A DNA stretch of 47,846 nucleotides, taken from assembly GCA_934565795.1 (NCBI GenBank), contig CAKTIM010000016.1, forward strand, positions 1 to 47,846. Direction: 5' to 3'. This DNA is from an uncultured Oscillospiraceae bacterium (GTDB lineage Bacteria > Bacillota > Clostridia > Oscillospirales > Oscillospiraceae). Of this stretch, positions 1 to 47,846 are shown in pieces. The notes below the pieces were generated by a model. The model was not told the origin of the DNA. It did no database searches and saw only the letters and a program-made list of their open reading frames with translations. A program made the position numbers and the translations under genes. Each line of letters opens with the position of its first letter. The first letter of the stretch is position 1.

Positions 1-29
1 TCTTCCATGTAAGCACCCCCGTTTCTTCT

Positions 30-35
30 ATTATA
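30..35 (-). promoter_or_regulatory. Possible extended -10 element facing the left edge
   Basis: On the minus strand the sequence reads TGCTATAAT, a perfect extended -10 box. It is followed by a purine-rich GGGGGTG and then an ATG at positions 8-6 that runs off the left edge. No good -35 is present at the usual 17 bp (TACCCA), which an extended -10 can tolerate. It suggests a leftward gene begins at the edge, but only 8 nt of it are visible, so no CDS is called. Confidence 0.4.
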
Positions 36-70
36 GCAGAAACTGGGGCGATTGGGTAGTTTTTTGACAG

Positions 71-258
71 GCTGAGCTTCCAAGGGAAGCTTTTGGAGGT
101 GGCCATCACCTGGTTCCGTTCAACGCACCGCTCTGTTCCGTTACGTTGAGGGGCGACAGGTTGCCGCCCCCTACGGGACTCAGGTTTTTTCCCGCCTCCA
201 TTCAACGGACTGCTATCGAAACCGATAGGTTTCGGGCGGCTGGTATCCGCCCCTACGG
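71..258. repeat. Hairpin repeat array 1 (upstream of capsid gene)
   Basis: Contains a B-type palindrome at 150-170 (GGGGCGACA/TTGCCGCCCC, followed by CTACGGG) and an A-type palindrome at 234-252 (GGGCGGCTGG/ATCCGCCC, followed by CCTACGG). They are separated by the recurrent linker with CATTCAAC and CTGCTATCGAAACCG. The array ends about 40 bp before the capsid start codon, so it probably lies in or just before the 5' leader of that gene. No coding sequence is seen. Confidence 0.85.
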
Positions 259-296
259 GGGGTAATCAAAAATCAAACACACAAAGGAGAAATGTT

Positions 297-1313
297 ATGG
301 AAAACAAGATGAATCTTCAGCTTTTTGCGGACAATGTGAATGTGACCACCGATGCGGGGCTTTCGGTGGAGAACAAGACCTTTTATGACCGGGCGCTGCT
401 GGAGGAGGCGGCTCCCAATCTGATCCACAATCAGTTCGGGCAGAAGCGGCCCATTCCCAAGAACGGCGGCAAGCGCATCGAATTCCGGCGCTATGCGGCG
501 CTGCCCAAGGCCACCACTCCCCTGACCGAGGGCGTCACTCCCGACGGGCGGAAGATGACCGCCACTGCCGTGGAGGCGGAGGTGCGGCAGTACGGCGACT
601 ATGTGTGCCTGTCCGACGTGCTGGATCTGACCGCCATCGACAACAATGTGCTGGAGGCCACCCGGGCGGTGGGCCATCAGGCGGGCCTGACCCTGGACAC
701 CATCACCCGCAATGTGCTCCAGTCCGGCACCAACGTGTATTACTGCCCCAAGATCGGCACCGGCGGCACGGTCACCGCCGTGGACGACCGCACCAAGCTG
801 GACGGCACCTGTGTGCTCACCGTGGACGTGGTGAAGAAGGTGGCGGCCATGCTCAAGGCGGCCAACGCCCCCAAGTTCGGCGGCGATTATGTGTGCATCC
901 TGCACCCTTATGTTGCCTATGACATCATGTCCGACCCCCGCTGGGAGCAGATGCACCAATATTGCAAGCCTGAGAACCAGTTTGAGGGCGAGATCGGCCG
1001 CATTGCGGGGGTGCGCTTTGTGGAGACCTCCGAGGCGGCGGTGTACACCGGCAAGGACAATGATTGCCCCGATGGCCTGGCGGTGTTCGGGTGCCTGTTC
1101 ATTGCCAACGGCGCCTACGGCGTCACCGAGGTCACCGGCGGCGGCCTTCAGACCATCATCAAGCAGCTGGGCAGCGCCGGCACCGCCGACCCCCTGAACC
1201 AGCGCAGCACCGTAGGCTGGAAGGCCCTGCAAACCGCCGAAATCCTCCAGCAGGCATACATGTACCGGGTAGAATGCTGTAGCGCATTCTCTCAGAACGC
1301 GAAGATGAACTGA
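297..1313 (+). CDS. N4-gp56 family phage major capsid protein
   Basis: A 338-residue protein resembling the N4-gp56 family of major capsid proteins, which build the icosahedral shell of tailed phages. The N-terminus carries MNLQLFADN, a short motif common at the start of Firmicute phage capsid proteins. The body has the family's 'YGDYVCLSDVLDLTA' and C-terminal 'STVGWKALQTAEIL' type segments, and its length is normal for the family. The ATG follows AAAGGAG at 283-289. Unusually for a capsid gene it stands alone: repeat arrays lie on both sides and no terminase, portal or scaffold gene adjoins it. The assignment rests on recognising the family by eye; the fold was not modelled. Confidence 0.85.
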   Translation: MENKMNLQLFADNVNVTTDAGLSVENKTFYDRALLEEAAPNLIHNQFGQKRPIPKNGGKRIEFRRYAALPKATTPLTEGVTPDGRKMTATAVEAEVRQYGDYVCLSDVLDLTAIDNNVLEATRAVGHQAGLTLDTITRNVLQSGTNVYYCPKIGTGGTVTAVDDRTKLDGTCVLTVDVVKKVAAMLKAANAPKFGGDYVCILHPYVAYDIMSDPRWEQMHQYCKPENQFEGEIGRIAGVRFVETSEAAVYTGKDNDCPDGLAVFGCLFIANGAYGVTEVTGGGLQTIIKQLGSAGTADPLNQRSTVGWKALQTAEILQQAYMYRVECCSAFSQNAKMN

Positions 1314-1323
1314 TGGCCCTCTC

Positions 1324-1768
1324 GTAGGGGTCGGCAACCTGCCGACCCTCAACGTTACGGTTTGGGTAGCAGTGGGGATGAACGTATAACCCGACGTATA
1401 CATCCCCCAAGCTTCCCTGTGGGGTGTTGCAGAGCGCAGCGAATCTTTAAATTACAATCATTGCCAGTGGCAATGATACCATAATCAAATAGCTGTCGCC
1501 GCAGCGACTGAAGAGGGCACTCAGGTAACGGTTTTGAAAGAGACTTGACTAAAAAGGTAGACGGTTAAACACTTTGAGTCCGTAGGGGCGGATACCAGCC
1601 GCCCGAAAGGTAATGAAACTGAGCTGTACAGACAAACCGCTCAATCTCGACACCCGGCGGGGCGACAGATTGCCGCCCCCTACGGACTCAGAAGCTTTTG
1701 GTGGTGTCCATTCAACCGGCAGCTCAATTCCGTAACATTGCGGGCGGCTGGTATCCGCCCCTACGGAG
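1324..1768. repeat. Hairpin repeat array 2 (composite, between capsid and next gene)
   Basis: A full composite array. Units in order: C palindrome 1328-1348, linker, AAGCTTCCCTGTGGGG arm, 64-bp palindromic element (1425-1490, core ATTGCC-AGT-GGCAAT), AGCTGTCGCCGCAGCGACTGAAGAGGGC arm, linker, A palindrome 1586-1604, linker, B palindrome about 1660-1680, linker, and inverted A palindrome 1742-1760. The same order recurs in arrays 3, 4, 6, 7 and 8. It fills the 509-bp gap between two phage genes. Confidence 0.9.
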
Positions 1769-1822
1769 GGGGTGCTTGCTATTCAATGTGGGTCAAACAA
1801 CATAAGAAAGGATGAAAAAACC

Positions 1823-2050
1823 ATGGAAAACAAGAAGATCAGAATCAAGCTTCCTCTGACGCGGAGCGAGAAGGAGGATGTGTTTGTGGGCATCAATGGC
1901 CACACCTGGCAGATTGCCAGGGGGGTGGAGGTGGAGCTGCCCTGGAATGTGGTGAAGGTGCTGGAGCGGCAGGAGAGGATGCTGGCCCAGGCGCTGGAAT
2001 TTGAGAATCAGGCCGCCGCTCCTCTGGAGCAGCTGGAGAAGAAGGGCTGA
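1823..2050 (+). CDS. Small conserved phage head-region protein
   Basis: A 75-residue protein of unknown function. Start chosen at ATG 1823, preceded by AAGAAAGGATG at 1804-1814. An in-frame ATG at 1772 would put repeat sequence into the protein and was rejected. Its N-terminus is basic (KKIRIKLPLTRSEKEDVFV), and it holds a 'WQIARGVEVELPWNVVKVLE' segment followed by a Glu/Gln-rich helical tail. It lies 2 bp upstream of the next gene, so the two are surely co-transcribed. Its place after the capsid gene suggests a head or head-tail accessory role, which is inference from context only. Confidence 0.6.
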   Translation: MENKKIRIKLPLTRSEKEDVFVGINGHTWQIARGVEVELPWNVVKVLERQERMLAQALEFENQAAAPLEQLEKKG

Positions 2051-2052
2051 GC

Positions 2053-2400
2053 ATGACGGCGCTGGAGGTCATCGGCAGCGTGGATGAGAAGCTGCACAAC
2101 GGCTATGCCCAGGCGGACAAGCTGAAATGGCTTTCCCAGGCGGAGGGCATGGTGCGGCTGATGCTGGGCCGGTGCGGCGCGGATGCGCCCCAGGCGACGG
2201 TGGAGGCGGATACCGTCCTGCTGGCTCCCGTCCCCTATCAGCAGCTGTACAGCCGCTATCTGGAGGCCCAGATCCACTATGCCAATCAGGAATATCTGAA
2301 ATACAACAATGCCATGGCGCTGTTTTCCGCCCTGTGGCAGGACTACGCCAATTTCGTCCGCCGGGGCGGCGCGCCGGTGGGGCGCAGGAATTTCTTTTAA
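2053..2400 (+). CDS. Putative phage head-tail adaptor protein
   Basis: A 115-residue mostly alpha-helical protein beginning MTALEVIGSVDEKLHNGYAQ. It contains a Tyr-rich helical stretch (about 57-85: YQQLYSRYLEAQIHYANQEY) and ends RRNFF. Size, helical nature and position after the capsid gene match the small head-completion/adaptor proteins that join capsid portal and tail. It starts 2 bp after the preceding stop and ends 12 bp before the next gene. No catalytic motif is visible. The adaptor role is inferred from gene order. Confidence 0.5.
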   Translation: MTALEVIGSVDEKLHNGYAQADKLKWLSQAEGMVRLMLGRCGADAPQATVEADTVLLAPVPYQQLYSRYLEAQIHYANQEYLKYNNAMALFSALWQDYANFVRRGGAPVGRRNFF

Positions 2401-2412
2401 GGAGGGGGCAGC

Positions 2413-4128
2413 ATGGAGTTTCCCACCCTGGAGCAGGGCACGCTCAGCCGGGAAAACATCACCCGCTTCGGCGGCTACAACGCCGGGGCCAGGATCGGCA
2501 GCGGGGAATTCGCGCAGATGGAGAATTTTTCCTCCGACGCCTTTCCCCTGCTGTCCACCCGGCCCCGGCGGGGGGTGTACGCCTCCCCTGCCGCCTGCCA
2601 TGGGCTGATCGCCAAGGACAGCCTGTGCTGGGTGGACGGCAGCAAATTCGTGATGAACGGCTACGAAACGGAGATGGGGTTGACGGACTGCCCCAAGCAG
2701 CTGGTGTCCATGGGGGCGTATGTGGTGATCTTCCCGGATAAAAAGTACATCAACACCGTGGATCTGTCCGATTTCGGCAATCTGGAGGCGGAATTTCTCT
2801 CCTCCGGCCCGGTGCGATTCACCCCGGCGGACGGGCTGGGCGAGGCGCTGATCCCCAGCTACATCCAGAGCGAGGAGCCCCAGGAGCCGGAAAACGGGGC
2901 GCTCTGGCTGGATAACTCCGGCCAGGGGGCGCTGCTGCGCTGGTCGGCGGGCAGCGGCATGTGGGTCAGCGTGGAGGCGACCTATGTGCGCGTCAGCGCG
3001 GCGGGCATCGGTGCGGCCTTCCGGCAGGGCGACGCGGTGGAGCTGTCCGGCGGGCCGGAGGGGGTGGCGACCCTGGGGGTCATCGCCGCCCTGGGCCAGG
3101 ACTTTGTGCTGCTGCCGGGGCTGCTGGAGCGGGAGCAGACGGTGCAGACCCCGGTGCGCCTGGGCCGGTATGTGCCGGAGATGGACTATGTGCTCCAGTG
3201 CGGCAACCGGCTCTGGGGCTGCCGCTACGGCCCCAACCGCCAGGGGCAGACCGTCAATGAAATCTACGCCAGCGCCCTGGGGGATTTTCGCAACTGGCAG
3301 CGCTTTCAGGGCGGCAGCATGGATAGCTACATGGTCAGCCTGGGGGCGGACGGCCCCTTCACCGGCGCGGCGGAGCACCTGGGCTACCCGGTGTTCTTCC
3401 GGGAGGGGTGCATCCACAAGGTCTATGGCAGCTACCCCGCCGCCTTCCGCCTGCAATCCACCCCCTGCCCCGGCGTGCAGCAGGGCAGCGCCGCCAGCCT
3501 GGCCCTGGTGGGGCAGCTGCTGTACTACAAATCCCCCGGCGGGGTGTGCGCCTACGATGGGGCCGCACCGGTGGACATCTCCCAGGCCCTGGGCGCGCAG
3601 CGCTATCACGCCGCCGTCGCCGGGGCCCTGCGGGGGAAATACTACATTTCCATGAAGGATGCCCAGGATGGCTGCTACCTGTTCGTCTATGACGCGGGCC
3701 GGGGCCTGTGGCACCGGGAGGACGACGCCAGGGCGGTGTGCTTCTGCCCCTGCCGGGACGATCTATTTTACCTGGCGGCCAATGGGCAGATCGTCAGCGT
3801 CACCGGCGCGGGGGAGCCGGAGGGGGACTTTTCCTGGCTGGCCGAGACGGGAGAGATCGGCGCGGCCAGCCCGGACTGCAAGTATCTGACCCGGCTGAAT
3901 CTGCGGCTGTACCTGGCCCAGGGGGCGGAAATGGAGCTGTGGGTGCGCTACGACGAGGAGGCTCAGTGGCGCCGCCTGGCCTGTCTTCAGGGCAGGCCCC
4001 TCGGCTCCGTGACCCTGCCCGCCCCGGTGCGCCGGTGCGACCATCTGCGGCTGCGGCTGACGGGCCGGGGAGAAATGCGGCTGTACAGCCTGACCAAAAC
4101 CATGGAGCAAGGGAGTGACGTATATTGA
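2413..4128 (+). CDS. Large phage structural protein (probable tail or neck component)
   Basis: A 571-residue protein with a strong RBS (GGAGGGGG at 2401-2408). It is beta-rich, with repeated short strands of the type 'LCWVDGSKFVMNG' and 'CGNRLWGCRYGPN'. It has no signal peptide and no transmembrane segment. The spacing of Trp/Tyr-containing strands suggests a beta-propeller-like or multi-sheet fold as in tail-tube or neck proteins of short-tailed phages, but no specific family was recognised. It ends in TGA overlapping the TTG start of the next gene. Codon use (strong G/C third positions) matches the chromosomal genes around it. Confidence 0.5.
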   Translation: MEFPTLEQGTLSRENITRFGGYNAGARIGSGEFAQMENFSSDAFPLLSTRPRRGVYASPAACHGLIAKDSLCWVDGSKFVMNGYETEMGLTDCPKQLVSMGAYVVIFPDKKYINTVDLSDFGNLEAEFLSSGPVRFTPADGLGEALIPSYIQSEEPQEPENGALWLDNSGQGALLRWSAGSGMWVSVEATYVRVSAAGIGAAFRQGDAVELSGGPEGVATLGVIAALGQDFVLLPGLLEREQTVQTPVRLGRYVPEMDYVLQCGNRLWGCRYGPNRQGQTVNEIYASALGDFRNWQRFQGGSMDSYMVSLGADGPFTGAAEHLGYPVFFREGCIHKVYGSYPAAFRLQSTPCPGVQQGSAASLALVGQLLYYKSPGGVCAYDGAAPVDISQALGAQRYHAAVAGALRGKYYISMKDAQDGCYLFVYDAGRGLWHREDDARAVCFCPCRDDLFYLAANGQIVSVTGAGEPEGDFSWLAETGEIGAASPDCKYLTRLNLRLYLAQGAEMELWVRYDEEAQWRRLACLQGRPLGSVTLPAPVRRCDHLRLRLTGRGEMRLYSLTKTMEQGSDVY

Positions 4129-4835
4129 CCGGCCTGGAGCTTCGTCCCCCGGAGCAATGCGGGGGCACCCCGGCGGAGCAGCTGCGCACGCTGCAAAGCT
4201 ACCTGTGCAATCTCACCGCCCAGCTGCAATATGCCTTTGATGCCCTGGAGAGCCGGGAGGGGACGGAAAGGGTCGTCCACGCCGCCCCGGCCACCCAGCA
4301 GCAGGAGCTGACCCGGCTGAAATCCCTGATCCTGAAAAGCGCCCAGGTGACGGCGGTGCTGGAGCAGCGGGTGGAGCAGCGGCTGGAGGGGAAATATGTG
4401 GCCGAGAGCCAGTTCGGCACCTTCCGCCAGGAGACCAGCCAGGCCATCACCGCCAATTCCAGGGCCATCGAGCAGCAGTTCACCAACATGCAGCAGCTGG
4501 ACAGCGCGGTGGAGCAGCTCAGCTCCGCCGTGCAGGAGGTCAGCGCCACCATCCGCTCCGGCGAGCTGGCCGACGGGGTCTACGGCGTGGAGATCGGCCA
4601 GCAGGAGGGAGAAAACGGCGTCATCCGCTTCCGCCGCTACGCCCGTCTGACGGCCCAGAAGCTGTCGTTCTACGACAGCAACGACGTGGAGGTGGCCTAC
4701 ATCAGCGACCGCCGCCTGCACATCACCGCCGCCGACGCCGCCCAGATCGTCACCCATTCCCTCACCACCACCCAGCTCCAACAAGGCCCCTACACCTGGC
4801 ACCTCTCCGCCGATGGCCACTTGAGCATAAATTAA
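4125..4835 (+). CDS. Phage structural protein with central coiled coil
   Basis: A 236-residue protein starting at TTG 4125, which overlaps the previous stop (TTGA) and is preceded by GGGAG at 4111-4115. Residues about 15-50 and 60-150 are heptad-like and Gln/Glu-rich, a likely trimeric coiled coil. The C-terminal 80 residues (GVYGVEIGQQ... ISDRRLHITAADAAQIVTHSL) are beta-rich and resemble the C-terminal part of phage minor tail or fibre proteins, with a final 'WHLSADGHLSIN'. Translational coupling to the preceding structural gene supports a tail role. The exact function is unknown. Confidence 0.5.
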   Translation: MTGLELRPPEQCGGTPAEQLRTLQSYLCNLTAQLQYAFDALESREGTERVVHAAPATQQQELTRLKSLILKSAQVTAVLEQRVEQRLEGKYVAESQFGTFRQETSQAITANSRAIEQQFTNMQQLDSAVEQLSSAVQEVSATIRSGELADGVYGVEIGQQEGENGVIRFRRYARLTAQKLSFYDSNDVEVAYISDRRLHITAADAAQIVTHSLTTTQLQQGPYTWHLSADGHLSIN

Positions 4836-4837
4836 CC

Positions 4838-5410
4838 CCCCGTAGGGGTCGGATCGAGGATAGAAATAGTTGAATGGCACCAGGAAAAACACCCGCCCCC
4901 GTAGGGGTCGGCAACCTGCCGACCCTCAATCTGACGGTTTCGATAGCAGTAACGACGAACGTATAACCTCAAGGGTAAATCCCCAAGCTTCCCTGTGGGG
5001 TGTTGCAGAGCGCAGCGAATCTTTAATAACAATCATTGCCGGTGGCAATGATACCATAATTAAATAGCTGTCGCCGCAGCGACTGAAGAGGGCACTCAGC
5101 GTATGGTTTCGAGAGAGACCCAACTAAAAAGGTAGACGGTTAAACACTTTGAGTCCGTAGGGGTGGTGCTCCGCGCAGCGAATCAAAATATCCATGATTG
5201 CCAGTGGCAATCATACAATTGATTCATCGGATACCAGCCGCCCGAAAGCCAACGAACGTGAGCTGTACAGACGAACCGCTCAATCCCGGTACCCAGCGGG
5301 GCGACAAATTGTCGCCCCCTACGAACTCAAAGATTTTTACATGTCACCATTCAACCGGCAGCTCAATCCCGGTAGCTGGCGGGCGGCTGGTATCCGCCCC
5401 TACGGAGGGT
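4838..5410. repeat. Hairpin repeat array 3 with nested insertion
   Basis: Starts 3 bp after a stop codon with a broken CCGTAGGGGTCGG half-unit, followed by a complete C palindrome at 4905-4925. A 65-bp palindromic element lies at 5001-5065 between the AAGCTTCCCTGTGGGG and AGCTGTCGCC arms. The following A unit is split after GTAGGGG by another copy of the palindromic element (5164-5227) and resumes as CGGATACCAGCCGCCCG. A perfect B palindrome at 5298-5318 and an inverted A palindrome at about 5383-5401 close the array. Confidence 0.9.
5164..5227 (+). mobile_element. 64-bp palindromic element nested inside an A-type repeat
   Basis: The element begins TGGTGCTCCGCGCAGCGAATC and ends TTGATTCAT. 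Inside it GAATCAA pairs with TTGATTC, and ATGATTGCC pairs with GGCAATCAT around a 3-nt loop. The flanks are GTAGGGG on the left and CGGATACCAGCCGCCCG on the right, which together make an ordinary A unit. It carries no coding capacity, so if mobile it would need a transposase in trans. Confidence 0.6.
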
Positions 5411-5445
5411 GGGGGGAGGAACTATATTAAAAAAGGAGAACATTC

Positions 5446-6201
5446 ATGGCACAAAAGAAGGAATATGTGGCCTCCCGGGAGGTTGAGGAGGCGCGGGAGG
5501 CGGTGCGGGCGCATCAGAAGGCGCAGCCGGGGGAATACCGCTCGGAGTACGACGGGGCCCTGCGGGAGGCGATGGATAAAATCCTCAATCAGAAGGATTT
5601 CCAGTACCGGCTGAACGGCGACGCGCTGTACCGCCAGTACCGGGCCCAGGCCGTGCAGGATGCCCAGCGGGCCATGTCCGATACTATGGGACAGGCGGCG
5701 GCCCTCACCGGGGGCTACGGCAGCTCCTATGCCCAGGGCGTGGGACAGCAGGCCTACGCCCGGCAGCTGGAGGGTCTGGCCGACCGCATCCCGGAGCTGT
5801 ACAGTCTGGCCATGGAGCAATATAAGCTCCAGGCCCAGGGCCTGCGGGACAAATATGACCTGCTGGCCGGAGCCCAGGGGGAGGAATACAGCCGCTATCA
5901 GGATTCCCTGTCCGCCTGGCAGGCGGAGGCCGAGCGGCTCCAGCGGCAGTATGCCGACTGGCGCGACAGCGACTACGGCGCGTACCGCGACCAGGTGGCC
6001 GACTGGAAATGGCAGGAGGAATTCGACGAGAACAAGCGCCGCTACGACCAGCAGTGGGCCGCGGCCCACCCGGCAAAGACCTATGCCGTGGGCGGCACCT
6101 CCCGGGCAAAGACGGAGAAGAAGAAAAGCAATCCCCTGCTGGGGGCCATCCTGGGCGCGGCCGCCGGTGTGGCGGCTGCCCGGAAAAGGAGCGGCAAATG
6201 A
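5446..6201 (+). CDS. Phage structural or internal virion protein, Gln/Tyr-rich helical
   Basis: A 251-residue protein with AAAAGGAG just upstream of the ATG. It is strongly helical and rich in Tyr, Gln, Arg and Ala. A glycine patch at about 86-98 ('LTGGYGSSYAQGVGQQAY') is followed by long helices and a C-terminal basic linker, then a short hydrophobic segment (NPLLGAILGAAAGVAAARKR). Such Gly/Ala hydrophobic ends occur in phage internal or ejection proteins that contact membranes, which is only an analogy. Its stop overlaps the next start (ATGA). No family name is assigned. Confidence 0.5.
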   Translation: MAQKKEYVASREVEEAREAVRAHQKAQPGEYRSEYDGALREAMDKILNQKDFQYRLNGDALYRQYRAQAVQDAQRAMSDTMGQAAALTGGYGSSYAQGVGQQAYARQLEGLADRIPELYSLAMEQYKLQAQGLRDKYDLLAGAQGEEYSRYQDSLSAWQAEAERLQRQYADWRDSDYGAYRDQVADWKWQEEFDENKRRYDQQWAAAHPAKTYAVGGTSRAKTEKKKSNPLLGAILGAAAGVAAARKRSGK

Positions 6202-7721
6202 ATCAGGTAGTCAGCCTCAGCGACGACGCCCGCGTCACACTGAAAATCACCACCAATCAGGCGAAAAATACCTCCACCGTCCGGGTGACCCGCCTGGCGG
6301 TGCGCAACCGGCAGGGCACGGATCACGGCGAATGCCTGCTGGTGGGCGACATCCGCATCAACGGCCTGCTGGCCGCCAACCTGGTGCTCAGCGGCAGCCA
6401 GCGCTGCCCGGTGCTCTATGACGCCAGCTGGGACTACGGCACCGAGAGCCTGTGGAGCGGCTACACCGCCTACGACCTGGAGATCCCCCACCAGGAGGAC
6501 GGCACGGCGGAGGTGACCGTGGCGGTGGCGGTGCAGATCTATACCTCCAGCCAGAAGCTGGTGGAGTATTTCGCCCGCAGCGCCGCCGCTTCCCTGCCCC
6601 GCATCCCCCGGGCCACCACCCTGTCGGCGGCGGCGACGCCCCTGGGGCAGACGCTGACGCTGACCCTGCACCGGGCCTCCGCCGGCTTCCGGGATACGGT
6701 CACTTGGTCGTGCGGGTCGGCTTCCGGCACCCTGGCGGCCCTCACGGCGGAGGATGCCCTGCATTGGGCTCTCCCCCTGACCCTGGCCGCCCAGGAGCCG
6801 GAGGATACCCAGGTGGAGCTCACCTTCGCCGTCACCACCTACGACGGGACGGACACGGTGGGCAGCAGCACCCTGCGCCTGCAATGCCCCATCCCGGCGG
6901 AGGTCATCCCCACCGCCTCCATCGCCGTCAGTGACCGGGCAGGCCACACCGCCAGCCACGGCGGCTACATCCAGGGCCAGAGCCAGGCCCAGGTGCAGCT
7001 GACGGCGGCGGGGGCCTACGGCTCGGAGATCCAGAAAACCGTCATCCGCTGCGGGTCGCTGACCCAGGAGGGGCAGACGGAGGCCTGCTTCGCCCTGGAA
7101 AAAGGCGGCAGCGTGGTGATCGAGGCCACCGTGACGGATTCCCGCCGCCGCACCGCCACCGTCCGGCAGCAGATCATCGTCCTGGCCTATGACAAGCCCG
7201 CCGTCCAGGTGACCCAGGCCTTCCGCTGCGACGCGGACGGCACGGCGCGCAGCAACGGCGAATACCTGTGCATCCGCTTCACCGCCCAATTGACCCCGGT
7301 GGAAAACGGCACGGCCAGCTACGCCGCCGTCAGCCGCATCCCCGGCGGCGGGGAGAGCAGCCGGGCGGAGCTGACCGGGTATACCGGCCAGTTCCAGGTC
7401 AGCGGCAGCGCCATCCTCCCCGCCGACCCGGACAGCAGCTTCGAGTGCACCGTGGAGGCAACGGACAGCTTCGCCACCACCGCCAGCGCCGCCGCCCTGG
7501 TGGGCATCGCCTTCGTGCTGCTGGATTTCAGCCGGGACGCCCGCGCCGTGGGCATCGGCATGCGCGCAGGCGCGGCGCAGACCCTGAGCATCGGCCTGAC
7601 CACCGACCTGAATGCCCACCGCCTGCAAAACCTCGCCCCACCCACCGCCCCCCAGGACGCCGCCACCAAAGCCTACGTCGACGCCGCCCTCCAGAATTTA
7701 AAGCAATCCCTGGGCCTGTAA
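6198..7721 (+). CDS. Phage tail fibre / DUF859-like receptor-binding protein
   Basis: A 507-residue protein starting at ATG 6198, overlapping the previous stop. An upstream in-frame ATG at 6009 lies wholly inside the preceding gene and was rejected. The N-terminal half is made of beta-rich modules resembling the DUF859 tail family and Ig-like repeats (for example 'TTLSAAATPLGQTLTLTLHRAS'). The C-terminal 60 residues hold 'GIGMRAGAAQTLSIGLTTDL' and 'DAATKAYVDAALQNL'; the DAATKAYVD motif is typical of phage fibre proteins. A role in host recognition is likely. It ends 7 bp before a repeat array. Confidence 0.65.
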   Translation: MNQVVSLSDDARVTLKITTNQAKNTSTVRVTRLAVRNRQGTDHGECLLVGDIRINGLLAANLVLSGSQRCPVLYDASWDYGTESLWSGYTAYDLEIPHQEDGTAEVTVAVAVQIYTSSQKLVEYFARSAAASLPRIPRATTLSAAATPLGQTLTLTLHRASAGFRDTVTWSCGSASGTLAALTAEDALHWALPLTLAAQEPEDTQVELTFAVTTYDGTDTVGSSTLRLQCPIPAEVIPTASIAVSDRAGHTASHGGYIQGQSQAQVQLTAAGAYGSEIQKTVIRCGSLTQEGQTEACFALEKGGSVVIEATVTDSRRRTATVRQQIIVLAYDKPAVQVTQAFRCDADGTARSNGEYLCIRFTAQLTPVENGTASYAAVSRIPGGGESSRAELTGYTGQFQVSGSAILPADPDSSFECTVEATDSFATTASAAALVGIAFVLLDFSRDARAVGIGMRAGAAQTLSIGLTTDLNAHRLQNLAPPTAPQDAATKAYVDAALQNLKQSLGL

Positions 7722-7727
7722 AACCAC

Positions 7728-8375
7728 CCCCCGTAGGGGCGGCTACCAGCCGCCCGAAACCCCACGGTTTCGATAGCAGTCCGTTGAATGAAAGCCGGAA
7801 AAACAACTGAGTTCCGTAGGGGTCGGCAACCTGCCGACCCTCAACCTCACGGTTTCGGAAGCAGTATAGATGAACGTATAACAACAAAGGATACACCCCC
7901 AAGCTTCCCTGTGGGGTGTTGCAGAGCGCAGCGAATCTTTAATTACAATCATTGCCGGTGGCAATGATACAATAATTAATTAGCTGTCGCCGCAGCGACT
8001 GAAGAGGGCACTCAGGTGATGGTTTCGTGGGAGATTTGACTAAAGAGGTACAGTGTTCAACACTTTGAGTCCGTAGGGGTGGTGCTCCGCGCAGCGAATC
8101 AAAATATCAATGATTGCCGGGGGCAATCATACAATTGATTCATCGGATACCAGCCGCCCGCAACCCAACGAACGTGAGCTGTATAGACCAACCGCTCAAT
8201 CCCGGTACCCAGCGGGGCGACAAATTGCCGCCCCCTACGAACTCAGAAAATTTTTGTGCATTCCACTCACCGTACTGCTATCGAAGTGACAACGTTGCGG
8301 GCGGCTGGTATCCGCCCTTGTGGATGGGGTGCGTACCATTCAACATACCGCTCTGTTCCGTTACGCTGGGGGGCA
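7728..8375. repeat. Hairpin repeat array 4 with nested insertion
   Basis: Order of units: a variant A palindrome (GGGCGGCT-ACC-AGCCGCCC, perfect 8-bp stem, about 7737-7755), C palindrome 7820-7840, palindromic element 7917-7981, CGCAGCGACTGAAGAGGGC arm, an A unit interrupted after GTAGGGG by a second palindromic element (8080-8143), B palindrome about 8214-8234, and a degenerate inverted A unit near 8298-8320 ending CCCTTGTGG. It separates the fibre gene from the lysis genes, a 690-bp gap with no other gene. Confidence 0.9.
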
Positions 8376-8413
8376 AATCAATTCAAACTACATAAAAAAG
8401 GAGAAATTCCCCT

Positions 8414-8974
8414 ATGACTACAATGCAAATTCAGCATCTTTTGGGGTATCTGGGTTATTATTCCGCTGCGGTGGATGGCGCTTGGGGGGCGCAGAGCAGC
8501 GGGGGGTGCCGGCGATTTCAGGCGGAGCATGGCCTGACGGCGGACGGTGTGCCCGGCCCGGCGACGCAGAAGCGGCTCCTTGAGGCCGTGGCCGATCCGG
8601 CGCGGCCGGAGCCGGATATCCCGGAATTCTGGCAGGATATCCAGTATTTCACCCGTTCAGACCCCTATATCGCCTGCTCCTGCGGGCGCTGCGGGGGCTT
8701 CCCGGCGGAGCCGTCGGAGCGGCTGATGCGCCTGGCGGACGCGGTGCGGCGGCGGGCGGGGCGGCCCATGGTGCCCACCTCCACCGTGCGCTGCAAGGAG
8801 CACAACGCGGCGGTGGGAGGCGTGGCCAATTCCCGGCATCTTCTGGGGCAGGCCATGGATTTCCAGATCCCCGGCCTGACGGCCCAGGAAATTCTGGCCC
8901 TTGTCCGCCAGCAGCCGGAGGTGGCCTACACCTACGCCATCGACGGCAGCACCGTCCACATGGACGTGACCTAG
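8414..8974 (+). CDS. Phage endolysin: peptidoglycan-binding domain plus M15 peptidase
   Basis: A 186-residue lysis enzyme. Residues 4-60 form a PG_binding_1 domain (VDGAWGAQS... FQAEHGLTADGVPGPATQKRL). Residues 72-186 form a peptidase M15-type D-Ala-D-Ala carboxypeptidase-like domain with the zinc ligands visible as H142 and D149 (SRHLLGQAMDF) and H182 in VHMDV. It would cleave the stem peptide of peptidoglycan at the end of the phage cycle. The ATG is preceded by AAAAAGGAG. It is followed 9 bp later by an XhlA-like gene and then a holin, the usual lysis cassette. Confidence 0.85.
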   Translation: MTTMQIQHLLGYLGYYSAAVDGAWGAQSSGGCRRFQAEHGLTADGVPGPATQKRLLEAVADPARPEPDIPEFWQDIQYFTRSDPYIACSCGRCGGFPAEPSERLMRLADAVRRRAGRPMVPTSTVRCKEHNAAVGGVANSRHLLGQAMDFQIPGLTAQEILALVRQQPEVAYTYAIDGSTVHMDVT

Positions 8975-8983
8975 GAGGCAGCC

Positions 8984-9211
8984 ATGGAAGCCATTATTGC
9001 CGCCGTGATCACCGGGGCCATGACCCTGGCCGGGGTGCTGATCGCCAACGGCCGGGCCGCCGCCGTCACCGAAACCAAGCTGGAGGAGCTGACCCGGGAG
9101 GTTCGCCAGCACAACAATTTTGCCCGCCGCATGCCGGTGGTGGAGGAGCAGATCAAGTTCATCAACCACCGCCTGCGGGGCCTGGAACAGAAAGGAGAAC
9201 CGCATGATTAA
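8984..9211 (+). CDS. XhlA-like phage lysis membrane-associated protein
   Basis: A 75-residue protein with one N-terminal transmembrane segment (EAIIAAVITGAMTLAGVLIA). A charged helical region follows (KLEELTREVRQHNNFARRMPVVEEQIKFINHRLRGLEQK). Size and layout, placed between endolysin and holin, recall the XhlA/haemolysin family that helps export of phage lysins, although in XhlA the membrane segment is usually C-terminal. RBS TAGGAGG lies at 8973-8979. It overlaps the next gene by 8 bp. Confidence 0.6.
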   Translation: MEAIIAAVITGAMTLAGVLIANGRAAAVTETKLEELTREVRQHNNFARRMPVVEEQIKFINHRLRGLEQKGEPHD

Positions 9212-9455
9212 TTGGAAAGTCCGCCTGAAAAACAAAGCCTTCTGGCTCTGTGCCATCCCCGCCGCCCTGCTGCTGGCCCAGACGGTGGCCGCCCTGTTCG
9301 GGGTGCAGTGGGATTTCAGCGCCCTGGGAGAACGCCTCCTGGCCGTGGTCAACGCCCTCTTCGCCCTGCTGACCATCCTGGGCGTGGTGGTCGACCCCAC
9401 CACCCAGGGCCTCCCCGACAGTCCCCGCGCCCTGACCTACAAAAAGCCGCAGTAA
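9204..9455 (+). CDS. Phage holin, phiLC3-like
   Basis: An 83-residue membrane protein starting at ATG 9204 after AAAGGAG (9191-9197). The start 'MINWKVRLKNKAFWLCAIPAALLLAQ' is typical of phiLC3-family holins. There are two transmembrane segments (about 14-32 and 45-65) and a conserved end 'GVVVDPTTQGLPDSPRALTY'. It would make the membrane lesion through which the endolysin reaches the wall. It is the last gene of the phage module; the efflux operon starts 138 bp later on the same strand. Confidence 0.85.
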   Translation: MINWKVRLKNKAFWLCAIPAALLLAQTVAALFGVQWDFSALGERLLAVVNALFALLTILGVVVDPTTQGLPDSPRALTYKKPQ

Positions 9456-9592
9456 GCGCCCTGCCCCGGAGAATTCTTCACACAATGTTTACACCCGCCG
9501 GCATTGCTTTTTCAGAAATTTTTCAGAACTGGCTTCTACCATAGAAAGAAAATCACCACGGGCGGAGATCGCTTCGCCGGGAAGGAGCAGGT

Positions 9593-11302
9593 ATGTTCAG
9601 AAAGGCCAAGCAGGAGATGTCCGCAGGCGGGGACGAGGCGCTGTTTCAGGCGCTGGGGAAGAGCAAGCGGGCCAAGCGGCGCAGAGTTCTGCGCACGGTG
9701 ATCATTCTTGTGTGCGTTCTGGCGGCGGGCGTGACCGGCGGCGTCATTTATCTGCGGCAGCAGGTGCGCGAGCAGTTCGCCTCGTCCGGGCAGGAGGTGC
9801 TCAGCGCGGCGGCGGAGCGGGGGAGCATCAGCACAGTGGTCTCCGGCTCCGGCACGCTGGTGAATGTGGACACCGAGACGGTCTGCGTCCCTTCCGGGGT
9901 GGAGGTGACCGAGACGCTGGTGGAGTACGGCGACGCTGTTCAGACCGGCGACCTGCTGGCCATTGTGGATATGGCCAGCGTCCGCACCGCCATGGCCAGC
10001 CTCCAGGAGGAAATTGAGACCCTGGACGACGAGATCAGCGACGCCAAGGGCGAGACGGTGAGCAGCACCGTCGCCGCCGGGGTGCAGGGCCGGGTCAAGC
10101 GGCTCTATGCCCAGCAGGGCGACAGCGTGGAGGCGGTGATGGTGGAGCACGGCGCGCTGGCCGAGCTTTCGCTGGACGGCTACATGGCCGTGGACATCGC
10201 CTGCACGCTGTCCGCCGGAGAGACGGTGACGGTGACGCTGCCCGACGGCAGCACCCTGAGCGGCGCGGTGGAGCGCAGCGTGGGCGGCACCGCCACGGTG
10301 CTGGTCACCGACAACGGCCCCGGCGCGGACGAGGAAGTAACGGTGACGGACGCCCAGGGCGAAGCCCTCGGCACGGGGACGCTGTACATCCACAGCCCCC
10401 TGAAGGTCACCGGCTACGCGGGCACCGTCAGCTGGGTCAGCGCGGCGCTGAATCAGACGGTTTACGCCTCCTCCTCCCTGTTCACCCTGACGGACACCGC
10501 CACCAGCGCCAGCTACGACGCCCTGCTGCGCAGCCGCAGCGAGAAGGAACAGACCCTGCTGGAGCTGTTGCAGCTACAGCGGGACGGCGGCCTCACCGCG
10601 CCCATCTCCGGCAGCGTCTTTTCCGTGACCGACCTGGAGGAGGACGCGGCCGCCACGGACATTGTGGTGCTGTCGCCGGATGTGAGCATGTCCGTCACCA
10701 TCAGCGTGGACGAGTCGGATATCCTGGCCCTGGCCCTGGGGCAGACGGCCAGCGTCACCGTCAGCTCCGTCAGCGACATGCCCCTCAGCGGCGTGGTAAC
10801 GGAGATCGACAAGACGGATTCCTCCGGCTCCTACACGGCGGTGGTCACCCTGGACAAGACCGCGGGAATGCTCCCCGGCATGACGGCCAGCGTGGACGTG
10901 CGCATCCAGGGCGTGGACGACGCCATCCTCATCCCGGCGGACGCGCTGCACCAGACCAGCGCCGGCTACTTCGTATACACCTCCTACGACGAGCAGACCC
11001 AGGAATTCGGCGGCAAGACCGACGTGGTTCCCGGCCTGAGTAACAGTAGCCTGGTGCAGATCAAGTCCGGCCTCAGCGAGGGGGACACCGTATACTATAC
11101 CGAGGCCGTCACCTTCAGCTTCGATTTCGGTTCCATGCCCGGCGGCGGCAGACGCGGCTCCAATTCCGACAGCGGCTCCGGCGGTGCGCCTGACTTTGGC
11201 GGCGGCGGTATGCCCGACTTCGGCGGCAGCGGCGGCATGCCCAGCTTCGGCGGCAATGGCGGCAATGGCGGCGGCCCCGGCGGCATGCCCGGCCAGGGCT
11301 GA
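9593..11302 (+). CDS. HlyD/MacA-like efflux adaptor protein with Gly-rich tail
   Basis: A 569-residue membrane-fusion/adaptor protein. A basic N-terminus leads into one transmembrane segment (about 32-53: RTVIILVCVLAAGVTGGVIYL). Then come a lipoyl-like half motif (VPSGVEVTETLVEYGDAVQTGDLLAIVD), a short helical hairpin (about 130-150), a second lipoyl half (GRVKRLYAQQGDSVEAVMVEHG), beta-barrel domains and 'AGMLPGMTASVDVRI'. The last 55 residues are Gly-rich with repeats of GG.PDFGG/GG.PSFGG. It would couple the ABC transporter downstream to substrates outside the membrane. RBS AAGGAG is at 9581-9586. A paralogue is the fourth gene of the operon. Confidence 0.85.
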   Translation: MFRKAKQEMSAGGDEALFQALGKSKRAKRRRVLRTVIILVCVLAAGVTGGVIYLRQQVREQFASSGQEVLSAAAERGSISTVVSGSGTLVNVDTETVCVPSGVEVTETLVEYGDAVQTGDLLAIVDMASVRTAMASLQEEIETLDDEISDAKGETVSSTVAAGVQGRVKRLYAQQGDSVEAVMVEHGALAELSLDGYMAVDIACTLSAGETVTVTLPDGSTLSGAVERSVGGTATVLVTDNGPGADEEVTVTDAQGEALGTGTLYIHSPLKVTGYAGTVSWVSAALNQTVYASSSLFTLTDTATSASYDALLRSRSEKEQTLLELLQLQRDGGLTAPISGSVFSVTDLEEDAAATDIVVLSPDVSMSVTISVDESDILALALGQTASVTVSSVSDMPLSGVVTEIDKTDSSGSYTAVVTLDKTAGMLPGMTASVDVRIQGVDDAILIPADALHQTSAGYFVYTSYDEQTQEFGGKTDVVPGLSNSSLVQIKSGLSEGDTVYYTEAVTFSFDFGSMPGGGRRGSNSDSGSGGAPDFGGGGMPDFGGSGGMPSFGGNGGNGGGPGGMPGQG

Positions 11303-11313
11303 GGAGGCGCAGC

Positions 11314-11985
11314 ATGATCGATATCAAGGAGCTTTGCAAATATTATCTGGTGGGCGACGAGCGGGTGCGCGCCCTGGATCATGCCACGCTGCATGTGTAT
11401 CCGGGGGAATTCGTCAGCATCATCGGCCCCTCCGGTAGCGGCAAATCCACGCTGATGAACATCATCGGCTGCCTGGACGTGGCGGACGCGGGCAGCTACC
11501 GGCTGGACAATCTGCCCATCGAGGCCTATTCGGAAAATCAGCTGGCCCGCATCCGCAATGAGAAGATCGGTTTCGTGTTCCAGCAGTTCAACCTGATCCC
11601 CAAGCTCTCCGCCGAGGAAAATGTGGAGCTGCCCCTGATCTATCAGAAGGTGCCCCGCTCCGAGCGGGCCGGCCGGGTGGCCGCCGCCCTGGAGCGAGTG
11701 GGGCTGGAAAAGCGGGGCAAGCACCTGCCCACGGAGCTTTCCGGCGGCCAGCAGCAGCGGGTGGCCATCGCCAGAGCCATCGTCACCCGCCCCAAGCTCA
11801 TCCTGGCGGACGAGCCAACGGGGGCCTTGGATTCCAAAACCACCCAGGAGATCATGGATATCTTCCACGACCTGAACCGGCAGGGCAACACCATCGTCCT
11901 CATCACCCATGACAGCGATGTGGCCCGGCAGGCGGCCCGCTCCATCCACATTCTGGACGGAAGAACCTCGGAGGTGAAGCTGTAA
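11314..11985 (+). CDS. MacB/LolD-type ABC transporter ATP-binding protein
   Basis: A 223-residue ATPase with complete motifs: Walker A GPSGSGKST (about residues 39-47), Q-loop FVFQQFNL, signature LSGGQQQR, Walker B LILADEPTGALD and the switch His in LITHDSD. Length and sequence fit the MacB/LolD/FtsE class, which drives type VII (mechanotransmission) transporters. It starts 11 bp after the adaptor gene with GAGGAGG upstream. Its TAA overlaps the ATG of the permease gene (TAATG), so the two are translationally coupled and act as one complex at the cytoplasmic membrane. Confidence 0.95.
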   Translation: MIDIKELCKYYLVGDERVRALDHATLHVYPGEFVSIIGPSGSGKSTLMNIIGCLDVADAGSYRLDNLPIEAYSENQLARIRNEKIGFVFQQFNLIPKLSAEENVELPLIYQKVPRSERAGRVAAALERVGLEKRGKHLPTELSGGQQQRVAIARAIVTRPKLILADEPTGALDSKTTQEIMDIFHDLNRQGNTIVLITHDSDVARQAARSIHILDGRTSEVKL

Positions 11986-13175
11986 TGCTATCGTTTAAAA
12001 TGGCACTGCGCTCCATCGGGGCCAACAAAATGCGGGCGGTGCTGACCATGCTGGGCATCATCATCGGCGTAATGGCCCTGGTGGTGCTGGTCAGCCTGGT
12101 CAGCGGGGCCACCTCCTCGGTGACGGATACCATCTCCAGCCTGGGCAGCGACCTGCTCACCGTCACCGTCTCCGACGACAAGGGCCGCCCCGTCACCCTG
12201 GATACCCTACAGGAGTGGTCGAAAGGCGAACCGGCCCTGGGCCTGCTGGCCCCGGTGGCCAGCGACAGCGTCACCGGCCGGGCCAACGGCACCAGCCGCA
12301 GCGTGACCCTCTACGGCACCACCGTGGACTATTATGATATCCAGGGCCTCCAGCTCTCCCAGGGCCGCTGGCTGAAGCAGTCCGATATGGACAACAATAC
12401 CTACGCCTGCGTCCTCAACGAAACGGCGGCGGAAAAGCTCATCGGCTATTCCGACTGCGTGGGCCAGGGCATTCTGCTGAACAATGTGCAGTATACCATC
12501 GTGGGCGTGCTCCGGGACGACGACAACAACCTGACCCGCGTCTTTTCCTCCGGCAGCCTGGTGGCCTATATTTCCTATGGCTCCTTGCAGCGCCTTTCCA
12601 CCACCGTGGCCGGGGAGATCACCAGCTTCTATGTCAGCGCCCCGGAGGGCGGCACCATGGAGGCGGCGGAAACGGCCATGACGGATATCCTCATGGAGCG
12701 CTTCGAGGAGGACGAGGACGCCTTCTCCGTCTCCAACCAGAGCGCCCTGGAGGATACCATGAGCAGCGTCACCTCCATGCTGACGGTGATGCTGGGGGGC
12801 ATTGCCGCCATCTCCCTGGTGGTGGGCGGCATCGGCATTATGAATATTATGATGGTCACGGTGACCGAGCGCACCCGTGAGATCGGCATCCGCAAGGCCA
12901 TCGGGGCCAGCCGGGGCGTGATATTGAAGCAGTTCCTCATGGAGGCGGTGGTGCTGTGCATGATGGGCTGCTGTCTGGGCATCTTCCTGAGCTGGGCCAC
13001 GCTTCAGATCGTCAATACCGTGGTGGTCAGCCTGGATATGCGCTTCGGGCTGAATATGACGGTGGTGCTCATCGCGGTGGTGTTCTGCTTCTTCATCGGC
13101 ATTGTGTTCGGATTGTATCCGGCCAACAAGGCCGCCAAGATGAAGCCCATCGACGCGCTGCATTATGGAGGGTAA
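11985..13175 (+). CDS. MacB-like ABC transporter permease (FtsX family)
   Basis: A 396-residue permease. One N-terminal transmembrane helix (about 15-45, MLGIIIGVMALVVLVSLVSG) is followed by a large extracytoplasmic MacB_PCD domain (about 50-265). Three C-terminal helices form the FtsX domain, with the hallmark 'GGIGIMNIMMVTVTERTREIGIRKAIGASR'. Length matches Firmicute members. It pairs with the ATPase just upstream, probably as a homodimer, to export antimicrobial peptides, glycolipids or similar substrates; the substrate cannot be read from sequence. Confidence 0.92.
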   Translation: MLSFKMALRSIGANKMRAVLTMLGIIIGVMALVVLVSLVSGATSSVTDTISSLGSDLLTVTVSDDKGRPVTLDTLQEWSKGEPALGLLAPVASDSVTGRANGTSRSVTLYGTTVDYYDIQGLQLSQGRWLKQSDMDNNTYACVLNETAAEKLIGYSDCVGQGILLNNVQYTIVGVLRDDDNNLTRVFSSGSLVAYISYGSLQRLSTTVAGEITSFYVSAPEGGTMEAAETAMTDILMERFEEDEDAFSVSNQSALEDTMSSVTSMLTVMLGGIAAISLVVGGIGIMNIMMVTVTERTREIGIRKAIGASRGVILKQFLMEAVVLCMMGCCLGIFLSWATLQIVNTVVVSLDMRFGLNMTVVLIAVVFCFFIGIVFGLYPANKAAKMKPIDALHYGG

Positions 13176-13179
13176 GCAA

Positions 13180-15348
13180 GTGAAACGCAATCATAAAAAG
13201 CGGGCCCGGCGCGCCGTCGCCTGGGCGCTGGCCGCCTGCCTGGTGGCGGGCCTGGCGGTGATGCCCATGCTGGCCGCCCGGCAGGAGACCGCCGGGGAGC
13301 AGGCCGCCATCCGCTCCGCCCAGCCGGAATACCGGGATATCGATACCCGCCTGGTGGGCGGCGGACAGCTGGCGGGTCAGGCAGCCGTCGCCGTGGAGCT
13401 TCCGGCGGAGGTAAAGCTGACGGGCTACCTGGTGGAAAACGGCGACACCGTCCAGGCCGGGGATGCCATTGCCGCCGTAGACCCGGTGAGCGTAATGACT
13501 GCCATCGCCGCCGTGCAGCAGACGCTGGAGCACCTGTCCGGGCAGATCGCCGACGCGGCCTCCTCCGCCTCCACCCAGAATCTCACCGCCATCTCCGGCG
13601 GCGTGGTGAAGACCCTCTATGCCCAGCCGGGGGATAATGTGCAGGATGTGATGCTGGCGCACGGGGCATTGGCGGTGCTGTCGCTGGATGGCTATATGGC
13701 CGTGCAGCTGTCCGCCTCCGCCCAGCCGGGGCAGACGCTTACCGTCACCCTGCCTGACGGCACCCAGGTTCCGGGAACGGTCTATTCCAGCGTGAACGGC
13801 ACCCTCACCGTGACGGTGGAGGACGACGGCTACCCGGTGGGGGCAACCGTCACCGTGGCGGATGCGGCGGGGGAAAGCCTTGGCTCCGGGGCGCTGTACA
13901 TCCTCAGCCCCTGGAACGTGACGGCCTACGCCGGAACCGTGTCCCAGGTGTACGCGGTGGAGGGGGCCTCGGTGTACGCCGGGCAGACCCTGCTCCGGCT
14001 GGAGGGGCTGGGAGCCTCCGGCACATATCAGCAGCTGGTGGATCAGCACCACGAGTATGAGACGCTGATGCAGGAGCTGTTCCGGCTGTACCAGACGGAA
14101 ACCCTCACCACCCCCTGTGACGGAGTGGTGACGGGCATCGACCCGGACGGGGACTTCCTGCTGCAAAGCGCGGATTCCTCCGGCCTGGCCGGAAAGGCGC
14201 TGGTTCTCATGTCCGATGTGGAATACCTGTCCGACGACCCGACGGAGGAGCCGGAGCAGCCCGGCCAGGATGCCCCCCAGGAGGACGGCGGGGACGAAAA
14301 CAAGGATGGAAACGAAGAGAACGGCGGGAATCCAGACCCGGAGCCGGAGCCAGACCCAGACCCGGAGGAACCGGCCTGCACCGGCGCGGCGGACTGCCCC
14401 GCCAAGACCCACAACCCCGGCTGCCTGTCCCAGCAGCCGTCCCATACCTACTGGGGTTACCCGGCCAAGATCATCACCCTGGCCGGTACCAGCGCCGCCG
14501 TGCGGCGGGCGGAGACCGCCGTCGCCGTGGAGGATCTGGCGCAGCTGCCCAGCGTCAGCACGGATGCCGCCGCCATGACCGTGGAGCAGACCTATGAGAG
14601 CAGCCTCTTCTCCGGCCTGTCCGCCGGGGATACGGTGCTGCTGGTGTTCGACGAGACGGGGACGCTGGTCATGGTCGCCTGGCTCTCCTCCGAGCCGGCC
14701 CAACCCACCGAGCCGACGGAGCCCACCGGCCCCACCCAGCCGACGGAGCCCACCGATCCCACAGCCCCCACCCAGCCCGGCGGCGGTCAGAGCGGCGGCT
14801 TCTCCGGCGGAGGCGGCGCATCCTTTGGCGGCGGTCAGCAGACCCAGAGCAGCTTCACCCTGTACAGCCTGGAAAAAATCACCGTGGCTTCCGTCACCTC
14901 CCAGGCGCACATGACCCTGGAAATCACCGTGGACGAGCTGGACATCACAAAGGTGCAGCCGGGCCAGTCCGCTGCCGTCACCCTGGACGCCCTGCCCGGA
15001 GAGCGCTTCGAGGCCACCGTCTCCCAGGTGGCCGCCAGCGGCACCAACGAGGGCGGCAGCAGCAAATTCACCGTGGAGCTGACCCTGGAAAAGGACAGCC
15101 AGATGCTCCCAGGCATGCAGGCCAGCGCCTTCCTCACCCTGGATACCGCGCAGAACGTCCTGTGTGTCCCCGCCGCCGCCCTGGGCGAGGAGAACGGCGA
15201 GCCCGTCCTCTACACCGCCCTCGACTCGGACACCGGCACCCCCACCGCCCCCCTCAGCGTCACCCTCGGCGCCGCCGACGCCGACTACACCCAAATCCTC
15301 ACCCCCCTCCCATCCAACACCACCGTATACTACCCCTACTACGAATAA
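13180..15348 (+). CDS. Second HlyD/MacA-like adaptor, paralogue of first gene of operon
   Basis: A 722-residue protein. Start taken at GTG 13180, because GGAGGG (13166-13171) sits 8 bp upstream; the in-frame ATG at 13165 overlaps that RBS. It has a basic start, one membrane segment (AVAWALAACLVAGLAVMPMLA), then lipoyl and barrel domains clearly homologous to the first adaptor (shared LYAQ.GD...HGAL..LSLDGYMAV). An acidic Glu-Pro-Asp linker (about 355-395), a Cys/His motif (CTGAADCPAKTHNPGC), a Pro-Thr-Glu linker, a Gly-rich segment and a C-terminal barrel (MLPGMQASAFL) follow. Two adaptors around one ABC pair is unusual. Confidence 0.8.
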   Translation: MKRNHKKRARRAVAWALAACLVAGLAVMPMLAARQETAGEQAAIRSAQPEYRDIDTRLVGGGQLAGQAAVAVELPAEVKLTGYLVENGDTVQAGDAIAAVDPVSVMTAIAAVQQTLEHLSGQIADAASSASTQNLTAISGGVVKTLYAQPGDNVQDVMLAHGALAVLSLDGYMAVQLSASAQPGQTLTVTLPDGTQVPGTVYSSVNGTLTVTVEDDGYPVGATVTVADAAGESLGSGALYILSPWNVTAYAGTVSQVYAVEGASVYAGQTLLRLEGLGASGTYQQLVDQHHEYETLMQELFRLYQTETLTTPCDGVVTGIDPDGDFLLQSADSSGLAGKALVLMSDVEYLSDDPTEEPEQPGQDAPQEDGGDENKDGNEENGGNPDPEPEPDPDPEEPACTGAADCPAKTHNPGCLSQQPSHTYWGYPAKIITLAGTSAAVRRAETAVAVEDLAQLPSVSTDAAAMTVEQTYESSLFSGLSAGDTVLLVFDETGTLVMVAWLSSEPAQPTEPTEPTGPTQPTEPTDPTAPTQPGGGQSGGFSGGGGASFGGGQQTQSSFTLYSLEKITVASVTSQAHMTLEITVDELDITKVQPGQSAAVTLDALPGERFEATVSQVAASGTNEGGSSKFTVELTLEKDSQMLPGMQASAFLTLDTAQNVLCVPAAALGEENGEPVLYTALDSDTGTPTAPLSVTLGAADADYTQILTPLPSNTTVYYPYYE

Positions 15349-15353
15349 CCCCA

Positions 15354-16100
15354 CCGCCCCCCCGTGGGGGCGGATACCAGCTGCCCACAACCCAACGGTT
15401 TCGGAAGCAGTAAGTTGAATGGTAATATGTAAAATTCTCTGAGTCCCGTAGGGGTCGGCAACCTGCCGACCCTCAACCCCACGGTTTCGATAGCAGTAAA
15501 GAACAACGTATACCGTAAAAGGATACATCCCCAAGCTTCCCTGTGGGGGAAGCTGTCGCCGCAGCGACTGAAGAGGGCACTCAGCGTATGGCTTTGAGAG
15601 AGACCCAACTAAAAAGGTACAGTGTACAACGTTTTGAGTGCGTAGGGGCGGATACCAGCCGCCCGCAACGTCGCGGAATTGAGCTGTCAGTTGAATGAAA
15701 ATTGCCAAAAGCTTCTGAGTTCGTAGGGGGCGGCAATCTGTCGCCCCGCCGTCTACCGAAATTGAGCGTTTCGTCTATACAGCTCACGTTCGTTACCTTT
15801 CGGGCGGCTAATATCCGCCCCTACGGGTGGCCTGCTTTCATTCACCGCACCCTTTCAGAAAATCCTACTGCGTCAGGCCCTCTTCAGTCAGCCCTACGGG
15901 CTGCCAGCTAATAAATCGAGGTATGATTGCCACCGGCAATCATTGATATTTTGATTCGCTGCGCGGAGCACCACCCCAAGGGAAGCTTTGGTGGTAGCGG
16001 AAGCTGGTACCATTCAACGGACTGCTATCAAAACCGCCAGGTTGAGGGGCGACAAATTGCCGCCCCCTACGGGCTCAGAAACTTTTGGCGGCGTCCATTC
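15354..16100. repeat. Hairpin repeat array 5, holding an 'empty site'
   Basis: Begins 5 bp after a stop with a variant A unit (CGTGGGGGCGGATACCAGCTGCCC). Next come C palindrome 15452-15472 and an uninterrupted AAGCTTCCC...GGGGGAAGCTGTCGCC arm (15533-15560), which is the empty form of the site occupied by the palindromic element in arrays 2, 3, 4, 6, 7 and 8. Then A (about 15646-15664), B and inverted A units follow, with a reversed palindromic element at 15910-15973. A last B palindrome near 16047-16067 ends CCTACGGGC. No gene is seen. Confidence 0.9.
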
Positions 16101-16138
16101 AACCGGCAGTTCTTGCTGCCGGGGCGGTTAGGAGGCGC

Positions 16139-16167
16139 TTGACAAACGGGCTTAATGGCGGTATCAT
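16139..16167 (+). promoter_or_regulatory. Promoter of cbiA riboswitch transcript
   Basis: TTGACA at 16139-16144 and TATCAT at 16162-16167, separated by exactly 17 bp. Transcription would start near 16174, a few bases before the riboswitch P1 helix. This is the best -35/-10 pair upstream of the cobalamin genes. Confidence 0.8.
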
Positions 16168-16181
16168 AGCGGAAAAAAGAG

Positions 16182-16359
16182 CATTTAAGTGCCGCCCGGT
16201 ATCGGGCGGAGAATAGGGAACCCGGTGGGAATCCGGGGCGGTACCGCCACTGTCAGTGCGGAGGTGCCGCGCGGGGGGCATGTCCCCGGCCATTGGATTT
16301 TTTCCGAGAAGGCCCGCGCGGCGCACGGTGATGCACGAGCCAGGAGACCTGCTTAAATG
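16182..16359 (+). ncRNA. Cobalamin riboswitch aptamer
   Basis: A P1 helix is formed by CATTTAAG (16182-16189) and CTTAAATG (16352-16359), a perfect 8-bp pair. Between them are the class hallmarks in order: AATAGGGAA, GGTGGGAATCC, GCGGTACCGCCACTGT, and near the 3' end the B12-box core GCCAGGAGACCTGC (16339-16352). The aptamer binds adenosylcobalamin or a related cobalamin and represses downstream expression. Position directly upstream of cbiA and an intrinsic terminator fits transcriptional attenuation. Confidence 0.93.
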
Positions 16360-16413
16360 AAGCTACCCCCGCCCCGGTCATTGGGCGAGGTCTGCCCGCC
16401 CCGCAGAAATCCG

Positions 16414-16451
16414 GCTGCGGCGATTCATTGCGAATCGCCGCAGCTTTTTAT
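16414..16451 (+). terminator. Riboswitch-controlled intrinsic terminator before cbiA
   Basis: GCTGCGGCGATTC pairs with GAATCGCCGCAGC (13 bp, 5-nt loop) and is followed directly by TTTTTATT. It lies between the aptamer and the RBS of cbiA, so it is most simply the OFF-state expression platform, closed when cobalamin is bound. Confidence 0.88.
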
Positions 16452-16468
16452 TATGGGAGGAACAAGCC

Positions 16469-17812
16469 ATGAACAATACGCCACGGCTTTTGCTGGCCGG
16501 GGTCAGCAGTGGGTGTGGGAAGACCACGGCCATGTGCGCGGTGCTGCAGGCGCTGGTGAACCGGGGGCTGCGGGTGGGCGCGTTCAAGTGCGGGCCGGAT
16601 TACATCGATCCCATGTTCCACAGCCGGATCATCGGGGCCAAAAGCGGGAATCTGGATCTGCACTTCTTTTCGGAAAACACCGCCCGCTTTCTGCTGGCTA
16701 AAAACGCCGCCGACCGGGATGTGAGCGTGATCGAGGGGGTCATGGGCTATTACGACGGCCTGGGCCTGACCTCCAGCCGGGCCAGCTCCTATGAGGTGGC
16801 CCAGGTCACCCGCACCCCCGCCGTGCTGGTGGTGAACGCCAAGGGGGCGTCCCTGTCGGTGCTGGCGGTGGTCAAGGGCTTTCTGGACTTCCGGCCGGAG
16901 CCGCACATCCGGGGGGTGCTGCTGAACCAGTGCAGCGCCATGGCCTACCCCGCCCTGGCGGCGGAGATCGAGGCCCAGCTGGGCGTCAAATGCTATGGCT
17001 ACCTGCCAAAAATGGACGGGGCCACCCTGGAAAGCCGCCATCTGGGCCTGGTGACGGCGCAGGAGGTGGCGGGCCTGCGGGAGAAAATGCAGCTTCTGGC
17101 GGCCCAGGCGGAAAAAACCATTGACCTGGACGGCCTGCTTAACCTGTCCCGCACCGCCCCGGCGCTGGAATACACCCCCATCGTCCTGCCACGGCGGGAG
17201 AAAATCCGGGTGGCGGTGGCCAGGGATCGGGCCTTCTGTTTCTATTATGAGGACAGCCTGGACGCCCTGCGGGAGATGGGGGCGGAGATCGTGGAATTCA
17301 GCCCCCTGGCGGACGCCCGCCTGCCGGAGGATATCCAGGGCCTCTACTTAGGCGGCGGCTACCCGGAGCTGTACGCCCGCCAGCTGGAGGAGAACATCTC
17401 CATGCGCCAAAGCATTTATGACGCCCTGGCCGCGGGGCTGCCCTGCATCGCCGAGTGCGGCGGCTTCATGTACCTGACGCAGGCCATCGGCGAATGTAAA
17501 ATGGCGGGCTTTCTGCCGGGGAAATGCTTTGATACCGGCCGCCTGACCCGCTTCGGCTATATCACCCTCCAGGCGGAAAAGGACAACCTGCTCTGCCCCG
17601 CCGGAGCGGCCATCCCCGCCCACGAATTCCACCACTGGGACTGCACCTCCCCCGGCAGCGACTTCACCGCCCGCAAATCCCCCACCCGCCACTGGCCCTG
17701 CGCTGTGGCGACCGACAAGCTCTACGCCGGATACCCCCATTTCCACTTTTACGCCAACCTGGATTTTTTGAAGAATTTCTACAAAGCCTGCCTGAAACGC
17801 ACCCACCCGTAG
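16469..17812 (+). CDS. cbiA: Cobyrinate a,c-diamide synthase CbiA
   Basis: A 447-residue enzyme that amidates the a and c side chains of cob(II)yrinate using glutamine and ATP. The N-terminal dethiobiotin-synthetase-like domain has P-loop GVSSGCGKTT (11-20) and 'KCGPDYIDPMFH'. The C-terminal class I glutaminase-like domain has 'LYLGGGYPELYA' and catalytic Cys330 in AECGGFMYL, with the late motif HFHFYANL. Length is typical. RBS GGGAGG is at 16455-16460, behind the riboswitch terminator. Its TAG stop (17810-17812) is part of the CCGTAGGGGTCGG arm of a repeat unit, so the repeat sets the exact C-terminus. Confidence 0.95.
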   Translation: MNNTPRLLLAGVSSGCGKTTAMCAVLQALVNRGLRVGAFKCGPDYIDPMFHSRIIGAKSGNLDLHFFSENTARFLLAKNAADRDVSVIEGVMGYYDGLGLTSSRASSYEVAQVTRTPAVLVVNAKGASLSVLAVVKGFLDFRPEPHIRGVLLNQCSAMAYPALAAEIEAQLGVKCYGYLPKMDGATLESRHLGLVTAQEVAGLREKMQLLAAQAEKTIDLDGLLNLSRTAPALEYTPIVLPRREKIRVAVARDRAFCFYYEDSLDALREMGAEIVEFSPLADARLPEDIQGLYLGGGYPELYARQLEENISMRQSIYDALAAGLPCIAECGGFMYLTQAIGECKMAGFLPGKCFDTGRLTRFGYITLQAEKDNLLCPAGAAIPAHEFHHWDCTSPGSDFTARKSPTRHWPCAVATDKLYAGYPHFHFYANLDFLKNFYKACLKRTHP

Positions 17813-18850
17813 GGGTCGGCAACCTGCCGACCCTAAACCTGACGGTTTCGGAAGCAGTAAAGATGAACGTATATCCTCAAGGATACATCCCCTGAGCTTC
17901 CCTGAGGGGTGTTGCAGAGCGCAGCGAATCTTTAATTACAATCATTACCGGTGGCAATGATACAATAATTAATTAGCTGTCGCCTCAGCGACTGAAGAGG
18001 GCACTCAGGTAATGGTTTTGAGAGAGACCCAACTAAAAAGGTAGACGGTTAAACATTCTGAGTCCGTAGGGGCGGATACCAGCCGCCCGAAACCTATCGG
18101 TTTTGATAGCAGTCCGTTGAATGGGAGCAGGCAAAACAATTGAGTCCGTAGGGGGCGGCAATTTGTCGCCCCGCCGTCTACCGAAATTGAGCATTTCGTC
18201 TATACAGCTCACGTTCGTTACCTTTCGGGCGGCTAATATCCGCCCCTACGGAGTGGCGCGTACCATTTTCAACGCACCCTTAAAAAAGGACGTACTGCGG
18301 TAGGCCCTCTTCAGTCAGACTTGTCGGTTCCGAAGAGCCGCCAAGCCTGCCAGCTTCCTCCAAGGGAAGCTTTTGGAAGAAGCTGTCGCCTGCTCCCATT
18401 CAACGTTCTGCTATCGAAACCGCAACTTCGCGGGGCGACAAATTGCCGCCCCCTACGAACTCAGAAACTTTTGGTAATGTTCATTCAACTGACAGCTCAA
18501 TTCCGCAACGTTGCGGGCGGCTGATATCCGATGAATCAATTGTATGATTGCCACTGGCAATCATTTAGATTCTGATTCGCTGCGCGGAGCACCGCCCCTA
18601 CGGATCGGCGTGTACCATTCAACGCACCCTTTTAAAAATCCTACTGCGGTAGGCCCCCCTCAATCAGCCCTACGGGCTGTCAGCTCCCCTATTGGGGAGC
18701 CAAGAAAAATGTACGAATTCGCCTTGGTGCATTCCAAATGGTATCCTGCGTACTGCCGGAAACCCCTCCGGCGCTGCGCGCCGTCCTCAGCCCTGCATTA
18801 AGCAGCTGTACGCCGTCGAGGACGGCTACACCTGCTAAACCTTTCAGGGG
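17806..18850. repeat. Hairpin repeat array 6 (largest), between cbiA and cbiC
   Basis: Overlaps the last codons of cbiA. It contains C palindrome 17813-17833, palindromic element 17910-17974, A unit near 18070-18088, B unit near 18153, inverted A, B near 18432, and an inverted A unit split by a reversed palindromic element (18531-18593). A CTCCCCTATTGGGGAGC hairpin follows. The right end is a different repeat (about 18710-18850) also seen near 38670 and 47440, here interrupted by about 50 bp that are absent in those copies. Over 1 kb with no convincing gene or second riboswitch. Confidence 0.9.
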
Positions 18851-18887
18851 AGGTTATGACACAACAATTATAAAAGGAGGCATCCCC

Positions 18888-19511
18888 ATGTTTGAGAATA
18901 TCAGGCCGATGGATATTGAAAAGCGGAGCTTTGAGATCATTACGGAGCTGCTGGGTGATACGGTGCTGGAGCCGGAGAATGAGCTGGTGATCAAGCGGGT
19001 GATCCACACCACGGCGGATTTTGACTATGTGAAGAACCTGACCTTCTCCCCCCACGCGGTGAGCCGGGGCATCCAGGCGCTGCGCAGTGGGTGCGACATT
19101 GTGACGGACACCCAGATGGCGAAGGCGGGGATCAACAAGACCATCCTGGCCCGGCTGGGCGGGCAGGTGCACTGCTTCATGGCGGACGAGGACGTGGCGA
19201 AGGAGGCCAAGGAGCGGGGGGTGACCCGGGCCATCGTCTCCATGGAGCACGCCGCCCGGCTGGGGAAACCCTGCATTTTTGCCATCGGCAACGCCCCCAC
19301 GGCGCTGATCTCCATCCATGAGCTGATCGAGAAGGGACAGCTCACCCCGGCGCTGGTGATCGGGGTGCCGGTGGGCTTTGTGAACGTGGTGGAGAGCAAG
19401 GAGCTATTCGTGGATTCGGACGTGCCCCACATCATCGCCCGGGGACGCAAGGGCGGCAGCAACGTGGCGGCGGCCATCTGCAACGCCATGCTCTATCAGA
19501 TCACACGCTGA
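18888..19511 (+). CDS. cbiC: Cobalt-precorrin-8 methylmutase CbiC
   Basis: A 207-residue enzyme that moves the C11 methyl to C12, giving cobyrinate. Start at ATG 18888, preceded by AAAAGGAGG (18872-18880). A longer in-frame start at 18738 would translate repeat DNA. The segment VIHTTADFDY carries His40, matching the catalytic His of the CobH/CbiC family. Other family segments are 'SGCDIVTDTQMAKAGI' and 'IARGRKGGSNVAAAICNAM'. Length is normal. The stop overlaps the cbiD start (TGATG). It may be read from the cbiA promoter through the 1-kb array or from an unseen promoter. Confidence 0.94.
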   Translation: MFENIRPMDIEKRSFEIITELLGDTVLEPENELVIKRVIHTTADFDYVKNLTFSPHAVSRGIQALRSGCDIVTDTQMAKAGINKTILARLGGQVHCFMADEDVAKEAKERGVTRAIVSMEHAARLGKPCIFAIGNAPTALISIHELIEKGQLTPALVIGVPVGFVNVVESKELFVDSDVPHIIARGRKGGSNVAAAICNAMLYQITR

Positions 19512-20650
19512 TGGAGGCCTACATCGAGAAGGACGGCAAGCGCCTGCGCCTGGGCTACACCACCGGCTCCTGCGCCGCTGCCGCGGCAAAGGCTGCCGCC
19601 TGGATGCTGCTGACGGGGCGGCGGAAGGAAAGCGTCACCCTGGACACCCCCAAGGGCATCCGGCTGGATCTGGCCGTCCGGGAAATCACCATGGGGCCGG
19701 AGGCGGTCTCCTGCGCCATCGAAAAGGACAGCGGGGACGACCCGGATGTCACCCATGGCACCCTGATCTTCGCCACGGTGACCAGGGCCGACACCCCCGG
19801 CGTCACGGTGGACGGGGGCCAGGGCATCGGCCGGGTGACCAAGCGGGGCTTGGATCAGAGCGTGGGCAGCGCCGCCATCAATTCCGTGCCCCGGAAGATG
19901 ATTATTGAAAATGTAACCGAGGTCATGGCCCTGACGGATTACCGGGGTGGCCTGCGGGTCATCATCTCCGCCCCGGAGGGGGAGACTCTGGCAAAAAAGA
20001 CCTTCAATCCCCGGCTGGGCATCGTGGGGGGCATCTCCATCCTGGGCACCACCGGCATTGTGGAGCCCATGAGCGAGCAGGCCCTGGTGGACACCATCCG
20101 GGTGGAGCTGCGCCAGCACCGGGCCGCCGGGCAGGAATACGCCCTGCTCACCCCCGGCAATTACGGTGCGGATTTCATCCGGGACGAGCTGGGGCTTGAC
20201 CTGAACGCTGCCGTCCAGGTGTCCAATTTCCTGGGCGACGCCCTGGATATCTGCCGGGAGCTGGGCTTCCGGGGGGCGCTGCTGGTGGGCCACATCGGCA
20301 AGCTGGTGAAGGTGGCGGGCAACATGCTGAACACCCACTCCAAATACGGCGACTGCCGCATGGAGATTCTGGCCGCCCACGCCGGTGCCGCCGGGGTGCC
20401 GCAGCCCCGGCTGGAGGAAATCCTGGACTGCGCCGCCTGCGACGACGCCATCCGCATCCTGCGCGAGGAGGGCAAACAGGAGCCGACCCTGCGCCGCGTC
20501 ACCGCCCGCATCCAAGAAAACCTGCGCCACCGCGCCGGAGAAATGGAAGCGGAGGCCATTGTATTTTCCAAAGTCTACGGCATCCTGGGCATGACCGATA
20601 ACGCCGAAGCGCTGCTGGAAATAATCAAGCACCCGCCCCCCACAGCCTGA
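19511..20650 (+). CDS. cbiD: Cobalt-precorrin-5B C1-methyltransferase CbiD
   Basis: A 379-residue protein of the CbiD family, which methylates C1 of the corrin ring in the anaerobic pathway. The hallmark 'LGYTTGSCAAAAAKAA' is at about 14-29. Further on come 'GVTVDGGQGIGRVTKRGL' and the Gly-rich 'GILGTTGIVEPMSE'-like segment. The length is normal. ATG overlaps the cbiC stop by one base, so the pair is translationally coupled. A repeat array begins only 8 bp after the stop and separates it from cbiF. Confidence 0.95.
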   Translation: MEAYIEKDGKRLRLGYTTGSCAAAAAKAAAWMLLTGRRKESVTLDTPKGIRLDLAVREITMGPEAVSCAIEKDSGDDPDVTHGTLIFATVTRADTPGVTVDGGQGIGRVTKRGLDQSVGSAAINSVPRKMIIENVTEVMALTDYRGGLRVIISAPEGETLAKKTFNPRLGIVGGISILGTTGIVEPMSEQALVDTIRVELRQHRAAGQEYALLTPGNYGADFIRDELGLDLNAAVQVSNFLGDALDICRELGFRGALLVGHIGKLVKVAGNMLNTHSKYGDCRMEILAAHAGAAGVPQPRLEEILDCAACDDAIRILREEGKQEPTLRRVTARIQENLRHRAGEMEAEAIVFSKVYGILGMTDNAEALLEIIKHPPPTA

Positions 20651-20657
20651 CGGCTGC

Positions 20658-21104
20658 CCCCCGTAGGGGTCGGCAATTTGTCGACCCTCAACCCGGCGGT
20701 TTTTGAGTGCTAAAGAAAAACGTATAACTTAAAGGGTACATCTCTGGCTTCCCTGAGGGGTGTTGCAGAGCGCAGCGAATCTTTAATAACAATCATTGCC
20801 GGTGGCAATGATACCATAATTAAATAGCTGTCGCCTCAGCGACTGAAGAGGGCACTCAGGTAACGGTTTTGAGAGAGATTTCACTAAAAAGGTACAATGT
20901 CAAACATATTGAGTCCGTAGGGGCGGATACCAGCCGCCCGAAAGCCAACGAACGTGAGCTGTACAGACGAACCGCTCAATCCCGGTACCCGGCGGGGCGA
21001 CAAATTGCCGCCCCCTACGAACTCAGAAACTTTGGTAATGTTTATTTAACTGACAGCTCAATCCCAGTACACGGCGGGCGGCTGGTATCCGCCCCTACGG
21101 GGGT
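20658..21104. repeat. Hairpin repeat array 7, between cbiD and cbiF
   Basis: Units in the standard composite order: C palindrome 20667-20687 (variant arm GTCGACCC), palindromic element 20761-20825 inside the CCTGAGGGG/AGCTGTCGCC arms, A unit near 20921-20939, B unit near 20995-21015, and inverted A near 21075-21093 ending CCCCTACGGGG. It fills 485 bp between two cobalamin genes. No promoter or riboswitch was seen in it. Confidence 0.9.
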
Positions 21105-21134
21105 ACTTTTTATAAACACACAGGAGGAACGTAT

Positions 21135-21890
21135 ATGGTACATTTTGTGGGCGCGGGGAGTGGCGCGGTGGATTTGATTACGGTGCGGGGGGCGCGGCTG
21201 CTGGGGCAGTGTGATGTGGTGATCTACGCGGGCAGCCTGGTCAACCCGGAGGTGCTGCAATACTGCAAGCCCGCCTGTCAGGTGCACGACAGCGCGAAAA
21301 TGACCCTGGAGGAAGTGATCGACGTGATCGTCCGGGCGGAGCGCCAGGGGCTGACCACCGTGCGGCTGCACACTGGGGATTCCAGCATCTATGGGGCGGT
21401 GCATGAGCAGTTCGCCGAGCTGGACAGGCGGGGCATCGATTACGATGTGTGCCCCGGCGTCAGCGCCTTCTGCGGCGCTGCGGCGGCGCTGCGGGCGGAG
21501 TACACCCTGCCGGAGGTGAGCCAGACCGTCATCATCACCCGTGCGGCGGGCAGAACGCCGGTGCCCCAGGGGCAGTCCATCCGGGAGCTGGCCGCCCACG
21601 GGGCCACCATGGTGCTCTTCCTCAGTACCTCGCTGACGGAGCGGCTCCAGGCCGACCTTCTGGCCGGGGGCTACGCCCCGGAGACCCCGGCGGCGGTGGT
21701 GTACAAGGCCACCTGGCCGGAGGAAAAGATCTTCCGCTGCACCGTGGGCACTCTGCACCAGACCGTCACGGAAAATCATCTGACCAAGACCAGCCTGATC
21801 GTGGTGGGCGACTGCCTGGGCGACCGGGTGGTGCGTTCGCTTTTGTATGACCCCGGCTTCACCACCGAATTCCGGGAGGCCGCCAAGTGA
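21135..21890 (+). CDS. cbiF: Cobalt-precorrin-4 C11-methyltransferase CbiF
   Basis: A 251-residue SAM-dependent tetrapyrrole methylase. It opens with 'MVHFVGAGSGAVDLITVRGARLL', the N-terminal family motif. 'RLHTGDSSIYGAVHEQ' is the SAM-binding GDssiYG segment and 'CPGVSAFCGAAAALRAEYTLPEV' the conserved substrate loop. These features favour CbiF/CobM over other methylases. RBS CAGGAGGA is at 21121-21128. Its TGA overlaps the GTG start of cbiG. It would methylate C11 of cobalt-precorrin-4. Confidence 0.93.
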   Translation: MVHFVGAGSGAVDLITVRGARLLGQCDVVIYAGSLVNPEVLQYCKPACQVHDSAKMTLEEVIDVIVRAERQGLTTVRLHTGDSSIYGAVHEQFAELDRRGIDYDVCPGVSAFCGAAAALRAEYTLPEVSQTVIITRAAGRTPVPQGQSIRELAAHGATMVLFLSTSLTERLQADLLAGGYAPETPAAVVYKATWPEEKIFRCTVGTLHQTVTENHLTKTSLIVVGDCLGDRVVRSLLYDPGFTTEFREAAK

Positions 21891-22906
21891 ACGCCGCCCT
21901 GTTTGCTTACAGCGCCGCCGGGTGCGGCACCGCCCGGCGGGTAATGGAATGCCTGCCGGAGCTGGATTTTCGCTGCTACGCCGCCGCCCGGATCGCCAGC
22001 CCCCCCTTCGCACCCATCCCCAAGCCCTCCGGGGACTTTTACGGGGAACTTTTCGCCGGCGTTCAGGCCATGATCTTTGTGGGCAGCACCGGCATCGCCG
22101 TGCGGCAGATCGCGCCCCATCTGCGCGGCAAGGCCGCCGACCCGGCGGTGGTCGTCCTGGATGAGCGGGGGCAGTTCGTCATCTCCCTGCTCTCCGGCCA
22201 CATCGGCGGGGCCAACGCCTTGACCGCCCGGCTGGCCGCCGCCCTGGGGGCCACGGCGGTGATTACCACCGCCACGGACATCAACCGCCGCTTCAGCGTG
22301 GACGCCTGGGCGGCCCGGAACGGCTGCCGGATCTCCAGCCTCAGCGCGGCCAAGGCGGTGTCCGCCGCCATTTTGGAGCACGACGTGCCCCTGTGCGCCG
22401 ACGTGCCCGTGACCGGCCCCCTGCCCGCCGGGGTATATTCGGGCCAGTCCGGCCCGGTGGGCATCCACATCGGATACCGGGTGTGCAGCCCCTTTGCTGT
22501 CACGCTGCATCTGATTCCCCCCATGCTCCACCTGGGGCTGGGCTGCCGCCGGGGCACGGACGCCGCCTGCATCCGCCGGGCGGTGGAGCAGGTGTGCAGC
22601 GAGCAGACCATCGACCCCAGGGCCATCGCCTGCGCCGCCTCCATCGATCTGAAGGCCGACGAGACGGGGCTGCTGGAATACTGTCGGGAATCAAATATAC
22701 CCATTCGGTTCTATTCCGCCGACGCCCTGCGGGCAGTGCAGGGGGAATTCACCCCCTCGGCTTTCGTCCAGCGCGTCACGGGGGTGGACAATGTGTGTGA
22801 ACGGGCGGCGCTGCTGGGCGCGGCGCGCCTGATCGTCAAAAAAACCTCCCTGGACGGCGTGACTGTCGCCCTGGCGGAGGAAACATGGGAGGTACGCTTT
22901 GAATAA
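21887..22906 (+). CDS. cbiG: Cobalt-precorrin-5A hydrolase CbiG
   Basis: A 339-residue protein starting at GTG 21887 (overlap GTGA with cbiF). The N-terminal CbiG region carries 'MIFVGSTGIAVRQIAPHL' and 'GQFVISLLSGHIGGANALT'. The C-terminal CbiG domain carries 'LHLGLGCRRGTDAACIRRAV' and 'IASIDLKADETGLLE'-like sequence. The enzyme opens the delta-lactone of cobalt-precorrin-5A with loss of acetaldehyde. Its presence, with CbiD, marks the anaerobic B12 route. It overlaps cbiH by 8 bp. Confidence 0.93.
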   Translation: MNAALFAYSAAGCGTARRVMECLPELDFRCYAAARIASPPFAPIPKPSGDFYGELFAGVQAMIFVGSTGIAVRQIAPHLRGKAADPAVVVLDERGQFVISLLSGHIGGANALTARLAAALGATAVITTATDINRRFSVDAWAARNGCRISSLSAAKAVSAAILEHDVPLCADVPVTGPLPAGVYSGQSGPVGIHIGYRVCSPFAVTLHLIPPMLHLGLGCRRGTDAACIRRAVEQVCSEQTIDPRAIACAASIDLKADETGLLEYCRESNIPIRFYSADALRAVQGEFTPSAFVQRVTGVDNVCERAALLGAARLIVKKTSLDGVTVALAEETWEVRFE

Positions 22907-23630
22907 GCTATCAGTCGTGGGCATCGGCCCCGGAAACGAAGAGAATATGACCCTGGCGGCGCGGAATGCCCTGGAGGAATGCGACGTGATTGTGGGCTAC
23001 ACCGTGTATGTGGACCTGGTAAAGGAGCGCTACCCGGACAAGGAATTCCTCACCACCCCCATGACCAGGGAGGCCCAGCGCTGCCGCCTGGCCCTGGACG
23101 AGGCGAGAAAGGGACGGCACGTGGCCATGGTCTGTTCCGGCGACAGCGGGATCTACGGCATGGCCGCCCTGGTCTATGAGCTGCGGGGAGAGAGCGCCGA
23201 CCCGGAGGTGCAGGTGATCCCCGGCCTGACGGCGGCGTGCAGCGGCGGGGCGCTGCTGGGCGCGCCGCTGACCCATGACTTCGCCGTTATCAGCCTCAGC
23301 GACCGGCTGACCCCCTGGGAGAAGATCGAAAAGCGCCTGGAATGTGCCGCCCTGGGGGATATGAGCATCGTGCTCTATAACCCGCAGAGCAAGGGTCGCC
23401 CGGATAATCTGCGCATGGCCTGCGACATTCTGCTGCGCCACCTGCCGGAGGATCGTCCCTGCGGCGTGGCCCATTCCATCGGCCGGGCCGGAGAGGGCCG
23501 CAGCTTTATGACCCTGGGCCAGCTGCGCAATGCCCAGCTTGATATGTTCAGCACCGTGTTCATCGGCAACGCCATGACCAGAATGATCGGGGAAGAGATG
23601 GTCACCCCCAGAGGATACCGGGATGTATAA
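22899..23630 (+). CDS. cbiH: Precorrin-3B / cobalt-factor III C17-methyltransferase CbiH
   Basis: A 243-residue tetrapyrrole methylase starting at TTG 22899 with GGGAGG (22887-22892) correctly spaced inside the end of cbiG. It starts 'MNKLSVVGIGPGNEENMTLAARNAL'. 'VCSGDSGIYGMAALV' is the SAM-binding motif, and 'SLSDRLTPWEKIEKRL' and 'LYNPQSKGRPDNL' are characteristic of CobJ/CbiH. It performs ring contraction and C17 methylation. No fused C-terminal extension is present. It overlaps the next gene by 8 bp. Confidence 0.93.
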   Translation: MNKLSVVGIGPGNEENMTLAARNALEECDVIVGYTVYVDLVKERYPDKEFLTTPMTREAQRCRLALDEARKGRHVAMVCSGDSGIYGMAALVYELRGESADPEVQVIPGLTAACSGGALLGAPLTHDFAVISLSDRLTPWEKIEKRLECAALGDMSIVLYNPQSKGRPDNLRMACDILLRHLPEDRPCGVAHSIGRAGEGRSFMTLGQLRNAQLDMFSTVFIGNAMTRMIGEEMVTPRGYRDV

Positions 23631-25581
23631 GCTCTGTGTATTTGCAGGCACCACCGAGGGGCGGGAGGTGGTCGCCTTCCTGGAGGAGCAGGACGCCCAG
23701 GTCTACGTCTGCGTGGCCACGGAATACGGCCAGACCCTGCTGCCCAAGGGGGAGCGGGTCACCGTCTCCGCCGCCCGGCTCAGCCGGGAGGAGATGGCGG
23801 CGCTGTTCCGCGCTCGGAAATTTGACTTGGTGATCGACGCCACCCACCCCTACGCCGACCTGGTCACCCAGAATATCGCCGCCGCCTGTGAGGAAACCGG
23901 CACACCCTATCACCGGCTGCTCCGGGAGGACTGCGCCGCCAGCGGCGCGGTGTACGTGCCGGATGCAGAGGAAGCGGCGAAATACCTGAAAACCACCCAG
24001 GGCCCCATCCTGCTGACCACCGGCAGCAAGGAGCTGCATTGCTTTGCCGCCCTGCCGGATTTTGCCCAGCGGGTCTATGCCCGGGTGCTGCCCATGGAGC
24101 AGTCCCTGCTGCTGTGCCGGGAGGCGGGGCTGTCGCCCAGCCATATTTTAGCCATGCAGGGGCCGTTTTCTCAGGAAATGAACGCCGCCATGCTCCACGC
24201 CACCGGGGCAAAATACCTGGTGACCAAAGCCTCCGGCGCAGCCGGGGGCTTTGAGGAAAAGCTCGCCGCCGCCGCCCAGGCAGGGGTCGCCGCCGTCATC
24301 ATCGGCCGCCCGCCCCAGCGGGCCGGTATGGGACTGGAGGACACCCTGGCGATGCTGTGCAGCCGCTTCGGCTTTCAGAATACGCCCCAGGTGCGGGTGG
24401 TGGGCATCGGCCCCGGCGCGCCGGAGGCCCAGACCGGCCAGGTGCGCCGGGCCATTATGGAGGCGGACTGCATCATCGGCGCAAAGCGGATGCTGGAGGC
24501 CGTGGCCGGGCCGGGTCAGGCGGTGCACGCCGCCATCGCCCCGGAGGACATCCGGGACTTCATCCTCTCCCACCGGGAGTACCGCCGCTTCGCCGTGGCC
24601 ATGAGCGGGGACGTGGGCTTCTTCAGCGGCGCGAAAAAGCTGCTGCCGATGCTCCCCGGCTGCCGGGTGGAGCTGCTGCCGGGGCTCAGCTCCCTGGTGT
24701 ATCTGTGCGCCCGGCTGGGCGAGAGCTACGAGGATGTGCTCCCCGTCACCCTCCATGGCCGGGAAAATCCAATCCTGCTCCCCCTGTCCCAGGGCAGGCA
24801 CGTCTTCGTGCTGGTGGGGGGCGACAACGGCCTGGGCGATCTCTGCCGGACGCTGACCCAGGCGGGCCTGGGGGCGACCCAGGTATCCGCCGGGGAAAAC
24901 CTGAGCTATCCCAATGAAAAAATCACCCAGGGCACGGCGGAGGAGCTGCAAAATACCCATTTTGATTCCCTCTGCGCCGCCCTGCTCCATTATCCCGCGC
25001 CCCCGGCCCCCGTCACCTTCGGCCTGCCGGAGGAGGCGTTCCTGCGGGCCGAATCGGTGCCCATGACCAAAAGCGAGGTGCGGGCGGTGTGCCTGTCCAA
25101 GCTGGCCCTGCCTGAGGACGCGGTGGTCTGGGACGTGGGCGCGGGCACCGGCAGCGTCACCGTGGAGATGGCCCTGGCCGCCCGCCGGGGCCAGGTGTAC
25201 GCCATCGAGCGCAAGGAGGAGGCGGTGGCCCTGCTGCGGGAAAACTGCCGGAAATTCCACACGGACAACGTCACCGTCGTCCCCGGCACCGCCCCGGACT
25301 GCTGCGACGACCTGCCCGCCCCCACCCACGCCTTCCTGGGCGGCACCGGCGGCAGCATGCAGCCGATCATCCGCCTGCTGCTGGAAAAGAACCCCCGCGT
25401 GCACATCGTCGCCACCGCCGTCACCCTGGAATCCGTCGCCGAGCTGACCGCCTGCCTCCAGACTGTCCCCACCCATCACGCCGAAATCGTCTCCCTCACC
25501 GTCTCCAAATCCCGCCCCCTGGGCCGCTACCACCTGATGACCGCCCAGAACCCCATTTACATTTTCACCTTCCATCCATGA
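23623..25581 (+). CDS. Trifunctional CbiJ-CbiE-CbiT fusion
   Basis: A 652-residue protein with three enzymes in one chain. Residues 1 to about 250 are cobalt-precorrin-6A reductase (CbiJ/CobK): 'CVFAGTTEGREV' and 'DATHPYA'. About 256-450 are the CbiE C5-methyltransferase: 'VRVVGIGPGAPEAQTGQ' and 'VAMSGDVGFFSGAKKL'. About 465-650 are the CbiT C15-methyltransferase/decarboxylase: 'MTKSEVRAVCLSKL' and SAM motif 'VWDVGAGTGSVTVEMAL'. CbiE-CbiT fusions are common (CobL type); the added reductase is less so. It is the last gene of the cbiFGH cluster, and its start overlaps the cbiH stop. Confidence 0.92.
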   Translation: MYKLCVFAGTTEGREVVAFLEEQDAQVYVCVATEYGQTLLPKGERVTVSAARLSREEMAALFRARKFDLVIDATHPYADLVTQNIAAACEETGTPYHRLLREDCAASGAVYVPDAEEAAKYLKTTQGPILLTTGSKELHCFAALPDFAQRVYARVLPMEQSLLLCREAGLSPSHILAMQGPFSQEMNAAMLHATGAKYLVTKASGAAGGFEEKLAAAAQAGVAAVIIGRPPQRAGMGLEDTLAMLCSRFGFQNTPQVRVVGIGPGAPEAQTGQVRRAIMEADCIIGAKRMLEAVAGPGQAVHAAIAPEDIRDFILSHREYRRFAVAMSGDVGFFSGAKKLLPMLPGCRVELLPGLSSLVYLCARLGESYEDVLPVTLHGRENPILLPLSQGRHVFVLVGGDNGLGDLCRTLTQAGLGATQVSAGENLSYPNEKITQGTAEELQNTHFDSLCAALLHYPAPPAPVTFGLPEEAFLRAESVPMTKSEVRAVCLSKLALPEDAVVWDVGAGTGSVTVEMALAARRGQVYAIERKEEAVALLRENCRKFHTDNVTVVPGTAPDCCDDLPAPTHAFLGGTGGSMQPIIRLLLEKNPRVHIVATAVTLESVAELTACLQTVPTHHAEIVSLTVSKSRPLGRYHLMTAQNPIYIFTFHP

Positions 25582-25590
25582 AAATTCTGA

Positions 25591-25621
25591 TTGACTTTCC
25601 CCCGGTGCTGTCGTTTATAAT
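25591..25621 (+). promoter_or_regulatory. Promoter for the U32-like gene
   Basis: TTGACT at 25591-25596 and TATAAT at 25616-25621 with a 19-bp spacer (TTTATA at 25614-25619 would give 17). It starts 10 bp after the cbiJ-E-T stop, so the next gene can be expressed independently of the cobalamin genes. Confidence 0.65.
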
Positions 25622-25649
25622 AGACAGTGCGTGAAAGGCGGTGCGGGAT

Positions 25650-26543
25650 ATGGAAATGGCGGCGTATTATCATCTGCCGGGGCTGTTTGAATTTTATGAA
25701 TTCTACCGGGTCTTTCTGCCCCTGTTCCGGGAACATCGGGAATATTTTTACGACTGGTGCGGCATCGGCTCCATCTACGGCGCACCGGCGGACTGCATCT
25801 GGGGCGGCGGCCGGGTGGGCTTCGGGGACGACGACCCCCGGCAGGTGCTGGCGCTGATGGCAGAATACGGCATCTCCGCCCGGCTGACCTTCAGCAATTC
25901 CCTGCTGCGCCGGGAGCATCTGGAGGACGGGAAATGCAACCGGCTCTGCGCCCTGCTGAGCAGGCATCGGGGCAACGGCGTGATCGTGCATTCCGACCTG
26001 CTGCTGGAATATCTGAAGCAGCATTATCCGGGGCTTTACTTCGTCTCCTCCACCACCAAGGTGCTCACCGATTTCCGGGCGCTGCGGGCGGAGCTGGAGC
26101 GGGAGGATTTCCGCTATGTGGTGCCGGACTTCCGGCTGAACAGGGCCTTTGACCAGCTGGGCAGCCTCACCGCCGCCCAGAAAAGCAAGGTGGAATTCCT
26201 GTGCAACGAATGCTGCTGGTTCGGCTGCACCCAGCGGCGGGAATGCTACGAGGCCGTCAGCCGCAAGGCCCTGGGAGAGGACGGCCCCGACCACCGCTGC
26301 CGCGCCCCGGAGGGACACCAGGGCTACCGCTTCTCCCGCGCCATGGCAGGCCCCGGCTTCATTGGCCCCGGCGATATTCAAAGCATCTATCTTCCCATGG
26401 GCTTTACCAACTTCAAAATCGAGGGCCGCAGCCTGGGCAGCGCCCTGCTGCTGGAATTCCTGCTCTACTACATGGTAAAACCCGAATACCACATCCACGT
26501 CCGGGAATCCATCTACCTGGACAGCACGCTGGACCTGTTCTGA
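25650..26543 (+). CDS. Conserved U32-peptidase-like protein with Cys cluster
   Basis: A protein of 297 residues from ATG 25650; GTG 25641 or ATG 25656 are possible starts. No firm family name is given. It has TIM-barrel-like features: 'IYGAPADCIWGGGRVG', 'ISARLTFSNSLLRREHL', 'VIVHSDLLLEYLKQ', 'YFVSSTTKVLTDF'. A cysteine cluster 'LCNECCWFGCTQRRECYE' and a later 'HRCRAP' follow. A final 'FKIEGRSLGSALLLEFLLYYM' resembles the 'KIEGR' segment of U32-family proteins. The Cys group could hold an Fe-S cluster or zinc. It is single-gene, with its own promoter and terminator. Confidence 0.6.
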   Translation: MEMAAYYHLPGLFEFYEFYRVFLPLFREHREYFYDWCGIGSIYGAPADCIWGGGRVGFGDDDPRQVLALMAEYGISARLTFSNSLLRREHLEDGKCNRLCALLSRHRGNGVIVHSDLLLEYLKQHYPGLYFVSSTTKVLTDFRALRAELEREDFRYVVPDFRLNRAFDQLGSLTAAQKSKVEFLCNECCWFGCTQRRECYEAVSRKALGEDGPDHRCRAPEGHQGYRFSRAMAGPGFIGPGDIQSIYLPMGFTNFKIEGRSLGSALLLEFLLYYMVKPEYHIHVRESIYLDSTLDLF

Positions 26544-26550
26544 ACACAAA

Positions 26551-26597
26551 AAGCCTCCCATACCCGGAATCACCCGGTGTACGGGAGGCTTCTGCTT
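26551..26597 (+). terminator. Intrinsic terminator after the U32-like gene
   Basis: AAGCCTCCC (26551-26559) pairs with GGGAGGCTT (26583-26591), with a GC-rich inner region, followed by a modest T-rich tail (CTGCTTTATT). It lies 7 bp after the stop codon. Confidence 0.7.
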
Positions 26598-26679
26598 TAT
26601 TCACCCGCCAGAGCTTCTGCAAATCGGCCAATCAGACGACGATGATTCATCCAATACCAGCAATAAAAACCTCCTGCCC

Positions 26680-27253
26680 CCCGTAGGGGTCGGCAACCTG
26701 CCGACCCTCAACGTTACGGTTTCAGAAGCAGTAAAGATGAACGTATACCCGAAAGGGTAAATCCCCAAGCTTCCCTGTGGGGTGTTGCAGAGCGCAGCGA
26801 ATCTTTAATTACAATCATTGCCGGTGGCAATGATACCATAATTAAATAGCTGTCGCCGCAGCGACTGAAGAGGGCACTCAGGTGATGGTTTCGAGAGAGA
26901 CCCAACTGAAAAGGTACAATGTTCAACGTTTTGAGTGCGTAGGGGCGGATATTAGCCGCCCGAAAGGTAATGAAACTGAGCTGTATAGACAAACCGCTCA
27001 ATCCCGGTACCCGGCGGGGCGACAGATTGCCGCCCCCTACGAACTCAGAAAATTTTCGTGCATTCCACTCACCGTACTGCTATCGACGCGGTAACGCTGC
27101 GGGCGGCTAATATCCGCCCCTACGGATGGGGTGCTTCCCATTCAATCCACCGCTCTGTTCCGTTACGTTGCGGGGCGACAAATTGCCGCCCCCTACGGAC
27201 TCAAAAGCTTTTGGCTATTTTCATTCAACTAACAGCTCAATTCCGCGACGATT
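26680..27253. repeat. Hairpin repeat array 8, running into the symporter gene
   Basis: Order: C palindrome 26687-26707, palindromic element 26783-26847, A unit with ATATTAG loop near 26944-26962, B unit near 27015-27035, inverted A near 27100-27118, and B near 27172-27192. The final linker CATTCAACT.ACAGCTCAATTCCGC (about 27222-27246) contains the stop codon and last codons of the minus-strand symporter gene. It lies between two genes that converge. Confidence 0.88.
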
Positions 27254-28662
27254 TTCTCATACGCCTCCTCGGTGAGGCGGTATTTTTTGCGGATCAGGAG
27301 ATACGCGCCGGTCAGGGTGAGGAGGGGGATCGCCACCATGCCGATTCGCAGGAGCAGGGTCTGCTGGGGCTGCACCTGGGCGGCGAAGGCGTTGGCTTTG
27401 TCCAGGGCCTGGGCGCTGGTAAGGCTTCCCTTGCCTACCTCGATCTCCAGGCCGGAGATATTCTGGCTGACGGTGTAGATGCCGCTGACGATCAGCACCA
27501 GGGCGGAAATGCCCTGATTCACCGCACCGGCCAGCTTGACGGAGAAGGAGCGGATGGCGGAGATCACGCTGTCGTGCCGCTCGCCGAAGCGCAGCTCGTC
27601 ATATTCGATGGTGTTGTTCAGCATGACGATCACCGCCAGGTTATAAAGACCCTGGAAGAAGAAAATCACAAAGCCGATGGCATTGAGCAAAACGATGCTC
27701 CTGGGCAGCACGTATCCAAAGCCCATGAGCATGGCGTAGCCCACCCAGATGGCCGCCATGCACAGCTTCAGCATGGTCATGCGGTGCATTTTGCTGGAGA
27801 GGAAGGCATACAGCGCCTGGGATACCAGAGTCCCCAGCCCGTACATCACGGTAAACAGGAAGATCAGCTCGCCGCTATTGGCATAGCCGAATTCAAAATA
27901 GAAGAAGTTCACGCCGAAGATGATGAGCAGTCCGCTGCCCACATTGAACAGCACCGAGGCAATGCCGATGGGCACCAGCTGGTCGTTGCGCATGAAGATG
28001 GTGAACATCTTGCGCAGGGTCACCCTTTCCCCGTCGTCCCGGCGGGGGGCCTCCCGCGCGCCCAGCACCACCAGAGCCTGAAAGGCGATAAACGCCAGCG
28101 CCACGATCAGGGCCGTCACCCGGTAGGCCTGGATGGCGTTGCCCGCAATGACCGTGGGCACCACCCCGGCCACGGTAAACTGGCCCACGCAGATGAATAC
28201 GCTCATCAGGGTCACCAGGGTATCCCGCTCCTTGGGGTCGCTGCTCAGGCTGGGCAGCATGCCCCAGTAGGCAATGTCATTCATGGTGTAGGTCATGCCC
28301 CAGAGCAGGTAGCCCAGGCAGAAGAAGGCGACGAAGCCCCAGCCCTGGGGCCGCAGGGTAAAGAGCGCGGCGATCACCAGCGCGTTCAGTATCGCGCCGG
28401 ACAAGATCCACGGCTTATATTTGCCGCTTTTAAAATGGGTATTTTCAATGATGATCCCCATCAGGGCGTCATTCACCGCGTCCCAGACCAGGCAGGCCAC
28501 CATGCAGGCGGAGATCACGCCGAACTGGGCGACGGTCAGCTTCATGGTGTACTGGACATAGGTGAGCAGATACATGCTCACCAGTGCATAGGCCGCGTCC
28601 CGCCCGGTGGCGCCGATGCAGTAGCACCATTTTGTTCTTCCGTCCAGTCCCTCTTTTTTCAT
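27229..28662 (-). CDS. GPH-family sugar:cation symporter
   Basis: A 477-residue, 12-helix MFS-type carrier of the glycoside-pentoside-hexuronide family. Start at 28662 (MKKEGLDGRTKW) after AAAGGGG; a longer frame to 28932 overlaps the glucosidase gene and was rejected. Family signs are 'YALVSMYLLTYVQYTMKLT', 'VWDAVNDALMGIIIENTHFKSGKYKPWIL' (the GPH D-x-x-x-D and GKYKPW motif) and 'TMNDIAYWGMLPSLSSDPKERD'. It likely imports a glycoside for the glucosidase encoded 5 bp upstream. The C-terminal AELSC and TAG stop derive from repeat DNA, which may have trimmed or replaced the original end. Confidence 0.88.
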   Translation of the reverse strand: MKKEGLDGRTKWCYCIGATGRDAAYALVSMYLLTYVQYTMKLTVAQFGVISACMVACLVWDAVNDALMGIIIENTHFKSGKYKPWILSGAILNALVIAALFTLRPQGWGFVAFFCLGYLLWGMTYTMNDIAYWGMLPSLSSDPKERDTLVTLMSVFICVGQFTVAGVVPTVIAGNAIQAYRVTALIVALAFIAFQALVVLGAREAPRRDDGERVTLRKMFTIFMRNDQLVPIGIASVLFNVGSGLLIIFGVNFFYFEFGYANSGELIFLFTVMYGLGTLVSQALYAFLSSKMHRMTMLKLCMAAIWVGYAMLMGFGYVLPRSIVLLNAIGFVIFFFQGLYNLAVIVMLNNTIEYDELRFGERHDSVISAIRSFSVKLAGAVNQGISALVLIVSGIYTVSQNISGLEIEVGKGSLTSAQALDKANAFAAQVQPQQTLLLRIGMVAIPLLTLTGAYLLIRKKYRLTEEAYEKIVAELSC

Positions 28663-28667
28663 ACAGA

Positions 28668-31019
28668 TTACCCCTTTATCAATTTCAGGAATGCTTTCGC
28701 GCGGTGGCCGTTGGCCTCCAGCACCATGGCCTCCGCCAGACGGATGGGCAGCATCCCGCCGCTCTGGCATACCACGCAGTCGATGGTTCCGTGCTCCACG
28801 CCCTGGAGCATCATCACCACCTCCGGGTCGTCGTGGGGAATGCCCCTGAACATGGAATAGACCAGCGGCCGCGCCGCCCGGTGAAGCAGCCGCGCCAATA
28901 TGGACGCCTCCGCCAGCTGGCGAAGGGAGCAATACAGGCTGTAATTCCCCCGCTTCCGCTCATCAAAATGGCTCAGGGGCGCGCCGTAGAGCGCGGCAAA
29001 CTGCTGCCGGGACACGCTGTGGATATCCCTTTGGAAATATTCCGAAAGCCGCTGCCGGTCGTCCCGGTTATACGCCTCGCCCGAAACCTGGATGCTTTGG
29101 GCCAGGCGGATATCCCGGCTGGAGCTGCCCACCAGCACCCGGTACCGGCCGCCGGGGATCAGGAACCGGCCCCCGTCGTAGATGGAAAAGCTCCGCTCGT
29201 CTAGCTCCAGGGTGACGCGCGCCGTCTGGCCGGGGGCCAGCGTCACCTTCTGGAAGCCGCGCAGCTCCTTTTGCGCCCGCAGATAGGCGGCGGGGGGATT
29301 TTCCACGTACAGCTCCACAACTTCCGCCCCGGCCACCGGGCCGGTATTGGTCACGTCCAGGGAAGCGACCAGCGTTCCGCCGGTATATTCCCCGCGGCTC
29401 AGCTCCAGATTCGCGTAGGAGAAGGTGGTGTAGCTCAGCCCGAAGCCAAAGGGGAATCGAACCGGGACGCCGAAGCGGTCGTAATACCGATAGCCAACAT
29501 AGATGCTCTCCCGGTACTCGATGTCGTCGCTGCCCGTGGCGAAGAAGCCGTGGCAGGGGGTGTCCTCCACCGCGTAGGGCCAGCTCTCCGCCAGCTTGCC
29601 GCTGGGGTTCACCCGGCCCGTGAGCAGCGCCGCGCAGGCCTCGTCCGCCGCCTCGCCGCCCAGGTACATCTGTAAAATCCCCCGCACCCGGCCCTCAAAC
29701 GCCATGTCATAGGGTGCGCCGCTGACGGATACAAAGACCACGTTGGGGTTGGCGTCACAAATGCGGTTCAGCAGACGCAGCTGGTTTTCGGGCATGGAAA
29801 GGCTCCTGCGGTCGTAGCCCTCCCCCTCGTACTGATCCGTCAGGCCGCCGAAGAACAGCACCGTCTTTTCGCCGGAGGCCAGGGCCAGGGCCTGCTCCTC
29901 CAGCGCCGGGTTTTCCTCATCCCGGAGGGAGTACCCCGGCGCGTAGGCGGCGTTCACCCCCAGGCCGCGCAGGGCCGCCAGGGCGTTGGGCGTCCGGGCC
30001 GTGTTGATGTGGCTGCTGCCGCCGCCCTGGAAGCGCATCTGCTCCGCCAGACTGCCGACCACCGCCACCTGCGCATCCGGCGCAAGGGGCAGAATGCCGT
30101 CGTTTTTCAGCAGCACCGCGCTTTCGCAGGCCAGCTGCCGGGCGATCTCGTGGGAATCGGCGGTGTTCTTCTTCTCCCGGCCCTGGGGGGCGTAGGCCCT
30201 GACCAGCCGCTCCACCCGTCCGGCGGCCCGGGCGATCTCCTGCTCGGATATTTCCCCCGCCGCCAGCGCCGCCCGGAGCTTTCGGGTGTGGATGCCGCAG
30301 CTGTCCGGCATTTCCAGATCCATCCCCGCCCGGATGGATTTTGCCAGATCGGCGCAGGCCCCCCAGTCGGAGATCACCGCGCCGTCGAAGCCCCATTCCT
30401 CCCGGAGGATCTGGGTCAGCAGCGCCGGATTTTCGCAGGCATAGCAGCCGTTCAGGCGATTGTAGGACGCCATGGCCGTGGCGGGCCGGGCGGTTTTCAC
30501 CACATATTCAAAGGCGCTGAGATAAATCTCCCGCAGGGCGCGCTGATCGATCTGGCTGTTGGCGGTCTGCCGGTGGGTCTCCTGATTGTTCCCCGCGAAG
30601 TGCTTCAGCGACGCCGCCACCCCCTCGCGCTGCACGGCGCGCACATAGGCCGCGCCCAGATGGCCGGACAGGTAGGGATCCTCGCTGAAATATTCAAAAT
30701 TTCTGCCGCACAGCGGCGAGCGCTTGATGTTGATGCCGGGGCCGAGGAGCACGGCCACATCCTCATTCCAGGCCTCCCGCGCCACAGCCTGCCCCAGCCG
30801 CGCCGCCGCACTTTCGTCCCAGGCGCAGGCCAGAGCGCTGGCCGTGGGATAGCAGGTGGATACCTGGCTGACATTATTCTGCCGCTCCTGCTCCTGCTGC
30901 TTGCGCAGCCCATGGGGCCCATCGGACAGCTGAACAGACGGCAGCCCCCCCACCGCCCGGGTATGCCACATCCCCTCCCCCGTCAGCAGCGCAATCCTCT
31001 CTTCCAACCGCGCATCCAT
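28668..31019 (-). CDS. Glycoside hydrolase family 3 beta-glucosidase
   Basis: A 783-residue cytoplasmic GH3 enzyme with no signal peptide. The N-terminal barrel has K139-H140 (SLKHFAGNNQE) and catalytic nucleophile Asp218 (VISDWGA). The alpha/beta sandwich domain contains 'VAVVGSLAEQMRFQGGGSSH', and an FnIII-like domain follows (about 560-650, 'ELYVENPPAAYLRAQKELRGF'). The last 110 residues form a helical tail beyond the FnIII-like domain. It releases glucose or a related sugar from imported glycosides. RBS GGAGGAGGG. It is first in a two-gene operon with the GPH symporter, divergent from an AraC-family regulator. Confidence 0.92.
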   Translation of the reverse strand: MDARLEERIALLTGEGMWHTRAVGGLPSVQLSDGPHGLRKQQEQERQNNVSQVSTCYPTASALACAWDESAAARLGQAVAREAWNEDVAVLLGPGINIKRSPLCGRNFEYFSEDPYLSGHLGAAYVRAVQREGVAASLKHFAGNNQETHRQTANSQIDQRALREIYLSAFEYVVKTARPATAMASYNRLNGCYACENPALLTQILREEWGFDGAVISDWGACADLAKSIRAGMDLEMPDSCGIHTRKLRAALAAGEISEQEIARAAGRVERLVRAYAPQGREKKNTADSHEIARQLACESAVLLKNDGILPLAPDAQVAVVGSLAEQMRFQGGGSSHINTARTPNALAALRGLGVNAAYAPGYSLRDEENPALEEQALALASGEKTVLFFGGLTDQYEGEGYDRRSLSMPENQLRLLNRICDANPNVVFVSVSGAPYDMAFEGRVRGILQMYLGGEAADEACAALLTGRVNPSGKLAESWPYAVEDTPCHGFFATGSDDIEYRESIYVGYRYYDRFGVPVRFPFGFGLSYTTFSYANLELSRGEYTGGTLVASLDVTNTGPVAGAEVVELYVENPPAAYLRAQKELRGFQKVTLAPGQTARVTLELDERSFSIYDGGRFLIPGGRYRVLVGSSSRDIRLAQSIQVSGEAYNRDDRQRLSEYFQRDIHSVSRQQFAALYGAPLSHFDERKRGNYSLYCSLRQLAEASILARLLHRAARPLVYSMFRGIPHDDPEVVMMLQGVEHGTIDCVVCQSGGMLPIRLAEAMVLEANGHRAKAFLKLIKG

Positions 31020-31054
31020 AACACGCCCTCCTCCATATATTTTTTTAATGTGCC

Positions 31055-31440
31055 CCCTCCGTAGGGGCGGATACCAGCCGCCCGAACCCTCACGGGCCTG
31101 AGCTGTCGGTCAAATAGACATTACCAAAATTTTCTGAGTCCCGTAGGGGGCGGCAATTTGTCGCCCCGCAACGTAACGAGACTGAGCGGCGCATTGAATG
31201 GCGACAGCTTCCGCACCCACCAAAGCTTCCCTTGGGGGAAGCTGGCAGGCCGTAGGCCTGACTGAAGAGGGCTACCGCAGTAGGATTTTTATTAAGGGTA
31301 AGTTGAACGGTACACGCCAATCCGTAGGGGCGGATACCAACCGCCCGAAAGGTAACGAACGTGAGCGGTATAGACCAACCGCTCAATCCCGGTACCCGGC
31401 GGGTCGACAAATTGCCGACCCCTACGGGCTCAAAAACCGT
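31055..31440. repeat. Hairpin repeat array 9, in the divergent intergenic region
   Basis: Units: A near 31068-31086, B near 31150-31170, an uninterrupted AAGCTTCCCTTGGGGGAAGCTGGCAGGCC hairpin pair (about 31222-31265, the empty form of the site filled at 38921), A with AACC loop near 31329-31347, and a C/B hybrid GGGTCGACA...TGCCGACCC at 31401-31421. It occupies most of the space between the GH3 and AraC starts, so it must lie in one or both 5' regions. Confidence 0.88.
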
Positions 31441-31536
31441 TGGCTGCTCCCATTCACCGGGCAGTACCGTCCCACCAGATTACGGGCTTTTATTTCATTG
31501 TAGCATCGCGCTCAGTGAAGATATATCACATTTCTG

Positions 31537-31565
31537 TTGTAAATATCGCTTTTCTGCTGTATGAT
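31537..31565 (+). promoter_or_regulatory. Promoter of AraC-family regulator gene
   Basis: TTGTAA at 31537-31542 and TATGAT at 31560-31565, 17 bp apart, just before the RBS. The A/T-rich stretch around it (31500-31560) contrasts with the GC-rich surroundings. Confidence 0.7.
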
Positions 31566-31580
31566 GAAAGCGAGGTGAGG

Positions 31581-32318
31581 ATGATGAAATACAAGGTGGA
31601 AATTCTGCCCCCGTCGCCGGATGCGTTGTTTGCGCAGCGGGAGAACGGGGTGACCCACTCCGCTTTTTCGCTGGAGCTGGCCCTGTATACCGCGCTGCGA
31701 AACGGGGACGAGGCGGCGCTGCGGCAGGCGATGGAGCGCTATTTTGACGCCGGGTTCGTCATTGGCCGCATGTCCGCCGACCGGCTGCGGCAGATGAAAT
31801 TCTGGGCGGTCAGCGTGGTGGCCATTGCCATCCACTACGCCATCCTGGGCGGCCTGGACGAAACCGACGCCTACAACCTCAGCGACGAATACATCCGCCA
31901 CATCGACGGGCTTTTTTCCATCGATGCGTGCGTGGAATACCTGAGCAGCCGGGCCATTCAGCTGGTGCGCGCCGTGGCGGCGTCAAAAAAGGAGCACGCC
32001 CTGTCCCCCCGGATCAAGGCGTGCACCCATTATATCCACATCCACCTGCACGATAAGCTGACCGTCGGCGCGCTGGCAGAGCATGTCGGCCTGTCCGAAG
32101 GGTATCTGTCCCGCCTGTTCCGCCAGGAGACCGGCCAGTCCCTCAGCCGCTACATTCTGTGCAAAAAGCTGGAGGCCGCCCTGCCCATGCTGGACGCCGG
32201 AATCCCCTACGGCCAGGTCGCCTACAATCTGGCGTTTTGCAGCCAGTCCCATTTCATCCACTGCTTCAAGGCCCACTTCGGCACGCCCCCCGCCGCCTAT
32301 CTGCGCAGGCGGGGCTGA
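31581..32318 (+). CDS. AraC-family transcriptional regulator
   Basis: A 245-residue regulator; start at ATG 31581 (31584 is equally possible) behind GAGGTGAGG. A longer frame from 31440 would begin upstream of the promoter. The N-terminal 130 residues are helical with no cupin signature. The C-terminal domain (about 148-245) is a double helix-turn-helix of AraC type: 'LTVGALAEHVGLSEGYLSRLFRQETGQSLSRYIL' and 'YGQVAYNLAFCSQSHFIHCFKAHFG'. Being divergent from the GH3-symporter operon, it probably activates it. It could instead control the MATE gene downstream. Confidence 0.88.
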   Translation: MMKYKVEILPPSPDALFAQRENGVTHSAFSLELALYTALRNGDEAALRQAMERYFDAGFVIGRMSADRLRQMKFWAVSVVAIAIHYAILGGLDETDAYNLSDEYIRHIDGLFSIDACVEYLSSRAIQLVRAVAASKKEHALSPRIKACTHYIHIHLHDKLTVGALAEHVGLSEGYLSRLFRQETGQSLSRYILCKKLEAALPMLDAGIPYGQVAYNLAFCSQSHFIHCFKAHFGTPPAAYLRRRG

Positions 32319-32334
32319 TCCGCATTTTTTGCCC

Positions 32335-32363
32335 TTGCATATTCCCCCAAATGCCGCTACAAT
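32335..32363 (+). promoter_or_regulatory. Promoter of MATE exporter gene
   Basis: TTGCAT at 32335-32340 and TACAAT at 32358-32363 with a 17-bp spacer, placed between the AraC stop and the MATE start codon. Confidence 0.65.
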
Positions 32364-32400
32364 GGGCGTAGCCAAAAAGCGGCAAAACAGGAGGGTTTTC

Positions 32401-33780
32401 ATGGGAAAGAGATTACAGCGGCGGGATTCCTTTTACGCGGAGCTGATGCATCTGGTGGTGCCCATCGGCATTCAGAATTTTATGCTGGCGCTGGTCAGCG
32501 TGACGGACGCGGTGATGCTGGGGCGGCTGGGGCAGCAGGAGATGGCCTCGGTGTCCCAGGCGGGGAACGTGCAGTTCTTCCTCAGTCTGCTGGTCACGGG
32601 CTTCAGCATCGGCGTGGGCATCATGGCCGCCCAGTATTGGGGCAAGAAGGACGGAAAATCCATTGAGGAGATCGCCCCCACGGGGCTGAAGATCATTCTC
32701 GCCATCGGCGGCGCGGTGACCCTGGCGGCGCTGCTGGCTCCCCGGGCGCTGATGTCCATCCTCACCAGCGACCAGGGGCTGATCCCCCTGGGGGCGGAGT
32801 ATCTGCGGGTGGTGGCCCCGTCGTATTTCCTGTGCGGCATCACTCAGGTGTACTTTGCCATCCTGAAAAACACCGGCCACACGGCGGAAAGCTCCGTCAT
32901 CAGCTCCGTGGCGGTGGTGACAAATATCATTCTCAACGCCATCTTCATCTTTGGCCTGCTGGGCTGCCCGGCCATGGGCATTGCCGGCGCGGCGCTGGCC
33001 ACGGTGATCTCCCGAATGGTGGAGCTTGCCCTGGCGGCGATAATCACCCGGCGCAAGAGCGCGGTGCAGCTGCGCTGGCGCTGGCTGACCCGGCGGCCGG
33101 ATCGGCTGCTGTTTCAGGATTTCCTGCGCTACACCATGCCGGTGATCGGCGCGAGCCTGGTGTGGGGCATTGCGTATATGTCCTATTCCGTGGTGCTGGG
33201 CCACATGAACGGCGACGCGGTGGCGGCCAATTCCGTGGTGGCGGTGGCCAAGAGCCTGCTCTCCTGCCTGATCCGGGGCGTGGGCGGCGGCGCGGGCATC
33301 CTGATCGGCAATCTGCTGGGAGCGAACCTGCTGGATAAGGCCAAGGACTACGCCCGGCGGCTGACCTGGCTGTCCGTGATCGTGGGTATTGCCACCGGGG
33401 CGCTGCTGGTGGCGGCCACGCCGATCATCATGGGCATCACCGAGCTGACCCCCCAGGCGGCCCGCTACCTGAAAATTATGATCGCCTTCACCGGCCTGAA
33501 CCTGGCGGCCCAGTCCGTCAACCATGTGGTGCTGGACGGCATCTTCGGCGCAGGCGGCGACGCCAAGTTCGACATGACCACCAACATTATCTTCATGTGG
33601 TGCATCTGCGTCCCCCTGAGCCTGATGGCCGCTTTCTGGTGGCACTGGAGCGCCCCGGTGGTATTCTGCCTGTGCAGCATGGACGAAATCATCAAGCTCC
33701 CGGCGGTGTTCCTCCACTACCGCAAATACATCTGGCTGCGCAACATCACCCGCGACACCGAAGCCACAAATCAAGAGTAA
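32401..33780 (+). CDS. MATE-family multidrug/metabolite exporter
   Basis: A 459-residue integral membrane protein with about 12 helices in two homologous bundles. Start at ATG 32401 with AGGAGGG upstream; a frame reaching back to 32083 overlaps the AraC gene and was rejected. Typical signs are 'IGIQNFMLALVSVTDAVMLGRLGQQEMASVSQAGNV' in helix 1-2 and 'LNAIFIFGLLGCPAMGIAGAALATVISR'. It exports cationic drugs or metabolites using a Na+ or H+ gradient; the substrate is unknown. It has its own promoter. Confidence 0.93.
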   Translation: MGKRLQRRDSFYAELMHLVVPIGIQNFMLALVSVTDAVMLGRLGQQEMASVSQAGNVQFFLSLLVTGFSIGVGIMAAQYWGKKDGKSIEEIAPTGLKIILAIGGAVTLAALLAPRALMSILTSDQGLIPLGAEYLRVVAPSYFLCGITQVYFAILKNTGHTAESSVISSVAVVTNIILNAIFIFGLLGCPAMGIAGAALATVISRMVELALAAIITRRKSAVQLRWRWLTRRPDRLLFQDFLRYTMPVIGASLVWGIAYMSYSVVLGHMNGDAVAANSVVAVAKSLLSCLIRGVGGGAGILIGNLLGANLLDKAKDYARRLTWLSVIVGIATGALLVAATPIIMGITELTPQAARYLKIMIAFTGLNLAAQSVNHVVLDGIFGAGGDAKFDMTTNIIFMWCICVPLSLMAAFWWHWSAPVVFCLCSMDEIIKLPAVFLHYRKYIWLRNITRDTEATNQE

Positions 33781-33784
33781 GCCC

Positions 33785-34370
33785 CCGCCAAAAAACGTCG
33801 CGGTTTCGATAGCGGAGCGTTGAACGGGATGCACCCCACCCGTAGGGGCGGCTACCAGCCGCCCGAAACGTCGCGGGATTGAGCTGTCAGTTGAATGAAC
33901 ATTACCAAAAGCTTCTGAGTCCGTAGGGGGCGGCAATTTGCCGCCCCGCAACGTTGCCGCTTTGATAGCAGTGCATTGAATGGGGGAAGCTTGGAGATGT
34001 ACCCTTTTTGGATATACGTTCATCCCCACTGCTTCCTAAACCGTAAGGTTTAGGGTCGACAGGTTGCCGACCCCTACGGGTACGGTGGCTTTTGGAGCCA
34101 GTGCCATTCACCGAACTACTATCGAAATCGCAAGGCTGCGAGCGGCTAATATCCGCCCCTACGGACTCAGAATGTTTAACCTTGTACCTTTTTAACCAAC
34201 TCTCTCTCAAAACCATACGCTGAGTGCCCTCTTCAGTCGCTGCGGCGACAGCTTCCCCCACAGGGAAGCTTAGGAGATGTATACGTCAGGTTATACGTTC
34301 ATCTTTTTGCTATCGAAACCGCAAGCTCGCGGGTCGGCAGGTTGCCGACCCCTACGGGGGGTGGAATGCT
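33785..34370. repeat. Hairpin repeat array 10, partly in reverse order
   Basis: Left part: variant A (GGGCGGCT-ACC-AGCCGCCC, near 33846-33864), then a perfect B palindrome 33927-33947. The middle holds a C/B hybrid 34053-34073. The right part (34127-34360) is the standard composite in reverse: inverted A, TCTCTCTCAAAACCAT linker, GCCCTCTTCAGTCGCTGCGGCGACAGC arm joined directly to CCCACAGGGAAGCTT (an empty site), then C palindrome 34331-34351. It lies between convergent MATE and dCMP deaminase genes. Confidence 0.88.
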
Positions 34371-34439
34371 TTTGCCGGGATTTACAAAATGGCACCGCCG
34401 GGAGCGGGCAGGCGAATTCCTGCCGCTTCCGGCGGTGGT

Positions 34440-34931
34440 TTATTTTTCTTCCTCTGCGACAAAATCCAGGGTGATTTCCCGGCGGTCGAATTTGAGCTGG
34501 GTGAATTTGACGCCGGCGGATCGGAGCATGCGCTTGGAGGCTAGGTTCAAAGGGGTGCCGTCGTACTTGTCGGACAGGTACAGCACCTCGCGGACGCCGG
34601 ACTGGATGATGGCCTTGGCGCACTCGTTGCAGGGGAACAGGGCCACATACAGGCGGCTGCCCCGCAGGTCGCGGCCGTTGGCGTTGAGGATGGCGTTCAG
34701 CTCGGCGTGCACCACATAGGGGTACTTGGTCTGCTCCCCCTCCCGCGCCCAGGGATACAGATCGTCGCTGCACCCCTTGGGCATGCCGTTGTAGCCGGTG
34801 GAGATGATAATATTCTCCGGCGAGACGATACAGGCCCCCACCTGGGTATTGGGATCCTTACTCCGCCTGGCCGCCAGCATGGCGATGCCCATAAAATATT
34901 CATCCCAACTAATATAATCCTGCCGCTTCAT
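34440..34931 (-). CDS. dCMP deaminase (ComEB-like)
   Basis: A 163-residue zinc deaminase converting dCMP to dUMP for thymidylate synthesis. Start at 34931 (MKRQDYISWDEYF) after AAAGGAGG on the minus strand. Zinc and catalytic residues are visible: H75 and E77 in VVHAELNAI, and C101 and C104 in FPCNECAKAI. 'DPNTQVGACIV' and 'GYNGMPKGCSDD' are family signatures. A longer frame to 35174 would translate repeat DNA. It is a single gene between two arrays. Confidence 0.93.
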   Translation of the reverse strand: MKRQDYISWDEYFMGIAMLAARRSKDPNTQVGACIVSPENIIISTGYNGMPKGCSDDLYPWAREGEQTKYPYVVHAELNAILNANGRDLRGSRLYVALFPCNECAKAIIQSGVREVLYLSDKYDGTPLNLASKRMLRSAGVKFTQLKFDRREITLDFVAEEEK

Positions 34932-34944
34932 GGTGAATCTCCTC

Positions 34945-35253
34945 CTTTGTATAGAGTGCGTTGAATGGTACACACACAATCCGGGGCGGATACCAGCCGC
35001 CCGAAAGGTTATGAAACTGAGCTGCCGGTTGAATGGAAGCAGCCAAAACCATCTGACTTCGTAGGGGGCGGCAATTTGTCGCCCCGCCGCGTAACGAAAC
35101 AGAGCGGTGCATTGAATGGTAGCAGTTTCCGCTACCACCAAAGCTTCCCCCACAGGGAAGCTTAGGGGATGCATACGGCAGGTTATACGTTGTTCGTTAC
35201 TGCTTCCTAAACCGTGGGGTTTAGGGTCGGCAAATTGCCGACCCCTACGGGGG
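34945..35253. repeat. Hairpin repeat array 11
   Basis: Contains an A unit near 34984-35002 that has lost the GTA of its arm, a B unit near 35065-35085, an AAGCTTCCCCCACAGGGAAGCTT hairpin near 35143-35163, and C palindrome 35224-35244 followed by CTACGGGG. It directly adjoins the 3' end of lgt (4 bp away). It fills the gap between lgt and the dCMP deaminase start. Confidence 0.85.
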
Positions 35254-35256
35254 GCT

Positions 35257-36078
35257 TTAATTGATCACCTTCGCCGGGTCGTGGGGGCGGAAGTGGTTGT
35301 AGATGAGGGTGGCGGTGGCGGCGAGGCAGGTGATGGCGGCGAGAACCTGGCTGACGCGGAGGGTGCCCCAGTAGAGGCTGTCCACCCGCAATCCCTCGAT
35401 CCAGGCGCGGCCCAGGCCGTACCAGGCGCAGTAGAGCAGGGCGATCTGGCCGTTGTATTTCCGCTTGGGGTAAAAGGCGTTCAGCATGAGAAAGCCCGCC
35501 AGGTTCCACACCGATTCATACAGGAACGTGGGGTGGTAATACTCAAATTCCCCGGTGAGGGTATTGAACAGGCCCATGCGGAAGAAGCCGTCCGCGGCCG
35601 CCCCGAAGGCCTCCCGGTTGAAGAAATTGCCCCAGCGGCCGATGAGCTGGCCGATGAGAAAGCCCGTCAGCGTCATGTCCAGCACGGCGAACAGATTCAC
35701 CTTTTTGATCTTGCAGAACACCGCCACGCCGATCACCGCGCCGATCACCGCGCCGTAGATGGCAATGCCGCCGTTCCAGATATACAGCACGGAGATGGGG
35801 TCATCCCGGTAGGAGTCCCAGGTGAAGGCGCAGTAATAGATGCGGGCGCACGCGATGGAAAAGGGGGTGATCCACAGCACCCCGTCCAGCAGGCCGTCCT
35901 GGGTCAGCCCGGCGCATTTGCACCGACGGCCGGCGTAGGCTACGGCCAGCAGCAGCCCCAGGGCGATCACCAGCCCGTACAGGTGGATGTCCAGGGAGCC
36001 GATGGAAAAGCTGCGGGGCGGGTTCACCTCCAGCCCCAGAAACGGAAAGGAAATAACGGAATAGTCAGCGGGATTCAT
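35257..36078 (-). CDS. lgt: Prolipoprotein diacylglyceryl transferase Lgt
   Basis: A 273-residue, seven-helix membrane enzyme that transfers diacylglycerol from phosphatidylglycerol to the lipobox cysteine of preprolipoproteins. The Lgt signature GRWGNFFNREAFG is at 147-159, with 'IHLYGLVIALGLL' near the N-terminus and 'RPTFLYES'-like HPTFLYESVWN later. Length is normal. The start codon lies 14 bp inside the end of the upstream M16 gene, so it is translationally coupled to it. It is the last gene of a three-gene minus-strand operon. Confidence 0.95.
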   Translation of the reverse strand: MNPADYSVISFPFLGLEVNPPRSFSIGSLDIHLYGLVIALGLLLAVAYAGRRCKCAGLTQDGLLDGVLWITPFSIACARIYYCAFTWDSYRDDPISVLYIWNGGIAIYGAVIGAVIGVAVFCKIKKVNLFAVLDMTLTGFLIGQLIGRWGNFFNREAFGAAADGFFRMGLFNTLTGEFEYYHPTFLYESVWNLAGFLMLNAFYPKRKYNGQIALLYCAWYGLGRAWIEGLRVDSLYWGTLRVSQVLAAITCLAATATLIYNHFRPHDPAKVIN

Positions 36079-37363
36079 GGTCTTCCCCCTCCTTCAGCGG
36101 TTCGATGATGGAAATGGCACAGTTGTCCGGGCACACCCAGCGCTCCAGGAAGCCGCGCACCTCCCCGGCGGTCACCTGCCGGTAGATTTCCGGGAAGCGG
36201 AAATAGTCAAAGCCGGAAAAATGATAGGCGCACAGGCGGAAGCAGGTGCCGTCCAGGCTGTCCAGCCCCCGGATGCGGCGGCCCAGGGCGCTGCGCTTCA
36301 TGCGCAGGAAGTCCTTTTCGTCGATGCCGGTTCGGGCCAGGCGGGCGGCCTGCTCAATGATGGCGTCGCGCACCTGCAGAGGCGCTTCGCTGTCGCCGCT
36401 GGCGCAGAGCATGGCGCAGTCCTCCATGGTCTCGAAGCCCCCGCCGAAGGAGCTGTCGATCAGCCCCGCCTCATACAGCCGCAGATACAGCTCCGACGAC
36501 TCGCCGAACAGCGCCTCGGCGGCCAGGTCGGCCACCATCTCCTGCCGGACGGACGCATCACCGGGGGCCTCCGGGCGGCACTTGAAGGCCAGGCTGAAGG
36601 TGGGCATGGCCACTTCCATGCGGCAGCGCACCTCCCGGTGCACCGGCGTGTCCGCCTCGTCCCAATGGCTCCGTTTTTCCGCCTGGGGCTTGGGGGTGTC
36701 GGGCAGAATTTCCCGGGCAATGGCGGCCACGCTTTCCGGCTCCACGTCGCCGATGACGCACAGCAGCATATTGCCGGGGTGATAGAACGCCCGGTGGCAG
36801 CATTCCAGCAGGGCGGGGGTGATCTGACGGATGGATTCCCCGGTGCCCAGGATGGGCACCCGGACGGGGTGATTGGCGTAAAGGGCCTCCATCAGCCGGT
36901 CGAAGATCACGCTGTCGGGGCTGTCCAGATTCATGTCGATCTCCTGCTGGATGATGCCCCGCTCCCGCTCCACGCTCTGCTGGGTGAAATAGGGGGTGGA
37001 TACGAATTCCAGCAGCAGCCGCAGGGCGGCCTCAAAATTCTGGGTGCAGGTGAAATAATAGGCGGTCATGTCGTAGCTGGTGAAGGCATTGGCCGAGGCC
37101 CCCAGGGCGGCAAACTCGGCGGTGACATCCCGCTGCCCCGGCAGCTCAAACATCTTGTGCTCCAGGTAGTGGGCTACCCCGGCGGGGACGGTATGGCGCT
37201 CCCCCTCCAGGGTAAAATCCGTGTGGATGGAGCCAAAGCCGGTGACGAAATAGGCGATGCTCCGGGCAAAGCCCCTGCGGGGCACCACGGCGATTTGCAG
37301 GCCGTTGGGCAGAACCTCCCGGCACAGCGTCTCGTCCAGATCGGGATAGAATTGCCGGGTCAT
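36065..37363 (-). CDS. M16 metallopeptidase family protein, YmfH-like (active-type)
   Basis: A 432-residue peptidase of family M16 (insulinase-like). The inverted zinc motif HYLEH is at 65-69 (AGVAHYLEHKMFE), and a downstream Glu in 'RERGIIQQEIDMN' can act as the third ligand. The C-terminal half is the inactive-type M16 domain. In Firmicutes the YmfF/YmfH pair works together, one with the HxxEH motif and one without, as here. Its start overlaps the stop of the partner gene by 4 bp (ATGA). Confidence 0.9.
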   Translation of the reverse strand: MTRQFYPDLDETLCREVLPNGLQIAVVPRRGFARSIAYFVTGFGSIHTDFTLEGERHTVPAGVAHYLEHKMFELPGQRDVTAEFAALGASANAFTSYDMTAYYFTCTQNFEAALRLLLEFVSTPYFTQQSVERERGIIQQEIDMNLDSPDSVIFDRLMEALYANHPVRVPILGTGESIRQITPALLECCHRAFYHPGNMLLCVIGDVEPESVAAIAREILPDTPKPQAEKRSHWDEADTPVHREVRCRMEVAMPTFSLAFKCRPEAPGDASVRQEMVADLAAEALFGESSELYLRLYEAGLIDSSFGGGFETMEDCAMLCASGDSEAPLQVRDAIIEQAARLARTGIDEKDFLRMKRSALGRRIRGLDSLDGTCFRLCAYHFSGFDYFRFPEIYRQVTAGEVRGFLERWVCPDNCAISIIEPLKEGEDHESR

Positions 37364-38631
37364 GGGTCAGCCCTCCTCTCGGTGAGAAAATAGGTGCTGT
37401 GCAGCGTCAGCGTCCGGGCCGCCTGGGCCAGCTGGGGCAGCTCCACGGCGGCGATGCACTGCATATATTCCTGCGGCGGCACCAACAGCCCATTCAGGGC
37501 GGCGTGGGAATAGTAGCCCTCGATGGCGCCGGGGGAATCGTGGGCAGCCCGCAGGCCGGACAGGATCCCCTCCTTGGCCCCCGTCAGCTCCTCGGCGGTG
37601 ATCTGACCGTCGGCGCACAGCGCCAGCTGACGCAGAATCTCCTCCTGGGCCTGATCGCGGCTGGCCCCGTCGATACCGGCGCTGACGGTGACGATGCCCT
37701 TGGAGCCGTAGTAGCCGGAGCCGATGCTGTAGCAAAGGGACTGCTTTTCCCGCACATTCATAAAGAGCTTGGAGGTCATACCCGCGCCGAACACCTGATT
37801 CAGCAGCTGCATGGCCGGGTACTGCGCCGTGCGGTTGGTGATGGGGGTGGTGAAGCCCAGGCACAGCTTGCTCTGGGTCACGTCCATGGTCTCCGTCACC
37901 TGTGCGCCGGGGCAGGGCACCAGATCCGTCTGCGCCGGGATGGGCAGGGGCGCTCTGCCCGGCAGATCGAACAGGGGGGCCAGCAGCGCTGCCACCTCCT
38001 CCGGCTGGGCGCTGCCCACATAGAGCAGATTCACGGGGCTTTCCCGCAGAATTTTCTGATAGTGGTCATAAAGTCCCCGGGCCGTGACGGCGGCCACCTC
38101 CTCCGGCTCGCCCAGGCGGGGCAGGCCGAAGCTGTCGTGCCTGCACACCAGCTTCAGGAGCCTGCCCATGGCGTAGACCTGCTTGTCGTTGCGGTCACAC
38201 TCGATGGCGGAGATCAGATTGCGCTTCTCGCTCTCCACGAAGCGCTCCAGAAAGGCCCCCCGCTCCAGGGGGGAATCCAGCAGAACCTGGCGCAGAAAAT
38301 CCGCCATGGGCTCCAGCACCCGGTCGCCGGGCAGGGCGAAGCGTTGGTCCATAAAGCCGCAGTACAGCCCGGTGGTCTGGCAGTCGCCCACCCGGCGCAC
38401 CAGGGGGCTGAGGGAAGCGCCGTAAAGATCGTCCAGCGCCAGGGTAATATCCCGCAGGCTGGGATGCCGCCGGGTACCCCGCAGCAGCACCGCCCCCAGC
38501 AGCGCATTCATAGCCGCCTCGCGGCTATCCATGGGCCGCACCAGCTGCACACTGAGGCACCCCTGCTTGAACCGCCCATCCCTAAAACACCGCAGCGTCA
38601 CACCGGGAGAAAGTTGAAAGGTTTGTATCAT
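37360..38631 (-). CDS. M16 peptidase family protein, YmfF-like (motif-less partner)
   Basis: A 423-residue M16-family protein that lacks the HxxEH zinc motif at the expected place ('NALLGAVLLRGTRRHPS'). It retains the fold's later segments, for example 'QSKLCLGFTTPI' and 'VFGAGMTSKLFMNVREKQSLCYSIGSGY'. It is therefore the probable non-catalytic half of a heterodimer with the gene product downstream. Start at 38631 after AGGAG; an upstream frame to 38859 runs through repeats. It is first gene of the operon YmfF-YmfH-lgt. Confidence 0.88.
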   Translation of the reverse strand: MIQTFQLSPGVTLRCFRDGRFKQGCLSVQLVRPMDSREAAMNALLGAVLLRGTRRHPSLRDITLALDDLYGASLSPLVRRVGDCQTTGLYCGFMDQRFALPGDRVLEPMADFLRQVLLDSPLERGAFLERFVESEKRNLISAIECDRNDKQVYAMGRLLKLVCRHDSFGLPRLGEPEEVAAVTARGLYDHYQKILRESPVNLLYVGSAQPEEVAALLAPLFDLPGRAPLPIPAQTDLVPCPGAQVTETMDVTQSKLCLGFTTPITNRTAQYPAMQLLNQVFGAGMTSKLFMNVREKQSLCYSIGSGYYGSKGIVTVSAGIDGASRDQAQEEILRQLALCADGQITAEELTGAKEGILSGLRAAHDSPGAIEGYYSHAALNGLLVPPQEYMQCIAAVELPQLAQAARTLTLHSTYFLTERRADP

Positions 38632-38659
38632 GGTGAACTCCTGAATTGGAAGAATATAT

Positions 38660-39256
38660 GGTGGAATAGCCTCCCCTGAAAGGGGAGGACGGCGCATTGC
38701 GCCGGAGGGGTCAGGTGCAGTACGCAGAATCCCCCCAAGAAAATCCCAGGCGAATTCGTACAACCCAAAACGATCGCCCAAGCTTTCATAAAAATGGACA
38801 GCGTCAAAAGCCTCTGAGTGCGTAGGGGGCGGCAACCTGTCGCCCCGCAACGTCGCCACTTCGATAGCAGTTCGTCAAACGAGAGCAGCTGACGGCCACC
38901 TCCAAAAGCTTCCCTTGGGGTGGTGCTCCGCGCAGCGAATCAGAATATCAATGATTGCCAGTGGCAATCATACCTTGATTCATTAGCTGGCAGCCCGTAG
39001 GGCTGACTGAAGAGGGCTACCGCAGTACGTTCTTTATGAAGGGTACGGTGAATGGGAAGCACCGCTTCGTAGGGGCGGATATTAGCCGCCCGAAAGCCAA
39101 CGAACGTGAGCTGTACAGACGAAACGCTCAATCCCGGTACCCGGCGGGGCGACAAATTGCCGCCCCCTACGAACTCAGAAGCTTTTGGCGGCATCCATTC
39201 AACTGGCCGCTCAATTCCGCAACGTTGCGGGCGGCTGGTATCCGCCCCTACGGATG
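38660..39256. repeat. Hairpin repeat array 12
   Basis: Left end: a CCTCCCC/GGGGAGG hairpin repeat (about 38670-38765, related to copies near 18750 and 47440). Then a B unit near 38827-38847, an AAGCTTCCCTTGGGG arm followed by the palindromic element 38921-38984 and the AGCTGGCAGCCCGTAGGGCTGACTGAAGAGGGC arm, A near 39073-39091, B near 39147-39167, and inverted A near 39229-39247 ending CCTACGGATG. It lies between the M16 operon start and the dnaJ end. Confidence 0.88.
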
Positions 39257-39274
39257 AATACTCCTATTATACAC

Positions 39275-39313
39275 AAAACCCAGGCTTGGGACAAGTCCTG
39301 GGCCTGGGGTTTG
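39275..39313 (-). terminator. Intrinsic terminator after dnaJ
   Basis: On the minus strand AAACCCCAGGC pairs with GCCTGGGTTT, with an inner CCAGGACTTGTCCCAAG hairpin, followed by TTTTGTGTATAAT. It begins 10 bp after the dnaJ stop and would end the hrcA operon transcript. Confidence 0.75.
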
Positions 39314-39322
39314 AGATTAATT

Positions 39323-40471
39323 TTATTTAAAGAAATCATTGAGAATATCTTGAAATCCCTTGCGCTTGGGGGTGACGTTCTTGCTGACGGTGCCGTCGAA
39401 CTGGCGCAGCAGCTCCTTTTGCTCGTTGGTCAGGCGGGTGGGGGTCTCCACCACCACGTTGAAATGGTGGTCACCCCGGAGCTTGGGGTTGTTTACCTGG
39501 GGGATGCCCTTGCCGCGCAGGACGAATTCCCGGCCGGTCTGGGTGCCCTCGGGGATGGTGTAGGTCACCTTGCCGTCCAGGGTGGGCACCTCGATCTCCG
39601 CACCCAGGGCCGCCTGGGCGAAGGAGATGGGCACCTCGCAGTATACGTCAAAGTCCCGGCGCTTGAAGAGCTTGTGGGGCTTGATACGTACCTCGGCCAG
39701 CAGATCGCCTGCCGGCGCGCCGCCGGAGCCTACATTGCCCGCGCCGCGAACCCGGACGCTCTGTCCGTCGTTCACACCGGCGGGCACCTTGACCAGCACC
39801 TTGTTTGTCCGGCGCACCTTGCCCTTGCCCTTGCAGGTGGTGCAGGGGGTCTTGATGATCTTGCCCTTGCCGCCGCACTGGGAGCAGGGGGCGGTGGAGC
39901 GCATCTGCATGCCCATGAAATTCTGGATGACCTGCTCCTGGCCGGTGCCCCGGCACTTGGGACAGGTCTCCACATTGCCGTCGGCGCTGCCGGTGCCGTT
40001 GCAGGCCGCGCAGCTTTCGATGCGGGGCACGCTCAGCTCCTTGTCGCAGCCAAAGGCGGCTTCCTCAAAGGTCAGATCCAGCCGGGCCATGATGTTCTCG
40101 CCCCGGCGGGCGGAGCTTGCCCCGCTGCCGCGGCTGCTGCCGCCGCCGAACAGGTCGCTGAAAATATCGCCGAAGCCGCCGAAATCACCGAACCCGCCAA
40201 AGCCGCCGAAGCCCGTGCCGCCCGCGTTGGCAGCGAAATTGGGATCCACTCCGGCAAAGCCGTACTGATCGTAGCGGGCGCGCTTCTCGTCGTCGGACAG
40301 AACCTCGTAGGCCTCGCCCACCTCTTTGAATTTCTCCTCCGCCGCCTTGTCGCCGGGGTTGCGGTCCGGGTGATATTTCATGGCCATCTTCCGATAGGCC
40401 TTCTTGATCTCTTCCGCTGTCGCGCCCTTCTGGACGCCCAGCACCTCATAATAATCACGTTTATCTGCCAC
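39323..40471 (-). CDS. dnaJ: Chaperone protein DnaJ
   Basis: A 382-residue type I Hsp40. The J domain has HPD at 34-36 ([10 protein letters not shown]) and is followed by a long Gly/Phe-rich region (about 75-125). Four CxxCxGxG zinc repeats ([32 protein letters not shown]) and the substrate-binding C-terminal domain follow. The start is GTG at 40471 with GAGGTG upstream on the minus strand. It stimulates DnaK ATPase and delivers unfolded substrates. It is last gene of the hrcA-grpE-dnaK-dnaJ operon. Confidence 0.97.
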
Positions 40472-40495
40472 TGCTTTTTCACCTCACAAGCCATC

Positions 40496-40520
40496 AAGGG
40501 GCGGCGCGGGGCCGCCCCTT
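40496..40520 (-). promoter_or_regulatory. Intercistronic hairpin between dnaK and dnaJ
   Basis: AAGGGGCGGC pairs perfectly with GCCGCCCCTT around a 5-nt loop. On the transcribed strand it is not followed by a T tract, so it is more likely an mRNA-stability or processing hairpin, or a partial attenuator, than a full terminator. Confidence 0.55.
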
Positions 40521-40536
40521 GGGGGAATGTTTTATT

Positions 40537-42348
40537 TTAGTCCACGGACTCGTAGTCGGCGTCCACCACGTCGTCGCCGGGGTTGCCCTGGGGCTGCTGG
40601 GGCTGGCCCTGCGCGCCGGGCTGCTGATACAGCTTCTCGGACACGGCGTAGAAGGCCTTCTGCACTTCCTCGGTGGCGGCCTTGATGGCGGCGGTGTCGC
40701 TGCCCTTCAGCTCTTCCTTCAGCTTGTCAACGGCGGCCTGGATGGAGGCCTTGTCGGAATCGCTCAGCTTGTCGCCCAGCTCGGTCAGGGTCTTCTCGGT
40801 CTGATACACGGTCTGGTCGGCGGCGTTGCGGGTGTCCACCTCTTCCTTGCGGGCCTTATCCTCGGCGGCGTACTGCTCGGCCTCCTTGACGGCCTTGTCA
40901 ATATCCTCCTGGCTCATGTTGGTGGAGGCGGTGATGGAGATCTGCTGCTCCTTGCCGGTGCCCAGATCCTTGGCGGAGACCTTCACGATGCCGTTGGCGT
41001 CGATATCAAAGGTGACCTCGATCTGAGGCACGCCGCGGGGCGCGGGGGCGATGCCGGTGAGCTGGAAGCGGCCCAGGGTCTTGTTGTAGGCGGCCATCTC
41101 ACGCTCGCCCTGGAGCACATGCACCTCAACGGAGGTCTGGCCGTCAGCGGCGGTGGAGAACACCTGGCTCTTGTGGGTGGGGATGGTGGTGTTGCGGTCG
41201 ATCAGGCGGGTGAACACGCCGCCCATGGTCTCAATACCCAGGGACAGGGGGGTCACATCCAGCAGCAGGATATCCTGCACGTCGCCGGTGAGCACGCCGC
41301 CCTGAATGGCAGCGCCCACGGCCACGCACTCATCGGGGTTGATGCCCTTGAAGCCTTCCTTGCCGGTGATGGTCTTGACGGCATCCTGCACGGCGGGGAT
41401 ACGGGTGGAGCCGCCCACCAGCAGCACCTTGTGCAGGTCGCTGGCCTTCAGACCGGCGTCGCTCATGGCCTGACGGACAGGGCCCATGGTCTTTTCCACC
41501 AGGTCGGCGGTCAGCTCATTGAACTTTGCACGGGTCAGGGTCACGTCCAGGTGCTTGGGGCCGGTGGCGTCGGCGGTGATATAGGGCAGGTTGACATTGG
41601 TGGAGGCCACGCCGGACAGCTCGATCTTGGCCTTCTCGGCAGCCTCCTTCAGGCGCTGCATGGCGACCTTGTCGCCGGACAGGTCGATGCCCTCGGTCTT
41701 CTTGAATTCGGACACCAGGTAATCCATCACTCTCTGGTCGAAGTCGTCGCCGCCCAGATGGGTGTCACCGGCAGTGGCCAGAACCTCGATAACGCCGTCG
41801 CCGATGTCCAGGATGGACACATCGAAGGTGCCGCCGCCCAGGTCGTACACCATGATCTTCTGCTCCTTTTCCTTGTCCAGGCCATAGGCCAGAGCAGCGG
41901 CGGTAGGCTCGTTGATGATACGCTTCACGTCCAGACCGGCGATCTTACCGGCGTCCTTGGTGGCCTGACGCTGAGCGTCAGAGAAGTAGGCAGGCACGGT
42001 GATGACGGCCTCGGTGACGGTCTGGCCCAGATAGGCCTCGGCGTCAGCCTTCAGCTTTTGCAGGATGAAGGCGCTGATCTGCTGGGGGGTGTAGGAGGTG
42101 CCGTCAATGGTCACGTGGTAATTTTCACCCATGTGACGCTTGATGGAAGAGATGGTGCGGTCTGCATTGGTGACAGCCTGACGCTTTGCCACCTGGCCGA
42201 CCATCCGCTCGCCGGTCTTGGAGAACGCCACCACAGAAGGCGTGGTGCGGTTGCCCTCCGCATTGGCGATAACAGTGGGTTCGCCGCCCTCCAGAACGGC
42301 GACACAGGAATTGGTAGTACCAAGGTCGATACCGATAATCTTAGACAT
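40537..42348 (-). CDS. dnaK: Chaperone protein DnaK (Hsp70)
   Basis: A 603-residue Hsp70. It begins [18 protein letters not shown] (phosphate-1 motif). The second phosphate motif '[15 protein letters not shown]' and '[14 protein letters not shown]' complete the ATPase domain, and the substrate-binding beta domain and Gly/Gln-rich tail ([22 protein letters not shown]) follow. Start set at 42348, where GGAGG is 8 bp upstream; an ATG at 42363 lies upstream of that RBS. It lacks the roughly 24-residue ATPase insert of Gram-negative DnaK, as Firmicute proteins do. It works with DnaJ and GrpE. Confidence 0.97.
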
Positions 42349-42394
42349 AATGTTTTCCTCCATTTATATGAAAAGTTAAGTTTATTTGCATTTA

Positions 42395-42615
42395 ACACCG
42401 CAGGAGTGCGGCGCACTCCCTTGGCTCCCCAATGGGGGAGCTGGCAGGCCGAACGGCCTGACTGAGGGGGTGTTGTTCGATGAATGGTAACAGCTCAAAG
42501 CTACCAACGGCACCCCCTTTGCCGCTTCGCGGCACGAAACAGAGGTATGATTGCCACCGGCAATCATTACTATCTTGATTCGCTGCGCGGAGCACCACCC
42601 CCAACGGGGGCAGCG
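42395..42615. repeat. Hairpin repeat array 13, between grpE and dnaK
   Basis: A GGCTCCCCAATGGGGGAGC hairpin is followed by CTGGCAGGCCGAACGGCCTGACTGAGGGGG, a GCCGCTTCGCGGC hairpin, and a reversed palindromic element (about 42534-42597, core ATTGCC-ACC-GGCAAT). A CCCCCAACGGGGG hairpin closes it. There are no GTAGGGG units here. The 281-bp gap is inside the heat-shock operon, so the repeats are probably transcribed with it. Confidence 0.85.
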
Positions 42616-42629
42616 AGGGGGCAGGCGCG

Positions 42630-43193
42630 TCAGTTGGCGGCCTGAACCATGGCGAAGCGGATGATCTTGTCACCCAGCTTGAAGCCCTTCTGGAATACCT
42701 GGGCCACCACGTTCTGCCCCAGGCTCTCGTCCTCGGTGTGCATCACCGCGTTGTGGAGGGCCGGGTCGAAGCTGTCGCCGGGGGTGCCGAAGATTTCCAC
42801 GCCCAGGCCGGTGAAGATTTTCACCAGCTCCGTCATGGTCAGCTCCACGCCCTTTTTGTAGGCGGCATCCTCGGTGGGCTGGTTCAAGGCCCGCTCCAGA
42901 TTGTCGTAGATGGGCAGAAGCTTTGCGACGGCGTCGGACTTGCCGTTGCCGTAGGACTGCTCCTTTTCCTTGGTGGTGCGCTTGCGGAAGTTATCAAACT
43001 CCGCCGCCAGACGCAGGTAGGTGTCGTGCTCGGCGTTGTATTTTTCCTCCCAGTTGACCTCCGGGGCCTTGGGCTCCTCCTTGGGTTCGTCCTTGGGCGG
43101 CTCCTCGGGGACGGGCTCGGCGGTCTCGGTCAGCTCCTCTTCGGGGAGCTCCTCGGGAAGGTTGGGGTCTTTTTGCTTGTCTTTCTTTGCCAT
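42630..43193 (-). CDS. grpE: Nucleotide exchange factor GrpE
   Basis: A 187-residue GrpE. The N-terminal 50 residues are acidic and Pro/Glu-rich (low complexity). A long dimerising helix follows ('YNAEHDTYLRLAAEFDNFRKRTTKEKEQ'). The C-terminal beta domain contains 'DSFDPALHNAVMHTEDESLGQNVVAQVFQKGFKLGDKIIRFAMV', the family signature. It releases ADP from DnaK. RBS AAAGGAGAG. It lies 15 bp downstream of hrcA. Confidence 0.96.
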   Translation of the reverse strand: MAKKDKQKDPNLPEELPEEELTETAEPVPEEPPKDEPKEEPKAPEVNWEEKYNAEHDTYLRLAAEFDNFRKRTTKEKEQSYGNGKSDAVAKLLPIYDNLERALNQPTEDAAYKKGVELTMTELVKIFTGLGVEIFGTPGDSFDPALHNAVMHTEDESLGQNVVAQVFQKGFKLGDKIIRFAMVQAAN

Positions 43194-43208
43194 ATGCAGG
43201 TCTCTCCT

Positions 43209-44282
43209 TTACTTGGAAGTTTTATCCTGCTCCAGAGAGCCTGGGAGCTGGGGTGTTTCGGGCTTTGCGAACATCTTGCTGAGGCTCTCTGCGAAGTAGC
43301 TCAATCGGGCGGTGATCTTGGCGTAATCCATCCGCGTGGGGCCAACCACGCCGATCATGCCCTGCATCCCGTCGCCAATGTCGAACTTCGTCATGACCAC
43401 GGAGGTGTCTTTCAATTCATCCGCCACGTTTTCCGGCCCCACGATCACTCTGGTGCCGTTGGCGCCCTCCATCACGGCGGGCAGGTTGGACAGGGCGTCC
43501 TCGTCGATGCTGCTGAGCACCCGCTGGGCCTTATCCACATCCCGGTATTCCGGCAGCCCCAGGAGCCTTGCCTGACCGGCCACGGCCACATCGGCGGCGG
43601 CGGTTCTTTTCAGCGCCTCGGTGGTGAAATCCACGATCACAGGCACCAGGCTTGCGGCGGCTCCGGCGGCGCGCATCACTTTCTCCATCTTGTCGGCGGT
43701 GAATTCCCCAATGGGAATCTCCGTCATGGTGGCGTTGAGCAGCGCGGTGAGCAGATTCAGGTCTGCCTCGCTGACCGCCAGGGGCAGCTTGATGAGCTTA
43801 TTGACCACCTGGTCGCCCGGCAGGGTCAGCACCAGGATGAAGCTGCCTGTGCCGGAGGGGAGCAGATTGAATTTCAGCACCGTGGCGCTGCCCTGACGGG
43901 CGGCGGCGCTGATGGCGGGCAGGTTGGTGGCCTGGGAGACAAGCTTTGCCACCCGCTCCACCAGCTTATCCACCTGGCTCATCTTCTCCTCGATGGCGGA
44001 GTTGATGGATTTTGTCTCGTCCACGCTCAGGCGGTAATCCAGCATCAGCTCATCCACATACATCCGATACCCCGCGGCGGAGGGAACCCGCCCGGCGCTG
44101 GTGTGGGGCTGTTCCAGATAGCCCATGGTGGTCAGGTCTGCCATTTCGTTGCGAATGGTGGCGGAGGAATAGTTCATATCCGGCAATTCCGTAATCGCCT
44201 TGGAGCCAACCGGCTCCGCCGTGCGGATATACAGGTCGACAACGCTGCGCAGAACCTTTTTCTTTCGTTCCGTCAGCTCCAT
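43209..44282 (-). CDS. hrcA: Heat-inducible transcription repressor HrcA
   Basis: A 357-residue repressor that binds CIRCE and controls the chaperone operon. Start at 44282 (MELTERKKKVLRSVVDLYI) after AAGGAGGG; the longer frame to 44354 would start inside the CIRCE operator. The N-terminal winged helix includes 'TAEPVGSKAITE' and 'SSATIRNEMADLTTMGYLEQPHTSAGRVPSAAGYRMYVDEL', the HrcA hallmark. The C-terminal GAF-like domain includes 'MTKFDIGDGMQGMIGVVGPTRMDYAKITARLSYF'. It is first gene of hrcA-grpE-dnaK-dnaJ and probably feeds back on its own promoter. Confidence 0.97.
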   Translation of the reverse strand: MELTERKKKVLRSVVDLYIRTAEPVGSKAITELPDMNYSSATIRNEMADLTTMGYLEQPHTSAGRVPSAAGYRMYVDELMLDYRLSVDETKSINSAIEEKMSQVDKLVERVAKLVSQATNLPAISAAARQGSATVLKFNLLPSGTGSFILVLTLPGDQVVNKLIKLPLAVSEADLNLLTALLNATMTEIPIGEFTADKMEKVMRAAGAAASLVPVIVDFTTEALKRTAAADVAVAGQARLLGLPEYRDVDKAQRVLSSIDEDALSNLPAVMEGANGTRVIVGPENVADELKDTSVVMTKFDIGDGMQGMIGVVGPTRMDYAKITARLSYFAESLSKMFAKPETPQLPGSLEQDKTSK

Positions 44283-44323
44283 GAACCGTCCCTCCTTTTT
44301 GATCGGTTTGCTTTTGAACATCC

Positions 44324-44350
44324 TTAGCACTCTTTCTTCCTGAGTGCTAA
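44324..44350. promoter_or_regulatory. CIRCE operator (HrcA binding site)
   Basis: TTAGCACTC-N9-GAGTGCTAA, identical to the CIRCE consensus at both 9-bp arms with the canonical 9-bp spacer. It lies just downstream of the -10 box, overlapping the likely transcription start and leader of hrcA. Confidence 0.97.
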
Positions 44351-44354
44351 GCAC

Positions 44355-44383
44355 ACTATACCATCGAGTGCCAAAAATGTCAA
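44355..44383 (-). promoter_or_regulatory. Heat-shock operon promoter
   Basis: On the minus strand TTGACA (44383-44378), a 17-bp spacer and TATAGT (44360-44355): a near-consensus SigA-type promoter. The spacer contains TTGGCACTC, one mismatch from a CIRCE half-site. Confidence 0.88.
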
Positions 44384-44478
44384 GCCCCCGTTTTTGAATT
44401 ATTCATTAACATTTGGAAAGCACCGGCAGCGTACCCTTTGCCGATTGAATCAGCCCCCCGGAGCCGCCCTCGGTGTCG

Positions 44479-44507
44479 TTGACAAAGCCGCGGGGGCATG
44501 GTATGAT
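44479..44507 (+). promoter_or_regulatory. Promoter of the sugar transferase operon
   Basis: TTGACA at 44479-44484 and TATGAT at 44502-44507 with a 17-bp spacer. It is divergent from the heat-shock promoter about 95 bp away. Confidence 0.85.
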
Positions 44508-44546
44508 AACATATCATATTATGGGATCAAGAGGGGGAGAATTGCC

Positions 44547-45185
44547 ATGTATGGGCGGTTTGGAAAGCGGCTGCTGGATATTTTGCTGGCGCTGGCGGCG
44601 ATCGTGGTGCTGCTGCCGCTGTATTTGCTGATCGGGCTGCTGGTGCTCATTTTTATGGGGTGGCCGGTGCTCTTCTCCCAGGAGCGCATCGGGCGGGGTG
44701 AAAAGATCTTCCGGCTGTATAAATTCCGCTCCATGACCAACGCCCGGGGGGCGGACGGCGCGCTGCTGCCGGAAAAGCAGCGGCTGACCCGGTTCGGCAT
44801 TCTCCTGCGCTCCACCTCGCTGGACGAGCTGCCGGAGCTGTTTCTGATATTGAAGGGCGACATGTCCTTCATCGGCCCCCGGCCCCAGCCGAAATTCTAC
44901 GCGCCCTACTATTATGAAAAGGAAAAGGTGATCTTCACCGTCCGGGGCGGGCTGATCCCGCCGGACTGCCTGTGCGGCCAGCCCCAGTGCAGCTGGGAGA
45001 CGCAGTTTGAATACGAAATGTATTATGCCCAGCACGTCAGCTTTTTACTGGATCTGAAAATTCTCGCCTATACCTTTGTGATCCTGGCCCGGCGGCTGAA
45101 GCACAGCTACGGCGCGGACGACCGCCCCATGCTCAACGTCTACCGGGCGGACATGGCAAAAGGAAAGGAGCATGATGACCTGTGA
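44547..45185 (+). CDS. Bacterial sugar transferase (PglC-like phosphoglycosyl transferase)
   Basis: A 212-residue monotopic phosphoglycosyl transferase (bacterial sugar transferase family). It has an N-terminal membrane helix (about 9-37, LLDILLALAAIVVLLPLYLLIGLLVLIF), 'LYKFRSM', 'TSLDELPELFLILKGDMSFIGPRPQ' with the catalytic Asp-Glu pair, and a C-terminal 'LLDLKILAYTFVIL'. It would transfer a sugar phosphate to a polyprenyl phosphate carrier, starting a surface glycan. The usual 'PGITGLWQVSGR' part is replaced by 'RGGLIPPDCLCGQPQCSW'. GAGGGGGAG is the RBS. The stop overlaps the next start. Confidence 0.9.
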   Translation: MYGRFGKRLLDILLALAAIVVLLPLYLLIGLLVLIFMGWPVLFSQERIGRGEKIFRLYKFRSMTNARGADGALLPEKQRLTRFGILLRSTSLDELPELFLILKGDMSFIGPRPQPKFYAPYYYEKEKVIFTVRGGLIPPDCLCGQPQCSWETQFEYEMYYAQHVSFLLDLKILAYTFVILARRLKHSYGADDRPMLNVYRADMAKGKEHDDL

Positions 45186-46378
45186 ATATCCCCTTTGACG
45201 CCCTGACCGCCCAATATCCCACCCCCTTTTACGTATTCGACCGGGCGGGCTTCGCGGATAATTATGCGGCCCTGCGCGGGGCCATGCAGGCGGTCTACCC
45301 CAGGTACGAGATCTGCTATTCCTATAAGACCAACTACACCCCCTACATCTGCCGCCTGGTCAAGGCGCTGGGGGGCTATGCCGAGGTGGTCTCGGATATG
45401 GAATACACCCTGGCCAGGAAGCTGGGGTACGAAAATGAAAAAATCGTCTACAACGGCCCGGACAAGGGGCCGCTGATGGACGAGCACCTGCTGCGCGGCG
45501 GCATCGTGAACCTGGACAGCCTAGACGAGGCCCGGCGGGCCGCCGCCCTGGCCCGGCAGACGGGGAAGCCCCTGCGGGTGGGCCTGCGCATCAATCTGGA
45601 CGTGGGGGGCAACTTCATCTCCCGCTTCGGCCTGGAGCCGGGCAGCGACGACCTGAACGAGGCCCTGGCGGTGCTGCGTCAGGCAGGCGTTCAGCTGCGC
45701 GGGCTGCACTGCCACATCAGCCGGTGCCGGGGGCTGGAGGCCTGGGCAAGGCGGGCGCAGATCATGCTTGCCGCAGCTGGGGCGTATTTCCCCGGAGGCA
45801 GGCCGGATTACATCAGCCTGGGCAGCGGCATGTTCGCCGACATGGAGCCTGCGCTGAAGGCCCAGTTTGGGGGTGTGCCCACCTATGAGCAGTACGCCGA
45901 AGCCACCCTGCGCCCCTTCCGGGATTTCTACGGCGACGACGGCCCCATGCTCTTCACCGAGCCGGGTACCACGGTGGTGGCCCGGTATCTCAGCTTCGTC
46001 TCCACCGTCACCTCCGTCAAGGAGGTGCGGGGCCGGTGCCTTGCCAACCTGGACGGCAGCTACGAAAACCTGGGCGAAATCTGCACCATGAAGCGCCTGC
46101 CCCTGACCCGCCTGCCCGGCGGCGTGGGGAAGCACTACGACAGCATCGACCTCATGGGCTACACCTGCCTGGAGCAGGATCTGATGTATCCCGGCTACCG
46201 CGGCGAGCTGGCCGTGGGAGACCGGCTGGTGTTCGGCAACACCGGCGGCTATTCCGTGGTGTCCAAGCCCCAGTTCATCCGTCCCAACTGCCGGATGCTG
46301 GCCTGGGAGCAGGGGCGCGCGCGGGAGATCATGCGCCCGGAGACCTTTGAGGATGTATTTGATAAGTTCGTATTTTGA
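45182..46378 (+). CDS. LysA-like PLP-dependent decarboxylase or racemase
   Basis: A 398-residue fold-type III PLP enzyme of the Orn/DAP/Arg decarboxylase 2 family, starting at GTG 45182 overlapping the preceding stop. PLP lysine K49 is in CYSYKTNYTP. 'HCHISRC', 'LGSGMFADMEP' (Gly-rich phosphate loop) and 'FTEPGTTVVA' follow. The C-terminal 'GYTCLEQDLM' matches the CxxxD substrate motif of decarboxylases. Substrate is not known. Placed between a sugar transferase and an ATP-grasp ligase, it probably makes an amino compound for the same product rather than lysine. Confidence 0.85.
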   Translation: MNIPFDALTAQYPTPFYVFDRAGFADNYAALRGAMQAVYPRYEICYSYKTNYTPYICRLVKALGGYAEVVSDMEYTLARKLGYENEKIVYNGPDKGPLMDEHLLRGGIVNLDSLDEARRAAALARQTGKPLRVGLRINLDVGGNFISRFGLEPGSDDLNEALAVLRQAGVQLRGLHCHISRCRGLEAWARRAQIMLAAAGAYFPGGRPDYISLGSGMFADMEPALKAQFGGVPTYEQYAEATLRPFRDFYGDDGPMLFTEPGTTVVARYLSFVSTVTSVKEVRGRCLANLDGSYENLGEICTMKRLPLTRLPGGVGKHYDSIDLMGYTCLEQDLMYPGYRGELAVGDRLVFGNTGGYSVVSKPQFIRPNCRMLAWEQGRAREIMRPETFEDVFDKFVF

Positions 46379-46387
46379 GGAGATCGG

Positions 46388-47428
46388 ATGATGAAGCCAA
46401 TTACCATACTCAGCACCGCCTGCGACGGTATGTTCATGCCTGGCTTCTTCCGCTGCCTGCGGGAGAACGGAGAGCGCCAGGTGCGCATCATCGGCGCGGA
46501 CATGGCGGCCCAGCCCTTTATGGGCGGCATGATCGACGGGTTCTACCAGGTGCCCTCCTATTCCGATCCCCATTATATTGATCTCCTGCTGGATATCTGC
46601 AAGAAGGAGCGGGTGGATATCTTCTTCCCCCATATCTCCATGGAGCTGCCCCTGGTGCTGGCCCGGCTGGCGGATTTCCGCGCCCTGGGCGTGAAGGTGG
46701 CCATCACCGACAGCCAGACCCTGACCATTGCCAACGATAAGCTCCGGCTCTATGAGCACATGCGGGCCCACGGCCTGCCCACGCCGGAATACTATAAAAT
46801 AGAGAGCGGCGCGCAGCTGCGCGAATGCGCCCCCCGCCTGGGCTACCCGGAGCGCCCGGTGGTGGTGAAGCTCACCGAGAGCAGCGGCAGCCGGGGGGTG
46901 CGGATCGTCCGCAGCCGCCTGCCCCGGGCGGAAAACTTCCTGCACAGCAAGCCCGGCTCCTTTGACATCACCCTGGACGAAATGTGCCAGACCCTGGACG
47001 AATGCGACCCCCTGCCCACCACCATCGCCATGGAGTATCTGCCCGGCTGCGAATACACGGTGGATCTGCTGGCCGACCACGGCCGGGTGCTGTGCATCGC
47101 CGGCCGCCGGAATTATGAAAGCCGGGCCAGCATCGCCATGGCCACCTATACCGAGGAAAAGGAATCCGCCTATGACCTGTGCCGCCGGATCGTGGAGCTG
47201 CTCCGGCTGGACGGCAACATCGGCTTTGACTTCATGCTCACCGACCAGGACGAACCGGTACTCACCGACCTGAACCCCCGCATCACCGCCACCATCGTCC
47301 TGTACCACCGCGCAGGCATCAACTTCCCCTACCTGCGCTGCAAACAACTCCTGGGCGAACCCTTCCCCCACCCCACCGCCACCTACGGCATCCGCATGAA
47401 ACGAAAGTACCTGGATTTGTTCGAGTAA
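46388..47428 (+). CDS. ATP-grasp domain ligase
   Basis: A 346-residue ATP-grasp protein like the carbamoyl-phosphate-synthase large-chain class. The N-terminal Rossmann-like domain (2-110) includes 'HISMELPLVLARLADF'. The ATP-grasp domain includes 'NDKLRLYEHMRAHGLPTPEYY', 'VVVKLTESSGSRGVRIV' (ATP-binding Lys and Gly-rich loop), 'AMEYLPGCEYTVDLL' and 'TDLNPRITATIV' (metal-binding Asn). It would join a carboxylate to an amine through an acyl phosphate. GAGGAG lies upstream; it begins 9 bp after the decarboxylase gene. It is last gene of the operon before a repeat array. Confidence 0.88.
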   Translation: MMKPITILSTACDGMFMPGFFRCLRENGERQVRIIGADMAAQPFMGGMIDGFYQVPSYSDPHYIDLLLDICKKERVDIFFPHISMELPLVLARLADFRALGVKVAITDSQTLTIANDKLRLYEHMRAHGLPTPEYYKIESGAQLRECAPRLGYPERPVVVKLTESSGSRGVRIVRSRLPRAENFLHSKPGSFDITLDEMCQTLDECDPLPTTIAMEYLPGCEYTVDLLADHGRVLCIAGRRNYESRASIAMATYTEEKESAYDLCRRIVELLRLDGNIGFDFMLTDQDEPVLTDLNPRITATIVLYHRAGINFPYLRCKQLLGEPFPHPTATYGIRMKRKYLDLFE

Positions 47429-47436
47429 GTTTATAA

Positions 47437-47800
47437 AACCTCCCCTGAAAGGGGAGGCGGCGCATAGCGCCGGAGGGGTTTCGCGGTACGCAGAATACCA
47501 TTTAGAATGCACCAAGGCGAATTCGCAGAGACCCCCTTGCCTCCCCCCGTTGGGGGAGCTGATTGAAGCACGTTCTTTATTAAAGGCAAGTTGAATGGTA
47601 CACGCCAATCCGTAGGGGCGGATACCAGCCGCCCGCAATGTTGCGAAATTGAGCTGTCAGTTGAATGAAAATTGCCAAAAGTTTCTGAGTCCGTAGGGGG
47701 CGGCAATTTGTCGCCCCGCAACGTGACGGAACAGAGCGGCGCATTGAATGGTGGCAGCTTCCGCTACCACCAAAGCTTCCCTTGGATGCAAATCAAGGGT
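47437..47800. repeat. Hairpin repeat array 14 at the right edge
   Basis: A CCTCCCCTGAAAGGGGAGG hairpin with GGCGGCGCATAGCGCCGGAGGGG (also near 38670 and, interrupted, near 18770) is followed by a GCCTCCCCCCGTTGGGGGAGC hairpin. Then come an A unit near 47617-47635, a B unit near 47697-47717 and an AAGCTTCCCTTGG arm. The array is probably cut by the window end. The last 60 bp are A/G-rich with no gene seen. Confidence 0.85.
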
Positions 47801-47846
47801 AGACCTCCCGAAAAATGGGCAAAAAAAGGTGACAAATAGTGCAAAA

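Follow-up and report, generated by a model that had tools for sequence, protein, structure and literature searches.

REPs of the GTAG super-family are defined by a GTAG motif beside a short hairpin (Di Nocera et al. 2013, PMC3733652; Nunvar et al. 2010, PMC2817692). In the available excerpts of these papers, such REPs and the BIMEs made of them combine a GTAG foot with a short GC-rich hairpin, reach high copy number, are mostly intergenic, form dimers with the tags outside or inside, flank RAYT genes and can provide a TAG stop codon through the foot. In the excerpted text of Bertels and Rainey (2011, PMC3116915), the apparent unit is an inverted REP pair, the REPIN, and the same REP flanks the RAYT gene. 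For the E. coli RAYT, TnpA-REP, PMC6006769 discusses residues W94, Q95 and R104 for GTAG recognition and calls the role of W94 unclear.

The traits listed for GTAG-type REPs and BIMEs recur in a set of long intergenic arrays that we found in the window, by which we mean the whole stretch of DNA analysed (47,846 bp, 63% GC), the flanking of RAYT genes by REPs being seen in relatives. Compared with the systems described in those excerpts, the present arrays belong to a Clostridia lineage ("Firmicutes" and "Clostridi" are absent from the main text of PMC3733652, and the excerpt of PMC6006769 mentions Clostridia only for subclass 1.1 and in a reference title), contain many head-to-tail hetero-pairs as well as composites, about 445 bp long, in which a foreign element is nested, and keep an order that is fixed within a species but opposite in direction in another. 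The arrays are very probably BIMEs of GTAG-type REP hairpins, moved by a RAYT (HUH-Y1) encoded elsewhere in the genome.

The arrays are made of three hairpins, A (GTAGGGGCGGATACCAGCCGCCC; R1 in our scripts), B (GTAGGGGGCGGCAATTTGTCGCCCC; R2) and C (GTAGGGGTCGGCAACCTGCCGACCC; R3). As an earlier note on this DNA had proposed, covariance models of the three palindromes, one for A and one for B and C jointly, were run over the whole window with filters off. They recovered 48 intact units (20 A and 28 B/C) and 3 degenerate A units found by the covariance model only, which together with 3 A units interrupted by a 64-bp element and 1 truncated C unit give 55 GTAG-footed units in 13 arrays. The remaining matches with E values up to 0.1 were the same hairpins via the opposite strand or the other model, or pieces of the split A units, besides weak matches at 32198 and 13441 (inside ORFs) and at 40497-40519 (in a gap). 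The arrays and the features within them were as follows, with the strand of each unit in brackets.

149 to 258: array 1; B (minus), A (minus), without a plus unit; from the covariance models
1322 to 1766: array 2; C (plus) 1322-1349, arm palindrome with a 64-bp-type element, A (plus) 1580-1605, B (minus) 1658-1685, A (minus) 1741-1766; from the covariance models
1425 to 1490, plus strand: 64-bp-type element of the T subtype, about 66 bp, after the GGGG of the arm palindrome of array 2
4840 to 5405: array 3; truncated C (plus), C (plus), A (plus) split by a 64-bp element (5164-5227), B (minus), A (minus)
7731 to 8323: array 4; A (plus), C (plus), A (plus) split by a 64-bp element (8080-8143), B (minus), degenerate A (minus)
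15362 to 16072: array 5; degenerate A (plus), C (plus), A (plus), B (plus), A (minus), 64-bp element (about 15910-15973, minus), B (minus)
17807 to 18603: array 6, in the cbiA/cbiC gap; C (plus), A (plus), B (plus), A (minus), B (minus), A (minus) split by a 64-bp element (18531-18594)
17810 to 17812, plus strand: TAG of a REP foot in array 6, which is the stop codon of the cbiA ORF
20661 to 21100: array 7, in the gap from cbiD to the methylase gene that follows (labelled CbiL in our scripts); C (plus), A (plus), B (minus), A (minus)
26681 to 27198: array 8; C (plus), A (plus), B (minus), A (minus), B (minus)
31059 to 31427: array 9; A (plus), B (plus), A (plus), C-type (minus)
33840 to 34357: array 10; A (plus), B (plus), C (minus), A (minus), C-type (minus)
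34981 to 35250: array 11; A (plus) with its tag partly lost, B (plus), C (minus)
38820 to 39253: array 12; B (plus), 64-bp element in the arm palindrome (about 38921-38984), A (plus), B (minus), A (minus)
42534 to 42597, minus strand: array 13 of the earlier note; solitary 64-bp element after the GGGG of another palindrome, with no GTAG unit
47610 to 47718: array 14; A (plus), B (plus), with no more units up to the end of the window

GTAGGGG hairpins occur, as had been claimed, in 13 of 14 arrays, the remaining one (42460-42640) holding the 64-bp element only. The long order attributed in common to arrays 2, 3, 4, 6, 7 and 8 was seen both in the sequence and as repeat families D1, D2 and D7, and array 10 carries it in reverse, together with an extra C.

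Each unit has a GTAG foot at its 5' side, with the hairpin directly 3' of it and a 3-nt loop. The stem has 9 bp in B and C, and in most A units it consists of 6 bp, a mismatch and one more pair. GTAG thus lies beside an imperfect palindrome, and it is present in 48 of 48 aligned units, a count to be read with the fact that the units had been chosen by GTAGGGG. All 9 pairs form in each of the 16 distinct B/C sequences; one pair varies at both of its bases (G-C to T-A) and another at a single base, and the 7 invariant pairs are uninformative either way on pairing. The B/C covariation score was higher than in all 500 shuffles, but the number of pair types did not exceed that of the shuffles. Folding gave the A hairpin no strong stability, 7 of 200 shuffles doing equally well. 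The copy number is above chance (55 units in 47.8 kb), with 51 matches to GTAGGG plus hairpin in the window against 5.3 per permuted tag. The units are also extragenic: 51 of the 55 lie outside the 30 listed ORFs, which cover 77% of the window with untrimmed starts, and this rises to 54 of 55 with trimmed starts. The four overlapping units are at 17807 (last 6 nt of cbiA) and at 34981, 35059 and 47610 (upstream part of two longest-start ORFs). Altogether, the arrays cover 5.9 kb of about 10.8 kb of non-ORF sequence in the contig.

Several further features accompany the arrays. A second palindrome family, not GTAG-tagged, reads AAGCTTCCC..GGGAAGCT, then a hairpin, then GACTGAAGAGGGC; it lies at 31224-31263, with similar stretches in other arrays, and its GACTGAAGAGGG was absent from all 106 loci searched. 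Promoter-like sequences (TTGAGA/TCGAGA-18-TACAAT/TACAGT) occur within the composite at 20869-20898, 15594-15623 and 26891-26920, and 9 promoter-like sites were found in 15300-27300 against 2.9 expected. Phage-like genes at 297-1313, 6009-7721 and 8414-8974 (PF13252/PF25209 capsid, DUF859, peptidase M15) are spaced by REP arrays, which is possibly the picture of an old prophage invaded by repeats. At 45521-47638, a minus-strand ORF of up to 705 aa gave no match in a Pfam search; since its upstream part overlaps array 14, the true start is probably further in.

In all 11 arrays of mixed orientation in the window, every plus unit precedes every minus unit, so that the tags point outward. Under the assumption of independent units, p = 1.3e-10 for this order; the units are not independent, the arrays being copies of one another or sharing ancestry, and the value shows no more than a fixed order. 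With a looser script, 8 of 9 mixed arrays were outward, the exception being a false match at 15339 within an ORF. Twelve arrays have plus units, and CGTAGGGG is intact in the outermost of these in 10 arrays (those at 15362 and 34981 are degenerate); 12 have minus units, and CCCCTACG is intact in the outermost of these in 11 (the one at 8298 is degenerate). Array 1 (149-258) has no plus unit, so the claim that each array shows the plus tag at its left end is slightly too strong.

Spacing was also regular. Of the 9 outward junctions between intact units, 7 join A to B or C with a tag-to-tag distance of 100-103 nt; among the 24 same-direction neighbours, 13 are A followed by B or C at 80-87 nt, head-to-tail A-B measuring about 81 nt. 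Inverted pairs at regular spacing, the hallmark of BIMEs and REPINs, are accordingly present in these window junctions, and in the stretches of a relative, G607, 24 of 24 mixed arrays are outward. Among the REP pairs of G607, 18 were listed, 17 of them 107-110 bp long and one 95 bp. The available excerpt of PMC3116915 describes the inverted pair as such, whereas the pairs of the window usually mix types and are stacked into longer composites.

The direction of the arrays was then compared between relatives. For G607, 395 kb were examined (the first 20 kb of contigs C1-C19, plus C44), and the tags point outward in all 24 mixed arrays. In 292 kb of a second relative, G242, whose contigs were chosen for holding pattern matches (C28 for its RAYT), 9 of the 13 mixed arrays are wholly inward and 1 is wholly outward. 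Matches amounted to 67 against 18.7 per permuted tag in the G607 stretches, and to 66 against 31.7 in those of G242, both backgrounds being above that of the window. The rule of outward termini, as formulated in the earlier note, stands for the window and G607 and does not extend to G242; the order of the arrays is fixed inside the window and inside G607, and its direction differs across species.

This polarity also bears on how the arrays grew. No minus-plus junction exists among the 55 units of the window. Insertion or duplication within an existing pair keeps the plus-then-minus order, whereas whole pairs added at the ends would create minus-plus junctions, so that nested growth, with pairs inserted within older pairs, is favoured over accretion at the ends. 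The growth by accretion that had been suggested is in this respect not borne out.

A second repeat is nested in the arrays. It is a hairpin element of 64-66 bp with two subtypes, folds as a nested hairpin and has 12 copies in the window, all 12 starting directly 3' of GGGG. To within a few bases, the copies are located as follows.

1425-1490, 5001-5065, 5164-5227, 7917-7982, 8080-8143, 15910-15973, 17910-17975, 18531-18594, 20761-20825, 26783-26848, 38921-38984 and 42534-42597: copies of the 64-bp element

Three copies sit in A hairpins, 8 in the arm palindrome and 1 in another palindrome, and the uninterrupted A site, of which the window has 10 exact copies, represents the empty site. The core pattern of one subtype matched 6 times in the window against 0 expected in 100 shuffles. 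The element also follows GGGG in six viral contigs (L101-L106), in two distinct contexts. Insertion of IS200/IS605 elements uses a one-sided target without duplication, and the target of the 64-bp element, on one side and with no duplication, recalls this mode by analogy. Its nesting directly after GGGG is a new or unusual feature.

Two of the arrays could be compared with loci that lack them. The distance from cbiD to the next methylase gene is 484 bp in the window and at most 25 bp in 67 of the 75 relative loci with both genes adjacent; GTAGGG was found on neither strand of five relative cbiD gaps of 219-777 bp. From the cbiA stop to the homologous cbiC start there are 1,075 bp in the window, and in 12 of 12 relatives inspected the cbiA frame runs into the cbiC start. 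The last residues of cbiA and cbiD in the window differ from those of the relatives. By this comparison of sequences, in which all the cobalamin-locus relatives are other species, arrays 6 and 7 are insertions that split cobalamin gene pairs which overlap or abut in relatives. GTAG feet serving as stop codons, like that of cbiA here, are reported for REPs in the excerpted text of PMC3733652. A cobalamin riboswitch lies at 16170-16370, directly after array 5 and before cbiA.

As a GTAG beside a short hairpin is the mark of REPs, a matching transposase was sought in relatives; the window itself has no RAYT, and no similarity to one was found in it. A first search with PF01797 returned weak matches among genomes of the genus of G001. 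Many of these matches had GTAG hairpins within or next to them, and a profile, A1, was built from 16 of the proteins. H94, H96 and Y154 are invariant in all 16, as are Q134 and R143, and W133 is present in 15, the spacing of W133, Q134 and R143 being that of W94, Q95 and R104 in E. coli TnpA-REP. The best match of A1 to a solved structure by sequence was 4er8 (TnpA-REP; E 1.5e-12), which was also the best fold match (E 1.8e-8, TM 0.66) of a predicted model (pLDDT 88) of a protein 98% identical to the G607 RAYT. In HUH motif, conserved and presumably catalytic tyrosine, W-Q-R spacing and best sequence and fold match, the relatives' proteins thus resemble the RAYT/TnpA-REP described in the excerpts of PMC6006769 and PMC8266576. 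They differ in falling just under an NCBIfam cut-off, since REP_Tyr_transpos (NF047646) was the best family for 4 of 4 proteins at 63.8-77.6 bits against the 80 bits demanded, and in having a REP pair in the coding sequence at 32 of 60 loci. Some public homologues have already been named RayT by JGI, so that RAYTs in such bacteria are not new as genes.

Profile A1 matched in 62 of the 295 genomes of the order and in 34 of the 61 genomes of the genus of G001. An A-like pattern occurred in 5 of the 295 genomes, all 5 with a RAYT. In the genus of G001, the median ratio of tags to reversed control was 0.88 with a RAYT and 0.31 without (one-sided Mann-Whitney p 6e-7, an optimistic value because the genomes are related), and tags exceeded twice the control number in 9 of the 61 genomes. 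By the CGTAGGGG pattern, 18 of the 34 RAYT genomes show no tag excess, and G631 shows one without a detected RAYT. The RAYT-flanking hairpin GTAGGGYGGGGTYATGACCCCRCC was found in 18 of the 61 genomes, in up to 92 copies, and 0 times in the reversed control; 15 of these 18 have a RAYT, and 3 have none detected, including G594 with 28 copies.

The closest tie to the window came from G607, in which we counted 405 tags against 54 in the control. Its single detected RAYT has GTAGGGGCGGCTATCAGCCGCCC on both flanks, and the window holds GTAGGGGCGGCTACCAGCCGCCC, one loop base away, twice. With T or C in the loop, the G607 hairpin was counted 181 times in G607 and 30 times in G582; three other genomes have 5 between them and the remaining 56 of the 61 have none, that is, at most 3 copies in each of the 59 genomes other than G607 and G582. 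The one G582 RAYT examined (L128) is flanked by another hairpin. The G607 RAYT with its A-like flanking hairpin is the best link between the repeats of the window and a RAYT. The match is not general, since the hairpins inside the RAYT of G242 (GTAGGGGCGGATANNATCCGCCC) are not among the 14 commonest array hairpins of that genome. We had at first entertained a RAYT-less G242; PF01797 gave 0 matches there and profile A1 gave 1, and the idea was abandoned, PF01797 alone having missed many RAYTs. Strong PF01797 matches (L111-L119) were also set aside: no GTAGGGG hairpin lay near them (2 stray GTAGGGG in 9 loci), and they look like ordinary IS200 transposases. No GTAG hairpin was present within 600 nt of L120 and L121.

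The most surprising part of the relatives' system is the presence of REPs built into RAYT genes, which does not bear directly on the window. We examined 60 non-redundant RAYT loci (identical protein cores merged; only ORFs of at least 100 aa at E 1e-20, the profile matches outnumbering these loci), and all 60 had a GTAG hairpin in the gene or within 300 bp. A REP pair lay inside the ORF at 32 loci, one hairpin inside at 10 (including L185, whose hairpin is false and which is truly of the flank type), hairpins on both flanks at 17 and on one flank at 1. The genes with an internal pair, in two loops around the HUH motif, are listed below.

L100, L122, L132, L135, L138, L139, L142, L144-L149, L152 and L155: RAYT genes with an internal REP pair
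L157-L159, L161-L164, L166-L168, L180, L181, L184, L187, L197, L200 and L202: RAYT genes with an internal REP pair, continued

In a set of 30 RAYT loci the two inner sites are nearly constant, usually about 120-210 nt past the start of the domain and 150-220 nt before its end, the tags pointing outward with the HUH motif between them and the stems varying among genomes. The inner REP kept one reading frame in 34 of 36 plus cases and in 32 of 38 minus cases, counts that include L185 (plus, false hairpin) and L122 (minus, read at the wrong copy). Eight of the 9 flank-type proteins in A1 lack the first loop; in L099 a loop is present at that place. As controls, 8 permuted tags together gave 92 matches inside RAYT genes, the GTAG count, restricted to the two inner sites, being 74, and around the genes 79 GTAG hairpins stood against 36 matches over 5 permuted tags. 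Intragenic REPs in other genes are known from the excerpt of PMC3733652, and no mention of a REP pair within a RAYT gene was found in the excerpts of that paper, PMC6006769 and related REP/RAYT literature. The A-to-A unit of the window measures 182 nt, close to the roughly 190 nt of the REP pair in RAYT genes; in view of the lack of RAYT similarity in the window, we rejected descent and took the match for a coincidence.

A CbiD search of genome contigs gave relatives of at most 78% identity (80 of 152 loci kept), and GTAGGGG with a hairpin was present in 3 of these 80 loci, with 1-2 each. Viral contigs contained neither the exact A pattern nor the B/C pattern. With 1 mismatch, the B/C pattern had no match in the 300 genomes searched from the family of G002, and with 2 mismatches it matched in 13 of 250 genomes of the family of G001, mostly as other sequences. 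The lack of exact B/C hairpins elsewhere is expected if each species has its own set of REPs, and it is equally a gap in the evidence. Plasmids gave no match to the window repeats, and phage records gave 2 short partial ones to the arm/64-bp region. Homology of the linkers between the window and G607, good by eye, was dropped after a weak profile test: the best E was 0.097, with 6 of 8 matches at E up to 1 within listed G607 pairs, and both the reversed control and the opposite search direction gave 0 matches. Among the papers listed in literature searches, none described the window's repeat family, an absence from print that is only weakly supported. The statement that these repeats lacked a functional description fits these searches as far as the sequence family goes, but the GTAG REP class is well described.

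Three other explanations were weighed against the RAYT-driven one. The arrays might be a classical MITE family with terminal inverted repeats, mobilised by a DDE transposase acting on double-stranded DNA, the GTAGGGG hairpins being merely its ends. The recurrence of composites with inverted ends in six arrays, and the insertions seen as arrays 6 and 7, are what such a family would leave behind; yet lone units and pairs exist in relatives, the units have a one-sided foot and a hairpin of their own in place of one long terminal repeat, and the hairpins flank or sit within a Y1 transposase gene at each of the 60 relative loci, which makes this explanation improbable. The earlier note had called the arrays MITE-like or BIME-like. 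The first term is apt in the REPIN sense of an inverted pair with its tags outward, as in the mixed G607 arrays, and for the nested 64-bp element; the second is supported by the REP anatomy of the units and the matching RAYT in relatives. Its observation was confirmed and its interpretation partly supported.

Selection for the hairpins at the RNA level (as terminators, processing sites or stabilisers of 3' ends), with their spread being secondary, would agree with the maintained pairing of the B/C stems and with the position of arrays 6 and 7 between genes of one operon, where they are probably transcribed. Against it, no Rfam match was obtained in the arrays up to E 0.5, and the 21 terminator-like sites (11.3 expected) in 15300-27300, a region with 19 intact units, overlap one unit (21091-21104), others lying in the 64-bp element; relatives, moreover, do without arrays at both cbi junctions. 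On the terminator overlap and the empty Rfam search, terminators or Rfam RNAs were rejected as the main explanation, and an RNA origin is unlikely, although the arrays may have acquired a regulatory role later. Growth solely by local duplication and gene conversion, with no transposition, could account for the composite shared by six arrays and for the recurrent head-to-tail A-B or A-C neighbours, but related stretches are spread over different gaps, in either direction (inverted repeats I1-I25), and two of the arrays separate genes that in relatives overlap or abut, so that we consider it very improbable.

The arrays are very likely RAYT-driven, the evidence on the mover coming from relatives. 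In the mechanism that we infer, a RAYT of the host, a small HUH-Y1 transposase, would bind and nick the hairpin as single-stranded DNA and would copy or move REPINs, inverted REP pairs whose outward tags lie about 100 nt apart, into other intergenic gaps, and larger composites of such pairs would be moved likewise. In this lineage the pairs would have become nested and stacked, and the hairpins contain the second, 64-bp element after GGGG. We infer no benefit to the host; the arrays are probably parasites which it tolerates and which can also supply transcripts with stop codons and hairpins. In relatives, the REP type varies by genome while its place in the RAYT gene is nearly fixed, and this gene may be a master copy, a substrate or a self-regulator. 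We put forward tentatively, as a possibility with the balance against it, that in Oscillospiraceae-like gut Clostridia the RAYT gene is all three for the REPs of its genome, and that arrays like those of the window result from it, built by pairs inserting in pairs, which would give a species-fixed polarity. The arrays matter for gene annotation as well, since they interrupt operons and provide stop codons. Once tied to RAYTs, the unexplained filler of Clostridia assemblies would become a record of transposition, and the coevolution of transposase and repeat could be tested directly on RAYT genes that carry their own REPs.
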